Assembly (NCBI GenBank): GCA_903919975.1 | Contig: CAIXKE010000038.1 | Coordinates: 1 to 64,000, forward strand | Reading direction: 5' to 3' | DNA from: Akkermansiaceae bacterium | Lineage (GTDB): Bacteria; Verrucomicrobiota; Verrucomicrobiia; Verrucomicrobiales; Akkermansiaceae | DNA length: 64,000 bases | Part shown: one piece after another, positions 1-64,000 of the stretch | How positions within the stretch are numbered: the first letter of the stretch is position 1 | Layout: each line of letters starts with the position of its first letter | Notes under the pieces: generated by a model | Told to the model about the DNA's origin: nothing | What the model saw: only the letters and a program-made list of their open reading frames with translations | Database searches by the model: none | Position numbers and translations under genes: made by a program

Positions 1-1
1 C

Positions 2-166
2 GCAGGCATCGACTTCCGCCAATGGTTTCAGTGGAAGCAGCGCGGCATCTACTTTCTGAGCCGCGAGAAGGAAAATATGACGCTCGATATTCTTGGCGTT
101 CATCCGTTCGATGTTAACCATCCGATCAACCGGGGAGTGGTTATTTCAAAAAGACAGGCTTTTTAA
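2..166 (+). CDS. 3' end of an IS4-like transposase (partial)
   Basis: An open frame runs in from the left edge to TAA at 164-166, so only about 54 C-terminal residues are visible. The segment FRQWFQWKQRGIYFLSREKE resembles the region of IS4-type DDE transposases where a Trp-rich strand precedes a short 'RxK/E-N' motif, and a second block around 'HPFDVNHPINRGVV' follows. I see no inverted repeat after the stop, so the element end cannot be defined. It could be a complete transposase entering the window or a decayed remnant. The family call rests on pattern memory only. Confidence 0.4.
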   Translation, partial: AGIDFRQWFQWKQRGIYFLSREKENMTLDILGVHPFDVNHPINRGVVISKRQAF

Positions 167-425
167 AAGAAAATACTCGCCTCGGGCTCCCGTTGAAAAA
201 GCGCCGCCCCAGAAGATCGTCGCCTCGCGCCTCCAAACATCCCTGTGCGCGAATTGAAACCGCTTTGCGCGGAGAATCTGAATCGACTTAGCACAGCTCC
301 CCGAGAACGGTAGGCGGCATCAGCTTCTCATTCGCCGTGGAAATCGTCCGATTCCACTGACTGCGTCGCCACCAATCACTACAGGCATTGGCGGCCAGCA
401 GACTTTCCGAATCCCGTAAACATCC

Positions 426-454
426 TTGACCACGAAACTCGTGTGCACTAGATT
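426..454 (+). promoter_or_regulatory. Putative sigma70-like promoter for the first TA pair, possibly leaderless
   Basis: TTGACC (426-431) and TAGATT (449-454) are separated by 17 bases, close to a sigma70 arrangement. The ATG of the antitoxin is at 461, about seven bases after the -10 box, so transcription would begin at or beside the start codon and the mRNA would be leaderless. No Shine-Dalgarno sequence is seen. This is inference from motif spacing only. Confidence 0.3.
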
Positions 455-460
455 TGTGTC

Positions 461-682
461 ATGAAAAACATCACCTTCAGCGCGGACGAACGACTCATCG
501 AGTTGGCCCGCGACGAAGCCCGGAACCGGCAAACGACTCTCAACCAACTTTTCCGCGATTGGTTGGAGGACCTTGCCGCCCGCGACGAGCGCCGCAAAAA
601 AGCCGCCAACGCCTATGAAAACCTCGCCGCCCACATCACATTCATCCCAAAACTCACCCGAGATCAAATGAATGAGCGCTGA
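461..682 (+). CDS. Ribbon-helix-helix antitoxin (VapB-like)
   Basis: A 73-residue protein. Its N-terminal strand (KNITFSADERLIELARDEA) and following helices fit a ribbon-helix-helix DNA-binding antitoxin, and its charged C-terminus (about residues 45-73) would be the toxin-binding tail. Its last 11 bases overlap the start of the PIN-domain gene, the usual layout of VapBC operons and a sign of translational coupling. It probably neutralises the PIN ribonuclease and represses its own promoter. The exact antitoxin family is not certain. Confidence 0.7.
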   Translation: MKNITFSADERLIELARDEARNRQTTLNQLFRDWLEDLAARDERRKKAANAYENLAAHITFIPKLTRDQMNER

Positions 683-1097
683 CTATTTTCTCGATACCAA
701 CATCCTGCTATACAGTTTCGATCCCGCTGATCCCCGCAAGCAGAGGATCGCGAAAATGCTGGTGGACGGCGCGGTTCACGAAGCGCGCGGACTCATCAGT
801 TCGCAGGTCTGCCAGGAATTTTGCAACGTCATGTTGCACAAGGTGGCCACACCGATTCCCTGCGGCCAGCTTGCGGATTATTTGGAATCCACCATTTACC
901 CGTTGATCCGCGTGCTGCCCTCGCCTCGTTTGTTTGCCGAAACCCTGCTCATTCATCAACAAACCCAATACCGCTTTTACGACAGCCTCATCGTCGCTGC
1001 AGCCCTCGAATCCGGTGTCTCGACTCTCTACTCCGAAGACCTCCAGCACGACCGAGTCATTGGCAATCTTCGCATCATCAACCCGTTTGTCGGGTAA
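672..1097 (+). CDS. PIN-domain ribonuclease toxin (VapC-like)
   Basis: A 141-residue PIN-domain protein. The acidic active-site residues are visible: Asp in FLDTNILLYS near the N-terminus, Glu in the VCQEF helix near residue 50, Asp in YDSLIVAAAL near 115, and Asp in YSEDL near 128. VapC toxins use these to bind Mg/Mn and cleave tRNA or rRNA. It overlaps the antitoxin gene by 11 bases. The same order and overlap recur in the second TA pair at 31.1-31.8 kb. Target RNA cannot be inferred. Confidence 0.8.
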   Translation: MSADYFLDTNILLYSFDPADPRKQRIAKMLVDGAVHEARGLISSQVCQEFCNVMLHKVATPIPCGQLADYLESTIYPLIRVLPSPRLFAETLLIHQQTQYRFYDSLIVAAALESGVSTLYSEDLQHDRVIGNLRIINPFVG

Positions 1098-1391
1098 ACG
1101 CTTAAATAGCGCACTCCCGGCTATTGTTCTCTTTTTTGTGTCTTGCGTCTCCAAGTTTTGAGTCCCTCTACAATGAATTCATTTTCATCTTCATCTGTGT
1201 CAATCCTGTTCATCTGTGGTTAAATTTCTTCCGAATCAGGAGTCGTCTCGGGTCGATTCTCCATAGCGTAGGAACCCTGGCCTTTTTCCTCGATTTTTCC
1301 CGTTTCATTGCCATCGTATCTTTCTTAAATACTCCCGCCCCCGCTCAATCCAGCGTTTCAGTTTTTCATCATATCAGCTTTTCTCTAAACC

Positions 1392-1796
1392 ATGGCCCGC
1401 CGCGCAAGTTCACGTCTCAATCCCGGTATCATCCTCGGGGCCGTCGCCGCCATTGCCGTGGCGATCTTCGCCGGTAAGTCTCTCCTTGGAAAAAAAGAGA
1501 AATCCTTCAGCGATGCCCGACCGATCGACATCAAGGAATTACTGGAAAACGGCAACAGCCTCCGCGGCAACGAATACCTCGTGAAAGGCCAGATCGATGA
1601 GAAACTCCAATGGACCGCAGACCGCGGCCAACTCGTCAGCGTGAAGGTCGAAACCCCCGGTGGCGACGAATTCATCGGCATCGAAATTCCCGCGGAGTTC
1701 AATCAACTCAATATCGACACCAAACAAAAATACGCCTTCCGCGTGAAGTTTCGACAAGGTGGCATCGCCGTCGCCACCGGAATCAACCGACTGTGA
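1392..1796 (+). CDS. Small membrane-anchored protein of unknown function
   Basis: 134 residues. A basic N-terminus is followed by one hydrophobic helix (about residues 12-30), and the rest is a soluble domain of about 100 residues with alternating beta-strand-like segments (EYLVKGQIDEKLQWT, LVSVKVETPGGDEFIGIEI). This resembles an OB-like small beta-barrel, but I do not recognise a family. The start at 1392 leaves a good anchor helix. It lies 19 bases before the next gene and is probably co-transcribed with it. Confidence 0.6.
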   Translation: MARRASSRLNPGIILGAVAAIAVAIFAGKSLLGKKEKSFSDARPIDIKELLENGNSLRGNEYLVKGQIDEKLQWTADRGQLVSVKVETPGGDEFIGIEIPAEFNQLNIDTKQKYAFRVKFRQGGIAVATGINRL

Positions 1797-1815
1797 AACC
1801 AGCCTTCTCCGTCCC

Positions 1816-3720
1816 ATGAAATTCCGGATTCTCATTTCCCTACTCATCGCCGGGTTCGCCCACGGCCAAGTTTACACGCCACCCTCCGGCGCGGCAAAAC
1901 CGGCCCAGCCCACACCGCCGCCCCAAGATACGGCCGCAGCCCCGGCCAAGCAACCTGCCGCCAGCCCATTGGGCCAGGAAATTCCGATGCTCGATCCCTC
2001 GGCGGAAACCATCACGGTCGGCGGCGTCGCCATCCCACTCGGTGACAACCGCCTGCTCCGGGCTCGTTTCGAGAAATACCTCAGTCAGCCACCCGAGAAA
2101 GACGAATCCGCTCAGATCTATCGTGAGATCATCGCTGAAATTCTCGCCACCATCTCACCCTTCCGCCAAGGCGGACCGGACCTCTACTCGGCGTTCAAAC
2201 TCCTACCCTCCGCGTCCTCCTACCCCGGCGATGCCAACCTGTGCGGCTCGCTCGCGGAATCCATCTACATGGCCATGCTCGCCAAACAGGACGTCAATGG
2301 CCTGAACAAACTCAACAAGACGATGGAAACTGAAAAGAACACCATCATGCTTGAAGGCGATTGGAAGGCTCGTCACGAACGCGACCAAACCCTTGGCGAA
2401 AGCAAAGCTGTCGGCAAAGCGGGACAACCAAACAAGCCCGCCCAAGGAGCTGGCACCGGCACCAACTCTCTCAAATACGCCGACACCCTGCGCCGCATCG
2501 CTGAAATTGAAGCGCTCAAAAAAGCCAACATCGTCCGCACCGAAGCCCAAACGCTTCGCACCAAGGCGCAATACCAAGTCAGCATGGTCCAATGGTTCGT
2601 CCAGCGCCGCTACGAACACGTGCTGATGGCCGCTCGCTTCTACAATCAAATCTGGAAAGACGGAGACGCCACCTTACGCGTCGATAAAAACTCGGACGTC
2701 TCCAAGCTATTTTCCGAATCCGTCGGCGTCAGCCCAACCGTCGCTTCCCTCGATTCACTCTCCAACGAGGCCATCCGCGAAACCACCAAATACATCGAGG
2801 CCTTCGATCTCATGCTCTCGCGCAATGAACTCCACTCGGCCTCTCAACGGCTCATGGAGGCCTACGCCCTCGGCGAATACCTTGCGCCCGTCGCCACACT
2901 ATCGCTTGAGAAAAAACGCCGCGTGCTCGAATATTTCCGCGATCTCAACGAGCTCTACGGCACACTCCAAGCCCGCGATTACACAAAAACCAAAGAACTC
3001 GCCGATCGCCTCAAGGCCAACGCCAAGGATTTCCCGTCGTCCAAAGTGGACAGCGCCATCGCCGGTTACACCCTCGCCTCGGAACTCGCCATCGAAGAGG
3101 CGAAAGCCCACCTCTACGCTCGGGAATCCAATAAAGCTGCCGAAAAAATCAAGGACGCCGCCGAGATCTGGCCGACCAATCCGAAACTTGCCGAATTCCG
3201 TAAGCTGGTCGCCAGCTCCAGCGGCCTCGTCACCATCCGCAATGATTTCGACCGCCTGCTCCGCGAGAAAAATTTTCGCGAGATCGCCACCCGCCAATAC
3301 GAAATCGCCCCCGCCATCCAAGGAGATGCCACCCGCGAGGACGCCTTCAAACAAATCATGACCAACCTCATGAAAATCGAAGCGGCCATCGGCAAGGCCG
3401 CGGAGTTCAGCAAGGCCGGCCAAAGCTACGCCGCATGGGAGCAACTCGCCGAGATCCGCGAACAATTCCCCGACGATCCGAAACTCGGCCGCGAACTCGA
3501 ATTGTTAGCCCCCAAGGTCGCGGATTTCACCAAGGCCCTCGACAAGGCCCGCCAATTCGAAAGCCGCACCCCCAAGCAAACCGGCTCCGCCCTCTCATGG
3601 TATCTCAAGGCTCGCAGCATCCATCCCCAAAGCAAGCTCGCCGAGGATGCCTCCAAACGCCTTGCCCAAGAAATTCTCCCGGCGGAAGACACTCCATCCA
3701 ACGCCGAAAACATCAATTGA
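1816..3720 (+). CDS. Secreted protein of unknown function with Pro/Ala-rich linker
   Basis: 634 residues. The start at 1816 was chosen because it opens a classical signal peptide (MKFRILISLLIAGFAHGQ) ending near residue 18. An in-frame start 19 codons earlier would bury it. Residues about 20-52 are a Pro/Ala/Gln-rich linker. The rest is largely helical with TPR-like stretches, for example about 360-480 and 520-620 with repeated 'A..E.L..L..Q.P.D' spacing. No catalytic motif was seen. It is likely periplasmic and encoded just downstream of the small anchored protein. Confidence 0.65.
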   Translation: MKFRILISLLIAGFAHGQVYTPPSGAAKPAQPTPPPQDTAAAPAKQPAASPLGQEIPMLDPSAETITVGGVAIPLGDNRLLRARFEKYLSQPPEKDESAQIYREIIAEILATISPFRQGGPDLYSAFKLLPSASSYPGDANLCGSLAESIYMAMLAKQDVNGLNKLNKTMETEKNTIMLEGDWKARHERDQTLGESKAVGKAGQPNKPAQGAGTGTNSLKYADTLRRIAEIEALKKANIVRTEAQTLRTKAQYQVSMVQWFVQRRYEHVLMAARFYNQIWKDGDATLRVDKNSDVSKLFSESVGVSPTVASLDSLSNEAIRETTKYIEAFDLMLSRNELHSASQRLMEAYALGEYLAPVATLSLEKKRRVLEYFRDLNELYGTLQARDYTKTKELADRLKANAKDFPSSKVDSAIAGYTLASELAIEEAKAHLYARESNKAAEKIKDAAEIWPTNPKLAEFRKLVASSSGLVTIRNDFDRLLREKNFREIATRQYEIAPAIQGDATREDAFKQIMTNLMKIEAAIGKAAEFSKAGQSYAAWEQLAEIREQFPDDPKLGRELELLAPKVADFTKALDKARQFESRTPKQTGSALSWYLKARSIHPQSKLAEDASKRLAQEILPAEDTPSNAENIN

Positions 3721-3725
3721 TCCAA

Positions 3726-6095
3726 TCAATCGGACGCTTTCAGCACGCCGACGAGATCAAGCTTTCCAAGCATCCGGCTAACAAGCGCGAACGATAAAAT
3801 CGCGGCGCTGAGGACCACCACTACCGCAGTGGCATAGCTGGAAGGATTGATTAGAATCGGCAATCGCACGGTCTCCGTGCTGAACGAAGACATGATGAAA
3901 AGCGCCAGGCCTCGACCAAATAGCAGCCCGGCGGGCAAGGCCAGCAATACGAGCACCGCCAACTCGCCAACCAAGACCCCGCGGACTTCAGACAAACGGA
4001 ACCCCACGACGCGAAGAGTGGCTAACTCGCGACTGCGCTCGGAGAGGGCGATGCGCGCGCTATTGTAAACGACACCGAAAGCCACGATCGTAGCCAGCAC
4101 GAAGTACAATTTCTGAATGATGCCGATGCTGCGCCCCGTGGTTTCCCGGAAGGCTGCGAGCTGGTCGCGCTTGACCATGATAAACGCGGCGCGCGGTGTA
4201 TCCTTCACCTCGCGCATGAAAGTATCCCAATGCTTGTGATCGAGCGCGAGATATGCCCCATTCACGGTATCACCCTCCTTGAGAATGCGCCTCAAGGCAT
4301 TGATATCCATGTAGGCCCCCACACCCGCAAAATCGGTCACCAACCCACGGATCGGCACATTGGCGACCGGGCGGTGGCCTTCCAAAACCTCCACCGTCAC
4401 CTCATCGCCGATGCGCGCGCCAAGCACCTCCGCCAGCTTTTCGGACATGAGCATGCCATCCTCCGGCATTAGGATGGCGTGACCCTTATCATCTAGCAGG
4501 CGATTGAGATCCGCTCCTTGCGGAAAGCCGGTGATGGCGAGTTTCCGATCACGATGACCATATCTCAAACGCGCGCCGACTCGTCGGATTGGCTCCGCAC
4601 GGATGACACCGGGCAGATGCTCCAAATCGTGAAAACCCTTGCCGGATGCTGGCTCAGTTAGAAAAACAGCAACATCTTGTCGTTGTTGGCTATTCCACTG
4701 GAAAGTGAGCAAGTGATCGATGCTATCGCGCATGGCACCGGGCAGCACCATCAATCCAGTGGCCAAGGCAAGGCCGCAACACGTGAACACCGCCTGCCAC
4801 GGACGCCGCTCGATGTTTCTCAAAGCCATCCGGAATGTTGGGCTGAAAAACCGGGTGAGCCCGATGCGCTCGAACAACGACGGCTTGAAATCCGCAGGCG
4901 GCTCAGGCCGCATCGCCTCGGCCGGCGGCAGCTTCACCGCCTGCCAAACAACCGTTAGAACCCCCAGCACCGAGGCTCCCAAGCTGATGACGAGCGCCAG
5001 CCCGAGCGCGCTGAAATCCATTTGAAACTCCAATACCGGAAAGCGAAAAAACTCGGTGTATAAGCTGACTAGGTTCTCGCCGAGAAGACGCCCCGCAATA
5101 CCACCGATGAACGTGCCCAGGATGCCGATCACCAGCACGAATTTCAAATAATGACCACCGACCTGCCACGATGAATAGCCCAGCGCTTTCAACTGCGCGA
5201 TTTGCTCGCGCTGCAGCCGCACAATGCGGGCGAGCACGGCATTGACCATAAAAGCGGCCACACTCAAAAACACCAATGGATAGATCAATGACAACGAATG
5301 CAGCACGCGCAATTCATCGTCCAACCGCTGCGCGGATGGCTGGTCTTTGCGGGCATACGCCCCGCCCGCGCCGTAGGCTGCCAATAAACGATCAATCTCC
5401 TCGAGCACAGGCTCCGCCTTGGCTCCTGGCGCGAGATCGATGACGAGATCGTTGAATGCCCCGTCCATGTTGTATGCGACGGCCAGCGCGCGGTAGTTCA
5501 TCCAAATCACGCTGAAGCGTTTATGATCGGGCAACGTTTCACCGGCACGCGCCTCGAAAACAAACTCCGGCGATAGCCCGATGCCGCAGATGTTGAGCGT
5601 TTCGCGGCGACCGTTGATGACGGCCACCAAGGTATCACCGGACGCGAGTCCGTTTTCGAGCGCAAACGATTCGCCCACAATCACCTCACGGCGATCATCC
5701 GTGCGGGGAAACCGTCCGCTGCGCAGAAAAACACGGTTGAGCTTCGCCGGCCCGCCATCTTCCGGCAATGAGACGATGTGGCCGCTGGCCGGCTCTGTCA
5801 GACCCGGTAGATCCAGCGTGACGTCCACCACCACCCGTGTCTCCACCGTGGCCACGCCGGACAACGATGACAACCGATCGGCGGTGGCGAGTGGCGCGCG
5901 CTTCAAGGATGCGAAGACATCCGCCATCGCATATTTCTGATAGTAGGTGGAACGGGCGGTCTCCAGCGTCAGGATCAAACTGCGCGTCATGATCATCATG
6001 GCCAAGCCACTCGCCATCACGAGACTCACCGCGAGGATCTGACCCTTCATGCGGGAGATGTCTCGCAGCAGTTTCCGATCAAGTGGTGAAATCAT
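3726..6095 (-). CDS. FtsX/MacB-type ABC transporter permease (double FtsX domain)
   Basis: 789 residues. There is one transmembrane helix near residues 16-40, a large extracytoplasmic domain, a three-helix FtsX block about 265-400, a second helix and periplasmic domain from about 440, and a final FtsX block about 660-785. Such permeases work with an ATPase and usually a periplasmic adaptor to export or extract lipids, lipoproteins or peptides. No partner ATPase or adaptor adjoins it, so the gene is an orphan here. It converges tail to tail with the preceding secreted-protein gene (5-base gap). Substrate unknown. Confidence 0.8.
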   Translation of the reverse strand: MISPLDRKLLRDISRMKGQILAVSLVMASGLAMMIMTRSLILTLETARSTYYQKYAMADVFASLKRAPLATADRLSSLSGVATVETRVVVDVTLDLPGLTEPASGHIVSLPEDGGPAKLNRVFLRSGRFPRTDDRREVIVGESFALENGLASGDTLVAVINGRRETLNICGIGLSPEFVFEARAGETLPDHKRFSVIWMNYRALAVAYNMDGAFNDLVIDLAPGAKAEPVLEEIDRLLAAYGAGGAYARKDQPSAQRLDDELRVLHSLSLIYPLVFLSVAAFMVNAVLARIVRLQREQIAQLKALGYSSWQVGGHYLKFVLVIGILGTFIGGIAGRLLGENLVSLYTEFFRFPVLEFQMDFSALGLALVISLGASVLGVLTVVWQAVKLPPAEAMRPEPPADFKPSLFERIGLTRFFSPTFRMALRNIERRPWQAVFTCCGLALATGLMVLPGAMRDSIDHLLTFQWNSQQRQDVAVFLTEPASGKGFHDLEHLPGVIRAEPIRRVGARLRYGHRDRKLAITGFPQGADLNRLLDDKGHAILMPEDGMLMSEKLAEVLGARIGDEVTVEVLEGHRPVANVPIRGLVTDFAGVGAYMDINALRRILKEGDTVNGAYLALDHKHWDTFMREVKDTPRAAFIMVKRDQLAAFRETTGRSIGIIQKLYFVLATIVAFGVVYNSARIALSERSRELATLRVVGFRLSEVRGVLVGELAVLVLLALPAGLLFGRGLALFIMSSFSTETVRLPILINPSSYATAVVVVLSAAILSFALVSRMLGKLDLVGVLKASD

Positions 6096-6269
6096 ACCTC
6101 GTTAGCTCATCGCAATCCAAACCAACCCGCAACCACCGAAAGGCCGCCTCCACAACAAACGGCGCAAAGACCACAGGGAGCATCTAAACCGATGCCCCCG
6201 CGCAACGAACGATGGACTAGCCCCACCCATCTCGTGGTCTCACTTTCTGCTGATGCGTCGCCTCGAAAA

Positions 6270-6524
6270 TCACTTTTCCGGTTCGACTTCTTCGATAGTT
6301 TCTTTGGCAGCATCCACCGCATCCTCCTTGGCCTCTTTCACGGCATCAACGGCGGCGTCCTTAGCCACCTCGGCTTCTTCACCCACCGCCTTCGCCATTT
6401 CCTTCACGCCTTCGGCGACTTTTTCCGCTCCCGCATCCATTTTTTCCGAGGTCGATTCCTTCGGTTTGCATGATGCGAAAACGAAAGGCAGCGCCAGCAT
6501 TGGCATCCAAAGTTGAATTTTCAT
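6270..6524 (-). CDS. Small acidic Ala/Glu/Lys-rich lipoprotein
   Basis: 84 residues. A short signal sequence ends in a lipobox-like FVFASC, so Cys19 should be lipidated. The mature part is almost entirely Ala, Glu, Lys, Asp and Val in heptad-like order (VKEMAKAVGEEAEVAKDAAV), predicting a long amphipathic helix or coiled coil like small Lpp or LEA-like envelope proteins. No function can be assigned. It stands alone upstream of the permease, on the same strand. Confidence 0.6.
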   Translation of the reverse strand: MKIQLWMPMLALPFVFASCKPKESTSEKMDAGAEKVAEGVKEMAKAVGEEAEVAKDAAVDAVKEAKEDAVDAAKETIEEVEPEK

Positions 6525-6766
6525 GGTGTTTAATAGTTGTTAGGCCTGACATAAAATAACCTGCCAGCCTTTTATGATCCACTTCAAACCGCCTGTTGTC
6601 AAACGGCCAATGACTCGGGACGCTTGCCGGTTTCAGGCCTCTGACGCCCTAAAACCCCGAATGCCCATCATTTTTTGTCCCTATTTTCAAATCGAGAAAT
6701 GAGGCGCATGAAAATCTTGGTGTTTTCCGCATTTACGGACCCGTTGATGCTGCCAGACTCCCGCCC

Positions 6767-8500
6767 GTGCATCTACCCGCGAAACGCCAGGCCGGCATTC
6801 TCATCCCCGCTTTTTCCCCTCGCCGTGAAGGCGATTTCGGTATCGGCGATACTCTCGCATTGCGCGAGTGGATCGATTGGGCCGCTCGCTACGGCGTCGG
6901 TTTCATCCAGCTTCTGCCGCTCAACGAAAATGGCGCGGATGAAAGCCCATACAGCGCGATTTCCTCCGTCGCCCTCGATCCCATCTATCTGACTTTAACC
7001 ACTGCGGAAATCCCTTGGCTGCCTGAAAAAAACATCTCCAAAGCCCGTGAGCGTGTGGGCGCGGCCCTGCATGCCGAACGCGTGGATTACCCGGCCGTCC
7101 GCAGCGCCAAACGCAGTTTGCTGGAACTCGCTTGGTCCAGCTTCGAGGAGGCCGCTCCGGCCCTCATCGAGGAATTTGAACAATTCAAAAAAAAGGAGGC
7201 CGCCTGGCTCGATGACTACTGTCTCTTCCGCCTACTCATGGAGCAGCACGGCGAGTTCCTAACATGGGACAAATGGCCGGAATCTTGCAACACACCGACG
7301 AAGGCCCGCGATTTCCTAGCAAAACAACGCAAAATCGACGACTCCTCGATCAATTACCGCCTTGGATTCTTCGCCTTCGTCCAATGGCTTTGTTTTCGCC
7401 AATGGCGGGCCGTGCGAGCGCATGCCGACTCCGTCGGAGTCAAGCTCATGGGCGATGTCCCCATCGGCATCAGCTGGCATTCGTGCGATGTTTTTTTTAA
7501 TCGGGAGGAATTCCACCTCGACTGGTGTGGCGGCTCCCCGCCCGAGGGCATGAGCCAGAGCGATCCGTTTTTCCAGCAATGGGGTCAAAACTGGGGCATT
7601 CCACTCTACCGCTGGGATCACATGGAGACCAAAGGCTTTTCCTGGTGGAAAACCCGCATCGCACGCCTCACCGAGATTTTCGAAATGTTCCGCCTGGATC
7701 ACATCCTCGGTTTCTACCGAATCTATGCTTTCCCATGGCGGCCGGAGCGCAATTCCGAGTTTCTCGGCCTCTCCCATGAGCAAGCAGCTGAAATCAATGG
7801 CGGTCGACTCCCACACTGGTTCCTCAGACCTGACGACACCACCGAAAACAAAGCCGCTAACCTCGCCGATGGCGACATTCGCCTCCGGGCCATTCTCAAT
7901 GCCGCAGACGGCGCGGAAGTCATCGCCGAGGACCTCGGCTGGGTGCCGGATTATGTCCGCCCCCATCTCGCCGATCTCGGAATCGCCGGCTTCCGCATTC
8001 CTCACTGGGATTGCAACGAATACGGCCACCCCACGCCCGGAAACAGTTTCCCGGAAAACTCCTTCGCCACGTTTTCCACTCATGACCACGATCCGGTGAA
8101 CGGCATCTGGCGCGGCTGCCTCAACGTCATTGCCCAACACAACTACAATCCCAACGAACATTCCGAATGGCAGGCAGAGGGTGCCAACGGCACCTTGCGG
8201 ATCTTGTCCGAATTCGCCAACATCCCGATTCCCGCGAACGCCCCCTGGCCGCCCTACACCGAAGGCATCCGCCTCCGCCTGATCAAGGCGTTGTTTTCCT
8301 CCAACTCCCGCCATGCCGTGCTAATGATCACCGAACTCTTTGGCCTCGACGTGCGCATCAACCACCCCGGCACCACCGGTGGACAAAACTGGCGTTTCCG
8401 CATGCCTTGGACGCTCAAGCAAATCGAATCCGATCCCCTCCTGCAAGATACTTGCCGGAAACTCGCCGCCACCATCAGCATCACCCGAAGGGCTCCTTGA
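6767..8500 (+). CDS. malQ: 4-alpha-glucanotransferase (amylomaltase, GH77)
   Basis: 577 residues from a GTG start. It transfers alpha-1,4-glucan segments between maltodextrins and releases glucose. GH77 signatures are present: N-terminal RQAGILIPAFSPR and QLLPLNENG, the nucleophile in FRLDHILGFYR, the acid/base Glu in VIAEDLGWVPDYVR, and the third carboxylate in STHDHDPVNGIWRG. Length fits the family. The upstream sequence offers no better start. Only 55 bases separate it from ribH, but the two need not be functionally related. Confidence 0.9.
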   Translation: MHLPAKRQAGILIPAFSPRREGDFGIGDTLALREWIDWAARYGVGFIQLLPLNENGADESPYSAISSVALDPIYLTLTTAEIPWLPEKNISKARERVGAALHAERVDYPAVRSAKRSLLELAWSSFEEAAPALIEEFEQFKKKEAAWLDDYCLFRLLMEQHGEFLTWDKWPESCNTPTKARDFLAKQRKIDDSSINYRLGFFAFVQWLCFRQWRAVRAHADSVGVKLMGDVPIGISWHSCDVFFNREEFHLDWCGGSPPEGMSQSDPFFQQWGQNWGIPLYRWDHMETKGFSWWKTRIARLTEIFEMFRLDHILGFYRIYAFPWRPERNSEFLGLSHEQAAEINGGRLPHWFLRPDDTTENKAANLADGDIRLRAILNAADGAEVIAEDLGWVPDYVRPHLADLGIAGFRIPHWDCNEYGHPTPGNSFPENSFATFSTHDHDPVNGIWRGCLNVIAQHNYNPNEHSEWQAEGANGTLRILSEFANIPIPANAPWPPYTEGIRLRLIKALFSSNSRHAVLMITELFGLDVRINHPGTTGGQNWRFRMPWTLKQIESDPLLQDTCRKLAATISITRRAP

Positions 8501-8555
8501 CGAATCATTCGGTCCCCCGGTTGACTTTTCTCCCTCCTGCCGCCATACCCCGCCC

Positions 8556-9071
8556 ATGTCGAATTCGTTGCCGCCTAAACCCAGAATCGTGGGAGCCAAA
8601 ACCCGCATCTGCATCGTCGCGTCGCTCTACAACGAACCCTTCACCAATGCCCTGACGGAAAACGCCATCGCGGAACTCCGCGAATTGATTCCACATGGCC
8701 GTATCGACGTCATTCGCGTGCCTGGCGCATTCGAAATCCCCGTCATGGTCGCCTCCGTCCTCCAACGCGATCCCCCAGCTTGCATCATCGCACTCGGCCT
8801 GATCATCCGCGGATCCACCGCACACGCCGATCTGGTCGGAAGCTCGGTGACCGACGCACTCCAGCGGCTGGCTATCCAATCGCTGTGCCCCATCATTCAT
8901 GAAGTGCTGCTGCTCGATGATGAGCAACAAGCCCACGCCCGTTGCATCGGGCCGGAACTCAATCGCGGCCGCGAGGCCGCCCGCGCCGCCGCCGCCATGA
9001 TCCATATTTTCCAGGAGCTCGATCGATCGGTGCCCCGTAACACCAGCGTCCGCAATCAACGTTATGCCTAG
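8556..9071 (+). CDS. ribH: 6,7-dimethyl-8-ribityllumazine synthase
   Basis: 171 residues. It makes the riboflavin precursor lumazine from ArP and 3,4-dihydroxybutanone phosphate. Visible signatures are CIVASLYNEPFTNALTENA, VIRVPGAFEIPV, ALGLIIRGSTAHADLV with the catalytic His, and the C-terminal GREAARAAAAMI. The usual 'GVLT' segment is diverged to EVLLLDDEQQAHARC. The start at 8556 removes a 72-codon extension that overlaps malQ. Its last 8 bases overlap nusB, the common ribH-nusB pairing. Confidence 0.9.
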   Translation: MSNSLPPKPRIVGAKTRICIVASLYNEPFTNALTENAIAELRELIPHGRIDVIRVPGAFEIPVMVASVLQRDPPACIIALGLIIRGSTAHADLVGSSVTDALQRLAIQSLCPIIHEVLLLDDEQQAHARCIGPELNRGREAARAAAAMIHIFQELDRSVPRNTSVRNQRYA

Positions 9072-9960
9072 CCGACGCCAAATCCGAGAAGCCGTCATTC
9101 AATTCCTCTACTGCGCCGACCTTGAAGGCGGAGCGGATCCCGCAGAACTGCGTGGTCCATTCTGGGACTTCATCACCGAGTCCGACCGCCGCAGTCTTCA
9201 ACTCGCCACCTTCCGCACCGTCCACCACCTCGCCCATGGGCGCGAGGGCCGACTCGCGGAATTTGTCGAGCGTCAAGCCACCGCTGCCACCTTGCTCGCC
9301 GCCTGGCCCGAAGCAGAATCGTTGAAATCCGACCTCAAGCGCATGGCGGAGCTCGAATCCAGTTGGAGCACCGCCCTCGCCAAACTCGAACGCTTGCCCA
9401 AGGACGATGATCACGCCTCCGTCGCCGCCAGCTTCGGCTCCGAATTGGCACAACTCTTTCTAATCGATCGCGAACTCTCACTCGCACGCAACCGCTTCAT
9501 CGAGGGAATCGAAGACTTCCCCGCCCTCTCCGGCTCCTTGGAAGCAGTCGCCGCCACCATCCGCCGCTTGCAGCGCGTCTCCAGCCGACTCCGCATGGTC
9601 GAGGAACCCGAAAAATTCCCCGAGCAAGCCGACCTCGCCCGCCTGCGCGATTCCAAAACCCAAATCCAAGAACTCCGCCGCCGCGCCGACGAACTCGTGG
9701 ACTTGATTCTCGTCAACAAAGAAGCCATCGACCGCTCACTCGCCGCCGTGGTGGACAACTACTCACCGGAGCGCATCGATCCCGTGGACCGCGCGATCCT
9801 CCGCCTGGCAACCTACGAAATCCTGCACACGGAGACCCCGCCAAAAGTCGCCATCAACGAGGCCATCGAACTCGCCAAACGCTTCGGCACCACCGATTCC
9901 AAGCGCTTCATCAACGGCGTGCTGGACCGCATCGCCAAGCAAATCCCCGGTGTTTTGTAA
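9064..9960 (+). CDS. nusB: NusB transcription antitermination factor with a large internal insertion
   Basis: 298 residues, about twice the usual 130-150. The first helix (RRQIREAVIQFLYCADLEGG) and the C-terminal half (about 205-298, with DRAILRLATYEILH, PPKVAINEAIELAK and SKRFINGVLDRIA) are typical NusB, which binds boxA RNA with NusE in rRNA antitermination. Between them lies about 150 mostly helical residues with no family I recognise. It overlaps ribH by 8 bases, suggesting coupling. Confidence 0.88.
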   Translation: MPSRRQIREAVIQFLYCADLEGGADPAELRGPFWDFITESDRRSLQLATFRTVHHLAHGREGRLAEFVERQATAATLLAAWPEAESLKSDLKRMAELESSWSTALAKLERLPKDDDHASVAASFGSELAQLFLIDRELSLARNRFIEGIEDFPALSGSLEAVAATIRRLQRVSSRLRMVEEPEKFPEQADLARLRDSKTQIQELRRRADELVDLILVNKEAIDRSLAAVVDNYSPERIDPVDRAILRLATYEILHTETPPKVAINEAIELAKRFGTTDSKRFINGVLDRIAKQIPGVL

Positions 9961-9995
9961 CTAGGGACGACGAATCTCAATATGGAACTCAATCC

Positions 9996-11306
9996 ATGCG
10001 CTACCCCACCCGCTTCCAACAAAAAACCCTTTGGAACGCCGCCACCGGAGTTTCGATCCTGATTCTCGGAGTCCTTCTTGTCGGCCTGATCTGGCTAACC
10101 GGCCGCGTCTTCGGATTCCTCCAGCCAGTCCTTATTCCGCTCATTGTCGCGGGCATCATCGCCTATGTGCTCGATCCGGTGATTCGGTTGCTAGAAAAAC
10201 GCGGACTCAGCCGCCTATGGTCGGTCATCGTGCTTTTCATCGCCATTCTAACCGCCGCCATCCTGCTACTGGCCACCGTGATTCCCGGCATCCAGCGCGG
10301 CCATGACACACTTCGCAATCTCGTTTCTTCGTCTCAAAATTTCGCAAGCACAACCGCACCGCAGAGTGCCGCCGCAGCCGCTGAAGCCGCTGAACCCGAC
10401 GAAGAAAAACGCCTCGGAACCGCGCTCGAACGAGAACTCAGAGAACTCCAAAAATCTCAAAAATCCGGCCCAATCGCCTGGTTGCTGGCGGAAACCGACA
10501 ATCAGGGCAACACCATCCCCACCATCGATGTGGACATCCAAAATCGCAACCTCGCATCGTTTACCCGCAGCCGGGGTGGCCGCATGCTTTATGAATACAA
10601 GGGTGTCATTTTTAAAACCGGCCGCGATTGGCTGACGGCCGGCTCCACCCGGGTCCTCGGTTTCCTCGGCCTCGTACTGGGCATGATCATGGTGCCGGTC
10701 TATCTATTTTTCTTCCTCAAGGATTCCGCCGCCATCCGCACCCATTGGCATGACTACGTCCCGCTCAAAGCCTCACGTTTCAAAACGGAACTCGTCGATA
10801 CCCTCCAGGAAATCAACGGCTATCTGGTCTCTTTCTTCCGCGGCCAAGTCCTCGTCGCCGCCATCGACGGCATCCTTGTCGGTATCGCCCTAACCATTTT
10901 CGGACTGCCCTACGGTTTTCTCATCGGCATCTTCATGGCGATCCTCGGCGTGATCCCCTACATCGGCAATATCCTCTGCCTGATCCCCGCCTGCATCATC
11001 GGCTACCTCCATGCCCAAGGCACCATGCCGTTCGGCATGAGCCCGTGGGCCTACGTCGCCTGCGTCATCGGCATCTTCCTCGTCGTCCAGCAAATCAACT
11101 CGCTGGTGACCGCCCCGAAAATCGTTGGCGACTCCGTGGGCCTCCACCCCCTCACCGTCATCTTCTCAATGTTGTTCTGGTCGCTGGTGCTCGGCGGATT
11201 CATCGGCGCCTTGCTGGCCGTTCCGTTGACGGCTGCGGTCAAGGTGCTCTTCCGCCGCTTTATCTGGGTCAAGCAGATCCAGAGTCATCCGCAAATCGCA
11301 GGCTGA
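9996..11306 (+). CDS. AI-2E family transporter (YhhT/PerM-like)
   Basis: 436-residue polytopic membrane protein. Helices are visible at about 15-40, 45-70 and 75-100, a soluble Glu/Ala-rich loop spans about 110-200, and helices about 215-245 and 285-425 follow. The motif GIALTIFGLPYGFLIGIFMA and the C-terminal block around NSLVTAPKIVGDSVGLHPLT are characteristic of the AI-2E/PerM superfamily. Members have been implicated in AI-2 export, ion antiport or unknown transport, so the substrate is open. It begins 35 bases after nusB. Confidence 0.85.
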   Translation: MRYPTRFQQKTLWNAATGVSILILGVLLVGLIWLTGRVFGFLQPVLIPLIVAGIIAYVLDPVIRLLEKRGLSRLWSVIVLFIAILTAAILLLATVIPGIQRGHDTLRNLVSSSQNFASTTAPQSAAAAAEAAEPDEEKRLGTALERELRELQKSQKSGPIAWLLAETDNQGNTIPTIDVDIQNRNLASFTRSRGGRMLYEYKGVIFKTGRDWLTAGSTRVLGFLGLVLGMIMVPVYLFFFLKDSAAIRTHWHDYVPLKASRFKTELVDTLQEINGYLVSFFRGQVLVAAIDGILVGIALTIFGLPYGFLIGIFMAILGVIPYIGNILCLIPACIIGYLHAQGTMPFGMSPWAYVACVIGIFLVVQQINSLVTAPKIVGDSVGLHPLTVIFSMLFWSLVLGGFIGALLAVPLTAAVKVLFRRFIWVKQIQSHPQIAG

Positions 11307-11445
11307 AATCCTGCGGACCAATTTAAAAAAAATGCTTCCCGCCTCACGCGGCTGGAATTCTCCCCCCGGATCATCCCAACTCGGCGCAAGACGAGAAGCG
11401 AGGAAAAGTTGCACTCCGTTTTCGGTTTGCGCAAGTCGATTTATG

Positions 11446-11464
11446 CACCCTGAAAATCAGGGTG
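11446..11464. repeat. Small perfect hairpin
   Basis: CACCCTGA-AAA-TCAGGGTG, a perfect 8-bp stem with a three-base loop, lies in the 284-base convergent spacer between the AI-2E transporter and the zinc-ribbon gene. No T-run follows on either side, so it is not a typical intrinsic terminator. I see no gene in this spacer. Confidence 0.35.
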
Positions 11465-11590
11465 ACTCAATTAGGAAAAGCGCAGAGGTTTTCACCGCCA
11501 AGACGGTTCAATTTCTTCCATTCGTATCCGCTTTCTCATCCAGTGGTCCCTAATGGAGGGACCCTGCCCTGAAAATACGCGTGACTGATT

Positions 11591-13189
11591 TTATGGCTTG
11601 GCGCGATCCCGAATCGAATCAATGGCGTTTTTGATGAGCACCGTCATTTCGGAGTCGGCTCCATTTGCCGCGGCTTCCAGCAAAGGCAAACTGTCCGGAC
11701 CACCCAAGCGTCCAAGCAAGCGGATCGTGGACCGACGTTGCGCCCCCTTGGTGGCCGGAAAGCCACTGATGAGCGTAGCCTCGGCCGCGGGCCCCATATC
11801 ACCGTAATAGGACTCCCAGCGCGTGGCATTATCACGCCATAACTCATCAAGGACAGGAACCCCCCCGGGGGTTTTCTCATTCACAATCAAAGCGATCATT
11901 TCCACAGGCACATCCTTGCGCTGGGCCCGTAATTTCAACACCTCCTTCAGCGCAGCCTCTCCGGCCGGACCGGGATTTTCGGACCATACCGCCAAGGCCT
12001 TGCACACGTCCGCTTTAAATTCCACCCACTCTTGGCCAAGCAAGCTGATGAGTTGCCGAGTGATGTCACTGCGGTAAATATTCGGCTCAACCCCTGCAAG
12101 ACGTTTCACCGCCGAGGAAACCCGATTCAAATCAATGCTCTCCAACTCCCGCTTGTTCAGTTCGTAAAACTTGGAATCGGTTTTATCGAACAACTTTTCC
12201 ACCGGACTGCTCACGAAACTCTCGTTGTTTACACGAATCTCAATGACATTGAGAGTCGGGTAAATCTGCTCGATGGAACCTAGCGAAGTGGAGATCTTCG
12301 CCACCTCATCCAACGATTGCTTGATGCCGGTCACGACCATCAGGAAGTCTCCGTCACCCCGTGGATAAAAGTGCGATTGCAGGTCAGCCCGGGTGGTTCG
12401 CAAGATGTAATCTCTTACCAAATAACGATTGGATTCGCGCAGATTCCTGAACCAAAGCCCTACCGCCTTGAAATTGCCGCCTTGAGCGGATAGGCGCGCG
12501 ATTTCATCCTCCAGTGGGCGCGTGCCGATGAGCTGGCGCAGATCCGTATCCTTCGAGGCAACTGGCTCAACTAGTGACTCTTCAGGAGATGGTATCACTT
12601 TATCGACCACGCCCCCAGTCAGGGGAGTCGATCCCTTGGAAAAATAGAACGGCAGCGATACCAACCCCGCAGATAGCAACAACCCGAAAATAAAGGCCCT
12701 CACACGGGCCTGAGGATTGGCGTAAAGGAGCAGCACAATCCCGGAAAAACCCGTAAAGCCAGCCATCACCAAGCGGTTTCCAGTCGTCATCCCATCCAAT
12801 ATCGCACCCCGGTCGGTACCAAACATCAGCAGCAACGCCATGACCACCATCGCCCCCACCCCGGCCAATCCTGCAATGACCCGCAAAGGAGAAAATGGCT
12901 CGAACCCCCCCGTTGCGGAAAAATTCCCATATTGCATACCCCGCGCACCTGGTCTCCCATGTGGCGCCGAAATGAGTAAACGCTGAAACCGATTCAAAAC
13001 CGGGGCCTTCCGCTCGCCAGGATAAAATTTCTTACCACGCACGATCACCTCGTCGTTGATCCGGAAACGATGCTCGCAGCCCCCACACTCCACCGTCCGC
13101 CCGCGCAAATCCTCAGACCCATGGTAACGCTGGCCACACGAGGGGCAGCGAATGAGCAATGACACGTCATCTGAGTTTAACGAAAGCAT
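11591..13189 (-). CDS. Zinc-ribbon membrane protein of unknown function
   Basis: 532 residues from the chosen ATG. The first about 60 residues form a zinc ribbon with two Cys pairs (IRCPSCGQRYHGS and VECGGCEHRF). Four hydrophobic helices lie about 105-215, and the C-terminal half is soluble, with a HEAT-like end (about 400-530) containing short helical repeats. An upstream TTG would add 19 residues, and a GGAGG lies just before it, so the start is uncertain. Zinc ribbon plus membrane helices is common in Verrucomicrobiota and Planctomycetota proteins of unknown role. Confidence 0.65.
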   Translation of the reverse strand: MLSLNSDDVSLLIRCPSCGQRYHGSEDLRGRTVECGGCEHRFRINDEVIVRGKKFYPGERKAPVLNRFQRLLISAPHGRPGARGMQYGNFSATGGFEPFSPLRVIAGLAGVGAMVVMALLLMFGTDRGAILDGMTTGNRLVMAGFTGFSGIVLLLYANPQARVRAFIFGLLLSAGLVSLPFYFSKGSTPLTGGVVDKVIPSPEESLVEPVASKDTDLRQLIGTRPLEDEIARLSAQGGNFKAVGLWFRNLRESNRYLVRDYILRTTRADLQSHFYPRGDGDFLMVVTGIKQSLDEVAKISTSLGSIEQIYPTLNVIEIRVNNESFVSSPVEKLFDKTDSKFYELNKRELESIDLNRVSSAVKRLAGVEPNIYRSDITRQLISLLGQEWVEFKADVCKALAVWSENPGPAGEAALKEVLKLRAQRKDVPVEMIALIVNEKTPGGVPVLDELWRDNATRWESYYGDMGPAAEATLISGFPATKGAQRRSTIRLLGRLGGPDSLPLLEAAANGADSEMTVLIKNAIDSIRDRAKP

Positions 13190-13654
13190 TTGGGTGAAAT
13201 CAGTCTTGATGAAAATACCAAGTTTGCAACCACAAGATCTTCCCAAAATCCTCCGGTGTCCATCGCGGTGCCCGTGAACATCTTCGACAACGGCCAGCCT
13301 GTAGCCATGACATCGCCGTGATCGCAGAGATGGAAGATCGTGGGACGTGGATCAGAAAGCCGCACCGTCACTTCAAAAATCAAAAATCGTCGCTCAACTC
13401 CCAAAGGTAGCTGTGGCGTCCCGCCACAGGCCGTCCAAGGCGCGTCTCGCTCCGAGTCCTCCTCTCCCTGAACCTTGCAAAATCACCAATCAACTTGATG
13501 TCAGTTTCACTTCACATTCCCATGGCCGCAATCCAGTAGCATGCGCGACCTCACCAAATTTAATTTCGGGATCTTGGCATCGAATGTTTTCGGTGCCTAG
13601 CATCCCGCCTCTCCGGCATTGACCGCGCATAGGGCGATCTGCCATCCTGCAATC
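13190..13654. other. 465-base divergent spacer
   Basis: This separates the minus-strand zinc-ribbon gene from the plus-strand nuclease gene. A perfect 8-bp-stem hairpin, CTGTGGCG-TCC-CGCCACAG, lies at 13411-13429 and resembles intergenic palindromes scattered in related genomes. Short open frames here lack recognisable content. No promoter was called with confidence. Confidence 0.4.
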
Positions 13655-14536
13655 ATGTCAACCGCCCCCTGGATCTTTCTCTTTCTCGCCTGTTTTCTGC
13701 CTGCCTCCGCCGCCCCTGCTCCCCAGCCACTGGAGAAGCTCGAAAACTGCACCTTCGTTCCCACCGATTGGGCCGATGGCGACAGCTTCCGGATTAAAAC
13801 CGTGAAAGGTGAGGAACATACGCTCCGCCTCTATGGCGCCGATTGCATTGAATGGCATGTCAATGATCCAACCGACGAACGCCGCCTGCGTGCCCAACGC
13901 AGCTACTTCGGAATCACGAATGCTTCTCCCAATGTGCGGGAATCGATTGAAATCGCCAAAGATTTCGGAAAAGCCGCTGCCAACGAGGTTGTTCACGCTC
14001 TTGAAAAGCCGTTCACGGTTCACACGACGTTCAGAAATGGAAATGGAGATGGCAAACATCCCCGCATCTACGCGTTCGTGACCACATCAACCGGCGCCGA
14101 TCTCGCGTCCGAACTTGTGAGTAAAGGACTCGCCCGTGCTTTTGGAGTTTGCAACCCAACTCCGGATGGCCGAACCACGGATGACTACCGGGAACTCCTC
14201 GTGGATCTCGAACTACAGACCGCAAAACGGGGAACCGGAATTTGGGCCCGCACCGACTGGAACAAACTTCCCAACGAACGACAGGATCAACGCAGGGACG
14301 ACGAACTGGTCAATCTTGCAATCGCCAAACACCTGCCGCCCGCCAACTTCAAACTCAATCCCAACAAAGCCGCCCGCGATGACTTGATGAAAATCCCCGG
14401 AATCGGTGAGGAAATGGCGAACCGGATCATCGATAAGCAACCCTATGAAAAGCCCGAGGATCTGTTGGAAGTCACAGGCATCGGCCCGAAGAAGCTTGAG
14501 GTTATCCGCCCGTTTTTGGAGTTCTCCCGCCCATGA
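13655..14536 (+). CDS. Secreted thermonuclease-like protein with helix-hairpin-helix tail
   Basis: 293 residues. The start at 13655 opens a signal peptide (STAPWIFLFLACFLPASAA). Residues about 30-195 match the staphylococcal nuclease fold: WADGDSFRIKT, the Arg in HTLRLYGADCIEWH, and a later block around LASELVSKGLARAF. Residues about 225-290 carry a ComEA-like helix-hairpin-helix pair (MKIPGIGEEMANRIIDKQP, LLEVTGIGPKKLEVI) that binds DNA non-specifically. It is likely an exported nuclease acting on extracellular DNA. The canonical Glu of nuclease was not verified. Confidence 0.8.
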   Translation: MSTAPWIFLFLACFLPASAAPAPQPLEKLENCTFVPTDWADGDSFRIKTVKGEEHTLRLYGADCIEWHVNDPTDERRLRAQRSYFGITNASPNVRESIEIAKDFGKAAANEVVHALEKPFTVHTTFRNGNGDGKHPRIYAFVTTSTGADLASELVSKGLARAFGVCNPTPDGRTTDDYRELLVDLELQTAKRGTGIWARTDWNKLPNERQDQRRDDELVNLAIAKHLPPANFKLNPNKAARDDLMKIPGIGEEMANRIIDKQPYEKPEDLLEVTGIGPKKLEVIRPFLEFSRP

Positions 14537-14610
14537 AAAGCACGGTTCAGAATTAAGCCACGGCCCATTCTGGCCATAAAGTGCCTACGCCATTGCGTGA
14601 GATTGTTTTC

Positions 14611-15279
14611 ATGTTTGTGGAGGACATTGGTTCACCCGTCGCTATTGCCACCAGAGGTCAAATTGAAGGCGACGGTTTCGACCGCCAGCGCGAAAAAATC
14701 CAAAAATGGGCTAAGTCCAATGGGCAACCATCGAACGGGAATTTCTGGAGCAAATGAACTGGATGGCCGTCCCACAATGATTGAACTGTTGAGCGCCATT
14801 GCTGCAAACGGAGCCCGCACTGTGCTTGTCGAGAGCGCTGATCGCTTTGCCCTCGATCTTGTTGCTTCAGAATTGCTTTTACGGGAATTTGCCCGCTTAG
14901 GCGCTCGAGTAATCGAAGAGGAAGGCGGAAACGATCTTTCGGCGGGTGACGATAATAACCCCACCGCTAAGCTTGTGCGGCAGATTCTCGGCGCTGTAGC
15001 TGAATTCGACAAGACGAGCATTGTTTTGAAGTCAGGGCCGCCAGAGTCCGTGTGAAGCGCGAGAAGGGCCGCTGTGAGAGCAGAAAGCCCTACGGAGCAC
15101 CGGACGGCGAAGCCGCTATCTTGGATGTGATCCGCTCGCTCAGGCGCAAACCCAAGGGCGGAAAACGAATGACTTTTTCCGCGATTGCGGCAAGGCTGAA
15201 TCAGGATGGGATTCCGAGCCGCACGGGCAAACCGTGGCATGGGGAGGTGATTCGCAGGTTTTTGTGTGCGGAAATGTGA
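14611..15279 (+). pseudogene. Frameshifted serine recombinase/resolvase
   Basis: Three reading frames together spell one serine recombinase. Frame one from 14611 reads AIATRGQIEGDGFDRQREKI (start of the resolvase domain) and ends at a TGA near 14757. A second frame carries GISGANELDGRPTM through AVAEFDKTSIVLK. A third, from about 15032, carries RAARVRVKREKGRCESRKPY to RRFLCAEM, the DNA-binding and recombinase region. At about 15032 one base seems to be missing after the VLK codons. The catalytic N-terminal Ser is not visible. It is an inactive relic of a mobile element. Confidence 0.75.
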
Positions 15280-15375
15280 ACATGCCATTTAGGGGGAGAC
15301 TGGTCCCAATCGATCATTTCCGTTTCCTTTCGTCTTTCCGAAATTAGGGAAAACTAGGGGAATCGTCTCCCCCCA

Positions 15376-15407
15376 ACAAAAAATCCCGAGGCTTTTCAGC
15401 ATCGGGA
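15376..15407 (-). terminator. Intrinsic terminator downstream of tRNA-Leu
   Basis: On the minus strand TCCCGA and TCGGGA form a stem around a 12-base loop, followed directly by a run of T (A-run 15378-15383 on the plus strand). It lies just beyond the 3' end of the tRNA and fits termination of that transcript. Confidence 0.6.
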
Positions 15408-15429
15408 CTTGTTGAAAATCAACGGAAAG

Positions 15430-15511
15430 TGCTCGAAAGAGGACTCGAACCTCCACAGGTTACCCTACTAGATCCTTAGTCTAGCGCGTCTACCAATTCC
15501 GCCATCCGAGC
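15430..15511 (-). tRNA. tRNA-Leu, anticodon AAG as read
   Basis: The minus strand folds as a class II tRNA. The 7-bp acceptor stem is GCTCGGA with TTCGAGC, the anticodon stem-loop CTAGA-CTAAGGA-TCTAG gives anticodon AAG, and there is a variable arm and a T-arm with GGTTCGAGTCC. The discriminator is A, and CCA is not encoded. AAG would decode CUU. Bacterial Leu tRNAs for this box usually have GAG, so A34 is notable. Confidence 0.9.
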
Positions 15512-15652
15512 ATCCGGTTGGGTGGACGGCTTTGTTACGGTCCGGCGCGGGACTAGGCAAGAGAATCTTAAAAAAAATTTCGGCGAGCCCGATGACGGCT
15601 TCGAGCTTGCATCCCTTGGCTGACAGGAAACGATGGGCATGAAAAAACCGCC

Positions 15653-16720
15653 ATGGAATCCATCCACACAGAATCGGTTGTCAAAACCTTTGGGAAAATC
15701 CGTGTCCTCAATGGCATCAGCCTGACCATTGAGCCCGGCGAGCTGTTTTTCCTGCTCGGAGCCTCAGGTTGCGGGAAAACCACACTGCTCCGGTGCATCG
15801 CGGGACTGGAAACCCCGACCAGCGGCTCGATCCATTTCGGCGCGCGCGATGTGACCCACATGCCTCCGCACCAACGCGAGGCCGCCTTGGTTTTCCAAAG
15901 CTACGCTCTCTGGCCCCATCTTACGGTCGGCCAAAATATCGCATTCGGACTCGAAGAACGCCGCGTCCCGAAAGCAGAAATCAAACTCCGCGTCACCGAA
16001 GCCCTCGAAATGGTCCACCTCCCAGGGTTCGGCGAACGGTCGATCGACCAAATGTCCGGCGGCCAACAACAACGCGTCTCGCTCGCCCGCGCGCTTGTCG
16101 TGAAACCGAAATGCATCCTCCTCGATGAACCGCTCTCCAATCTCGACGCGCAACTCCGCGTCGAAATGCGCCGCGAAATCCGCCGCATCGTGAAAGACAA
16201 CGGCATCACCGCCATCTATGTCACTCACGATCAAGAGGAAGCACTGGCGATGGCCGACCGAATGGCCGTGCTCATCGGAGGAAAAATCGGCCAAATCGGC
16301 ACACCCGAGCAGATCTATCGGGAACCTCGCAGCGCCGATGTTGCTAGCTTCATTGGCGAAACCAATCTCCTGAACGGCGAAGTGATCGAACATCGCAACG
16401 GACTCACCCACATCAAGACAGCATCCGGCCCCATCGCCGGGCGCATCACCGACCCGGATTGGTCGCCCTCCCCCGGCGAATCCGCGTGCATATCGATCCG
16501 CCCCGAGGCCTGGCGACTTCATGAAACCACCGGCGAGAACAACATTTCCGGCAAGATCATCGAGCGCAGCTACCTCGGCCAACGCATTCAATACTGGATC
16601 GAAACCGCCGCCGGCCGCCAACAAGTCGTGGAGATGAATCCGCACACACTCTATCAACCCGGCGATCAGTCGGTCACACTCCACGCCAGCCATGACGACG
16701 TCATCGTGCTCAAGCCGTAG
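15653..16720 (+). CDS. ABC transporter ATP-binding protein, FbpC/PotA-like
   Basis: 355 residues. A complete ABC ATPase is visible: Walker A GASGCGKTT near residue 40, Q-loop LVFQSYALWPHL, signature MSGGQQQRVSLARAL, Walker B CILLDEPLSNLD and H-loop YVTHDQEEALAMADR. Residues about 240-355 form a TOBE-type regulatory domain. It energises import together with the binding protein 6 bases downstream and the permease now 15 kb away at 31785. Iron(III) or a related oxyanion/polyamine cargo is likely from family resemblance. Confidence 0.88.
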   Translation: MESIHTESVVKTFGKIRVLNGISLTIEPGELFFLLGASGCGKTTLLRCIAGLETPTSGSIHFGARDVTHMPPHQREAALVFQSYALWPHLTVGQNIAFGLEERRVPKAEIKLRVTEALEMVHLPGFGERSIDQMSGGQQQRVSLARALVVKPKCILLDEPLSNLDAQLRVEMRREIRRIVKDNGITAIYVTHDQEEALAMADRMAVLIGGKIGQIGTPEQIYREPRSADVASFIGETNLLNGEVIEHRNGLTHIKTASGPIAGRITDPDWSPSPGESACISIRPEAWRLHETTGENNISGKIIERSYLGQRIQYWIETAAGRQQVVEMNPHTLYQPGDQSVTLHASHDDVIVLKP

Positions 16721-16726
16721 AAAACG

Positions 16727-18205
16727 ATGAAAACGCGGGCATCGATCATCCTCGGATTGCTGGCGCTGATCGTAGCGTTGCCCATCGCGTTGCGCCGTGA
16801 AACCGCCACCACCGACCCACGGCGGGCGGACGATCGCCTCATTATTCTAACACCACATAATGAATCGATCCGCAACGAGTTTGGCGAAGCCTTCGCCGCG
16901 CATTGGAAATCCACCACCGGACGCAGTATTTACGTCGATTGGCGGACGCCCGGCGGCACCTCGGAGATCCGCATGGTATTGGACGCTGGATTCAAGGCGG
17001 CGAAGGAAACCGGCCGCGAAGGGATCGGCGTGGACCTCTTGTTTGGCGGCGGCGAACCGGATTTCAGCGGACAGGCAAAACAAGGGCGACTCGTGCCACT
17101 GCGGGTTTTCGAGTCGCAAACCGCACTCTTCGCCCAAGATGGCCCGATCCCGGAAACCTTCACCGGCGAGCGCTACTACCCACCGGATCACGTGTGGGTT
17201 GGGACCTGCATGTCGCAGTTTGGAATCTGTTATAATCCGGATGTGCTCCGACGCCTCAAGCTCGATCCACCCACCTCCTGGCGTGATCTCGGTGATCCCC
17301 GCTACGCTGGCTCACTCGCTCTAGCAGATCCCACCAAGAGCGGCTCCGTCGCCCGCGCCTTCGAACTCCTCGTGCAAGGAGAAATCCTCCGAACTCTTGC
17401 GCAAGCCCCCGATGACCGCCAAGCCGCCATCGAAGCCGGCTGGACCGCCGGCTTGCAGTTGATTCAAAAACTCGCCGCAAACGCCCGCTATTTCACCGAC
17501 AGCGCTTCAAAAATCCCCCAAGACGTCGGCCAAGGCAACGCGGCGGCCGGCATGTGCATTGATTTCTATGGCCGCTCATTTGCGGACGAACTCACCAGCG
17601 CGTCGGGCACCCCACGCGTCGTTTGGATCGCCCCACAGGGAGGCACCACCTTGAGTGCGGACCCGGTCGGCGTCCTGAAAGGCGCGCCGCATCCTGAAAT
17701 CGCGGAGGCCTTCGTTGAATTTTGCCTCAGCCCTGCGGCGCAAGTCCTCTGGTTCGCCAAACCCGGAACTCCAAACGGCCCGCGGCAGCGCGCCCTTCAC
17801 CGCACGCCGATCCGCCGCGATGTTTACACCCCGGAAAACCTCGCGAACTCCACCATGCCCGACGTCCACCCTTATCAGGATTCCGGAAACTTCACCTATC
17901 AGCGCGAACTCACCGGTGCCGCGTTCAACACGCTCCGCCAACTCGTCAAAGTCATGTGCATCGATTCCCATGATGAAATGAAATCCGCATGGCAAGCCAT
18001 GCACGCCGCCGGCATGCCCGCCGACGCACTCGCCGTGTTTTCCGATGTCTCCATCATGCCCTACTCCACCAGCAGCAAAGGCGATCCCCGCTTCGATGGC
18101 AGCGATCCCCTGAAAACCGCCGAAAACGCCGCCCGCATCGGCGAGTGGTTCCGAGCGAACTACCGCAAAGCCGAAGCCATCGCCCGCTCCAAATCCAAAC
18201 TGTAG
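16727..18205 (+). CDS. ABC transporter extracellular solute-binding protein (iron-type)
   Basis: 492 residues. An N-terminal hydrophobic segment (about 5-22) would act as signal or anchor. The body is a periplasmic binding-protein fold of the Fe(III)/AfuA-like group, with YVDWRTPGGTSEI, GVDLLFGGGEPDF, TCMSQFGICYNPDVL and SLALADPTKSGSVARAFELL. It starts 6 bases after the ATPase and should be followed by the permease, but the accessory island begins right after its stop. Its last 25 or so bases recur at 30890-30918, at the far edge of the island. Confidence 0.85.
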   Translation: MKTRASIILGLLALIVALPIALRRETATTDPRRADDRLIILTPHNESIRNEFGEAFAAHWKSTTGRSIYVDWRTPGGTSEIRMVLDAGFKAAKETGREGIGVDLLFGGGEPDFSGQAKQGRLVPLRVFESQTALFAQDGPIPETFTGERYYPPDHVWVGTCMSQFGICYNPDVLRRLKLDPPTSWRDLGDPRYAGSLALADPTKSGSVARAFELLVQGEILRTLAQAPDDRQAAIEAGWTAGLQLIQKLAANARYFTDSASKIPQDVGQGNAAAGMCIDFYGRSFADELTSASGTPRVVWIAPQGGTTLSADPVGVLKGAPHPEIAEAFVEFCLSPAAQVLWFAKPGTPNGPRQRALHRTPIRRDVYTPENLANSTMPDVHPYQDSGNFTYQRELTGAAFNTLRQLVKVMCIDSHDEMKSAWQAMHAAGMPADALAVFSDVSIMPYSTSSKGDPRFDGSDPLKTAENAARIGEWFRANYRKAEAIARSKSKL

Positions 18206-18207
18206 CC
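18179..18207 (+). repeat. Left island boundary: 29-bp direct repeat
   Basis: The last codons of the binding-protein gene plus TAG-CC (ending TCCAAATCCAAACTGTAGCC) recur at 30890-30918 with a single mismatch (G to A). Both copies run straight into a ~160-bp palindromic element, so the total direct repeat exceeds 150 bp with some internal divergence. This marks the outer limits of the inserted segment. Confidence 0.8.
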
Positions 18208-18369
18208 TTGGACTGCGGCAGCCTGCTGCCGCTTTCCCGGAGCCAGCCTGCTGGCCCGGAAGCCAAAGAACCGCCGAAGTCCAGCCCGAAGGCTCTTCTT
18301 CTTTCGCCTCTCATTCAGTCATCGCAGCAGGCTGCGAACCCCAAAGCGGCAGCAGGCTGCCGCAGTCCA
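18208..18369 (+). repeat. Palindromic element copy 1 (28-bp perfect terminal inverted repeats)
   Basis: The element opens TTGGACTGCGGCAGCCTGCT and closes AGCAGGCTGCCGCAGTCCAA. The terminal 28 bases, including an inner GCCGCTTT/AAAGCGGC, are perfect inverted repeats. The interior holds AGCCAGCCTGCTGGCCCGG, then a variable pyrimidine-rich stretch and CGCAGCAGGCTGCG. It has no coding capacity and resembles a MITE or large REP-type element. It begins two bases after the binding-protein stop codon. Confidence 0.8.
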
Positions 18370-18635
18370 AGACAGTCCAAGAACAGACCTGCGTTTCTCC
18401 TTGCGCCATTGCAACGGCACGGGTTCACTAACGAAGTCCGCCTTGGCGGACGAGGCATAGAAACCTCAAGCTACGCGGTTGGCAATGACCGCAACCATTG
18501 CCGCCAACCCGACCCCAAAGGCCGGGGAGGCGGCGGCGCATGTCCAAGTCGTCCCCCACGGGGGTCGGCCAAAGGCCGTTGCGGTCGGCGTAGCTCGACT
18601 TTCTAACTCCCCGTCCACCGGAAGGACGCCTTAAT
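18370..18635. other. Intergenic stretch with two further hairpins
   Basis: No gene is evident. GTCCGCC-TT-GGCGGAC at 18435-18450 is a tight palindrome, and GGTTGGCAATG/CATTGCCGCCAACC around 18477-18511 forms a longer imperfect stem. Both look like additional repeat units at the left edge of the island. Confidence 0.45.
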
Positions 18636-18758
18636 ATGCCTCCTTCCGCGACACAGAATCTGTTCTGGAACCATCCCCTTGCCGTGGCCACATGCCCGGC
18701 GAGCGGCGTGGCTGGCCGGTTGTTCGCGCTGGAGCGTTTCCCGCATCCGCCGCATTGA
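18636..18758 (+). CDS. Possible 40-residue leader ORF upstream of the helicase
   Basis: The ATG at 18636 follows a GGAAGGA ribosome-binding-like sequence about nine bases upstream. The frame encodes 40 residues, and its TGA (18756-18758) overlaps the candidate TTG start of the helicase (18755-18757) in the string ATTGA. This could couple translation of the two. The product (MPPSATQNLFWNHP...) resembles nothing I know. It may instead be the original N-terminus of the helicase now out of frame. Confidence 0.25.
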   Translation: MPPSATQNLFWNHPLAVATCPASGVAGRLFALERFPHPPH

Positions 18759-21700
18759 CCCTGCTCGACAACATCACCAGCCTGCTCGGCGACGATCTGA
18801 AGCGCACCGTCACCCCCGGTGCCAAGCTCAAGATCGCCGCTTCGTGCTTTTCCATCTACGCGTTCGAGGCGCTCAAGGCGGAACTGGAGCAGATCGATTC
18901 CCTCGAATTCATCTTCACCTCGCCCACCTTCGTTCCAAATGACGTTTCCGACAAACTCCGGAAAGAGCACCGCGAATTCCACATCCCGAAAATGGAGCGC
19001 GAGCGCAGCCTCTACGGCAGCGAGTTCGAAGTCCGCCTTCGCAACGAGCTGACCCAAAAAGCCATTGCCAAGGAATGCGCCGACTGGATGCGGAAAAAAG
19101 CCACCTTCCGTTCCAACAAGGGTCGCGCTCCCATGCAGCAATTCGCCTGCACCAAGGGCGCGGAAAACGAGAATGTTTACATGCCCCTTCACGGCTTCAC
19201 CGCCGTGGATCTCGGTTACGAAAAGGGCAACGCCGTCTCGAATTTCGTCAATAAATTCGACGAGCAGCCGATGACCGGCACTTGGCTTGCTCTCTTCGAC
19301 CAGATCTGGAACGACCCCGATAAACTCGAAGACGTCACCGACAGTCTCTGCGAACACATCGCCTCGGTCTATCAGGAAAACTCGCCGCAGCGGATCTATT
19401 TCCTGATGCTCTACAACATCTTCAGCGAATTCCTCGAAGACATTTCCGAAGACGTCCTGCCCAACGACCTCACCGGCTATCAGGACAGCATCATCTGGCA
19501 GAAGCTCTTCAATTTCCAGCGCGATGCCGCTTCCGGCATCATCAATAAACTCGAAACCTACAACGGCTGCATCCTCGCCGACAGCGTGGGCCTCGGCAAA
19601 ACCTTCACCGCCCTAGCCGTCGTCAAATACTACGAGTTGCGCAACCGCTCGGTCCTCGTGCTCTGCCCGAAAAAACTCGCGGACAACTGGCTCAACTACA
19701 ACCGCAATCTCGTCACCAACCTCTTCGCCAAGGACCGCTTCAACTACGATGTCCTTTGCCACACCGACCTCCTCCGCACCCGCGGCGAGTCGCTCGGCAT
19801 GCCGCTCAACCGCGTGAACTGGGGAAACTACGACCTCGTCGTCATCGATGAGTCCCACAACTTCCGCAACAACAACCCCGGCGAGGAAGAGCGCGAATCC
19901 CGATACGCCCGGCTGATGAACAAGGTCGTTAGAGCTGGCGTGAAAACGAAAGTCCTCATGCTTTCCGCCACCCCGGTGAACAACCGCTTCACCGATCTTC
20001 GCAACCAGTTGGCGCTCGCCTACGAAGGCGAACCGGACCAGCTCCAGTCGAAGCTTCGTTCGGAAAAGAACATCGACGAAATCTTCCGCCGCGCTCAGAC
20101 CGCCTTCAACGCGTGGTCCACCCTGCCGCCCGAAGAGCGCACCGCAACCGCCATCCTCAACGCGCTCGACTTCGATTTCTTCGAGCTGTTGGACAGCGTC
20201 ACCATCGCCCGCTCGCGCCGCCACATCCAGACCTTCTACGACACCAAGGACATCGGCGAGTTCCCGGAGCGTCTCAAGCCGCTCTCCTTCCACTGCCAGC
20301 TCACCCAGCGCAAGGATGTCATCGGCTTCAATGAAATCTTCAACCGCCTCAGCGCGCTGACCCTCGCCGTCTATGCGCCGCTCGCCTACGTCCATCCGAG
20401 CCGCCTATCCAAATATCAGGACCTCTACGATCCCGACGGCGAGGGCCACACCCGCAACCTCAGCCAGATCGGCCGCGAGGAAGGCATCCAGGCGTTGATG
20501 ACCGTCAATCTCCTCAAGCGCCTCGAAAGCTCCGTGCATTCCTTCCGCCTTACGCTGGAGAGCCTCGAAGGAAACCATCAGCGCACCCTCGCGAAAATCG
20601 CAGCTTATCAGAAAACCGGTCGCGACGCCACTTTCGCCGATGTCGCCCCGGCCTTCGCCGAATACGAACCGGACGAGGACGATGCGATCCCCGTGCCCGA
20701 CAGCGACACCATCGGCTCGAAAGTCCAGATCAGTCTTTCCGACATGGATCTCCCGCGCTGGAAACAGGAACTCGAAGGAGATCTAACGATCATCGGCAGC
20801 CTGCTCGATGAAATGCGGAAAGTCACTCCGTCCGATGACGCGAAACTCCAGCACCTGAAGACCACCATCCTCAGCAAACTCGCCTCGCCCATCAATCCGG
20901 GGAATAAAAAAGTCCTCATCTTCACCGCCTTCGCCGACACCGCGGATTACCTCTACGAGCACCTCGCACCGTATTTCCTCGAAAACCAGAACCTGCACTC
21001 CGGCAAAGTCACCGGCTCGAACAGCCCGAAATCCACCCTGCCGAAGAGCTACGATTTCCAATCCCTGCTCACGCTCTTCTCCCCGCGCTCCAAGGAGAAA
21101 GCCGCCATCCTGCCCAAGGAAACCGGCGAGATCGACATCCTCATCGGCACCGACTGCATCTCGGAAGGCCAGAACCTCCAGGACTGCGATTACCTGATCA
21201 ATTACGACATCCACTGGAACCCCGTTAGGATCATCCAGCGCTTCGGGCGGATCGACCGCATCGGCTCGCAGAACAAATCCATCCAGCTCGTCAACTACTG
21301 GCCGGACATCACGCTCGACGAATACATAAATCTCAAGGAGCGCGTCGAGGCCCGCATGATCATCGCCGACGTCACCGCCACCGGCGATGACAACCCGCTC
21401 GACTCGAAGTCCAACGATGTCTCCTACCGCCGCGAACAACTCCGCCGGCTCCAGGAGGAAGTCATCGATCTGGAGGACGTAAAAACCGGCATCTCCATCA
21501 CCGATCTCGGCCTCAACGATTTCCGCATGGACCTCCTCAACCACGTGAAGGCCCACGGCGATCTATCGAATTTTCCCAACGGCATGCACGCCGTCGTTCC
21601 CGCCGCACCCGAGCGCGGATTGCCGCCCGGAGCGATCTTCGCCCTGCGGAACCGCAACGATGGCGTGAACATCAACCAGCAGAACCGCCTTCATCCCTAC

Positions 21701-22198
21701 TACCTCGTTTATGTCGCGCAGGACGGACAAATCCTCGTCAATCACACCGAGCCCAAGCGTCTGCTGGATCTCGTCCGCGCCGCCTGCAAGGAACGAGGCG
21801 AAGCGCTGCCCGAAGCCTATCAGCCATTCAACAAGGCCACAAAGGACGGCAGGAAAATGGAAACCTATTCCAATCTCCTCAACACTGCGATCCGCTCGAT
21901 GATCGAGATCAAGGAGGAGAAGGACATCGACAGCCTCTTCACCGGCGGCCGGACCAGCGCCCTGCTCAACACCATCACCGGCATCGAGGACTTCGAACTC
22001 ATCGCCTTTTTAGTCGTCAAGGAGGTTCCCAACCTTGGACTGCGGCAGCCTGCTGCCGCTTTCCCGGAGCCAGCCTGCTGGCCCGGAAGCCAAGGAACCG
22101 CAAAAGAAAAACCCGAAGGCTCTTCTTTCACCTCTCATTCACTCTCCGCAGCAGGCTGCGGAGTTCAAAGCGGCAGCAGGCTGCCGCAGTCCACGTAA
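18755..22198 (+). CDS. PLD-like/SNF2-type helicase of a restriction-like defence module
   Basis: About 1147 residues from the TTG at 18755, where family similarity appears to begin (TLLDNITSLLGDDLKR). An ATG at 18692 would add 21 residues. The first about 200 residues resemble a phospholipase D-like fold without a clear HKD motif. A superfamily 2 helicase follows: Walker A DSVGLGKTFTALAVV near 277, DESH near 365, MLSATPVNNRF near 404, and motifs V-VI TDCISEGQNLQDCDYLINYD and IQRFGRIDRIGSQNKS near 800-835. Its last about 55 residues are translated from palindromic element copy 2, so the ancestral C-terminus was shorter. It precedes a DUF4391 gene by one base. Confidence 0.8.
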   Translation: MTLLDNITSLLGDDLKRTVTPGAKLKIAASCFSIYAFEALKAELEQIDSLEFIFTSPTFVPNDVSDKLRKEHREFHIPKMERERSLYGSEFEVRLRNELTQKAIAKECADWMRKKATFRSNKGRAPMQQFACTKGAENENVYMPLHGFTAVDLGYEKGNAVSNFVNKFDEQPMTGTWLALFDQIWNDPDKLEDVTDSLCEHIASVYQENSPQRIYFLMLYNIFSEFLEDISEDVLPNDLTGYQDSIIWQKLFNFQRDAASGIINKLETYNGCILADSVGLGKTFTALAVVKYYELRNRSVLVLCPKKLADNWLNYNRNLVTNLFAKDRFNYDVLCHTDLLRTRGESLGMPLNRVNWGNYDLVVIDESHNFRNNNPGEEERESRYARLMNKVVRAGVKTKVLMLSATPVNNRFTDLRNQLALAYEGEPDQLQSKLRSEKNIDEIFRRAQTAFNAWSTLPPEERTATAILNALDFDFFELLDSVTIARSRRHIQTFYDTKDIGEFPERLKPLSFHCQLTQRKDVIGFNEIFNRLSALTLAVYAPLAYVHPSRLSKYQDLYDPDGEGHTRNLSQIGREEGIQALMTVNLLKRLESSVHSFRLTLESLEGNHQRTLAKIAAYQKTGRDATFADVAPAFAEYEPDEDDAIPVPDSDTIGSKVQISLSDMDLPRWKQELEGDLTIIGSLLDEMRKVTPSDDAKLQHLKTTILSKLASPINPGNKKVLIFTAFADTADYLYEHLAPYFLENQNLHSGKVTGSNSPKSTLPKSYDFQSLLTLFSPRSKEKAAILPKETGEIDILIGTDCISEGQNLQDCDYLINYDIHWNPVRIIQRFGRIDRIGSQNKSIQLVNYWPDITLDEYINLKERVEARMIIADVTATGDDNPLDSKSNDVSYRREQLRRLQEEVIDLEDVKTGISITDLGLNDFRMDLLNHVKAHGDLSNFPNGMHAVVPAAPERGLPPGAIFALRNRNDGVNINQQNRLHPYYLVYVAQDGQILVNHTEPKRLLDLVRAACKERGEALPEAYQPFNKATKDGRKMETYSNLLNTAIRSMIEIKEEKDIDSLFTGGRTSALLNTITGIEDFELIAFLVVKEVPNLGLRQPAAAFPEPACWPGSQGTAKEKPEGSSFTSHSLSAAGCGVQSGSRLPQST
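22035..22193 (+). repeat. Palindromic element copy 2, inside the 3' end of the helicase ORF
   Basis: Same orientation and ends as copy 1, except that the right end reads TCCAC in place of TCCAA. It is translated in frame as the helicase tail ([20 protein letters not shown] and onward), and the stop TAA comes three bases after the element. Confidence 0.8.
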
Positions 22199-22199
22199 G

Positions 22200-23030
22200 A
22201 TGTTCTCCTACCCACCCCAAACCCTGTTCAACCGCGTGCTCCCCAAGAGCAAGATCTACGCGCATGCCAAGCCGGGCCGGGCTGTGAAGGAGCTCTTCGT
22301 CTCCCGCATCGGCGAGATCGTCTGGAAACACAAACTCTCGCCGGAAACCCTCAAGCTCCCCGCCCGCCGTGGCATCACGGAAATCCAAGTCTTCGAGATC
22401 GCGCTGAAATCCGAGGAGTGCGAGACCGTCCTGCTCCGCACCATCGACAAGGCGATCCCATTCCCCATCCTCTTCCAACTCACCCACGCCGACCGCATCC
22501 GCTTCGCCGCCTCTTTCAAGCGCCCCAGCGATGCCGATGCCAGCCAATGGGTGATCGAGTCCTCCTTTGTCCTTCCGTGGCAATCGGCGACCGCCGAGCG
22601 AACGCCACTGCCCGTCGCCCTCGATCTGGCAGCTCTGTACGACCAGCTCATCCGCCGCCACATTTCGCTGGCCCCGCGTCCCGGTGAATCCATCCGCGAT
22701 CACGTCGCCCGCCATCTTTCCATCGAGGCGAAACAACGCGAAGCGCAACAGGTGGAAAGCCGCCTCGCCAAGGAAAAACAGTTCAGCCGCAAAATCGAGC
22801 TCAACCAGCGCTTGCGGGATCTAACGTGGGAGCTCTCCCACCTTGGACTGCGGCAGCCTGCTGCCGCTTTCCCGGAGCCAGCCTGCTGGCCCGGAAGCCA
22901 AAGAACCGCCGAAGAAAAGCCCGAAGGCTCTTCTATCACTCCCCATTCACTCAGCGCAGCAGGCTGCGAACCCCAAGGCGGCAGCAGGCTGCCGCAGTCC
23001 AAGGCGTCCTCTTCCATTCAACATTCATAA
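22200..23030 (+). CDS. DUF4391-like protein of the defence module
   Basis: 276 residues including a repeat-derived tail. The first about 215 residues fit DUF4391 as I remember it: FNRVLPKSKIYAHAKPGRAV near the start, IVWKHKLSPETLKLP, ITEIQVFEIALKSEE and a 'IDKAIPFPILFQL' core. A charged helical segment (about 175-212) precedes the tail. DUF4391 genes often sit between a helicase and a Mod-type methyltransferase, as here, but their function is unknown. The last about 65 residues come from element copy 3 plus AT-rich spacer. The start at 22200 is one base after the helicase stop. Confidence 0.7.
   Translation: MFSYPPQTLFNRVLPKSKIYAHAKPGRAVKELFVSRIGEIVWKHKLSPETLKLPARRGITEIQVFEIALKSEECETVLLRTIDKAIPFPILFQLTHADRIRFAASFKRPSDADASQWVIESSFVLPWQSATAERTPLPVALDLAALYDQLIRRHISLAPRPGESIRDHVARHLSIEAKQREAQQVESRLAKEKQFSRKIELNQRLRDLTWELSHLGLRQPAAAFPEPACWPGSQRTAEEKPEGSSITPHSLSAAGCEPQGGSRLPQSKASSSIQHS
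22843..23002 (+). repeat. Palindromic element copy 3, inside the 3' end of the DUF4391 ORF
   Basis: Same orientation as copies 1 and 2, with intact TTGGACTGCGGC and GCCGCAGTCCAA ends. It is translated in frame as [20 protein letters not shown] and onward, ending after 'GSRLPQSK'. The following 23003-23049 is AT-rich spacer with the ATTCAACATTCATAATTCAA motif. Confidence 0.8.
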
Positions 23031-23049
23031 TTCAAAATTCATCATTTCC

Positions 23050-24978
23050 ATGAAACTCCACACCCCGGACCTCACCGCCGCGAACGTCGAACGCATCGCC
23101 GCGCTGTTCCCTAACTGCGTCACCGAGGCGACGGATGAATCGGGGAAGCTCAAACGCGCCATCGACTTCGATTTGTTGAAACAGGAACTCTCCGCCGACC
23201 TCGTCGAAGGCCCGCAGGAACGCTACCGCCTCGACTGGCCCGGCAAACGCGAGGCGCTCGCCCTCGCCAACACACCCGTCGCCCTGACGCTGCGCCCCTG
23301 CCGCGAGGAATCGGTGGATTTCGAGAACACCAAAAATCTCTACATCGAGGGCGACAACCTCGACGCCCTCAAACTCCTCCAGGAAACCTACCTCGGGAAG
23401 GTGAAGATGATCTACATCGATCCGCCCTACAACACGGGGAATGACTTCATCTACGAGGATGACTTCACCGCCGATAAGGGAGCCTACCAACGCGGCGCGG
23501 GTGAAAGGGACGAGGCTGGCAACCAAATGATGGACGAGGATCGGTGGCGGCAGAATACGACGAGCAATGGACGGTTTCACTCGGACTGGTTGTCAGTGAT
23601 ATATGCCAGGTTACGACTCGCAAAAAATTTGATTCAAGATGATGGAGTCATCTTTATGAGTATTGATGACGGAGAAGTTTCGAATTTGAAAAAAATTTGT
23701 GATGAGGTGTTTGGTGAGCATCTGTTTCTAGCTAAATTCATATGGAAGAGTCGGCAGAATAAGGATAACCGCGCAACCAACGGAGCATCGACTGATCACG
23801 AATATGTATTAGCCTACGGAAGCTCAATCAGAGGATCTGATCGGGACCTTGCCAGTTATTCAAATCCGGACGGTGATGCTCGTGGTCTCTGGACCAGCGC
23901 AAACATGGTCGGCCTAGCAACAAAAGATAGAAGACCAAATCTTCATTACGACCTAGTCAATCCTGCTTCTGGTGTGAAATACGGATGTCCCAAAATGGGG
24001 TGGCGCTATGATCAGCGGACAATGGCGAGATTGATTCAAGAGAATGCCATTTTGTGGCCTGATAAACTTGATGGCCGTCCGAGAAGAAAAGCATTTGTTT
24101 CTGATCTCTCTTCTGAGAGAACAGGGTTTTCGTCTTTGGTTGGTAATGGAATTTATACCAGGAACGGAACAGCCGAAATAGAGAGTTTGTTTGGTGAGAG
24201 GGTGATGGACTTTCCAAAGCCAGTAGAGCTATTGCGAGAATTAGTATTGCAGGGTACAGATGGCTCTAGAGACATCATCCTCGACTTCTTCTCCGGCTCC
24301 GCCACCACGGCCCACGCGGTGATGCAGCTCAACGCCGAGGACGGCGGGAAGCGCCGCCACATCATGGTCCAGCTTCCCGAGCCCTGCGACGAGAAGAGCG
24401 AGGCATTCAAAGCCGGATACAAAACCATCGCCGAGATCGGCAAGGAGCGTATCCGCCGCGCCGGGAAGAAGATCCTGGCAGAGTGGCAGGCGAAGCAGGC
24501 CAAGGAAAAGCCCGCGCAAGGCGACCTCCTCAATTCAACATCCAACATTCAAAATTCAACATCTCCCCCCGACATCGGCTTCCGCGTGCTCAAGATCGAC
24601 AGCTCGAATTTCGCCGACATCCACCGCACACCGGACGAGCTGGATCAAAAGCAACTGGCCTTGCACACCGAGCACATCAAGCCGGAGCGCACGCCAGAGG
24701 ATTTGTTATTCCAGGTGCTGGTCGATTGGGGCGTGGATCTCGCCCTGCCGATCACCGAGGAAGTCCTCGATGGGAAACGGGTGTTCTTCGTCGATGGCAA
24801 TGCCCTCGCCGCGTGTTTCGACACCGGTCTGACCGACGAGTTGATCAAGTCCATCGCCGCCCGCAAACCGATGCGCGCCGTCTTCCGCGACGAGAGCTAC
24901 GGCGACGACAGCACCCGCATCAACGTCGGCCAGCTGTTCAAACTCCTGAGCCCGAACACCGAACTCAAGTCGCTGTGA
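23050..24978 (+). CDS. Type III-like DNA adenine methyltransferase (Mod)
   Basis: 642 residues. It should methylate adenine in a short asymmetric site and give recognition specificity to the Res partner. Catalytic motif [12 protein letters not shown] lies at about 123-132, and the AdoMet motif [15 protein letters not shown] at about 410-424, the beta-class order. Codons between about 23590 and 24275, spanning the region where the target-recognition domain lies, are visibly AT-richer than the rest, suggesting exchange of this module. Around residues 494-505 ([12 protein letters not shown]) a repeat-type AT-rich sequence is inserted in frame. The start at 23050 avoids a 69-codon extension through element copy 3. 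Confidence 0.85.
24531..24562 (+). repeat. AT-rich intergenic-type repeat in frame within mod
   Basis: The string AATTCAACATCCAACATTCA and its continuation AAATTCAACAT resemble the spacer upstream of mod at 23015-23049 (CATTCAACATTCATAATTCA). Here it sits inside the coding sequence in a linker and keeps the frame open. Confidence 0.55.
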
Positions 24979-25005
24979 AGACACACCTTGGACATGTCCT
25001 TGGAC

Positions 25006-25165
25006 TTGGAATGCGGCAGCCTGCTGCCGCTTTCAGATCCGCAGCCTGCTGCGGAGAGCCATTGGGGAGCCAAGGAGAAGCCAATGGGCTTTGCCTGTTC
25101 GGTTCATTGACACCCGGGCCAGCAGGCTGGCTCCGGAAAAGCGGCAGCAGGCTGCCGCAGTCCAA
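25006..25165 (-). repeat. Palindromic element copy 4, inverted orientation
   Basis: It has the same terminal inverted repeats, with one change on the left (TTGGAATGCGGC). The inner GGCCAGCAGGCTGGCTCCGG appears on the right side, so the copy lies opposite to copies 1, 2, 3 and 5. It occupies the mod-res spacer, 27 bases after the mod stop. Confidence 0.75.
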
Positions 25166-25186
25166 GGTTCACAACACCCATCTCCG

Positions 25187-28100
25187 ATGAAACTCAAATT
25201 CAAGCACCAGGCCTATCAGGCGGACGCCGTGAAGGCGGTCGTGGATTGTTTCCAGGGCCAGCCGAAATCCAGCGGCCTGAAATACGCCGTCGATCCGGGC
25301 GCCGCCTCACCCGCAGGTTTTGTCGCGCTGCCCGGCACCGAGCTTGAAGGTTTCGCGAACGCGTCTCTCTCGATTCCCCCGGCGGCCATCCTCAAGAACC
25401 TCCAGGAAATACAGCGCGAGCAGAAGATCCCGGTGTCCGATAGCCTCAAGGTCACCGACGTTTCCAAGCTGAACCTCGACGTCGAGATGGAGACCGGCAC
25501 GGGCAAGACCTACTGCTACATCAAAACGATGTTCGAGATGAACAAGCAGTTTGGCTGGAGCAAGTTCATCGTCGTGGTGCCGAGCATCGCCATCCGCGAA
25601 GGCGTTTCGAAATCCTTCGAGGTGATGGCCGAGCATTTCCTCGAACAATACGGCAAGCGCGCCCGCCCGTTCATTTACAACTCCAAGCAGCTCCATCAAC
25701 TGGAAAGCTTTTCCTCGGATGCCGGGATCAACGTGATGATCATCAACCAGCAGGCCTTCGCCACCCGTGGTGAGGATTCGCGCCGGATCTATCTGGAGCT
25801 CGATGATTTCCAATCGCGCAAGCCCATCGACGTCATCCGCAAGAATCGTCCCATCCTGATTCTCGACGAGCCGCAGAAGTTGGAAGGCGCTGCCACGGTC
25901 ACGAAGCTCAAGGAGTTCGATCCGCTGATGATCCTGCGCTACTCCGCCACCCACAAGACGGAACACAACAAGGTCTATCGGCTCGACGCGCTGGACGCCT
26001 ACAACCAGAAGCTGGTCAAAAAGATCGCCGTGCGTGGCATCGCCGTAAAGGGGCTGGCCGGCACCAACGCCTATCTCTATCTCGAATCCATCCGAACCTC
26101 GCCAACCAAGCCGCCCGAGGCGATGGTCGAGTTCGAGGTGATGCAGGGTGCCGGTATCAAGCGCACCCGCCGTGTCATCAGGAAGGGCGACGATCTGCAC
26201 GCTTTATCCGATGGGCTGGAGCAATATCGCGATGGCTACGTGGTCTCCGAAATCAACGCCAACGACGACACGGTCGGTTTCACGAATGGCCTGGTGCTTC
26301 GCGCCGGTGAAGCCGTCGGCGACGTCAATGTGTCCTCGCTGCGGCGCATCCAGATTCGCGAGGCGATCAAGGCCCATTTCGAGAAGGAGCAAAGGCTTTT
26401 CGCCAAGGGCATCAAAGTGCTCTCGCTGTTCTTCATCGATGAGGTCGCGAAATACCGGCAATACACCGCCGAGGGCGAGTTGCCCGGCGAGTATGCCACC
26501 ATCTTCGAGGACGAATACAAGCAGCGGGTCAACGAGACGCTGACCTTGGACGACACGCCTTACAACCGTTACCTCAAGGGCATCCTGGGCTCGCGCACGC
26601 ACAACGGTTATTTCTCACAGGACAAGAAGACGAAGCGCTTCATCGATTCCAAAGCCGCCGCGCGAGGCGAGAATGCCGGCGAGGCGGACGACGTGGACGC
26701 CTACGACCTCATCCTGAAGGACAAGGAGCGACTGCTTTCCTTCGAGGAACCCGTGCGTTTCATCTTCTCCCACTCCGCCCTGCGCGAGGGCTGGGACAAT
26801 CCGAATATCTTCGTCATCTGCACGCTCAAGCACAGCGACAACACCGTTTCTCGTCGTCAGGAAGTGGGACGCGGCATGCGCCTCGCCGTGAACGCCGATG
26901 GCGACCGTGTCGATGATCCGGCGATCGTGCACGACGTGAACGTGCTCACCGTCGTCGCGAGCGAGAGCTACAAGGACTTTGTCGCCGGGCTCCAGACGGA
27001 AATCAGCAAGTCGATCACCTCGCGTCCGCGTCAGGCAAATGTGGAATACTTCACCGGCAAGGTGCTCAAGACGGACAAGGGCGAGGTATCGATCACGCCT
27101 AAAATGGCGAAGCAGATCGAGTTCTATCTAATCCAGAACGGCTACGTGGACTTCGACCACCACATCACCGGGAAGTATCACTCGGCAAAGCAGGATGGTG
27201 TCCTGGTTTCCCTACCAACCGAGATCGCACCGTTCAAGGAAGGCGTCTTCGAGCTCATCGACTCCGTGTTCAGCGACGCGAAGCTTCCGCAGCCTGACGA
27301 CGAACTGCGGGCGAAGGAGAATCCGCTCAACGCGAACTTCGAGAAAAAGGAGTTCCAGGACCTGTGGCGCAGGATCAACCACAAGGCGATTTACACCGTG
27401 CACTTCGATTCCGAGGAACTCATCGCCAAGAGCATCAAGGCCATCGATGACGAGCTGAACATTTCACCGCTCCAATACGTAGTCACCGGCGGCGAGCAGA
27501 AGGACGAGACGAGCTACGAAGAATTGAAACACGGCGAGGGTTTCGTCGTTAGGGAAACGGCAACCGAGAAACTCCGCGCTTCTGCGCATTCGTCGGTGAC
27601 GTATGACCTCATTGGCAAGATCGCCGAAACCACGGTGCTCACGCGGCGGACGGTTTCCCGCATCCTCAGCGGCATCAACGTCGCCGTCTTTGGCCAATAC
27701 AAACGGAACCCGGAGGATTTCATCCTCAAAGCGGCGCGCCTCATCAACGAGCAGAAGGCCACGGTGATCGTTTCGCATCTTGAATACGACATCACCACCG
27801 GCGTTCACGAAATCCCCGAGATATTCACCCAGCGCAAGGAGGATCTGAGCAAGGGATTCAAGGCCAGAAACCACATCTACGACTACGTCTTCACCGATTC
27901 GACCATCGAGCGCAACTTCGTGGGCGAGCTGGATGCCAGCGCGGAGGTCGTCGTTTATGCCAAGCTGCCGAAGACCTTTTTCATCCCCACGCCGGTCGGC
28001 AACTACAACCCGGATTGGGCCATCGCCTTCAAACAGGACCAGGTGAAACACATCTACTTCATCGCCGAAACCAAAGGCGACCTGTCGTCGATGCAGCTCC

Positions 28101-28219
28101 GTGAAATCGAAAAATCCAAGATCGCCTGCGCGCGGAAGTTCTTCGCGAAAATCACGAACGAGCAGGTCCGCTACGAGGTGGTGGATGGATACGGGAAGCT
28201 GATGGAGCTGGTGAAATGA
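25187..28219 (+). CDS. Type III-like restriction endonuclease (Res)
   Basis: 1010 residues. Superfamily 2 translocase motifs are Walker [16 protein letters not shown] near 104, the type III-typical DEPQ box ([10 protein letters not shown]) near 226, YSATH near 253, and motifs [23 protein letters not shown] and [14 protein letters not shown] near 530-565. The C-terminal nuclease has a PD-(D/E)xK pattern, NPDWAI followed by IAETKGD, at about 943-965. Res and Mod together cut unmodified foreign DNA after ATP-driven communication between sites. The start at 25187 follows element copy 4. Confidence 0.88.
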
Positions 28220-28239
28220 ATTCACTAACGAACCAATCC

Positions 28240-28310
28240 ATGCCCCTGCACCCCGCCGCCCAACAGATGATCCGGAAAGTCGAAGAGCCTTCCGGCAGGC
28301 CGGTGCATGT
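28240..28310 (+). repeat. 71-bp direct repeat, left copy
   Basis: This matches 29033-29103 with two mismatches. The right copy is the true 5' end of the gene at 29033. The left copy includes the same ATG and about 24 codons and then diverges abruptly. The two copies bracket the antitoxin and the decayed toxin. Confidence 0.85.
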
Positions 28311-28320
28311 CAGCGAAGCG

Positions 28321-28467
28321 TTATCCCAGTTCGATGCCAATGTCGGCCGCCACTTGCAGGGCGAAGGCGGGCACGGGGTCTGCCAGACGCGTGATGACTT
28401 CCCTAACCGGAATCCGCAAGTTGGCGGCGATTTCGTGGAGCCGCTGGACGACGAGCGCCTGATTCAG
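28321..28467 (-). pseudogene. 3' remnant of a PIN-type toxin gene
   Basis: Just downstream of the antitoxin stop, one frame encodes about 48 residues (QALVVQRLHEIAANLRIPVR, then EVITRLADPVPAFALQVAAD) ending at TAA 28321-28323. It resembles the C-terminal helices of PIN proteins paired with excisionase-like antitoxins, but no N-terminal part with the first catalytic Asp is present. A truncated, inactive toxin is likely. Confidence 0.4.
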
Positions 28468-28476
28468 TCAATGGGA

Positions 28477-28932
28477 TCAATAGAGTCCGGCCTCCTCGGC
28501 CCTGCGCGCGAGTTCGTCGAGTGCGGTCCGCCGTTCCGCGTCGCGGGTTCGCTGGAAATCCATCAGGTCCTTCATGAGGATGCGGCGGTGGGCTCCGACT
28601 TTGTGGAAGGGAAGTTCGTCGGATTCCAAGAGCTTGATGAGGTGCGGCCGGGAAACTCCGAGCAGATTGGCGGCGGCTTGGGTGGTGAGTTCCTGGGTCT
28701 CCGGCACCAGCGTGATCACCTTGCCCTCCTGCAACGCGGAGGCCACGCGGACCAGCATTTCATAAATCGGCCGCGGCAGCTCGGTGCGGTGGCCGGTTTC
28801 GTCCACCAAGGCGGGCGGCTGCGTTTCGCGGCGGAAGAGTTCCATCAGCCCGGTCACCGATTCCAGCTCCTCGGAACTGAAGGCCGCAGGATCGAAACGG
28901 GACGAAAGGCGGGTTTGGCGTTGGGTGATCAT
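28477..28932 (-). CDS. Excisionase-type HTH antitoxin
   Basis: 151 residues. The central segment LTTQAAANLLGVSRPHLIKL and DELPFHKVGAHRRILMKDLM is a MerR/excisionase-like helix-turn-helix. The C-terminus (FQRTRDAERRTALDELARRA) is a charged helix typical of PIN-toxin partners. It probably represses its own promoter and neutralises a toxin encoded downstream, of which only a remnant is left. It lies antisense to its neighbours and between the 71-bp direct repeats, consistent with arrival as a separate cassette. Confidence 0.7.
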   Translation of the reverse strand: MITQRQTRLSSRFDPAAFSSEELESVTGLMELFRRETQPPALVDETGHRTELPRPIYEMLVRVASALQEGKVITLVPETQELTTQAAANLLGVSRPHLIKLLESDELPFHKVGAHRRILMKDLMDFQRTRDAERRTALDELARRAEEAGLY

Positions 28933-29032
28933 GGTGTGTCAGACTACCGCACTCAAACCCACAAACGAAACAAACGCAACGGGAAATTCGGTGCGTCGCC
29001 GTCTTTTTCCTAATCCGAAGAACAACATTTTC

Positions 29033-29776
29033 ATGCCCCTGCACCCCGCCGCCCAACAGATGATCCGGAAAGTCGAAGAGCTTTCCGGCAGGCCCGTGCA
29101 TGTGGCCGAGGATGCGGATTTGAAGGTGATGGCGGTGATCACCACCGCGCGGGGAAGTGCGCCGGCGCATTTCCTGCGGTATCGGCCGGGGACGCGGGCG
29201 GTGGATTATCTGGTGGCCTATCAGCTTGGATTCCTGGTGCGTTTGTTTTCCTGTCCCGCAGAGGGTCGCTGGGATGTGGTGTCGAGCGCCGCCGAGCAGG
29301 AGGCCGGAGTCCGGGTGATGGGGCTGGACGAGTATCCGCGGGATTTCGCGGCTCCGATGGTCGGGCAACTGGTGGTGCAGTTGCGGTCCTATTCGGTCGG
29401 GGCGCGGGTGGATGACTGGATCTGGAACCAGCTTCCCGAATTCCGGGAACAGCAGGAGCAGGCGGTCCGCACGCAGTTGGACGAGGGCGGCCGCGCGCTG
29501 TCGCCGGAGATCCGCAAGCGCCTGCCCAAGGCGCTGGTGGATGCGAACTCGATCATGAATGCGGCTTACGCAGTGCATTGGGGCGGGCTTCTGAAGGACA
29601 GCCGCTTCCAGATTCCCTTCAAGGCGCTGGGCTATGAAGCCAAGGCGGCGGAACTGCTGCGTGCGCTCGACGAGATTCCCGACGAACCGGACGCGGACCG
29701 TTCGCTGATTTCCCGATGGGCGGAATGCCTCGGACTAACCGGTGCTTTTCACTTTCAACCCCACATTCTAACCTGA
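29033..29776 (+). CDS. Protein of unknown function, coupled to a TPR gene
   Basis: 247 residues with no signal peptide and no membrane helix. It opens MPLHPAAQQMIRKVEELSGR, and its 5' end is duplicated at 28240. The middle (about 40-150) is mixed alpha/beta with ARGSAPAHFLRYRPGTRAVD, and the rest is helical and charged. I recognise no family and see no metalloprotease or nuclease motif. Its TGA overlaps the ATG of the TPR gene by one base (TGATG), so the two are translationally coupled and likely act together. Being inside a defence island, an accessory role in defence is possible but unproven. Confidence 0.6.
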   Translation: MPLHPAAQQMIRKVEELSGRPVHVAEDADLKVMAVITTARGSAPAHFLRYRPGTRAVDYLVAYQLGFLVRLFSCPAEGRWDVVSSAAEQEAGVRVMGLDEYPRDFAAPMVGQLVVQLRSYSVGARVDDWIWNQLPEFREQQEQAVRTQLDEGGRALSPEIRKRLPKALVDANSIMNAAYAVHWGGLLKDSRFQIPFKALGYEAKAAELLRALDEIPDEPDADRSLISRWAECLGLTGAFHFQPHILT

Positions 29777-30852
29777 TGACAAACCCACCCCGCGAGGTCC
29801 AGCTGGCGCTGGACGAATTCGACCGCAGTCAATTGCCGGAGGCACAGCGCGCGCTGGCGGGCGACGCGTTTCGCGAAGCGGTGCGCGAGCACTTAGCGGA
29901 GCAGTTCGCAGGACAGGGCGGTGGTGCCGAGGTCGTGGTGACGGCGGACCGGATCATCATCCGTTGGAGCGATTCCACCGAGGCGAAGACGCTCGCGGAA
30001 CGGGGTGTCGATTTCCTGAAAGCGGGCGATTACGAAAAAGGAATCGGGATGCTGCGGGTAGCGCTTCAACGGAATCCGGCAGATGCGGATGCGCTTTTCA
30101 ATCTAGCGATGGCACTGAGCGACCTGGGGAAACTGGAAGAGGCGGTGGAATTGCTAGGTCGATTGCTGGCGGACCATCCCTCCCATGCGCACGGCTGGGT
30201 GGCGCTCGGAGTCGCGCAGGCGCGGATCGGTCGGGACGAGGATGCCGTCGAGTCGCTCACGATGGCGGTGAGCTTGAACCCGGACGACGGCCATGTGCGC
30301 AAGAATCTGGGAGCGATCCTCTCGCGCTGTGGCTCCAACGCCGAGGCGCTTGTCCATCTACAGGCGGCGGCGCGGTTGCTGCCGACCGATCCGCAATGTT
30401 GGTTCAACCTGGCGGCGACCTTGGAGGAGACGGGGAAACCGGATGAGGCCGATGAGGCGTATGTGAAGGTGCTCGCCCTCGATCGGAACGGGCCCATGGG
30501 TGAAATGGCGGAACAAGGCCGCAGCCGCATCGCCGAGCAGTCATTCCGCGGTCGCGGCGGTTTCCGGCCGGATGCCATGTCTTACTGCGAGGGTGCCTTG
30601 GAACGCTTCAAGGACATGCCGCTCGCGGAGGTGCAAAAGATCACGTTCGAGATCGCGATGCTTGGTAGTCGCGGGCTGGATGTGAACGACCCGGCGGAGC
30701 AATACACGCTGCGCTCGATTCCGGGAAAATTCTCCGGGCTGCACCTGCTGTGCATCGAATACGTCGGCTTTCAGATCATCGATCCGAAGGTGGACATCGG
30801 GTTCGATTTGTCTGCGGAGTATGCGGTGGCGCGCGGGATGTTCGGGAAATAA
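29776..30852 (+). CDS. Tetratricopeptide-repeat protein
   Basis: 358 residues. At least four TPR units are visible at about 80-215, for example AKTLAERGVDFLKAGDYEKG, ADALFNLAMALSDLGKLEEA, SHAHGWVALGVAQARIGRDE and QCWFNLAATLEETGKPDEAD. The first about 70 residues are a small separate domain. The last about 120 (from RPDAMSYCEGALERFKDM) form another helical domain. TPRs mediate protein contacts, so it may scaffold the upstream unknown protein, with which it shares a TGATG junction. Confidence 0.75.
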   Translation: MTNPPREVQLALDEFDRSQLPEAQRALAGDAFREAVREHLAEQFAGQGGGAEVVVTADRIIIRWSDSTEAKTLAERGVDFLKAGDYEKGIGMLRVALQRNPADADALFNLAMALSDLGKLEEAVELLGRLLADHPSHAHGWVALGVAQARIGRDEDAVESLTMAVSLNPDDGHVRKNLGAILSRCGSNAEALVHLQAAARLLPTDPQCWFNLAATLEETGKPDEADEAYVKVLALDRNGPMGEMAEQGRSRIAEQSFRGRGGFRPDAMSYCEGALERFKDMPLAEVQKITFEIAMLGSRGLDVNDPAEQYTLRSIPGKFSGLHLLCIEYVGFQIIDPKVDIGFDLSAEYAVARGMFGK

Positions 30853-30889
30853 GGAACCGCTACATTCCTGTCGCTGTCGGGGATACGAG

Positions 30890-30918
30890 ATCGCCCACTC
30901 CAAATCCAAACTGTAGCC
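30890..30918 (+). repeat. Right island boundary: 29-bp direct repeat
   Basis: ATCGCCCACTCCAAATCCAA and its continuation ACTGTAGCC match the 3' end of the binding-protein gene at 18179-18207 with one mismatch. Here the sequence has no coding context and looks like a recombination or duplication scar. Confidence 0.8.
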
Positions 30919-31077
30919 ATGGACTGCGGCAGCCTGCTGCCGCTTTCCCGGAGCCAGCCTGCTGGCCCGGAAGCCAATGCCCCGTCGGGTCCAGCCCGAA
31001 GGCTCTTCTTTCGCCTCTCATTCACTCTCCGCAGCAGGCTGCGGAGTTCAAAGCGGCAGCAGGCTGCCGCAGTCCAA
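30919..31077 (+). repeat. Palindromic element copy 5
   Basis: Same orientation as copy 1, with one changed first base (ATGGAC in place of TTGGAC) and an intact right end. The interior is close to copy 1 near the left and close to copy 2 on the right (CCGCAGCAGGCTGCGGAGTT), so it is a mosaic. Confidence 0.8.
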
Positions 31078-31086
31078 GATCAGTCC

Positions 31087-31118
31087 TTGCCAATGGCCCA
31101 CATTCCTGTATTTGTGGG
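31087..31118 (+). promoter_or_regulatory. Putative promoter/operator of the second TA pair
   Basis: TTGCCA (31087-31092) and TATTTG (31109-31114) lie 16 bases apart, and the antitoxin ATG follows at 31122, so the transcript may be nearly leaderless. CCCACA (31097-31102) and TGTGGG (31113-31118) form a perfect inverted repeat across the -10 region, a plausible operator for autoregulation. Confidence 0.3.
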
Positions 31119-31121
31119 TAT

Positions 31122-31361
31122 ATGAAAACCACCATTGACTTGCCGGACGATGTATTTATGAAAGCCAAAATTCTCGCGGCCGAGCGCAGCATGACATTTA
31201 AGGATGTCGTAGTCCAAGGTCTGAAACTCGTCACCGAAACGCCTCCTGAAGCCGATCAGAAGGCACGGAAGGCGGCGCTCAAACGCCTCCTCAAAGCCAT
31301 GCAGGCGAGCAATACCGAGCCGATGGTTCCTCTGAAGCGGGAGGAGATTTATGATCGGTGA
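31122..31361 (+). CDS. Ribbon-helix-helix antitoxin (second TA pair)
   Basis: 79 residues. MKTTIDLPDDVFMKAKILAA and the following helix form a ribbon-helix-helix. The Lys/Arg-rich C-terminus (about 45-79) would wrap the toxin. It overlaps the PIN gene by 11 bases, exactly as in the first TA pair. The start at 31122 was chosen because a longer frame upstream runs through element copy 5. Confidence 0.75.
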   Translation: MKTTIDLPDDVFMKAKILAAERSMTFKDVVVQGLKLVTETPPEADQKARKAALKRLLKAMQASNTEPMVPLKREEIYDR

Positions 31362-31764
31362 GGTGTTTCTGGATTCCAACGTGCTGTTGTATTCCTGTTC
31401 GGCGGCAGCGGAGGATGCTGGCAAACGCCGGGTGGCGGAGGACCTCATCCTGAACCACCCGTTCGCGATCTCCGCCCAAGTGCTGCAGGAGTTCATCGCC
31501 AACGCGCTTCGCAAGCCGCGCCTCGGCATCACGGAATCCAACATCGACGCCACTCTCCAACTTGCGGCCATGGTGCGGGTGCAGCCGATCACCCATGAGC
31601 TGGTCGTTTCCGCCGTGATGCTTCGCCGCCGTTTCCAGTTGTCCCAGTGGGATGCCACCATCGTTGCCGCCGCTGCGGAACTCGGTTGCAAGACTGTTTA
31701 TTCAGAGGACATGAATGACGGCCAAGACTACGCGGGCGTCCGGGTGGAAAATCCGTTCAAGTAA
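31351..31764 (+). CDS. PIN-domain ribonuclease toxin (second TA pair)
   Basis: 137 residues with PIN catalytic acids visible: Asp in FLDSNVLLYS, Glu in QVLQEFIANAL, Asp in LSQWDATIVAAAAEL and Asp in VYSEDMND. It is related to, but clearly different from, the PIN toxin at 672-1097. It lies between the right edge of the island and the displaced ABC permease, so it may belong to the same insertion or to a separate event. Confidence 0.8.
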   Translation: MIGEVFLDSNVLLYSCSAAAEDAGKRRVAEDLILNHPFAISAQVLQEFIANALRKPRLGITESNIDATLQLAAMVRVQPITHELVVSAVMLRRRFQLSQWDATIVAAAAELGCKTVYSEDMNDGQDYAGVRVENPFK

Positions 31765-31784
31765 ATTTCCAGCAGCAGCCCATC

Positions 31785-33476
31785 ATGAAACGCGGCCCCG
31801 CCATCACCATCTCGATCCTCGTCTGCGCCTTGTTTGCGGTGTTCTTCATCTATCCGGCCGGGATGGTGGTGAAACAGGCGTTCGAAGGTCCAAGCGGTTT
31901 CACCCTCGAGTTCTTCGCCGCCGTTTTCAACAACCCGATCTATCAGGAAGGATTGTGGAACTCATTTGCGATCGGCTCCTGCGCCACACTTGCCGCTCTC
32001 GTCATCGCATTTCCGCTGGCACTCATCGGGCACAGATATGACTTCATCGGAAAACCCGCGCTCGGCGTGTTGGTGCTTGCACCGATGATCTTGCCGCCCT
32101 TCGTCGGCGCCGTAGGCGTGAAACAAATGCTCGGCGTGAATGGCGCGCTCAATGCCGCGCTGATCAAAACCGGGCTGATGGATGCCGCCGTTCCACTTGA
32201 CTGGCTCGCAGAGGGGCGCTTTGCAGGAATCGTCCTGATGATCGGACTCAATCTCTATCCGATTCTTTACATGAACATTGCCGCCGCCCTCTCGAATCTC
32301 GATCCGGCGATGGAGCAGGCGGCCGAAAACCTCGGCTGTCCGCCATGGAAACGCTTCTTCCGCATCACTCTGCCGCTCGCCATGCCGGGCGTTTTCGCGG
32401 GCGCGTCCATCGTATTCATCTGGGCCTTCACCGAGCTCGGAGTCCCACTCGTCTTCGATTTCAGCCGCACCGCATCCGTCCAGATTTTCGACGGCCTCAA
32501 AGGCCTCGAGCGCAATCCCATCCCCTTCGCACTCACCGCCATCTTATTGATCGTGGCGACGTTGGTTTTCACCCTCTCGAAATTCGTCATCGGGCGCTCG
32601 CCGCTGGGCACCGCGCCCCGGCCAAAAGTCCGTGCCGATGCGCGCCGCCTCAGCGGTTGGAAGTCAGCCGCCTGCGCCACCTTATTCCTCGGCGTCTTCA
32701 TACTCGCCGCGATTCCCCACCTCGGTGTTTTACTCCTCTCAATCGCCGGTCGCTGGTATGGCACCGTCATTCCCGATGCCTTCACGCTGCGCCATTACAC
32801 CGAGGCGCTTGGCAACGGCCTCGTCGTCCCATCCATTCAGAACAGCCTGCTCTATGCGGGCTGCGCCACCCTTGTCGCCCTGGTCATCGGACTCAGCGTC
32901 GCATGGGTGGTCGTGCGTTCCGATCTGAAAATCCGCGGCTGGCTCGATGCCGTGGTCATGCTGCCACTTGCGGTGCCCGGCTTGGTCATGGCCTTCGGCT
33001 ATCTCGCGCTTTCACAGGAGGGAAAATCCTTCCATTTCCTCGTCGGCGCGGGTGGAAGCCCGTTTCTGTTGCTGGTCATCGCTTACGCCATCCGCCGCTT
33101 GCCCTATGTCGTTAGATCCGCCGTCGCCGGACTGCAACAAAGCAATCCGGCACTCGAAGAAGCCGCCCGCTCGCTCGGTGCCACCCCGGCCCGCGCCTTA
33201 CGCCGCATCGCCATTCCGCTCATCGGCGCGAATCTCGCCGCAGGCGCCATCCTCGCCTTCGCCTTCGCCATGCTTGAGGTGAGCGACAGCCTGATCCTTG
33301 CGCAACAGGAGCAACATTTCCCAATCACCAAGGCGATCTATTCGCTCCTCAGCACGCTCGGCAACGGCACCGAACTCGCCGCCGCTCTCGGCGTATGGGC
33401 GATGGTTTTTCTATCAGTCGCAATCATCGGCGCCGCCATTCTAGCTGGAAAACGTGGCGGTTTGTTCAAGGTGTAA
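31785..33476 (+). CDS. ABC transporter permease, FbpB-like, two fused inner-membrane domains
   Basis: 563 residues with about 12 membrane helices in two halves. Each half ends in an EAA-type cytoplasmic loop: MEQAAENLGCPPWKRFFRIT near 175 and LEEAARSLGATPARALRRIA near 460. This is typical of iron(III)-type importers. It should pair with the ATPase at 15653 and the binding protein at 16727, from which it is separated by the 13.6 kb accessory island. The frame is intact, so it may still be expressed from its own or island promoters. Confidence 0.88.
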   Translation: MKRGPAITISILVCALFAVFFIYPAGMVVKQAFEGPSGFTLEFFAAVFNNPIYQEGLWNSFAIGSCATLAALVIAFPLALIGHRYDFIGKPALGVLVLAPMILPPFVGAVGVKQMLGVNGALNAALIKTGLMDAAVPLDWLAEGRFAGIVLMIGLNLYPILYMNIAAALSNLDPAMEQAAENLGCPPWKRFFRITLPLAMPGVFAGASIVFIWAFTELGVPLVFDFSRTASVQIFDGLKGLERNPIPFALTAILLIVATLVFTLSKFVIGRSPLGTAPRPKVRADARRLSGWKSAACATLFLGVFILAAIPHLGVLLLSIAGRWYGTVIPDAFTLRHYTEALGNGLVVPSIQNSLLYAGCATLVALVIGLSVAWVVVRSDLKIRGWLDAVVMLPLAVPGLVMAFGYLALSQEGKSFHFLVGAGGSPFLLLVIAYAIRRLPYVVRSAVAGLQQSNPALEEAARSLGATPARALRRIAIPLIGANLAAGAILAFAFAMLEVSDSLILAQQEQHFPITKAIYSLLSTLGNGTELAAALGVWAMVFLSVAIIGAAILAGKRGGLFKV

Positions 33477-33500
33477 CGAGCGGATGCTACCACGTCAGAC

Positions 33501-33785
33501 TCAGGAAGTCTTGGATGAGATCAACGCAGCAAGACTGGCGGGCGTCGCGAGATTTTCACGGGTCAGATCCGCCGGAAGCAGTTCCACCCCGTATTCATCT
33601 TCAACGGCCACCACCAATTGCACGACTGCGTGCGAGTCCAAGCCTGCTGCGGCCAGGTCCCCGCCATGCGGGAAATCCCAATCCAATTCCAACAGCCCTT
33701 CGCCGTTCATCCAATCGATCAAATCCGTAGGATCCAGTTTCAAATTCTTCGAAATTGCCATGCGCGCGAAAAATGCGACGCGCAT
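33501..33785 (-). CDS. Acyl-carrier-protein-like protein
   Basis: Up to 94 residues. The segment LAAAGLDSHAVVQLVVAVED and EYGVELLPADLTRENLATPA fits the helix II-III region of acyl or peptidyl carrier proteins, with Ser in the DSH position for phosphopantetheine (the usual DSL). The first about 8 residues may not belong, since MAISKN at 33761 is an alternative start. No synthetase or ketosynthase adjoins it. It lies 45 bases downstream of the MBL gene on the same strand. Confidence 0.6.
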   Translation of the reverse strand: MRVAFFARMAISKNLKLDPTDLIDWMNGEGLLELDWDFPHGGDLAAAGLDSHAVVQLVVAVEDEYGVELLPADLTRENLATPASLAALISSKTS

Positions 33786-33830
33786 CCCGGTTTCATCAAG
33801 CGGAAATCACCGTATCGGTGATCTTATCTT

Positions 33831-35231
33831 CTAAAATTCCACTTCCGCGCCGAGTTCCGCCACTTCCACCGGGCTGTTGTGCCGTTGTTGAAGCGCATCG
33901 CGCAACGTATTCGAGGCCAACGATTCCCCGTGAACAAGCCAGACGCGTTGTTTCGCACCGCCGGTCCGATCAAAATAATCGAGAAGCTCGGAATGATCGG
34001 CGTGGCCGGAAAATGAATCCACGATTTCGATCTTGGCGCGGACTTTGTATCGACCGCCGAGAATCGGCACATCCCGCTCACCATCCCGAAGGCGGCGACC
34101 CAGCGTGTTGTCCGCACAATAACCAACGAAGAGCACCGTGGTTTTTGGATCGCCGATGTTGTTTTTCAAGTGGTGAAGAATCCGCCCGGCCTCGCACATG
34201 CCGGAGGCGGAGATGATGATGGCGACGCCATGAATATCGTTGAGCGACTTCGACCCGGAAACCGAACGGACCAGCGTGAGATGCTCGAATCCGAAAGGAT
34301 TCTGCCGATCGAAGAGCGTCTGATAAACCTCGTCGTTGAAGGATTCCGGATGCAAACGATAAATCTCGGTCGCACTGACCGCCAACGGGCTGTCGACAAA
34401 CACGGGAACTTCCGGGATTTCGCCGCGTTCAAAAAGATCGTTGAGCACGTAGAGCACCTGCTGAGTGCGCTCGACAGCAAATGCGGGAATCAAAATCTTC
34501 CCCCCACGTTGCACCGCCTCACGGATGATCCGGGCAAAATGATCGCCCATCCCCGGAGGCGCTTCATGCTCACGCCCGCCATACGTGCTTTCCATCAGCA
34601 GAAAATCCACATCCGTCACCGGCACAGGATCGCGCAGGACTTCATTACCGCCGCGCCCGACATCTCCGGAAAACAAGAACCGCTTGCGTTTGCCGTCCGC
34701 TTGATCGTCGATCTCCAATAAAACCTGCGCGCTACCCAAAATGTGGCCGGCATCAATGAAGGTGACCGTCACGCCATTGCACACTGACAGCGGGCGATCA
34801 TAGGCGATGCTGACGAATTGACGGAGACAGAGCTCCGCATCGCGCTCGCTGTAAATCGGCGTGACCGGTTCAAGCCCATCTTTTTTCCGGTGCTTGTTCA
34901 GCCAGTCGATGTCGCTCTCCTGAATGCGTGCGGAATCCGCCAGCATGATCTGGCAAAGATCGCGGGTCGCATCCGTCGCGAAAATATTTCCGGTAAACCC
35001 CTTGCTGGTGAGGTTCGGCAAGTTGCCACTGTGATCGATGTGCGCATGGGAAAGAATCACCGCATCAATCGTTTTCGGATCGAAGTATGGAAACCCGCAG
35101 TTCACCTCATAGGCATGCTTGCGCGATCCTTGGTAAAGACCGCAATCCAATAGGATGCGCTTGCCGTTGACTTCAAGCAGGTGCTGGGAACCGGTGGTCG
35201 TGCCGGCGGCACCGCAAAATTTGAGTTTCAT
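33831..35231 (-). CDS. MBL-fold beta-CASP ribonuclease-like protein
   Basis: 466 residues. Metallo-beta-lactamase zinc motifs SHAHIDHSGNLP and AGHILGSAQV are followed by a beta-CASP domain (about 225-360) and the C-terminal SFSGHADHSELLDYF with RVWLVHGE, the RNA-specificity region. Relatives are CPSF-type nucleases or exonucleases that process RNA. The start (MKLKFCGAAGTTTGSQHLLE) is the normal N-terminus. Its partner RNA is unknown. Confidence 0.85.
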   Translation of the reverse strand: MKLKFCGAAGTTTGSQHLLEVNGKRILLDCGLYQGSRKHAYEVNCGFPYFDPKTIDAVILSHAHIDHSGNLPNLTSKGFTGNIFATDATRDLCQIMLADSARIQESDIDWLNKHRKKDGLEPVTPIYSERDAELCLRQFVSIAYDRPLSVCNGVTVTFIDAGHILGSAQVLLEIDDQADGKRKRFLFSGDVGRGGNEVLRDPVPVTDVDFLLMESTYGGREHEAPPGMGDHFARIIREAVQRGGKILIPAFAVERTQQVLYVLNDLFERGEIPEVPVFVDSPLAVSATEIYRLHPESFNDEVYQTLFDRQNPFGFEHLTLVRSVSGSKSLNDIHGVAIIISASGMCEAGRILHHLKNNIGDPKTTVLFVGYCADNTLGRRLRDGERDVPILGGRYKVRAKIEIVDSFSGHADHSELLDYFDRTGGAKQRVWLVHGESLASNTLRDALQQRHNSPVEVAELGAEVEF

Positions 35232-35258
35232 GTGGGTGTTTTAAAAGCTGCCGATAGT

Positions 35259-36341
35259 TTAGGAAAGCTGATGGGAGAAAACTTGGGAGTCACGACCGCT
35301 CGCTTCATATTGCTCACGCCGGCAAGTTGGCAAGACCTCCACGGATGCAGGGGAATAGCCGAGTTTTCCCGTGAAAAAATCCGCCGCGCGGTTACTCAAG
35401 GCAAACACCCGCTTAATGCCTAAATGGCGCGCAATCTCTTCGGCATGCTTGACGAGTTCAAAACCGTATCCCCTGCCTTCGTGCGCTTGTTTCACATAAA
35501 GGCAGGCGACCTCGCCGCAGCCGGCATCAGGATACTCGTGAAGAGCCACGCAACCGACAACGTTGTCATCGATGGTCATGACATGAAAATCACCGATACG
35601 GGACTGAATGTCCTCGTAGCTGCGCTCAACGAGTTTTGTCCGACGCACGGAGCGGCCGATCATTCCTAACAATTCCGGAATATCCTCCTCACGCAGTGGA
35701 CGAATCATCCGGTAACTGTCGGCATGAACCATGGTGCCCACACCTTCATTGGAAAAGAGCTCATCGACCAACACACCTTGGCGGCGGCCATTCAAAACGT
35801 GAACCCGCGGCACCCCACGGTGACAGGCCGCGGCGGCGGCTTTGAGCAGTGCCGCCCCCGTTGAATCGGTGCGCAATGCCAAGGATTCAGCGTCTGCGGC
35901 GCGGATCGCATGCGCGGGCGCGCCATCAATCAGAATCGCCTCTTCCAGCAAGGTGATGATTTTTGCGACCCCGACACCACGGGCGAAGTCCACCACCGCG
36001 GGATCGAGCGGGCCGGTGGCCGATGCATCCACAACGGCGGATTGGCCGCGGGCGAGAATATCCAAGGTTTCACGAATTGCTCCAGGGTCCGTAATCGGGC
36101 GGGAAACCCGGGCCGCCATGATTTCGCACTCCAGGGTCCAATCAAAAAGATCCTTCAGGTCTCCGCCGAGCACGCCGAGCACGAGTTTCACCCCCAAATC
36201 CTCCAGAACCGCCAGATCCAGCAAGGTTTCGGCCACCGCTGGTTCCGGCAACAAACCCGCTTCAATCAGCACGAAAAAGACCTTCCCCCGGAATTGGGGA
36301 ATGTATTGGAGAATCTCACGAACGTCACTCGACTGCGCCAC
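35259..36341 (-). CDS. N-acetylglutamate synthase-like protein (amino-acid kinase fold plus GNAT)
   Basis: About 360 residues from a GTG at 36341. The frame is open 39 codons further up, but family-like sequence begins at VAQSSDVREILQYIPQFRGK. Residues about 20-225 have the ArgA/ArgB-type amino-acid-kinase fold, and 230-355 the GNAT acetyltransferase (VGCVALHEYPDAGCGEVACL and VKQAHEGRGYGFELVKHAEE). It should make N-acetylglutamate for arginine synthesis. Other arginine genes are not adjacent. Confidence 0.75.
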   Translation of the reverse strand: MAQSSDVREILQYIPQFRGKVFFVLIEAGLLPEPAVAETLLDLAVLEDLGVKLVLGVLGGDLKDLFDWTLECEIMAARVSRPITDPGAIRETLDILARGQSAVVDASATGPLDPAVVDFARGVGVAKIITLLEEAILIDGAPAHAIRAADAESLALRTDSTGAALLKAAAAACHRGVPRVHVLNGRRQGVLVDELFSNEGVGTMVHADSYRMIRPLREEDIPELLGMIGRSVRRTKLVERSYEDIQSRIGDFHVMTIDDNVVGCVALHEYPDAGCGEVACLYVKQAHEGRGYGFELVKHAEEIARHLGIKRVFALSNRAADFFTGKLGYSPASVEVLPTCRREQYEASGRDSQVFSHQLS

Positions 36342-36469
36342 GTCCCTTTCGTAACAAATGCCGACATTCAAGCAAGAGCGGGTTTTCGTGCAGAATCCGC
36401 AAACTGAAAATCCCTCACGAGAAACTTGCTTCTTGCCTAGAGCACAATCCAGCGCCAACCATCAAACCC

Positions 36470-37537
36470 GTGACGCGCCACCGCACAGACGACCTCCGAA
36501 TCACCGGCCTGAACCCGCTTATTTCACCAGCGGTTCTCGCCTATTATTTACCCATCACCGAACCAGCTTCCGAGTTGGTTGCGGAGGCCCGCGCCCAAGC
36601 GGACGCCATTTTGCGTGGAGAGGATGACCGCTTGCTCGCGGTCGTCGGCCCCTGCTCAATCCATGATCCCAAAGCCGCACTTGCCTATGCGGCAAAGCTG
36701 AAACTCGAGGCCGAACGCCTGAAGGATGACGTCTTCGTCATGATGCGGGTCTATTTTGAAAAACCTCGCACCACAGTCGGCTGGAAAGGCTTGATCAACG
36801 ATCCGAATCTCAACGACTCATTCGATATCAACCAAGGCCTACGCGTCGCGCGTGGGTTGCTCTTGGATCTCGCCAACATGGGAGTCCCGGCCGGAACCGA
36901 GTTCCTCGATACGATTTCGCCACAATACATCGCGGATCTGATCGCCTGGGGAGCCATCGGTGCCCGCACCACCGAGTCACAAATTCACCGCGAATTGGCG
37001 TCCGGCCTCTCCATGCCGGTCGGCTTCAAAAATGGCACCGGCGGCTCGATCCAAATCGCCCTTGATGCGATCCAATCCTCCTCAAACCCCCACCATTTTC
37101 TCTCGGTGACGAAACAAGGAGTCTCGGCAATCGTTTCCACCGCCGGCAATGAATCGTGCCACTTGATTCTGCGTGGCGGCAAGTCCGGCCCGAACTACGA
37201 AAAACCCTGCATCGATGAAGCGGCAGCCATGCTTCGCGAGCAAAATCTCACCGCCTCCGTCATGGTCGATTGCTCGCACGGCAACTCAATGAAGGATTTT
37301 CGCAACCAACCGATGGTCGCGCAAAACCTCGCCCACCAAATCGCCGCAGGCTGCAAGGTCATCACCTCGGTCATGATCGAATCCAACCTCGTCGAAGGAA
37401 ATCAAAAGCTCACCAAAGACCTCGATTCCCTAACGCACGGCCAATCGATCACCGACGCCTGCATCGGCTGGGACGACACCGTCATGACTCTAGACGTGCT
37501 CGCAAAAGCCGTCCGCGCACGCCGCAAGGCTTCCTGA
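36470..37537 (+). CDS. 3-deoxy-7-phosphoheptulonate synthase (class I DAHP synthase)
   Basis: 355 residues from a GTG start. It condenses PEP and erythrose-4-phosphate, the first step of the shikimate pathway. Type I signatures are VVGPCSIHDPKAAL near 60, MMRVYFEKPRTTVGWKGLIN near 90, GAIGARTTESQIHRELASGL near 160, RGGKSGPNY near 240, and VDCSHGNSMKDF near 265. It is like AroF/G/H, but I cannot tell which feedback specificity applies. It diverges from the NAGS-like gene. Confidence 0.9.
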   Translation: MTRHRTDDLRITGLNPLISPAVLAYYLPITEPASELVAEARAQADAILRGEDDRLLAVVGPCSIHDPKAALAYAAKLKLEAERLKDDVFVMMRVYFEKPRTTVGWKGLINDPNLNDSFDINQGLRVARGLLLDLANMGVPAGTEFLDTISPQYIADLIAWGAIGARTTESQIHRELASGLSMPVGFKNGTGGSIQIALDAIQSSSNPHHFLSVTKQGVSAIVSTAGNESCHLILRGGKSGPNYEKPCIDEAAAMLREQNLTASVMVDCSHGNSMKDFRNQPMVAQNLAHQIAAGCKVITSVMIESNLVEGNQKLTKDLDSLTHGQSITDACIGWDDTVMTLDVLAKAVRARRKAS

Positions 37538-37613
37538 AATACTTGCCTTCTGGTATAAACCGGAAACTACCCCGTAAAATCGTATTGGTGGTTTTTTGGT
37601 GATTCGGGCATTG

Positions 37614-37768
37614 AAAAAACCCCAGAGGCACAGAGAAACACTGAGGTCACAGAGGTCATCAATTGAGGATAGAGGAACCGAATAGTTCGTATGCACTGAG
37701 CTTAAAAACTCATCAGTCTTCACTCTGTGATCTCATCTTCCCTCTGTGCCTCTGTGGTCAGAAAAAAC
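37614..37768. repeat. Intergenic inverted repeat of CAGAGG/CCTCTG type
   Basis: AAAAAACCCCAGAGGCACAG (left, from 37614) and CCTCTGTGCCTCTGTGGTCA (right, about 37740) form imperfect inverted arms around about 60 bases. Similar strings are common in intergenic DNA of this lineage. It fills much of the spacer between the DAHP synthase and trxB and may act as a transcript end. Confidence 0.5.
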
Positions 37769-37791
37769 TCCATTCACCAACAGCCTCCGAA

Positions 37792-38718
37792 TCACGCGTG
37801 ACCGCTGAGATAGCGCTCCGCTTCCAAGGCCGCCGCACATCCTTGGCCGGCTGCTGTGATCGCCTGACGGTAGTAATGGTCCGCCACGTCCCCTGCCGCA
37901 AACAAGCCCGGCGTCTTGGTCGAGGTCCGACCCGGGGTTTGCAAAATATAACCGTTTTCATCGAGATCCACGAGTCCATCGAGAAACGCACTGTTAGGCA
38001 CGTGGCCGATCGCGACAAAAACGCAGGCGACTTCCAATTCGGATTCATCGCCATTGATCAGATTCTTCAATTTCACCGCGCGCATCTCACCTTTTTCGTC
38101 GGTCAGATATTCGCTCACCGTCGAGTTCCAAACCGGCTCGATCTTCGGATTCGCCAACACCCGATCCGCCATGATCTTGGAGGCCCGCAATTCATCCCGG
38201 CGGTGAATGAGATATACCTTGCTCGCAAAACGCGTTAAAAAATCCGCTTCCTCGCAAGCACTGTCGCCACCGCCAATCACACACACCGGCACATCGCGAT
38301 AAAACGCCCCATCACATGTCGCGCACGATGTCAGACCATGACCAATGAGCTTTTGCTCCCCCGGCAGCCCCAAATGGCGCGGTGCCGCACCCGTGGCGAT
38401 GATCACGGTTTTCGCCTCAAAAGATTCCTCGCCCGCTTTCAGCAAAAACGATCCATCATCCCGGCGCTCGACGGACTCCACACTCGCCCACGCAGTCCGC
38501 GAACCGAATTTCTCCGCCTGCGCTTGCATCCGCATCATCAACTCGGGCCCCATGATCCCGTCCGGGTGACCCGGAAAATTCTCAACTTCAGTCGTCGTCG
38601 TCAACTGACCACCCGGCTGCGTGCCGGAAAGAATCAATGGCGTTAGGTTCGCGCGGCCAGTGTAAATCGCAGCGGTGTATCCCGCGCATCCGGTTCCAAT
38701 GATAATGACGTTTTCCAT
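37792..38718 (-). CDS. trxB: Thioredoxin-disulfide reductase
   Basis: 308 residues. The FAD-binding [20 protein letters not shown], the redox motif [10 protein letters not shown] near 138, the NADPH-binding [16 protein letters not shown] near 155, and the C-terminal [20 protein letters not shown] are all present. It reduces thioredoxin with NADPH. The start at 38718 discards a 108-codon upstream extension. Confidence 0.93.
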
Positions 38719-38862
38719 AAAAATATTCGAGTGACTTGGCCCGAAGTATTCCGGCTCCGCCCCCGGTGAGTCAACCACCGCGTCGCGATAAACCCAAATC
38801 CGAAACAACCAAGCGCGACAATCGCTTGCACCGCCACCGGATTCCATGAGACTACCGCCGCC

Positions 38863-39909
38863 ATGAATCCCGAATCCATCCGCGAAGCCCTCCGCCAAGT
38901 CCGTTATCCCGGTTTCTCGCGCGACATCATCTCCTTCGGTCTCGTCAAGGACGTGATCTGCGATCCCGGACTCACCACGGTCCGCATCGAAGTCCAAACC
39001 CGCGACCCGCAAATCCCAGAAAAAATCTTCCAGGATTGCCACGCCATCCTCGACTCACTCCCGGACATCGGCTCCGTGAAAGTCGAAATCAGCGTCAAAG
39101 ACGCTCCAGCCGCCGCGGGCCTCGCCGGAACCGTCGGGAAATCCTCCATCCCCGGTGTGAAACGCATCATCGCCGTCGCATCCGGTAAAGGCGGCGTCGG
39201 GAAATCCACCATCGCTTCAAATCTGGCCGTAGCACTCGCCGCCAGCGGTGCCAACGTCGGCCTCTGCGATTGCGACCTCTACGGTCCGTCGATGGCTCAA
39301 ATGTTCGGCGTCAACGAGCGCCCACATGCCAATGAACAAGACGAAATCATCCCGCTTGAAGCCCACGGCATCAAACTGATGTCCATGAGCTTCCTGCTGG
39401 AGGACCGCTCGCCCGTCATCGTCCGCGGCCCCATGGCCACCCGTTATACCCAACAATTCCTCCGCCAAGTCGCATGGGGAAACCTCGACTACCTCATTCT
39501 CGATCTACCACCCGGCACCGGTGACATTCAACTCACCATCGTCCAAACCGTCAGCGTGGACGGCGTAATCATCGTCACCACCCCGCAGGAAGTTGCCCTC
39601 ATCGATGCGCGCAAAGCCGTCTCCATGTTTGCCAAAGTCAACGTCCCCATCCTCGGAATCGTTGAAAACATGGCTTGGTTCGAATGCGATGCCGGAAAAA
39701 AATACTTCATCTTCGGTGAAGGCGGCGGCGTCCGCGAAGCGGAAATCCTCAATGTCCCGCTGTTAGGCAGAATTCCTATCGACATGGCTACCCGCCAACG
39801 CGGTGATGCAGGCACGCCCACCGCCCTGCTAACTTCATCGGAAAACAACGTCGCAGCCGCCTTCCATCAACTGGCAGCACAAACCAAAGCCGCCGTCCCC
39901 CTCGCCTGA
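38863..39909 (+). CDS. Mrp/ApbC-type P-loop ATPase, iron-sulfur carrier
   Basis: 348 residues. The N-terminal about 95 residues form a MIP18/DUF59 domain ([20 protein letters not shown]). The ATPase follows, with a deviant Walker [21 protein letters not shown] near 107, [12 protein letters not shown], and [19 protein letters not shown]. Mrp proteins carry or insert Fe-S clusters. The C-terminal CxxC found in many relatives is reduced to [10 protein letters not shown], with only one Cys. Confidence 0.88.
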
Positions 39910-40026
39910 TTCCACCCTCCAAGCGATGCTGTAGCTGCGATCATGGGTCGCCGCGAAAGATGGAAGCCAATGAAGAAGCTTCACGCCGCTCATCGGCACG
40001 ACACTCATCCCGATTAACTTGGCCTT

Positions 40027-40221
40027 GTGGCTACGGAACACTGGTGTATCCCACCCAAGCAAAACGCCTCCTTCGTAGCAGCGATGGAAGACGTGCTGGA
40101 AGTCTATTCCAGAGCACCGCAGCAGGATCGACCGTTAGTTTGGCTGGATGAATTCGCCAAACAACTCCTATCTGAAGCCCTTACTCCTGTTGCAGAAATC
40201 CCGGCAGGAACGCCACGTTGA
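40027..40221 (+). pseudogene. IS630-family transposase fragment
   Basis: A 65-codon frame reads HWCIPPKQNASFVAAMEDVL, EVYSR, and WLDEFAKQLL, which matches the central region of IS630 transposases (usually CIPP-x-A-x-FV-x-x-MEDVL-x-VY). No continuous N- or C-terminal part was found, so it is a decayed remnant. Confidence 0.6.
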
Positions 40222-40641
40222 GACGCAGCGAAGCGATCAGAATCAACGGCAGGGAAACTCATCCGGTGCCGAGAGCGCTGGAGCCGCCACCCGAGTTTTG
40301 GGGGCCGGTCTTCGCGTAGTTGGCGCTGGAGCGCGAGATCGACGGCAACATCCAAACGCAGTTCGAGAAGGTGTCGCGTTATTGTTACGGGATTTTTTGA
40401 AGGAAAATTTGGCCGCCATGGAAACCGGGGGAGCGGGTCACCATGGCGGCATTGTCATGACCGGGCCTGCGCTTGGGCGTGTCGTGCGGCCGGGAATTGC
40501 CCTGTGACGGGCTGAAGGGGGAAAGGGTTGATCTGGCTGCGGGTTGCAGGATCAAACGAGATCGGATTTCGCGGTTTTCCATCTTTGACAATCCGGCAGA
40601 GGGACGACAGTTTCGCCGCGCTAACCAGCACTTTCAATATC
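40222..40641. other. 420-base spacer between IS630 remnant and lpd, with a 10-bp inverted repeat
   Basis: No convincing gene. GCCGCCATGG (40412-40421) and CCATGGCGGC (40441-40450) form a perfect inverted repeat around 19 bases. It could be an operator, an end of a lost element or a hairpin in the lpd leader. Confidence 0.4.
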
Positions 40642-42024
40642 ATGGCCTACGATCTCATTGTCATTGGTGGCGGCCCAGCCGGCTACGTCGCCGCTATCCG
40701 CGCCGCTCAACTCGGAAAATCCGTCGCCTGTGTCGAAGCCGACCGCGCCGGAGGAACCTGCCTCAACTGGGGATGCATCCCCACCAAGGCCTTGCTGAAA
40801 AACGCCGAGCTTTATCAAACGCTCACTCACAAAGCCGCCGAGTTCGGTTTGAAAATCGACGGGCTGACCTACGATTGGTCGGCGGTGATCGGTCGCTCGC
40901 GCAAGGTTTCGGAACGCCTCGCTGGCGGCATCGAGTTTTTATTCAAAAAGAACAAGGTCGATTACATCCGTGGTTTCGGTTCGATCGAAGGCACCGGAAA
41001 AGTCGGCGTCAAGGCCGCTGACGGCTCCACCCAAGTCCTCGAAACCAAAGATATCCTCATCGCCACCGGCTGCGTGTCCCGCGGGCTCCCTCCCCTTCCC
41101 TACAATGGCGAATCGGTGATCGGCTCGAAGGAAGCGATGACTTTGCCAAAGCAGCCCAAGGAAATGATCATCATTGGCGCAGGCGCGATCGGCGTCGAGT
41201 TCGCCTACATCTACAATGCCTTCGGCACCAAGGTGACGCTTGTCGAGATGCTTCCGCGCGTCCTGCCCGTCGAGGACGATGAAGTGGGCGATGCCCTCGA
41301 AAAATCGCTCATCAAACAAGGCATCCGCTGCCTCACCAACACCAAAATCACCGCCATGAAGGACCATGGCTCACACGTCGAACTAACGCTCGAGGGACCG
41401 AAAGAAAACGGCACCATCCGCGCGGAAGTCTGCTTGGTGGCCATCGGCATCCAACCGGTGCTTCCCGGCGGCGTCCAACCCGCTCTCTCGGAGCGCGGTT
41501 TCATCAATGTCGGCGATCGCTATGAAACCTCGATTCCCGGCGTGTATGCCGCTGGCGACATCACCGGCCCGCCATGGTTGGCGCACACCGCATCGTTTGA
41601 AGCCGTGCAAGCGGTCGAGGGCCTCTACGTTCCCGGCCACAAGCCACGCAAGGTGACCAATTTCCCCGGCTGCACTTATTGCCATCCGCAAGTCGCATCG
41701 GTCGGAAAAACCGAGCGCGCACTCAAGGAGGCCGGCATCGAATACAAAGTGGGCAAAATCCCGTTTGTCGCCATCGGCAAGGCCATCGCTTCCGGCGAAC
41801 CCGAAGGATTCGCCAAATTGCTTTATGGCAAAAAACACGGTGAATTGCTCGGCGCGCACATCATCGGTGAAAACGCCACCGAGCTCATCGCCGAAATGGG
41901 GCTCGCCCTTGACCAGGAGCTCACCGCAGAGGAAATCCACGCAACCATCCACGCCCACCCGACGATGTCCGAAGTGATCCACGAGGCCACTCTCGCGGCC
42001 GAAGGCCACGCGATCCATTTCTGA
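40642..42024 (+). CDS. lpdA: Dihydrolipoyl dehydrogenase (E3)
   Basis: 460 residues. The FAD dinucleotide motif VIGGGPAGYVAAIRAAQLGK at the N-terminus, the redox disulfide GGTCLNWGCIPTKALLKN near 40, the NAD motif IIGAGAIGVEFAYIYNAFGT near 180, the FAD GVYAAGDITGPPWLAHTA near 305, and the C-terminal His-Glu in HAHPTMSEVIHEA are all intact. It reoxidises lipoamide in 2-oxoacid dehydrogenase complexes. None of the E1/E2 genes adjoin it. Confidence 0.93.
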   Translation: MAYDLIVIGGGPAGYVAAIRAAQLGKSVACVEADRAGGTCLNWGCIPTKALLKNAELYQTLTHKAAEFGLKIDGLTYDWSAVIGRSRKVSERLAGGIEFLFKKNKVDYIRGFGSIEGTGKVGVKAADGSTQVLETKDILIATGCVSRGLPPLPYNGESVIGSKEAMTLPKQPKEMIIIGAGAIGVEFAYIYNAFGTKVTLVEMLPRVLPVEDDEVGDALEKSLIKQGIRCLTNTKITAMKDHGSHVELTLEGPKENGTIRAEVCLVAIGIQPVLPGGVQPALSERGFINVGDRYETSIPGVYAAGDITGPPWLAHTASFEAVQAVEGLYVPGHKPRKVTNFPGCTYCHPQVASVGKTERALKEAGIEYKVGKIPFVAIGKAIASGEPEGFAKLLYGKKHGELLGAHIIGENATELIAEMGLALDQELTAEEIHATIHAHPTMSEVIHEATLAAEGHAIHF

Positions 42025-42069
42025 AAATCGCGGAAATCCCGGATTGCCGGACATCACACTCCTTCCCCC

Positions 42070-42109
42070 CCCTCACTGGAACCTCTCCGGTGAGGGATTT
42101 GTTGTTTTT
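42070..42109 (+). terminator. Intrinsic terminator downstream of lpdA
   Basis: CCCTCAC (42070-42076) pairs with GTGAGGG (42090-42096), extended by TGG/CCG with a mismatch, and is followed by ATTTGTTGTTTTT. It lies 46 bases after the lpdA stop. Confidence 0.7.
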
Positions 42110-42152
42110 GCGAACGCAGTCCCCTCGGGGCGTTAATCCTAGAAAAAGAAAT

Positions 42153-42292
42153 GGAACCGCAGATGGACGTTAATGAACGCAGATAATGACTGACTTACAT
42201 CTTACACTACCCAACAGCTCACCTTTTGGGTGAACATTGGATTTATCGTAAGCCATTGAAAATTAACGTTTATCTGCGTTCATCTGCGGTTC
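42153..42292. repeat. Intergenic inverted repeat of CTGCGTTCATCTGCGG type
   Basis: GGAACCGCAGATGGACGTTA to GAACGCAGATAA (42153-42185) mirrors TTATCTGCGTTCATCTGCGG (about 42269-42293) with an internal insertion on the left. A related single arm without a partner occurs near 1190-1225. This string recurs in intergenic DNA of many bacteria. Confidence 0.5.
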
Positions 42293-42307
42293 ATTTTCCC
42301 ATCTAGG

Positions 42308-42763
42308 TTAATCTTTTCCCATCGGGGCGGGCACGATCAACGTGGGGACGGTGGCCTTACGAACCATGCCTTCGGCCACGCTGCCAAGCAGCAAGGCCGC
42401 GATGGCTCCATGGCCGTGCGATCCCAAGACCACGAAATCCGCACCGCACTCCTTGACGTAATCGAGCAAGGCATGGAGCGGGCTTCCTTCCGCGATCTGC
42501 GAGGTGGCACTCGGCAACTCAGGTTTCAACTTTTCCAAGAGAGCCTCGATTTTTTCGCCGGCTCGGCGTTTCGCTTCCTCCTGATATGCATGCAGGGCCG
42601 GGAACTCGTCGGGAGTAAAACCGTAGGCCGTGTAACTGGGTTCCGGCTCCACCACGTGAAACAAACGCAACTGCGCACCGAACGCCTTGGCCAGACTGCT
42701 GGCCATATCAAGCACGCCAGGCGTGGCATTTGAAAAATCCACTGCGACAACAATTGTTTTCAT
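42308..42763 (-). CDS. Universal stress protein (UspA family)
   Basis: 151 residues, single Usp domain. The start at 42763 gives MKTIVVAVDFS. The ATP-binding signature GSHGHGAIAALLLGSVAEGM near residue 119 fits G-2x-G-9x-G-S/T. It is a probable ATP-binding stress protein; role unknown. Confidence 0.85.
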   Translation of the reverse strand: MKTIVVAVDFSNATPGVLDMASSLAKAFGAQLRLFHVVEPEPSYTAYGFTPDEFPALHAYQEEAKRRAGEKIEALLEKLKPELPSATSQIAEGSPLHALLDYVKECGADFVVLGSHGHGAIAALLLGSVAEGMVRKATVPTLIVPAPMGKD

Positions 42764-42841
42764 AGCAACTCTAACCAAGCATCTTTCGGGGCTCATTGCA
42801 ACCGATCATTCACCCCAGGGCCAACGCATCTCCATTTTCTT

Positions 42842-43003
42842 AGCCGCAACAAGGCGCAAAACGGGCGCAAAATCCCGATTGGTTATTTAAATCCGCACAC
42901 CGGAGGGTCATTTCGAGTGGCGATGCGTGGTAATTTGCACCAAACCGGGAATCACCAACCTCAGGTTTTTCATTTTGCGTATTTTTTGCGCCTTGTTGCG
43001 GCT
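42842..43003. repeat. Long inverted repeat, MITE-like
   Basis: AGCCGCAACAAGGCGCAAAA to GCAAAAT (42842-42873) is almost fully mirrored by ATTTTGCG to TTGCGCCTTGTTGCGGCT (42972-43003), with a short mismatched stretch in the middle of the 32-base arms. About 98 bases separate the arms, and no coding sequence lies between. It occupies the divergent spacer between uspA and the glyoxalase gene. Confidence 0.6.
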
Positions 43004-43089
43004 GAAAAATCACCGCCTGAATTTGATGCGTCGACCCAGCGGATTCGTGGTTTGGCAAACGCCTCAGTTTAGGCCATCATCCGCCTGTC

Positions 43090-43464
43090 ATGATCCGCTT
43101 CCTTCACACCCGCATCCGCGTTCAAAATCTGGACGACTCCATCGCATTTTACCAAAAACTCGGCTATCTCGAAAAAGAACGCAAAACCTCTCCTCAGGGT
43201 AACCAACTCGCCTTTCTCGAACTACCCGGCAATTCGGTGTTTCTTGAACTGACTTGGTCGGCAGACTACAAGACCACCTGCCCCGAAGATCTGATGCACA
43301 CCGCGCTCGGCGTTCCCGACATCATCGAATACTGCAACCAACTCGAACAATCCGGCCTCGAAATCTGGCCATCCGGCTGGCGCGAAAAATTTGCCTCGGG
43401 TGCACGCAAAATGGCGTTTGTCACCGATCCGGACGGCTATGAGGTCGAGATTTTGGAAAACTAA
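43090..43464 (+). CDS. Glyoxalase I/VOC-family protein
   Basis: 124 residues. VOC-fold metal ligands typical of lactoylglutathione lyase are visible: His in FLHTRIRV, Glu in VFLELTW, His in MHTALGV and Glu in YEVEILE. It would convert a methylglyoxal hemithioacetal to the lactoyl thioester. The protein has the short GloA length, though substrate thiol in this lineage may not be glutathione. Confidence 0.8.
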   Translation: MIRFLHTRIRVQNLDDSIAFYQKLGYLEKERKTSPQGNQLAFLELPGNSVFLELTWSADYKTTCPEDLMHTALGVPDIIEYCNQLEQSGLEIWPSGWREKFASGARKMAFVTDPDGYEVEILEN

Positions 43465-43754
43465 ACGATCAACCCGCGCCGGCAATTCGTCAGGCAACGC
43501 AACCCATTGCGGTTGCGCGATTGGAACAAATAAGGAGCGGCCCGACTCATTCTCCACCAGGAAAAACCCATTAACCCGGGGCGTTTCAGCCGAACCGCTC
43601 TGTCTTGCGACGCCAGCAATGATGCACGACTAGCAATTTTTTGTCAGTTCAAAAAATATCTGTTTTTTCCAATCTTAATCTCGCGCGTTTTGAAAACAGC
43701 GCTGCGCTATAAAGCACATTGGTATTCAATGAAATATGAAACACGCTCGAAAAA

Positions 43755-44351
43755 ATGACACCACCCCGCCCGACCCAACTTGCGCAGATTCTCCTTCGGA
43801 ATTCGATTCACGAGGGCGACATCGTCATCGACAGCACTGCAGGAAATGGCCATGATACGGTGTTTCTAGCAGAATGCGTGGGCTTGAATGGCAGGGTGCT
43901 GGCGTTCGACATTCAGGAGTCGGCTATTCGCTCTGCAAAGGCTGCGGTGATCGCCGCCAATTTGGGCGACCGTGTGGAATTTCATCAACTCAGCCATGCC
44001 AAAATGGCGGAGCACGCGGAGCACGGTTCGGTGGCGGCGATCATGTTCAACCTCGGCTACCTGCCGGGGAACGATCATCATTTCACGACACAGACGGAAG
44101 AAACCCTCACGGCCATGGCTGTCGCCACCGATTTATTGAAACCCGGGGGAATACTCTCCGTGGTTTGCTATCCTGGCCATCCGGAAGGCGCGGTGGAAGC
44201 GGAGTTGGTGGAGGTATGGATGAGTTCGCTCACAAGCGACGGCTGGTGCGTCGCAAAATACGCAATGCTCGGCACGCGAAAGCCTGCTCCATTTCTACTC
44301 ATGGGCCGGAAGGACGGACTGAAGTCCGGGACTACTTCTTATTCGCCTTAA
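43755..44351 (+). CDS. SAM-dependent RNA methyltransferase, MnmM/YtqB-like
   Basis: 198 residues. The AdoMet-binding DSTAGNGHDTVFLAECVG near 26 and the family-typical MFNLGYLPGNDHHFTT near 97 (FNLGYLPG) place it in the YtqB (MraW_2) group, whose Bacillus member MnmM methylates the wobble uridine of tRNA. Its 3' end overlaps the converging coxB gene by 20 bases. The upstream 290 bases hold no gene. Confidence 0.75.
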   Translation: MTPPRPTQLAQILLRNSIHEGDIVIDSTAGNGHDTVFLAECVGLNGRVLAFDIQESAIRSAKAAVIAANLGDRVEFHQLSHAKMAEHAEHGSVAAIMFNLGYLPGNDHHFTTQTEETLTAMAVATDLLKPGGILSVVCYPGHPEGAVEAELVEVWMSSLTSDGWCVAKYAMLGTRKPAPFLLMGRKDGLKSGTTSYSP

Positions 44352-45096
44352 GAGCCGCTTCGGATTGGCCCTTGAACCACGAATCGTATTCATCGGCAGC
44401 CACGACTTCCATGCTGCCAACCATGTTGGCATGGCCTTCGCCGCAGAGTTGTCCGCAAACTACGAAGGTCTCAAGCGTCTCGATCGGAGTGAACCACATC
44501 GGGATCTCACGGCCCGGAATGGCGTCCTGCTGGATGCGCATCGGAACGATCGAATAATTATGGATCACATCCTTGGTGCCGATATTGAGCACCGCTGGCA
44601 CGCTCACCGGCAGCTTCAGAATCGGGCTGGTGAAGTCATCCAAAGCATTGGGGTCCTGGTAATCAATTCCGAGATCGTTCGAACCGGAAATCAGGGCCGG
44701 GTCCACGCGGCCGAATTTTCCATCGGCACCAGCGTAATGATAAGTCCAACCGAACTGCCAGCCCACCACGCGCACGCGGACGGGGTTCAAATCCTGGACT
44801 TGCTTCCAGCTATCGACACGGTCTGCCCAGAGAGGAAAGGCGAAACCCAACAACAGAACCGCCTCGACGATGATCACGCCGACCTCCAAGTGGCTGGACA
44901 AGTGGCTCTTCACCCCGGTGTAGGACGCCTTCGGGTTTCTTTTGTGCCAGAAGCGGAAAATACAATAGAGAAAAAACAGCGTCCACCCGACAAACAAGGC
45001 GATCATGAACCAATGAACCACATCAATCATGTGATCCACTTGGCCACCATGGGCGGAGAAGTTTTTTGGAATACCCAGAAATTTGGAAGGACTCAT
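44332..45096 (-). CDS. coxB: Cytochrome c oxidase subunit II
   Basis: 254 residues with two N-terminal membrane helices (about 25-50 and 70-92) and a CuA cupredoxin domain. CuA ligands are His in KDVIHNYSI and CGQLCGEGHANM (Cys-x3-Cys-x3-His-x2-Met), with Gln where many homologues have Glu. No haem c motif follows, so the oxidase is aa3 rather than caa3 and needs a separate cytochrome c. It is the last gene of the minus-strand respiratory cluster. Confidence 0.92.
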   Translation of the reverse strand: MSPSKFLGIPKNFSAHGGQVDHMIDVVHWFMIALFVGWTLFFLYCIFRFWHKRNPKASYTGVKSHLSSHLEVGVIIVEAVLLLGFAFPLWADRVDSWKQVQDLNPVRVRVVGWQFGWTYHYAGADGKFGRVDPALISGSNDLGIDYQDPNALDDFTSPILKLPVSVPAVLNIGTKDVIHNYSIVPMRIQQDAIPGREIPMWFTPIETLETFVVCGQLCGEGHANMVGSMEVVAADEYDSWFKGQSEAALKANKK

Positions 45097-45180
45097 GGAG
45101 GTAAATGCTAAACGCGGAGTGAGTGTTAACGAACTTTGAAAATCATGGCGTAGCCGAAGGCAAATGCTGAAACTCTGAAA

Positions 45181-45393
45181 TCAAGAATCGGTCGAAACGT
45201 AGTCATCGGAAAGGGTTGGATCGAAGTGCTCTTTTTCGCGGCGGGCGATGCGGAACATGAAAAAAGCAATCCCGCCGAGCATCGAGAGAATAACGACTAG
45301 CAGGAAGAAGATCGACCAACCGGCCGCGTCACCTCCACCCTCGACCATGGAGACACGGCAGGTGGAGCAGGCGATAGTTTGCAGCAAAATCAT
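45181..45393 (-). CDS. Small membrane protein of the oxidase cluster
   Basis: 70 residues from the ATG at 45393 (MILLQTIACSTCRVSMVEGG). One strongly hydrophobic helix spans about 28-50 and a charged tail follows. A Cys-Ser-Thr-Cys motif precedes the helix. Position between oxidase genes suggests an assembly or structural role. No family recognised. Confidence 0.55.
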   Translation of the reverse strand: MILLQTIACSTCRVSMVEGGGDAAGWSIFFLLVVILSMLGGIAFFMFRIARREKEHFDPTLSDDYVSTDS

Positions 45394-45406
45394 CGGAATA
45401 TGGTTT

Positions 45407-45607
45407 TCAAATGTGAATCTGGCGGGCCTTGCGCAAGAAATAGACGCCGTAAGCCAGCATGAGGACAATCCCCGCGATGCCTACGTAACCAAGCGCGTTG
45501 AAAATGCCGGAGTTTTCCGGCGAGAATACAAACGACCAAACCGCAAGGAATGAAAAGAGCAGTGTGCTTACGGTTACGAAGACGAGATGGAAGCTCTTGA
45601 GTGACAT
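45407..45607 (-). CDS. Small two-helix membrane protein of the oxidase cluster
   Basis: 66 residues with two hydrophobic helices (about 7-28 and 37-57) and a basic C-terminus. It lies in the same operon order between subunit IV and the one-helix protein. Small accessory subunits of haem-copper oxidases look like this, but no family is recognised. Confidence 0.6.
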   Translation of the reverse strand: MSLKSFHLVFVTVSTLLFSFLAVWSFVFSPENSGIFNALGYVGIAGIVLMLAYGVYFLRKARQIHI

Positions 45608-45631
45608 GGCGGCGGATGGTTCAGGCTGATT

Positions 45632-46012
45632 TCAACGAAGGGTCGGAGAAGCCAGAAACGGCTCGGTCTTTGATTCCTGCCCGTAAAAAAGCGGGTCGAA
45701 AATCGGGTCTTTCTTGGCCAAAGCGGTGAGAAGATACAACGCCGCCACGAAAACGCCACCGGCACCGAAGATCCAGTAAATCGCCTTCTTCTCATGGTTG
45801 AGGTGCATGAAGATGGCGGCTACCAACGTGGCCTTGGTCGTGGCGATGAGTAGGCCGAGCACGCAGTCCGCCGCATCAAAACCATGACCGCCCACATCGA
45901 GGGCGGGCACAGTGGCAACGAGCACGGTAGCGATGGTGCCCGCGAACAGCACAAGGCCGATCAGGCCATAGAGGCGGAGCGATTTGCGGATTGCTTCAGG
46001 AGTATCTGCCAT
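45632..46012 (-). CDS. coxD: Cytochrome c oxidase subunit IV-like
   Basis: 126 residues with three membrane helices (about 13-34, 46-70, 80-100). The second contains TTKATLVAAIFMHLNHEKKA, the motif typical of prokaryotic subunit IV (KA-x-LV-x-x-FMHL). It follows subunit III in the transcript. Confidence 0.8.
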   Translation of the reverse strand: MADTPEAIRKSLRLYGLIGLVLFAGTIATVLVATVPALDVGGHGFDAADCVLGLLIATTKATLVAAIFMHLNHEKKAIYWIFGAGGVFVAALYLLTALAKKDPIFDPLFYGQESKTEPFLASPTLR

Positions 46013-46048
46013 GGGATGAGGAGATTTGAGATTTGAGATTTGAGAAGA

Positions 46049-47662
46049 TTACATCAGGTAGAAAATCGGAAAGGCGAAGATCCAGACCAAGTCCACGAAG
46101 TGCCAGAACAGACCGCCGATCTCGACCCGGTTGGCGAGCCATTCAGGGTTGGTGTCATACATTTTCCGGCCGAAGAAGAGATAGTAGCACAGCACCAGCG
46201 CACCGCCAATCACGTGCAAGCCGTGGAGACCGGTAATGGTGAAATAAATCGCGTAGTAGGTGTTCCACGCCGGAGTGAATTTTGAGGCGAATCGGATCTG
46301 CTCGCGCGGCAATTCCAGGTGCGGGAAAGTGTGCTTGGCCTCGCGCCCGTGGTAATCCGGGCCCATGAATTCTTCCTTGATGGCAATCTCCTCCCGGTCG
46401 CGATCCACCTCATCGGCCATAGCGACGAATTCCTTCCAACCAATGCGATAACGCTCCTTGGCGGTGGGCTCGTATTTGGCTTTGCCGGTCTTTTCATCGA
46501 CACCGTGACGCTCCAGAAGCTCCTTCTCGATCTTGGCAACCTGACCCTTGTTCCATTCCCACGCATCTTTGGCAAAGGGATGATTCTTGATCAACCACGA
46601 GTTTTCGACGGCCACCATCGGGTCTTGGCCCTTTTCGACCGCCTTCATCGCCAGATGGCGGAAGTCGATGGCATCCACGTAGTGCAAACCCATCGGACTG
46701 GCGAGCATCTTGCCATCCACCAAAGTATCATCACGCAGGCGGGACTGAGTGGCGCCTTCCTGAATGTCCCTTGGCTTGAAATCGAACATCGCCGGTGGGT
46801 CAACCTTAAACGCGACTGTTCCAATTTCAGTTAGAACATGCGGAGCGATGGTGTCGGCATCGATGTTGACGCCGGAAGAAACCTCCCAACCGCGCTTTCC
46901 CGGGTTGTTCTTCTTTGCCTCTACCCACTCCTTGCGGAGTTCGGCGGTGCGGACGGCACCATTGTGGGAGCGGGCGTCAAGATGAGACTCCTGCAAGCGG
47001 GACAGAAGTTCAACGGAAAGAGGCTCTCCGGCTTTGGCTAGGGTTTCAGCGGGCTTGCCTTCATCGGTGATGGCGGACACATCGGCCGCCAGAACGATCT
47101 TGGATTTCCGGTGCTCGGCCTGGCTGAGGAGCTCCTCCACCCATGGCTTATGAAAACGCACGATGTTGAATGTCAGGCCGGAAGTTTCCACTTGGATCTG
47201 GTTCTCCTCGATCTTCTGGCCATGATGATTCAGAACCTCCTTTCCGTCTTCCATTTCGTAACCAAGATGCCCTTCGATGACCGTGTAATCATTGAGGCGC
47301 ACTGCTTGGTGATGGAACTTCACGTTGTATTCGAGTCCCTTGAGCACCATGAAGATCGCGGCGCAGGCGATCGTAATCCCCATGAAGAATTGGAATTTCC
47401 GCCATTGGCGCATTTTCAACGATGCCCAAGCGAAGACCACCGTCACGGATGAACCGATTAGAATAAACGTGTTGATCAAACCGGGCAGCACCGGAAGTGT
47501 CCGCTCGGGCCACGGGTAATCCGCGCCGAGGCGGAGAAACACGTAGGCCGAGAAAAATCCGCCGAAGAGCATGACCTCGGAAGCGAGGAACAGCCAGATC
47601 GCGATCTTCGAGTTGAAGAGGCCGGTGTCCTTCCGGGGAGTGACGATATAAGGAATTTCCAT
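46049..47662 (-). CDS. coxC: Cytochrome c oxidase subunit III with a ~345-residue insertion
   Basis: 537 residues against about 190-280 for the family. Residues 1-117 give the first helices with KGLEY near 108-112. From about 463 the remaining helices resume (NTYYAIYFTITGLHGLHVIG, EIGGLFWHFVDLVWIFAFPI). Between them, residues about 118-462 are soluble, charged, mostly helical, without CxxCH or other cofactor motifs. The frame is continuous. It is likely a lineage-specific extramembrane domain between helices 3 and 4. Confidence 0.88.
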   Translation of the reverse strand: MEIPYIVTPRKDTGLFNSKIAIWLFLASEVMLFGGFFSAYVFLRLGADYPWPERTLPVLPGLINTFILIGSSVTVVFAWASLKMRQWRKFQFFMGITIACAAIFMVLKGLEYNVKFHHQAVRLNDYTVIEGHLGYEMEDGKEVLNHHGQKIEENQIQVETSGLTFNIVRFHKPWVEELLSQAEHRKSKIVLAADVSAITDEGKPAETLAKAGEPLSVELLSRLQESHLDARSHNGAVRTAELRKEWVEAKKNNPGKRGWEVSSGVNIDADTIAPHVLTEIGTVAFKVDPPAMFDFKPRDIQEGATQSRLRDDTLVDGKMLASPMGLHYVDAIDFRHLAMKAVEKGQDPMVAVENSWLIKNHPFAKDAWEWNKGQVAKIEKELLERHGVDEKTGKAKYEPTAKERYRIGWKEFVAMADEVDRDREEIAIKEEFMGPDYHGREAKHTFPHLELPREQIRFASKFTPAWNTYYAIYFTITGLHGLHVIGGALVLCYYLFFGRKMYDTNPEWLANRVEIGGLFWHFVDLVWIFAFPIFYLM

Positions 47663-47717
47663 GGATGAAAAGTTGCTAGTGATTCAAGGTTCGGTTTTCA
47701 GGAAAAGAAAACCGGAC

Positions 47718-49583
47718 TCAGTGCTTGGTATTAGGCTTTTTAGGTTCCTCCCACTGCGGAATGAAATCCTCCTCATGGTCCGGGCGGCTGTATTCGTAGG
47801 GACCACGGTAAACAGCAGGATCGAATGTGAAATTGCCATGTCCCGGAGGCGTCGGCGTCGCCCACTCGAGTGTGGTGGCATTCCAGGGATTGTCGCTTTC
47901 GACTTTTTTCCCGGTTTTCCATGAGATGAACAAGTTGATGATGAAGGGAATCTGAGCAAGCGCCAATGTCCATGCTCCCATGGACATGATGATGTTCATA
48001 TCAATATGGGTGGCCACGGTGTTGCCGAAAACATTCACGCTGTCGGCCGCCTTCGAGAGATAGGCGTCGCCACCATTATACCAGCGGCGGTGGAAACCGG
48101 CCATGCCTTGCAGGAGCATCGGGAAGAAAATCAGGTTCATGCAGATCAAGCTCGGCCAGAAGTGCAGGTGATTGAGCGTCGGACTCATGAAGCGGCCCGT
48201 GATCTTCGGATACCAATGAAGGACACCGGCGAAGAAGCCGAAGAGAATGCCGGGTGCCACGACGTAGTGGAAGTGACCGATCACGTAATAGGTATCGTGC
48301 AGGTGAAGATCCGCGAGGTTGAAGGCGAGCGGCAGTCCCGTTAGACCGCCGATACCGAACATCGGGATGAACGCGCAGGCCCAGAGCATTGGTGGCGTGA
48401 AGCGGATGGAGCCGCCCCAGAGCGAGATCAACATCGAGGTGATGATGACCACCGATGGCACCGAGATGAGAACGGTCGTCGTTTGGAAGAAAGTGGAAAC
48501 GGCAGCTCCCATGCCGGTCATATACATGTGGTGGGCCCAGACGATGAAGGAGAGGAAACCGAGCACGAGGACCGAATAGACCATCGACTTATAACCCCAC
48601 AGTGGCTTGCGGGTATTGGCCGGAATGATTTCCGAAACGCAGGCGAAGGCGGGAAGCAGAAGCACATAGACCTCCGGGTGACCGAGGAACCAGAACAAGT
48701 GCTGGAACAACAAAGGTGAACCACCGCCCGAGAGATCGGCGAGTCCCTCGCTCTTGGTAAACAAACCGGAAGGCATGAAGAACGATGAATGTACCACGCG
48801 ATCCATCAACTGCATGATGCCTGCTGCTTCCAGAGGAGGGAAGGCCAACAAGAGAAGGAACGCGGTGACCAGCATCGACCACACAAAAAATGGCATGCGC
48901 ATCCAAGTCATGCCACGGGCGCGCAGGTTGATGATGGTGGTGATGAAATTCACCGAGCCCAACAGCGACGAGGTAATCAAACACACCAACCCGATCAACC
49001 ACTGCGTCTGGCCGGCGAGCCATTGGTTCACCACTTGGCCATCGGCGAATCCGGCGAGCGGCGAATAATTGGTCCAACCGGACTTGGCGGCGCCTGACTC
49101 CAAGAAGAACGAACCACACATGATGAGACCACCCAGAAGATAGACCCAGTAGCTTGCCATGTTAAGCTTGGGGAAGGCCATGTCCGGCGCGCCAATCTGG
49201 AGCGGCGTGACGTAGTTTCCAAATGCGCCGAATCCCAACGGCACAATGCCCAGGAACACCATGATGGTGCCGTGCATGGCACCGAACATGTTATAAGTTT
49301 CGCCCGTCACCTTGCCGTCCTGCAGCCAGCGGGCTTTCCAGCCGTCGGTGAAAATCCAACTCATCCATTCCGGCAATGGTTGGTGGGGATATGCGATACT
49401 CCAGCGCATCACCATCATCAGGTAAAATCCAAAGGCCAGAAAGCACATCGCCGTGATGCCATACTGGAGACCAATCATCTTGTGATCCGTGGAAAACACG
49501 TATTTCTGGATGAATCCAGGATTGTGATGATGGTCGTCGTGGTGGGCATCGTGCCCGGTGTGTGTGGTGGCGTGAGAGCTCAT
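47718..49583 (-). CDS. ctaD: Cytochrome c oxidase subunit I (aa3-type, A family)
   Basis: 621 residues and 12 helices. Metal ligands and channel residues are intact: haem a His in MFGAMHGTIMVFLG, the CuB site with GHPEVYVLLLPAF and VWAHHMYMTGM, and both haem ligands in IGHFHYVVAPG. The Glu of GHPEV marks an A1-type proton channel. The N-terminus is His-rich (11 His in the first 20), which could bind metal. This is the catalytic subunit, so the CcoN-like gene in the same cluster is not needed for oxygen reduction. Confidence 0.95.
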   Translation of the reverse strand: MSSHATTHTGHDAHHDDHHHNPGFIQKYVFSTDHKMIGLQYGITAMCFLAFGFYLMMVMRWSIAYPHQPLPEWMSWIFTDGWKARWLQDGKVTGETYNMFGAMHGTIMVFLGIVPLGFGAFGNYVTPLQIGAPDMAFPKLNMASYWVYLLGGLIMCGSFFLESGAAKSGWTNYSPLAGFADGQVVNQWLAGQTQWLIGLVCLITSSLLGSVNFITTIINLRARGMTWMRMPFFVWSMLVTAFLLLLAFPPLEAAGIMQLMDRVVHSSFFMPSGLFTKSEGLADLSGGGSPLLFQHLFWFLGHPEVYVLLLPAFACVSEIIPANTRKPLWGYKSMVYSVLVLGFLSFIVWAHHMYMTGMGAAVSTFFQTTTVLISVPSVVIITSMLISLWGGSIRFTPPMLWACAFIPMFGIGGLTGLPLAFNLADLHLHDTYYVIGHFHYVVAPGILFGFFAGVLHWYPKITGRFMSPTLNHLHFWPSLICMNLIFFPMLLQGMAGFHRRWYNGGDAYLSKAADSVNVFGNTVATHIDMNIIMSMGAWTLALAQIPFIINLFISWKTGKKVESDNPWNATTLEWATPTPPGHGNFTFDPAVYRGPYEYSRPDHEEDFIPQWEEPKKPNTKH

Positions 49584-49782
49584 GGTTCCGTCTTGCGGCG
49601 TTGGTTAATCCAGATCATGGCATGTGAATAGCAAAAAATGCGTGGCGCGTCTTAAGAATTCAAAAGCATGCTGAAGGATTAGGGTCGAGGTTCTTGGAAA
49701 ATCAAAAAAGAATTGGTTATTTGAGAAGCGTGGCGGGGAAAGCCGGCCCGTTCAGGACCGCTTTCCCTGAGATACATGGAAC

Positions 49783-50574
49783 TCAGGGAGTTACTTTGGG
49801 GGCAGCTACCGGTGCGGCGATGGGAGCCAGACTGATGGGATCGACCATGGCTTTCGGATCGAGTGGCTCGCCGGGCAGCGCCTTGAGGTGATCGGCTTCG
49901 AGTTCCGCAGCGGTGAGTTGCAAGCCCTTGTTGGCGCGGGCGTCGGAAATTTCCATCGCTGCTTTGGCCATTTCCACCGTGATGACATCGCCGGTGCTAT
50001 TACCGAAATTATTCCGGACGAAAGTCATAATGCCCGCGAGGTCGGCGGGCGAGAGGCCGGCACCTTGAGCGGCCATGCCTGCCCCATAGCTTTTTCCGGT
50101 GCTGATCGGACCTTGCAGGCCATTGAGAATGATCATGGCGAAACGGTCGGTTTCTCCGAGCACCCATTTAGATCCGACGAGCGACGGGAAATTCGCGCCA
50201 TCGCCCTTGGCATCCGGGCCATGGCAACCATTGCACTTGGCGGAGTATATCTTGGAGCCTTTCGCCATGTATGCAGCGAGCGCTTCCTTGGGCTGCGGCC
50301 CGGACTCCGCCGTGCCGGGGGCGGGCGTGCGGACATAGCCTTCGCGGAAGGACGAGCCGTAGGAAAACAATTTGCCCGCGCCACCTAGAATGCCGCCAGC
50401 GATGATCGCGACGACGCCGCAAGCGGCGAGAATCCAGAGGTTGATCGGCTCGGAGCCATTATCGGCGATCCGTTTTTCACGGGCGGCGGCGGCGGCCTCG
50501 AGAATCACGCGGCCATGGGCCTCGGTCACATTGATCGAGTCCTCAAGGTCAGGTTGATGATTGGGAGAAGACAT
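49783..50574 (-). CDS. Membrane-anchored monohaem cytochrome c
   Basis: 263 residues. One membrane helix (about 48-70) is followed by a single cytochrome c domain, CNGCHG near 116 with a distal Met candidate in GAGMAAQG. The start at 50574 (MSSPNHQ) was chosen over an 11-codon extension. It lies directly after the CcoO-like gene in the transcript, where a CcoP subunit would be, but has one haem rather than two. Confidence 0.8.
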   Translation of the reverse strand: MSSPNHQPDLEDSINVTEAHGRVILEAAAAAREKRIADNGSEPINLWILAACGVVAIIAGGILGGAGKLFSYGSSFREGYVRTPAPGTAESGPQPKEALAAYMAKGSKIYSAKCNGCHGPDAKGDGANFPSLVGSKWVLGETDRFAMIILNGLQGPISTGKSYGAGMAAQGAGLSPADLAGIMTFVRNNFGNSTGDVITVEMAKAAMEISDARANKGLQLTAAELEADHLKALPGEPLDPKAMVDPISLAPIAAPVAAPKVTP

Positions 50575-50603
50575 GGTGGAAATTGGATGGGGTGGGGAAA
50601 AAT

Positions 50604-51311
50604 TCAATTCTCGGCGTCCTTTTTCGCCGGAGCGAAATTCAGCGCGGCCGGAGCCTTTTGGTCCTTTTTGAGGGACAGGAGATAGGAAACCAAGGCACGG
50701 GCGTCGGAATTGGGAATCAACTCATGGTTTTCTCCGGCATCCACCTTGATCGCATCGGCGGAAGGGCTGCCCTTGATTTCACGCTTCTCGAACAGAAACG
50801 GATGTGGCGGGCAATTGGATCTCCACAATTTCGGATTGTTGCGGGGATTGTAGAGACGCTCATACAACCAAGCGGCAGGATCGCCACCGGCGGCATATTC
50901 GGTTTCCACGCGGCGGCCGAGGTTCGACAGATCCGGGCCGAAACGCATCACCCCTATCTGGGCGAATTTCTCGCCGAAGAAATCGTAGGCATTCGTTTCG
51001 CGGCGGGTATCACCGCGGTCGGCATCCGACTTCAGGCCACCCCAGTTAGGCCGATACAGATCATTGCCGGCATAGGTCGGGCGCACCACTTGCGTGTGGC
51101 ACTGATAGCAACCGTTTTCAGCATAAACCAAAGCACCATCGGCAATCCGGCCGGTACGTTTCGGATAGAAAAAACCCTTAGCGCCATCCTTCGCTTCGGA
51201 GAGAGCGATCGGGGCGAGATTGCGCATTTTGAAATACGGGACCACGACGACCGTCAGCCATGCGATGCCGAAACTGGCGGAAAGACCGAGAATGAAAGTG
51301 CGGAGGCTCAT
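50604..51311 (-). CDS. CcoO/FixO-like monohaem cytochrome c
   Basis: 235 residues. An N-terminal helix (about 7-27) precedes a CcoO domain with YAENGCYQCHTQVVRPTYAG near 65 and the family-typical GPDLSNLGRRVE near 126. In cbb3 oxidases CcoO passes electrons to CcoN. Here its membrane partner lacks the catalytic metal ligands, so its electrons may instead go to the aa3 oxidase. Confidence 0.85.
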   Translation of the reverse strand: MSLRTFILGLSASFGIAWLTVVVVPYFKMRNLAPIALSEAKDGAKGFFYPKRTGRIADGALVYAENGCYQCHTQVVRPTYAGNDLYRPNWGGLKSDADRGDTRRETNAYDFFGEKFAQIGVMRFGPDLSNLGRRVETEYAAGGDPAAWLYERLYNPRNNPKLWRSNCPPHPFLFEKREIKGSPSADAIKVDAGENHELIPNSDARALVSYLLSLKKDQKAPAALNFAPAKKDAEN

Positions 51312-51356
51312 TTGAAAAAGATTTGAGATTTGAAATTTGAGATTTGAAATTTCATC

Positions 51357-52865
51357 TCAGTGGGCGGCGGCGTGGCCGGGGCCCGCATTGTCGATATCTC
51401 CCTCTTCACCATGCGGGCTGCTGCCGTGGGCATCATGAGAGGAAACCAAAAGTGTCGGGTGCAAACTGCGGCGGCCGAGGCGCATCCACATCAGCGCGAG
51501 GTGAAGGAAGAAGAAGACATTCGAGAAAAGAATCAAACTCCAAGAAAATGTCGACGCCACGGCATAGGGAATGGCGCGCGAAGCGGCATCTTCCCACGGC
51601 TGCTGCCAATCCTCTTGGCCAGCACCTTGCAAAAGCCCCCCGAACAACGCGATCAAGGCGACGAATACAACGCCATAAGCCGAGAATAGAAAATGCATTT
51701 TAATCAACCTGCGGGAAAGCCATTCACGGCGTGTCACGCGGGGCACGATGAAATACGTCGCGCCAAACATCACCAGAGTGAAGAATCCATAAATCGCGAG
51801 CACGTCGAAGCCGTATCCCGAGAGCGAGAATTGGGTCATCTTCAGGGTGGAGCCCGGCAGGTTCAGGAGCACTGCGGCGACCGCGAGCACGGCCAGTCCG
51901 ATGATGCCGGCCATGGTGAAACGCAGCGATGGGCTTTCCGCCAAAGTTTTTGGACAAGAGAGCATTGTCCGGATGAGATTGAACCCGGCCGCACATGCCG
52001 GAATGAATAGCAACGCGGTGGCGGCAGCTCCGAGATATGGCAGGAAAAATGGGATTGGAGCGCCTGCGAGTTTCTGCATACCCGCCCATGGCGCGATGAT
52101 CGCCAACGACCAGAAACCCAGTTTTGCCAGTGAATAACTGAAAACCGGACGGCCGGTCACTTTAGGAGCCAGATAATAGGCGGCACCCAAGGCCACCGGC
52201 GTGAAGAACAGGAAAATCATCGCGGATTTGAACCATGCGTTGATCCCTGCGGCCATGACCGGATGACCGGGCATGCAATGCAGCAGCGTGTTCGCGGTGA
52301 TGAAAACCCACGGAAACCAGATCATCGCGGCGAGGATATACCATTGCGAGATAAAGACATGGCCCTCAGGACGCACACGGAATTGAATGAACGACCAAAT
52401 CAGAATCGCGCAGTAGCTGACCAAGAGGACTGGCCAAGCGAATGCGGGAAACTCCATCCATGGCATGCCGGTGCCATATCCTGCGAGAATCCCCACCACG
52501 CCGAGACCCACACCGAGATTCCAGACATGTCCGGCAGCGAGGATGGTGCCGACGGCGTTGCATTCCTTGCGGGAAAGCCGCGCCATCAGCCAGATAATCA
52601 CGGCAAATGCGGCCTGCATTCCCCAGCCGTAGACCAAGGCATTCATGTGCGCGGGGAAAGCCCGGCCGTAGGTGAGCCATGCGCAATCCGCTAAAAATCC
52701 CGGGTTGTGCACTTTCGCCGAAGCGATTACGCCCAGCAAAATCGATACAGCAAGCCATGCCGCGCCGCTGGTTAGGAAAAACATCACCGGATGGCGCAGC
52801 GAGCGATCAATGCTCGCACGGAGCAAGGCATCCTGATCGGTAGTGGTGGTGGAGTCGGAAGACAT
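51357..52865 (-). CDS. CcoN-like protein lacking CuB and high-spin haem ligands
   Basis: 502 residues and about 12 helices, clearly homologous to cbb3 subunit I (GRPVFSYSLAKLGFWSL; FFTLVMFGATYFIVPRVTRR). Aligned by eye to Pseudomonas CcoN, only the helix-2 haem His is kept (His73 in AFPAHMNALVYGWG). The CuB ligands are replaced: WYGHN becomes WFKSA (Ser214) and GPHHL becomes GMQKL (Gln264, Lys265). The helix-10 haem pair H-x-H becomes Phe353 and Val355. It therefore cannot be a normal oxygen-reducing centre. It is encoded with CcoO-like and two cytochromes c between ACIII and the aa3 oxidase. Confidence 0.85.
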   Translation of the reverse strand: MSSDSTTTTDQDALLRASIDRSLRHPVMFFLTSGAAWLAVSILLGVIASAKVHNPGFLADCAWLTYGRAFPAHMNALVYGWGMQAAFAVIIWLMARLSRKECNAVGTILAAGHVWNLGVGLGVVGILAGYGTGMPWMEFPAFAWPVLLVSYCAILIWSFIQFRVRPEGHVFISQWYILAAMIWFPWVFITANTLLHCMPGHPVMAAGINAWFKSAMIFLFFTPVALGAAYYLAPKVTGRPVFSYSLAKLGFWSLAIIAPWAGMQKLAGAPIPFFLPYLGAAATALLFIPACAAGFNLIRTMLSCPKTLAESPSLRFTMAGIIGLAVLAVAAVLLNLPGSTLKMTQFSLSGYGFDVLAIYGFFTLVMFGATYFIVPRVTRREWLSRRLIKMHFLFSAYGVVFVALIALFGGLLQGAGQEDWQQPWEDAASRAIPYAVASTFSWSLILFSNVFFFLHLALMWMRLGRRSLHPTLLVSSHDAHGSSPHGEEGDIDNAGPGHAAAH

Positions 52866-52893
52866 CGGCTTTTAAAATGAAAGAATTGGAAAA

Positions 52894-53649
52894 TCAGGGT
52901 TGCGTGAGATCCTGAACGGTGAGCGGCGGTTTGCCCACTTCACTGCGCAGAGCGGCGACTTGTGCGGGCGTCACAGCGGATGCCTTGTTGCCAAAGCTAT
53001 TGCGGACATAAGTGAGGACACCGGCGATCTGCTCATCCGTCTGATAGGCCATCTGCGTCATACCGGCGGCGAAGTTGTATTCTTTTCCAGAAACAGTGAT
53101 CGGACCCTGAAGACCGCGCAGCTGAATGCGAATCAGGTTGGAAACCGGGCCGTCCACCCAGTTTGAACCTGCGAGCGGCGGAGCGATCAGTCCTCCCTCA
53201 CCATTCTGGCCATGGCACGCGGCGCAAACCATGAACTGGACCTTGCCGATCGCCATCACCGCAGGATCGATCGGACTGGCTTCAGCGGGGGCCGCATCAA
53301 TCGCAGCCGTATTCACCGGAGGCGCGGCCGCGATTTTCTCCGCTGTCGGCGATCCGGGAATCACCTGCTCGGGTTTCTCGACTGCGGTTGGCTTGCTCGA
53401 TGCGAGCTTTGTAGCCACTGTCGGGATGGCAGCGGTGACCGCCTCTTTCTTGAGTGAAGCGGCTTGAGCAACCTCAATCTTAGCCTTGGTTTCATAGCGG
53501 GCTTTAGCGACCGCATCTTCAAGGGTTTCGGGCTTGGTGCGGTTGAACAGCGCGATCACCGCAAGCAGCACGGCGAAAATGAAGAAGGCACCAAGGCCCC
53601 ACCAGAATGTGGTGAAGCGGATGATCGAGTTGTCGCGATTGGGGTCCAT
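52894..53649 (-). CDS. Membrane-anchored monohaem cytochrome c
   Basis: 251 residues. A membrane helix (about 15-34) is followed by an Ala/Pro/Lys-rich linker (about 45-130) and a cytochrome c domain with CAACHGQNGEG near 147. It shares its C-terminal layout (GLQGPI, then LTYVRNSFGN) with the cytochrome at 49783, so the two probably arose by duplication. It lies between ActF and the CcoN-like gene, a good position for an electron carrier out of ACIII. Confidence 0.82.
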   Translation of the reverse strand: MDPNRDNSIIRFTTFWWGLGAFFIFAVLLAVIALFNRTKPETLEDAVAKARYETKAKIEVAQAASLKKEAVTAAIPTVATKLASSKPTAVEKPEQVIPGSPTAEKIAAAPPVNTAAIDAAPAEASPIDPAVMAIGKVQFMVCAACHGQNGEGGLIAPPLAGSNWVDGPVSNLIRIQLRGLQGPITVSGKEYNFAAGMTQMAYQTDEQIAGVLTYVRNSFGNKASAVTPAQVAALRSEVGKPPLTVQDLTQP

Positions 53650-53666
53650 GTGCGGGAAAAAGAATA

Positions 53667-54998
53667 TCAGTTGGAAAGATTGGCGGACTCAAGGATGCGC
53701 GGATCCCGGTTCGGATAGAGCGAGTGCTGGCCGATGGCGCGCAGAAGGAAAAACAGGAATGCCGCACCGATGGTGATAAAGGCGAGGATGTCACCCAAGA
53801 ACGCGCCGGAAATGGCAACTTGGATCGGACCCAGACCAGCGAAAGCATCTCCCTGACTCATGTGCGTGCCACCCAGCGAAACACCTCGCTCTGGGATGGT
53901 GATCAGATAGTGATCCAGCGCATGCATGCAGAGCGTGTAAACTGCCATGATCGAAAGCGTCTTCGGGTTTCTCTTCAACCAAGCTTGCAGCAGGATGACG
54001 AATGGCACGACGAAGTGGCCGAAGACCAAGGCGATCATTCCGATGTTCCAATTACCGGTATTGCGGATCAGGAAATACGAGGTTTCCTCGGTGATACCGG
54101 CATACCAAATCAAGAAATACTGCGAGAAAGCGATGTAGGCCCAGAAGGTGGTGAAGGCGAAGAGCAGCTTGCCCATGATATGGAAATGCTCAGGACCGGT
54201 GACATTCTTGAGGTGGCCTTGGCTCTTCAACCAAGCACACACGAGGATGATGACCGCCATCGAGTTGAGCGCGGAACCGGCGAACAAATAAACACCCCAC
54301 ATCGTGGAGAACCACTTGTAGTCGAGAGCCATCATGAAATCGAAGCCCGTGAAGGTGATCGTCAGCGCGAAAATAATCAGCGTGTAGGTCGAGTGAAAAC
54401 GGGCTTGGAACAGGCGCTTGGTGCCGGGATTCGCATCGGTATCTTGCGCGATCGAAAGCTTGCGCAGGAAAATGATCACACAGCTCAATCCAACACCCCA
54501 GAAGATCACGCGACCATACCAGAACGGCAAGTTCATGAACCAATGCTTGTTATAGAGCAGGTGATCGACGTGATGCAGGTGCTCTTTCACATCGCCGCCA
54601 TGCGCGCCGCGATGGATGTTCATCCATTCATACAGGTATTGTTGAACCTGCGGGCAGAGCAGCGGGAGACCGAAGAGAAACATCCATGGATAGGTCGAAC
54701 CGAGGTTTTCAAAGGTCCGGCGGACGGATGTCCCCCAGCCCGAGTTCGAGACGTTGTGAAGCAAGGTCCAGAAACAACCGCCGATCGACAGAGTCAGGAA
54801 GAAGTAAAACGCGAACAACCAGGAGTATGCGTAGCTTCCCTTGGTAGCGTTCGAGGCGAAGAAGAGCAGATAGAAGCTGAAAACAGTGCCGAGGACAGCA
54901 ATGGCCATGGCGATGTTTTTCGCCTTGGCAACCTTCGAGTTGTCAAGGTGATCGCCATTGATGGCGATGTCTGCAGAAGTGACGTGGTGGTGAGCCAT
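53667..54998 (-). CDS. actF: Alternative complex III subunit ActF (NrfD-like)
   Basis: 443 residues with about 10 membrane helices, a second NrfD/PsrC-like subunit as in known ACIII. Conserved blocks include GGCFWTLLHNVSNSGWGTSV near 75 and MNIHRGAHG near 128. In ACIII structures the ActC/ActF pair spans the membrane, and ActC holds the main quinol site. It starts just after ActE. Confidence 0.88.
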   Translation of the reverse strand: MAHHHVTSADIAINGDHLDNSKVAKAKNIAMAIAVLGTVFSFYLLFFASNATKGSYAYSWLFAFYFFLTLSIGGCFWTLLHNVSNSGWGTSVRRTFENLGSTYPWMFLFGLPLLCPQVQQYLYEWMNIHRGAHGGDVKEHLHHVDHLLYNKHWFMNLPFWYGRVIFWGVGLSCVIIFLRKLSIAQDTDANPGTKRLFQARFHSTYTLIIFALTITFTGFDFMMALDYKWFSTMWGVYLFAGSALNSMAVIILVCAWLKSQGHLKNVTGPEHFHIMGKLLFAFTTFWAYIAFSQYFLIWYAGITEETSYFLIRNTGNWNIGMIALVFGHFVVPFVILLQAWLKRNPKTLSIMAVYTLCMHALDHYLITIPERGVSLGGTHMSQGDAFAGLGPIQVAISGAFLGDILAFITIGAAFLFFLLRAIGQHSLYPNRDPRILESANLSN

Positions 54999-55022
54999 TT
55001 CGGTGAATTTCAGAGAGATTGA

Positions 55023-55661
55023 TTAAGGATTCGCCTTGGCGGCTTGCAAGGTGCGGACGTAAGCGACGATGGCCCAACGGTCCCTGACGGGAATGTTGTA
55101 GCCATATCCGCTCATCAATCCCTTGCCGTTGGTGATGGTATTGAAGAGACGTCCGTCGGGATAGGTTTCCGAGGCGAATGTCGGTTGCTGCAAGTTGGCG
55201 ATACCGGGGACTCCGTATTGGCTGGTGATGCCCAGACCATCGCCCGAAGCACCGTGACAAACCGCGCAATAGATGCCGAATCGCTCGGCACCGCGGCGGA
55301 TCAATTCTTCCGCCGTCTCGTTGGTGAGGTTCAACTCTTCGGGCATGCCGGCACCGAAGTAATCGCCCACATGGCCGGTGTAATAATACCCGGTTTGGCC
55401 GCCGAATTCATATTCGGGGATGCCTCCGATGACTTTTTCGCCTTCCGCATTGAATCCGCGTGGCTGGGTTTGCGTGATGGGAAGGCGGCTGCCATGACCA
55501 TCGGCAAAAAACGAATCCGGCTTCTGGGCGCGGACTTTGTCCTGCTCGTCCATGTCCGGGAATATCCGGACGGGAGGCTTGGCGAACTTCTGGCCGCGCA
55601 GGCCGAAGATGCCGACGACGAGCAACGCGATGAGTGCGTAGATGAGGAAAAAGTAGCGCAT
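55023..55661 (-). CDS. actE: Alternative complex III monohaem cytochrome subunit ActE
   Basis: 212 residues. A short N-terminal hydrophobic segment (about 3-22) and one haem site, FGIYCAVCHGASGDGLGITS near 130, followed by a typical cytochrome c C-terminus with GYGYNIPVRDRWAIVAYVRT. It transfers electrons out of the ACIII core. Confidence 0.88.
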   Translation of the reverse strand: MRYFFLIYALIALLVVGIFGLRGQKFAKPPVRIFPDMDEQDKVRAQKPDSFFADGHGSRLPITQTQPRGFNAEGEKVIGGIPEYEFGGQTGYYYTGHVGDYFGAGMPEELNLTNETAEELIRRGAERFGIYCAVCHGASGDGLGITSQYGVPGIANLQQPTFASETYPDGRLFNTITNGKGLMSGYGYNIPVRDRWAIVAYVRTLQAAKANP

Positions 55662-55726
55662 CTGGGAAAATTTTCGGAATTTCAGTGTTTCAGGATTTCA
55701 GCGTTTCAGCGTTTCAGCATTTACCC

Positions 55727-56284
55727 TCAAGAGTCTTCTTCTTCGACGAGTTCGATGTTGGCACCGCCGATTTCCGCGAGGAGTTCTTTGGTTTGGTTCG
55801 GGCTGAACTTGCTATCGCGGGCCTCGATGGCGATGAAAAATCCATCATCGGTGGCGCGATGGAACTGGCGGCTGGCAAAGAGCGGGTGGTTCAGGCGCGG
55901 AAGTTGAATCAAGGCCAACAATCCAAACAATACCGTGAAGCCTGAGAATAAAATCGTCAGCTCGAACATGATCGGGAAAAACGCCGGAATCGTAAAGATA
56001 TTCGCGGGCTTCGCTTGGACGATGGTTGGATAGATCACCACTTGCGTCGTGTAGGCAAGGGCAAAGGCGGTGGCACAGCCAGTCATGCCGCCGAAGAATA
56101 CGAACCATGGAAGGATCGAGCGCTTCATTCCCATTGCTCCATCAAGGCCGTGGATCGGATAGGGAGAATAGCAGTCCCATTTCTTGAAACCGGCGTCGCG
56201 GATTTTCTCGGCAGCCTTGTAGAGGGCGGAGGCGCTCTTGAACTCGGCAAGGTAGCCGTAAACGCGTTTGCGGGTGGTGCTCAC
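55727..56284 (-). CDS. actD: Alternative complex III subunit ActD (DUF3341)
   Basis: 185 residues. An N-terminal cytoplasmic segment with YLAEFKSASALYKAAEKIRD and KWDCYSPYPIHGLDGAMGMK, then two membrane helices (about 57-80, 97-120) and a C-terminal domain with ATDDGFFIAIEA. This is the DUF3341 subunit of ACIII. Confidence 0.88.
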   Translation of the reverse strand: MSTTRKRVYGYLAEFKSASALYKAAEKIRDAGFKKWDCYSPYPIHGLDGAMGMKRSILPWFVFFGGMTGCATAFALAYTTQVVIYPTIVQAKPANIFTIPAFFPIMFELTILFSGFTVLFGLLALIQLPRLNHPLFASRQFHRATDDGFFIAIEARDSKFSPNQTKELLAEIGGANIELVEEEDS

Positions 56285-56315
56285 TGGGGAAAAATTAAAA
56301 GTTATGAGTTAAAAG

Positions 56316-57794
56316 TTATTTAGAGGAATCCACAAGTTCCTTCTGATAGGCGGCTTCGACCACGGTGCCGTGGTCCGGGTGGTGTTCCTTGTCGTCGAAG
56401 TGTGGATCGGCCTCGAGTTTCGTCCATTTCACTTCGGCGATGTTGATGCAGGGAAGGAAACGGAGGAACAGCATGAAGAGCGCGAGGAACATGCCGATGG
56501 TTCCAACAAAGAGCATTTGGTCCTGGCCGGTGGGCGAGAAGGTTTTCCAATCACCTGGCAGCCACATGCGGGCGAGTGTGGTGACGATGATGACGAAGCG
56601 TTCGAACCACATGCCGACGTTCACGCACATCGCCACGATCATGACGACCCATAGATTTTCGCGACAACTCTTGAACCAGAACACCTGCGGGGAAAGCACG
56701 TTGAGCGACATCATCGCCGTGTAGGCCCACCAATAAGGACCGGCGATGCGGAACTTGAAGGCGTCCATCTCGTAAATCGCGCCGGAGTAGAAGGCGACGA
56801 ACAACTCCATCAGGTAGGCATATCCCACGATCGTGCCGGTAAGCAGGATGATCTTGGACATGTTGTCGATGTGCTTCATCGTAATCAGATCCTGCAGGCC
56901 GTAAACGAAACGGGCGGGAATCATGATCGTAAGCACCATCGCAAAGCCGCCGAAAATCGCGCCGGCGACGAAGTAGGGAGGAAAAATCGTGGTGTGCCAA
57001 CCGGGGACGACCGAGGTGGCGAAGTCGAAGGACACGACCGAGTGCACCGAGAGCACCAGCGGGGTGGAGAGCGCAGCCAAGAGAAGATATGCCATTTCAT
57101 AGTGGCTCCACTGGCGGTTGCCGCCGCGCCAACCGAGCGAGAAGATTCCGTAGAGGACTTTGCGCAGGCCTGGCTTGCAGCGGTCGCGGATGGTTGCGAG
57201 GTCGGGCACCATTCCGAGGAACCAGAAAATCAGCGAGATCGTGAAGTAAGTGGAAACTGCGAAGACGTCCCACAGCAACGGCGACTTGAAGTTCTGCCAG
57301 ATGCCATTCGCATTCGGCACGGGTGCGAGGAACCAGGCGAACCAGACGCGGCCGACGTGGAAGGCCGGGAAAATGCCGGCGCACATCACCGCGAAGATCG
57401 TCATTGCTTCGGCGGCGCGGTTGATCGAAGTCCGCCAGTTTTGCCGTGTTAGGAAAAGGATCGCGGAGATGAGTGTTCCGGCGTGGCCGATACCGATCCA
57501 GAACACGAAGTTCACGATCGGCCATCCCCACATCACGCGGTTGGTGTTTCCCCAAACGCCGACGCCGGTGGAAACGAGGTGGAACAAACCGCCGCCGACA
57601 CCGATCATGGCGATCAGCGCGGAAGGGATGAAGAGCAACCACCAGAGTAGCGGTTGCTTGTTTTCAACGACGCCGCAAATGCGCTCGGTGATCCAGTGAT
57701 AGGAGCGCCCTTGAAGGATGAGCTTTTCACGCTCGAGCACCGGGAGTTTGACTCCCGTGTGGGTCTCCGGCGCGGTGTGAGTGGTGGATGCCAT
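56316..57794 (-). CDS. actC: Alternative complex III quinol-binding subunit ActC (NrfD)
   Basis: 492 residues with about 10 membrane helices of the NrfD/PsrC type. Conserved blocks include [20 protein letters not shown] near 100 and [15 protein letters not shown] near 150, which line the menaquinol site. The start at 57794 ([14 protein letters not shown]) removes a 128-codon upstream frame. It follows actB after 43 bases. Confidence 0.9.
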
Positions 57795-57837
57795 GGTGAG
57801 GTAAATGCTGAAATACTGAAAAGCTGAAATGCTGAGA

Positions 57838-60800
57838 TCAGACCATGTGGATGGTGGCCTTGCCGATGAATGGTGCGTCGGGCATGTCGGGATTCGGGTT
57901 CTTGACGCGGGCCAGATAACTGGTGCGCGGGCGGGTGCCGATGTAGTTAAGCAGGTCGTAATTGCGCTCGATGTGCTTGCTGCGACCGAGGGCGGACTTC
58001 TCTTCGTCGAGAAGATTGCCGAAGGTAATGGCATCGGCCGGGCAGGCTTCCTGACAGGCGACTTTGACTGAATCCACCGGGATGCGGAGCGTCTGGGTCG
58101 TGACTTCCATCTCGGTGGATGGTTTGCCGGCGACGAGCACCTCTTGCTTTTGGCCGCGCTTCTGGCGGATGACGGCATCCTTGAGGCGCTGGACGCAGTA
58201 GGTGCATTTTTCCATCACGCCGCGCATGCGGACGGTGACGTTCGGGTTCTTCTGAAGATGATCCGGATCGCCGACCGATTTTTCGCCGAGCGGACCTTTG
58301 TAGAGGTTGTGGGCGATAAGCGGGTTGCGCTTGTTGTAATCGAAGAAGTTGAAACGGCGAGCCTTGTAGGGGCAGTTGTTCGCGCAATAGCGGGTGCCGA
58401 TGCAGCGGTTGTAGGCCATGGCGTTGAGGCCGTCTTCGGTGTGCACCGTGGCGTTCACCGGGCAAACCGTTTCGCAAGGTGCGGATTCGCAATGCACGCA
58501 GGCAACCGGTTGCGGAACCATCGCCGGATTATCGGAGTCGAACGTGTTATCCTTCTGCGTGGCGTAATAACGATCCATGCGGATCCAATGCATTTCGCGG
58601 CCTTTGGCAACTTGTTCCTTACCGACGATCGGAATGTTGTTTTCCGCTTGGCAGGCGACCATACATGCGGTGCAACCCATACATGAGGAAAGGTCGATCG
58701 ACATGCCCCACTGGTGGAGCGGATCGTTGATGAGCGGTTGAGCCTTGCCGTCCTTGCCGGGATCCCACGTGGCGGAGGTTTCCGGTTTGTAGAGATAGAC
58801 ATTCGGCGGTGCGTGGGAGTCGTTGCCTTGTTTGGCGACGTTCGCGAGCTGCTTTTTGAAATCGCCCTTTTCGTCGAGATCGGACTTGATGGTGGAAATT
58901 TCGCGGGCAAGCGCACGACCATACATCGCGCTGTGTTCCTGCGTGAGGGCGAGCAGGTAAGTCTTGCCCTTGATGAGTGAAACCGTGGCACCGCTGGCGA
59001 AGTATGCGGTGGCGGCGGTGCGGAGTGGATAGGCGTTGAAGCCGCGGTTCACACCGACAAGACCGACGTGAGATTGATTGGCTGGGGTGCGGCCGAGTTC
59101 ATCGTCCTTATCGAAGGCTTGGCCGTAGCCGAGCGGGATGACGAGAGTGTTTTCAGCTTGGCCGAAAGAAATGACGACCGGGATTTCAAGAGTCTCGCCG
59201 TTGATCGTGACGGTGATCATCCGCTGCTTGCGGTTCTCACCCTCGCCATCGGGACCAACCTTGCCATACTTACCTTCCAACCCGAGCACGCTGCTGACGG
59301 GTTCGGTTTCGACGACTTCATCGTAAATCCCGAGTGCCTTCGCGGTTTTCGGCGCGATTAGTGCGGCGTTGTCCCAAGTGATTTTTGAAATCGGATCGGG
59401 AGCTTCCTGGAGCCAGGCGTTGTCGATCCATCGGCCGTCATAGACCGAGGCATCGGTGGCGAAAATCACTTCAAGCGCATTGGCGGTCGGCGCGTTGACC
59501 GGAGCGATCGTGATCTCACGCGACGATGGCGTGGCGGCCGGATAGTTAGAACCTGCAAGGAAACCATCACGGAGAAGTTTTTTCCATGGCACATCCCCTT
59601 CCCCACCGAGGGCGACGAAGGTTTTACGAACAGCCGTATAGGCGGGCGATGGCGCGCCTTTTTCGCCTTCGCCATTCAGCAACTTGCCATCGTTTGAGAG
59701 CAGTGCGAGCAACAGCTCGAATTCGGAAACGCAATCCTGATAGAGCGGCAGAATCATCGGCTGCACCACGGTGTAGGCGCCGCGAGCAGTGCGGGCGTCC
59801 GACCACGATTCGAGGTAGTGCGCGGCTGGGATATGCCAAGTGGAGGCGTGGGCGGTGGCATCCGTGCGATCGCTGAGATGAATGCTGGTTTTCAACTTCG
59901 CAAAGGACTCCGCGAATTTGAGATCGGCGGGCGCATCGTAGATTGGATTGGACGGCGTGAGCACGACCAAGGTTTCAACGGCAATGGAGTCGATGTCCGC
60001 CTTGAGAGTGGCGAGCGAGCCGAGGCCGACGACTTCGGATTGCAGGACGAGTAGCGGTTTGCCTTCGCCGATGTTGCCGAGCGCCTGATTGATGGCGAGG
60101 GCGAGTTGTTGGACAGCGGCCGATTGGCGGGAACCCGCGAGCACCACGGATTTACCGGCATTTGCCTTGAGATCGACAGCCATCGCCTTGATCCACTCGA
60201 GGTGCTTGGCGTCGGTGATTGCAGAGGATCCAGCCACGGCCACGCCCAGTTCGCGGGCCAGTTGTGCGGCGACTGCGGCCACTTGGCTTGGCGAGATGCG
60301 CAGGCGGTGATCCGCCATGCCGCCGGTGAGCGAAAACGCCGCTTCCACGGTGTAGAGGCGATTCATTTTCGAAGCATCCGGCTTGGCCGCGTAGGCTTTG
60401 CCTTCGGGCTTCCGGCGGTCGAAAAACGGAGTGACTGGGCCTTGCGGATCGGTTCCGGCGAAGTCGCAATCGAGCGATAGAATCCGGTCTGCCTTGGAGA
60501 AATCCGCGACCAATTTCACGCCATCGCCGATGGCCGATTCTGCGGTGAGTGCCTCGTATTGATAAAATTTTGCGGCGGAAAACTTCGCGGCGAGCTCCTG
60601 GGTCAGGCGCTTGCGGGTCGGGCTGTCATCCGCGCCGAACAGGAAACCAATTTTCGCTGACTTATCGGCGGCGAGTGCGGCGATGGCGGCGTTGAGGTCG
60701 GCGCGTTTGGCGGGCTTGGCCGCGTTGAGCACCTTGCGTGAACGCGAGGGTGAGTAGAGATCAAGCACCGAGGCTTGGGCGAAAGCGTCCGTGCCGCTGG

Positions 60801-61209
60801 CGTCCGGGTGAAGGTGGTTGGGAGCCAGCTTGGTCGGGCGGCCTTCGAAGGTGGTCACCACCAGCGGCGTCGCACCGTGGGCGCGCGGCATGGCGGAGGC
60901 GTAATAAGTCGCCTTACCCGGGATGACCCACTCGGGGGCCTTGGTGTAGGGAACGATGTAGCTTTCCGGGCGGCGGCAGGCAGCCATGCCGAATCCGGCC
61001 AGCGCGGTGGAGGCTCCCATGAGCTTCATGAACGAGCGGCGGGATGTTTCCAGATCGGCCTCGTCGGCCATTTCGGCGGCTCCTTGCGGAAACTCACGGT
61101 CAAGCCACTCGCGGAAGGCGGGTGTGTCTTGAAGCTGGCCCGCACTGCGCCAGGCGACGGTGGTTTCGTCGGCGGGAACTTCGGGATGTTGCCAAATGCG
61201 CTTGCTCAT
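57838..61209 (-). CDS. actB: Alternative complex III iron-sulfur subunit ActB (MoCo-like plus Fe-S)
   Basis: 1123 residues from ATG 61209. A Tat-like [10 protein letters not shown] (56-65) precedes a lipobox-like Cys at about 78. The N-terminal about 750 residues have the molybdopterin-oxidoreductase-like fold that in ACIII lacks cofactor. The C-terminal region (about 840-1080) is an NrfC/PsrB-type ferredoxin with four cysteine clusters: [45 protein letters not shown] and CTYC with [10 protein letters not shown]. It passes electrons along the periplasmic face of ACIII. Confidence 0.92.
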
Positions 61210-61253
61210 GTTTGACTGCGGAAATTTAGGAAATGAAAAAACGGGTGGAGGAA

Positions 61254-61952
61254 TCAGTGGTGGCAGGTGGCGCAACTCGTCTTGGGATTCACCTTGAACT
61301 GCTCCTTAAGTTTGAGGCCGAGCTGCTCGGTGGTTTTCACGCCGAGCTGCGGGTTGCTCGAAAGGTAGGTGGCAGCGTCGTAGCCAAAGTTGTAAACTTC
61401 CTCCAGCGGGCGGAGGTGGTTCTCAGGTGCGCGGTGGCAATCAAGACACCACGCCATCGAGTGCGGCTGAGCCTGATAAACGACCTCCATTTTGTTAACG
61501 TCGCCGTGGCAACTCTGGCAGGAAACCCCGCGATTGACGTGCGCGGAGTGATCGAAATAGACGAAATCAGGTGCCTTGTGGACACGCACCCACTCGATCG
61601 GCTTGCCGTCGTAACCCGGATAGGTGGGGTTCATCGATTTGTGTAAGGGCGCAAGTTTCGGGCTCTCGCGTTGCACGTGCTGGTGGCAATTCCAACAGGT
61701 GTTACCAGTCGGCACGTTCGAGTGGCCGGCGACATCGACAAACGAGTGGCAATACCGGCAATCCAGTCCGAGTTGATCGACGTGGATTTTGTGGGAAAAC
61801 GGAATCGGCTGGGATGGCTGGTAGCCGACAGTCAGCGTTTTCGGCGTCGCATAATAACTGAAAGCCAGCGCGACTCCGGCGGCGGCTGTTCCAGCGCAGA
61901 CGGCGATTTTGAGCGGCAGTAGGTTGGACCAGCGAGGAAAAATGTTTGCCAT
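61254..61952 (-). CDS. actA: Alternative complex III pentahaem cytochrome subunit ActA
   Basis: 232 residues. An N-terminal membrane anchor (about 12-33) is followed by five CxxCH haem motifs: CRYCH, CWNCH, CQSCH, CLDCH and CATCH (the last at the very C-terminus). It is the first gene of the respiratory cluster as transcribed. It lies 44 bases before actB. Confidence 0.92.
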   Translation of the reverse strand: MANIFPRWSNLLPLKIAVCAGTAAAGVALAFSYYATPKTLTVGYQPSQPIPFSHKIHVDQLGLDCRYCHSFVDVAGHSNVPTGNTCWNCHQHVQRESPKLAPLHKSMNPTYPGYDGKPIEWVRVHKAPDFVYFDHSAHVNRGVSCQSCHGDVNKMEVVYQAQPHSMAWCLDCHRAPENHLRPLEEVYNFGYDAATYLSSNPQLGVKTTEQLGLKLKEQFKVNPKTSCATCHH

Positions 61953-62130
61953 GGCAAGGGCGATGCGGTGCGAAGAGGATTATAATCCGAGAGGTGAATC
62001 ACGGGGAGCGATCAGAAAACGGCGAGCGAAGTCCGGCGCGCCGGGAGGATGCAAACCGCAGCAGGCCTTGCAACGGAAAAAAGAAAATTCACGGAATTTT
62101 ATAATACGACCCGAGCGCGCCGGAGCGGCG

Positions 62131-62439
62131 TTACGGTTTTGGCCAATTCAGACCCTTTTCCTGTCGCCATTTCCGATAGTCGGCAAACTGCTCGCGTTTC
62201 GGCAATTTCCGCCGCTCAGGTTCCTCCGCGAGAAACATCTCGAATGCCCCGCCAGCGGAGGTTTCCGCTGACGACGGATTGGCCGCCGAATCATCCCGTC
62301 GCTCCGCAGCCCCGGAAAGGCGTTTCTCGATTCGGGTGAGCCGATGGTGGATTCCGAAAGCCAGCGCCAACAAAATCACCAATAATCCCAGTGCGACGTA
62401 AAGCGGGATCAAAACTGTTTGCGCATCGCTTTCCGGCAT
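62131..62439 (-). CDS. Small membrane protein of unknown function
   Basis: 102 residues. One hydrophobic helix (about 9-30) is followed by a charged soluble tail with SAETSAGGAFEMFLAEEPER and a basic C-terminus (FADYRKWRQEKGLNWPKP). It sits on the same strand upstream of the respiratory cluster, with 178 bases between, so a shared transcript is possible. No family recognised. Confidence 0.55.
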   Translation of the reverse strand: MPESDAQTVLIPLYVALGLLVILLALAFGIHHRLTRIEKRLSGAAERRDDSAANPSSAETSAGGAFEMFLAEEPERRKLPKREQFADYRKWRQEKGLNWPKP

Positions 62440-62511
62440 GGCGGCAGTCTTGTGAGGTCATGCCTACTTGAGAAGCTTGAAATCGTAAAACACCTCGGTT
62501 TCAACGATTTC

Positions 62512-63834
62512 TCACTGCTTCACGATGGCTTTATGACCTTTCACCCAAATTCCGTAACTCGCGATCACCACGAAGCAAAGTGCCGGCAGGAAAAACGAGG
62601 CGCGGGTGCTGGAAAGAACCATGCCACCGAGCTCGAAAGCAGGCAGATCCATGATCGCGCCCTGCATCGGGGTCATCAAACAGCCACCGCCGATCGCGAA
62701 AATCAGGCCAGCCGCGCCAAGTTTGGCGTCGCCGCCAAGACCATCAAGTGCGATACCGTAAATCGTTGGGAACATCAGCGACATGCAGGCGGAAATGCCG
62801 ATCATGCAATACAGCCCGGTCATCCCGTGAATGAAGATCGCACCAAGCGTGAGAAGGAACCCGCCCACCGCCAGTGCTCCGAGCAAACCGCCCGGGCTGA
62901 CGTATTTCAGCAGGTAAGTGCAAATGAATCGACTACTAACAAAAATCGTCATCGCGGCGATATTGTAGCGCTGAGCGGTCGCTTTATCGATTCCCAGTTC
63001 GTTGCCGGCATACTGAATGATGAAGGTCCAAACCATGATTTGGACGCCGACGTAGAACGCCTGGGCCACGACACCCCAGATGTAGCGCGAGTTTTTGAAC
63101 AAACGCCCGAGCGTGCGACCGACGTGGATATCATGATCTTCCTCGTTACGACCTTCCGGCAACTTGTAGAGAGCAAAAATCACAAACACCACAAGCACCA
63201 CCAAGCCAAGAATAGCGTATGGCCCGATGATCACACCAAGGTCGGCTTTCTGGATGGCGGTGAAAGCATCGGGAGTATTTTTTTGAATCTCAATCCGTTC
63301 CGCTTCGGTGGCGGAATTGAGGTTCGCCAGAATCAAGTTGCTGGCGACAAACATGCCGGTGATGGAGCCCAGCGGATTAAATGCTTGAGCAAAATTCAAA
63401 CGGCGAGTGGCGGTGCCCTCCGGCCCCAATGCGAGAATGTAGGGATTGGCGCTGGTTTCCAAAAAGGATAGCCCGCAGGTCATGATGAAATACGAGAGCA
63501 GGAAGGCCCAGAATTCCATCATCCAACCCGACGGAATGAAAAGCAAACAGCCGAGGGCATAGAGGAACAACCCCATCAGAAGACCTTTTTTGTAACTGAA
63601 TTTCTGAATGAACAGAGCAGCTGGGATCGCCATCACGCAGTAGCCGCCGTAGAAAGCGAATTGCACCAGCGAACTCTCGAAATTGCTGATCAGCAGGATA
63701 TTCTTGAACGCTGCCACCATCGGATTGGTGATATCGTTTGCAAAGCCCCACAGGGCAAACAGGCTGGTGACGAGGATGAATGGAACCAGAATGGATCTGG
63801 GGATGACGGCGTCCGGATTTTTACTGTGCGACAT
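62512..63834 (-). CDS. FucP-type sugar:H+ symporter (MFS)
   Basis: 440 residues, about 12 helices. FucP-like blocks are FALWGFANDITNPMVAAFKN near 23, YGGYCVMAIPAALFIQKFSY, GLSFLETSANPYILALGPEG near 121, and RRLNFAQAFNPLGSI. It imports fucose, glucose/galactose or N-acetylglucosamine-type sugars in homologues; the substrate here is not certain. The start at 63834 (MSHSKN) was chosen over a 25-codon extension. No sugar catabolic genes lie in the window. Confidence 0.85.
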   Translation of the reverse strand: MSHSKNPDAVIPRSILVPFILVTSLFALWGFANDITNPMVAAFKNILLISNFESSLVQFAFYGGYCVMAIPAALFIQKFSYKKGLLMGLFLYALGCLLFIPSGWMMEFWAFLLSYFIMTCGLSFLETSANPYILALGPEGTATRRLNFAQAFNPLGSITGMFVASNLILANLNSATEAERIEIQKNTPDAFTAIQKADLGVIIGPYAILGLVVLVVFVIFALYKLPEGRNEEDHDIHVGRTLGRLFKNSRYIWGVVAQAFYVGVQIMVWTFIIQYAGNELGIDKATAQRYNIAAMTIFVSSRFICTYLLKYVSPGGLLGALAVGGFLLTLGAIFIHGMTGLYCMIGISACMSLMFPTIYGIALDGLGGDAKLGAAGLIFAIGGGCLMTPMQGAIMDLPAFELGGMVLSSTRASFFLPALCFVVIASYGIWVKGHKAIVKQ

Positions 63835-64000
63835 GGCAATTTGGGATGAACGGCACCAACAGTCGGGCACCTGGTAACTGGATTTGCCAAGTCCGCGGAC
63901 CCTTGACAAGCCTCAAGCATGAAATCGCTTAATTTACCGATTTGGGTGAAGTTTCCAATCAATGCTGGAATCCACCACCATTTCTCGCACACCTTCCGCC

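Follow-up and report, generated by a model that had tools for sequence, protein, structure and literature searches.

A CcoN-like protein without oxygen-reducing ligands, probably kept as a membrane scaffold, between the alternative complex III and aa3 oxidase genes of an Akkermansiaceae bacterium

A membrane-bound cytochrome c joins complexes III and IV in the actinobacterial III2IV2 supercomplex, and we know of no catalytically dead oxidase subunit either there or in the bc1-cbb3-cy supercomplex of Rhodobacter. More generally, to our knowledge no catalytically dead haem-copper oxidase subunit I has been recognised as a conserved respiratory component. According to passages of PMC8361435, a membrane-bound cytochrome c also connects complexes III and IV in Rhodobacter bc1-cbb3-cy, and in Flavobacterium johnsoniae alternative complex III (ACIII) is contacted via oxidase subunit III. 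For verrucomicrobial methanotrophs, the available parts of PMC6688271 and PMC8498564 describe a cbb3 oxidase adjoining ACIII, which the former ties to high oxygen affinity, and the cbb3 type is listed among the oxidases of these organisms in a section of PMC10205796.

We analysed a stretch of 64,000 nucleotides (the window) from an Akkermansiaceae bacterium (contig CAIXKE010000038.1), in which ACIII is encoded together with an aa3-type oxidase, as in the ACIII-aa3 supercomplex of F. johnsoniae. Unlike in F. johnsoniae, however, the two gene sets are separated by a pseudo-oxidase module with cytochromes of its own, and subunit III carries a long insert in the window's order. The module would share with Rhodobacter bc1-cbb3-cy, as far as the passages cited above describe it, a membrane-bound cytochrome c linking complexes III and IV. 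It resembles CcoNOP of cbb3 oxidases in the CcoN fold and in the succession of a CcoN-like gene (NL), a CcoO-like gene (OL) and a c-type cytochrome gene (cytY), but it lacks CuB, haem b3, the low-spin pair and the active-site tyrosine, and OL has a cysteine in place of the methionine. CcoP is dihaem, whereas each cytochrome of the window's module carries one CxxCH.

On the minus strand the genes run ActA-ActB-ActC-ActD-ActE-ActF-cytX-NL-OL-cytY-CtaD-CtaE-CtaF-small protein-CtaC (Table 1). The preliminary description of this DNA had placed NL between ACIII and aa3 genes and had flanked it with a CcoO-like gene bearing a haem motif and two monohaem cytochromes; we find the same arrangement, with ActA-F upstream, CtaD-CtaC downstream, and the oxidase ligand and CuA motifs present. 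The window's aa3 genes look functional, judging from the histidine motifs of CtaD and the CuA motif of CtaC. No Pfam family was reported for ActF, which we name by its position in the ACIII gene order. The soluble insert of CtaE comprises about 340 residues after the third helix, and CtaE is 448-589 aa long in the window's order compared with 196-326 aa in the other CtaE-bearing loci. The small protein between CtaF and CtaC is also present in related loci of the window's order and has no Pfam family. The only other COX1-family match in the window's genome is a genuine fused cbb3 oxidase (TIGR00780, 623 bits). Elsewhere in the window, at 18692-28219 on the plus strand, genes for helicase-like, DNA methylase, and ResIII-type plus endonuclease domain proteins stand in a row resembling a type III restriction-modification system.

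Table 1. Genes of the ACIII-NL-aa3 cluster of the window, in minus-strand order
Gene	Position	Strand	Product	Basis or remark
ActA	61254..61952	-	pentahaem cytochrome, 5 CxxCH	
ActB	57838..61275	-	Fe-S and molybdopterin-oxidoreductase-like subunit	listed start TTG, internal ATG after
ActC	56316..57794	-	NrfD-type membrane subunit	Pfam NrfD 83.5 bits; start set at internal ATG, open frame extends to 58178
ActD	55727..56284	-	ActD	Pfam ActD 207.1 bits
ActE	55023..55661	-	monohaem cytochrome c, CxxCH at 132	
ActF	53667..54998	-	ActF of alternative complex III	position and conservation in cluster
cytX	52894..53649	-	additional monohaem cytochrome c encoded between ActF and NL, CxxCH at 142	
NL	51357..52865	-	pseudo-oxidase subunit I resembling CcoN (502 aa; about 12 membrane helices predicted)	frame, Pfam, PDB, alignment, AlphaFold2
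OL	50604..51311	-	CcoO/FixO-like membrane-anchored monohaem cytochrome c, 235 aa, CxxCH 68-72	Pfam FixO 31.5 bits
cytY	49783..50607	-	monohaem cytochrome c, CxxCH 125-129, conserved Met178	
CtaD	47718..49583	-	aa3 oxidase subunit I, ligand motifs HPEVY, HHM, GHFHY	
CtaE	46049..47662	-	aa3 subunit III with soluble insert	
CtaF	45632..46012	-	subunit IV-like	COX4_pro match
small protein	45181..45468	-	short conserved protein, gene located between CtaF and CtaC	start uncertain
CtaC	44332..45096	-	subunit II, CuA motif CGQLCGEGHANM, no fused cytochrome c	

The plus strand at the NL locus is interrupted by stop codons, and the intact frame that had been claimed for the gene is an open frame of 502 residues on the minus strand. 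NL belongs to the COX1 family (Pfam 145.8 bits; cut-off 34.8) and its nearest PDB match is CcoN; it scores 101.9 bits with the NCBIfam ccoN model TIGR00780, under the cut-off of 583.15. The AlphaFold2 model, computed from an alignment of 57 sequences, has about 12 long helices (mean pLDDT 82.5, pTM 0.86), and its pLDDT falls around residues 261-280, adjoining the former CuB site. Superposition of the model on five solved CcoN chains with VIA gave Z values of 42.5-44.3 over 444-449 residues at 2.5-2.8 A.

Ligand columns were read from an alignment to Pseudomonas CcoN (3mk7) and relatives, with the metal-ligand and active-site roles assigned to CcoN residues H60, H207, Y251, H257, H258, H345 and H347. 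The haem histidine of helix 2 is kept (H60 = NL H73). The three CuB histidines are replaced by S214 (H207), Q264 (H257) and K265 (H258), the proximal histidine of haem b3 by F353 (H345), and the low-spin haem b histidine of helix 10 by V355 (H347), leaving the bis-His pair broken. The active-site tyrosine of helix 7 is also lost (Y251 = A258), and E323 corresponds to A330. The preliminary description had named exactly these five ligand replacements, with His73 as the sole one kept. A misalignment hiding other histidines seems unlikely, as two alignments gave equal columns for every shared row and the fold agrees. The haem b3 and FeB histidines that define NorB fall on the identical columns, which are empty of histidine in NL. 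NL is thus predicted, from alignment and model, to retain the CcoN fold without CuB, without haem b3 and with one ligand of the low-spin haem missing. Its derivation from a cbb3 (C-family) oxidase, proposed in the preliminary description, agrees with the alignment, the trees and its place in the cluster, and the further proposal that it is not a second oxidase also stands, since the residues needed for one are lost in the alignment.

Relatives of NL are common in the window's class. Ninety of 288 phylum genomes have a match to the protein with an E value of 1e-10 or lower; 65 of those are in the class, each with an NL-type gene, and the 25 matches outside it are weaker, all nine that were looked at grouping with the outgroup. 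A sample of the class itself gave matches in 301 of 384 genomes, genuine cbb3 being counted among them. A scan of genome contigs yielded 362 confirmed relatives, the best 80 of which all have Verrucomicrobiota titles (among them Luteolibacter, Haloferula, Roseibacillus, Rubritalea and uncultured Akkermansiaceae). Five of these 80 loci were sequences already in the set, leaving 75 distinct relatives. The helix-2 histidine is present in 75/75 of them and neither helix-10 histidine in any (0/75); the CuB columns hold Ser in 54, Gln in 69 and Lys in 65, with histidine at column 207 in one, at 257 in six and at 258 in none. Among 14 close pairs of the window's family, one with saturated dS being left out, dN/dS of NL is 0.027-0.12 in 12 of the 13 computable pairs and 0.265 in the other, and the ligand-less copies of this family are under strong purifying selection. 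Twenty listed small genomes of the same family (G005 and 19 others of group g2, probably Akkermansia) gave no NL match at 1e-10; several environmental MAG records titled Akkermansia muciniphila (L108-L110, L138, L145) carry NL and are perhaps misnamed.

As a gene cluster, the arrangement ActABCDEF-(CcoN-like)-(CcoO-like)-cytochrome c recurs in the class. ActF was found in the examined stretch at 56/56 phylum loci and 36/40 hand-picked loci, the four without it being intact copies, and the order OL-cytY-CtaD occurs at 63 of the 80 best related loci out of 362, the other 17 being cut short or different. OL shows the membrane-anchored monohaem fold with CxxCH that characterises CcoO, according to its Pfam FixO match, its AlphaFold2 model and VIA, in which the best matches were CcoO chains (Z 9.2-9.6); Foldseek returned no significant match for this model (best E 0.59). 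The CxxCH of OL is kept at all 56 loci with 20-kb neighbourhoods (36 ligand-less and 20 intact, nine of the 65 phylum rows being without a 20-kb stretch) and at 40/40 further loci. OL can be aligned with CcoO across the segment that contains the distal haem ligand. At this distal position, where CcoO has a methionine that we take to be the axial haem ligand, OL has Cys167, as do 78/78 OL proteins of the window's family. Methionine occupies this position in genuine cbb3 (4/4) and at intact loci (20/20 and 22/22); the 54 ligand-less loci have Met in 42, Cys in six, which all belong to the window's family, and one of His, Arg, Lys and Ser in the remaining six. The preliminary description of OL as CcoO-like with its haem motif is therefore right as regards CxxCH and has to be corrected for the usual distal methionine, which is absent.

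The cytochrome 3' of OL has CxxCH and Met178 at 54/54 loci where it was found, and was undetected at two of the 56, both intact. In cytY and 76 close relatives, Cys125, His129 and Met178 are invariant (77/77). Open frames labelled cytX in related loci from the best 80 of 362 are without CxxCH in 13 of 63 cases. As far as the residues indicate, the ligand-less clusters have given up the oxygen chemistry and preserved both the membrane protein and the haem c wiring.

The survey of Verrucomicrobiota ACIII clusters suggested in the preliminary description shows the same kind of ligand loss in many of them: 62 of 105 NL copies are without the full set and 43 have all six histidines and the tyrosine, a ratio that is no census because the 105 copies combine 65 from the phylum sample with 40 hand-picked loci, mostly one or few per family, from the 150 best matches of the class search. 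The phylum sample alone has 21 intact and 44 ligand-less copies. Most of the ligand-less ones (49/62) miss five or six of the six ligands. At the other end, a single CuB histidine separates L226 from the intact state, and five copies (L020, L023 and L208-L210) have lost the catalytic site and kept both low-spin haem b histidines. In families f1 and f2 of the window's order, 16/16 rows keep only the helix-2 histidine of the low-spin pair; of L204-L206, from three more families of this order, two are without it. L207 keeps the helix-2 histidine and has a tyrosine at position 347 itself (HNSQRVYY), a second possible His/Tyr pair.

All 15 outgroup rows, comprising genuine cbb3 and other C-family genes, are intact, and the change is therefore read as loss. 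Three changes are needed on each of the trees, i.e. a careful 90-row tree with the ligand columns removed beforehand, a quick 81-row tree with nine long rows left out, and a quick 120-row tree. In the 90-row tree the ligand-less rows fall into two large clades, of 35 and 18 rows, with L072 apart from them; in the 120-row tree they form a single clade of 60, apart from L072 and L226. Since long branches were flagged in both of these trees, we claim, beyond the main loss, no more than that L072 lost its ligands separately and that L226 changed in a single ligand. L072 is nested among intact copies with support of 97/85 (90-row tree) and 91 (120-row tree). An AU test on the 90-row tree rejects one clade of all 54 ligand-less rows (p 4.7e-5), although L072 by itself may account for this rejection. 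From these trees, ligand loss appears to be mostly old, with at least one separate event.

Two genomes that are 98-99% complete (G001 and G146) have an intact NL copy as their sole COX1-family match, and no cytochrome bd gene was found in either, which implies that the ancestor was probably a real oxidase. The intact ACIII-linked cousins are likewise probably real oxidases. Two intact copies score 250-254 bits with the ccoN model, under the cut-off, and the Glu of CcoN position 323 is absent in 42/43 intact rows; the intact copies therefore form a separate branch of the C family. A different C-family subunit I with an OL-like neighbour is encoded at L049-L058 (453-461 aa; 546 and 618 aa in two). 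It has every ligand and a Gln at position 323, and is possibly eNOR-like; in the part of PMC8756737 available, eNOR is marked by an active-site Gln.

The preliminary description had suggested a linker between ACIII and the aa3 oxidase. CtaD lies in the examined stretch at 27/54 ligand-less versus 5/42 intact loci (Fisher p 8e-5), where the length of the stretch beside NL varies among loci and some stretches end at the contig end; counted by independent pairs, of which there are three only, the excess is not significant. The 27 of 54 ligand-less loci in whose stretch no CtaD was found argue against aa3 linkage as a general role. CtaC encoded in the cluster is without CxxCH (17/17, 51/51 and 15/15), whereas among stand-alone oxidases of the class a fused cytochrome c is seen in five of the seven genomes where CtaC was found; the stand-alone oxidase of two ligand-less genomes, G013 and G166, has none. 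The absence of a cytochrome c from the cluster oxidases is in keeping with cytY or OL being required as donor.

We consider it reasonably probable that NL is a dead ACIII-linked C-family subunit I that has been retained to scaffold c-type haems in the membrane; we infer both the scaffold and the relay roles of the module. As a non-catalytic scaffold in the membrane, NL would hold the OL and cytY haems beside ACIII. Electrons from menaquinol would leave ActA/ActE via cytY, and perhaps OL, for CuA of the neighbouring aa3 oxidase, which in the window has no cytochrome c domain of its own and would accept them at that site. Lineages in which no aa3 gene adjoins the cluster would use the same module to supply an oxidase encoded at another locus. 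For the window's family, cytY with its His and Met is more likely the relay than OL. His/Cys haems have low potentials, and Cys167 therefore argues against OL as an ordinary high-potential relay; the exchange of Met for Cys changes what a relay through OL could be in this family.

NL might still hold one haem b, ligated by His73 and Tyr351 or five-coordinate, and serve as an electron, proton or quinol module instead of a bare scaffold. We regard this as unlikely. Tyr351 sits one turn before the lost helix-10 histidine, and it is present in 91/91 rows of the window's group, which was chosen by retaining H60. A tyrosine at the equivalent CcoN position 343 occurs in 16/16 f1/f2 rows and 0/43 intact rows, and these 16 account for most of the 19 rows in which H60 is kept and H347 lost; with the helix-2 histidine retained in those 16 rows and in all 75 distinct relatives from the best 80 of 362, and with both low-spin histidines kept in a related group, a remaining haem would be understandable. 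However, L204-L206 are without the tyrosine, and two of the three without the helix-2 histidine as well. The surroundings of the site have also changed: position H337 is His in 21/21 intact rows and Gln in 91/91 rows of the window's group, R57 is Arg in 21/21 intact rows and replaced in at least 86 of the 91, and many other ligand-less rows have lost both low-spin histidines. A bolder possibility for the window's lineage, which we hold to be improbable, is a terminal oxidase turned electron-coupling hub, in which a haem b in the His73/Tyr351 pocket and the His/Cys haem of OL would wire ACIII to aa3.

The retention of NL in the cluster without catalytic residues, and the Gln (69/75) and Lys (65/75) that stand for the CuB histidine pair in the relatives from the best 80 of 362, could also be expected of an assembly or maturation factor for ACIII or aa3, delivering haem or copper for example, that is not a stable subunit. 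This seems doubtful, because the cytochrome partners keep haem motifs that an assembly factor would not need, and intact cousins occupy the same slot. Cys167, present in 78/78 OL proteins of the window's family where 42/42 intact loci have Met, might instead point to a redox or gas sensor or switch formed by NL and OL through the His/Cys c-type haem; no signalling domain was found among the scanned cluster proteins, and the cysteine occurs at only six of 54 ligand-less loci while the ligand loss of NL is far wider, so that we give this little credence. An oxidase or NO reductase with unusual ligands, to which the full fold would be suited, is very improbable given that 0/62 ligand-less rows have all three CuB histidines and only 4/62 the b3 histidine. 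Finally, loss of catalytic ligands is what a decaying pseudogene or a sequencing artefact might display, yet the frames are open, dN/dS is low in 12 of the 13 pairs of the window's family (0.027-0.12), and relatives extend across the class (301/384 genomes, genuine cbb3 included). Purifying selection and residue conservation contradict this explanation, to which we assign almost no probability. Among these possibilities, the non-catalytic scaffold is the reading that we retain.

The ligand-less state bears directly on the verrucomicrobial methanotrophs. Methane monooxygenase genes were found in 5/5 genomes of one group (f4) and in 0/4 others tested, and the five are probably Methylacidiphilaceae. 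Each has a single NL match at 1e-10 or better, a ligand-less copy, besides two aa3-like COX1-family genes, another one or two that encode 563-568 aa, and a single one encoding 465-534 aa. Three of the last set we take to be NorB by their motifs; NCBIfam named none of these three candidates NorB and gave one a weak ccoN match (37.7 bits). From what the papers describe, the genes of 563-568 aa are ba3-like. One of the five genomes, G072, has nosZ in its ACIII cluster, with nosZ and nosD standing 5' of ActE/ActF (L048:13193-17433, minus strand); nosZ in the ACIII cluster is reported for Methylacidiphilum caldifontis IT6 in the available part of PMC11102522.

As far as the accessible portions of the papers go, the ACIII-adjacent 'cbb3' of methanotrophs and a C-type oxidase of Opitutaceae have the gene position of NL and probably belong to one family with it. 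The papers treat the methanotroph protein as an oxidase, whereas the five pmo-bearing genomes have it in ligand-less form only; the reported 'cbb3 oxidase' beside ACIII is therefore probably no oxidase. The preliminary description had suggested that such a linker might be undescribed, and this agrees with our search of open PMC full text, of which the parts retrieved held no description of ligand loss in ACIII-linked CcoN, nor of any other catalytically dead haem-copper oxidase subunit I retained in respiration. The main text of PMC12283558, on the essential genome of Verrucomicrobium spinosum, contains none of six respiratory terms, and the portion of PMC2474590 available has no mention of the NL gene.

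If the five genomes are what they seem, the gene adjacent to ACIII cannot encode an oxygen reductase in these organisms, and published models of the respiratory chain of verrucomicrobial methanotrophs are probably corrected in this respect. Annotations that name a ligand-less NL an oxygen-reducing enzyme are probably wrong, and it would also be wrong, if the ligand loss holds, to deduce microaerobic respiration from the presence of such a gene. Nature provides in this family a gradation from intact oxidase, via copies with low-spin haem b ligands only, to copies with no haem ligands, which lets one ask what CcoN does besides reducing O2.
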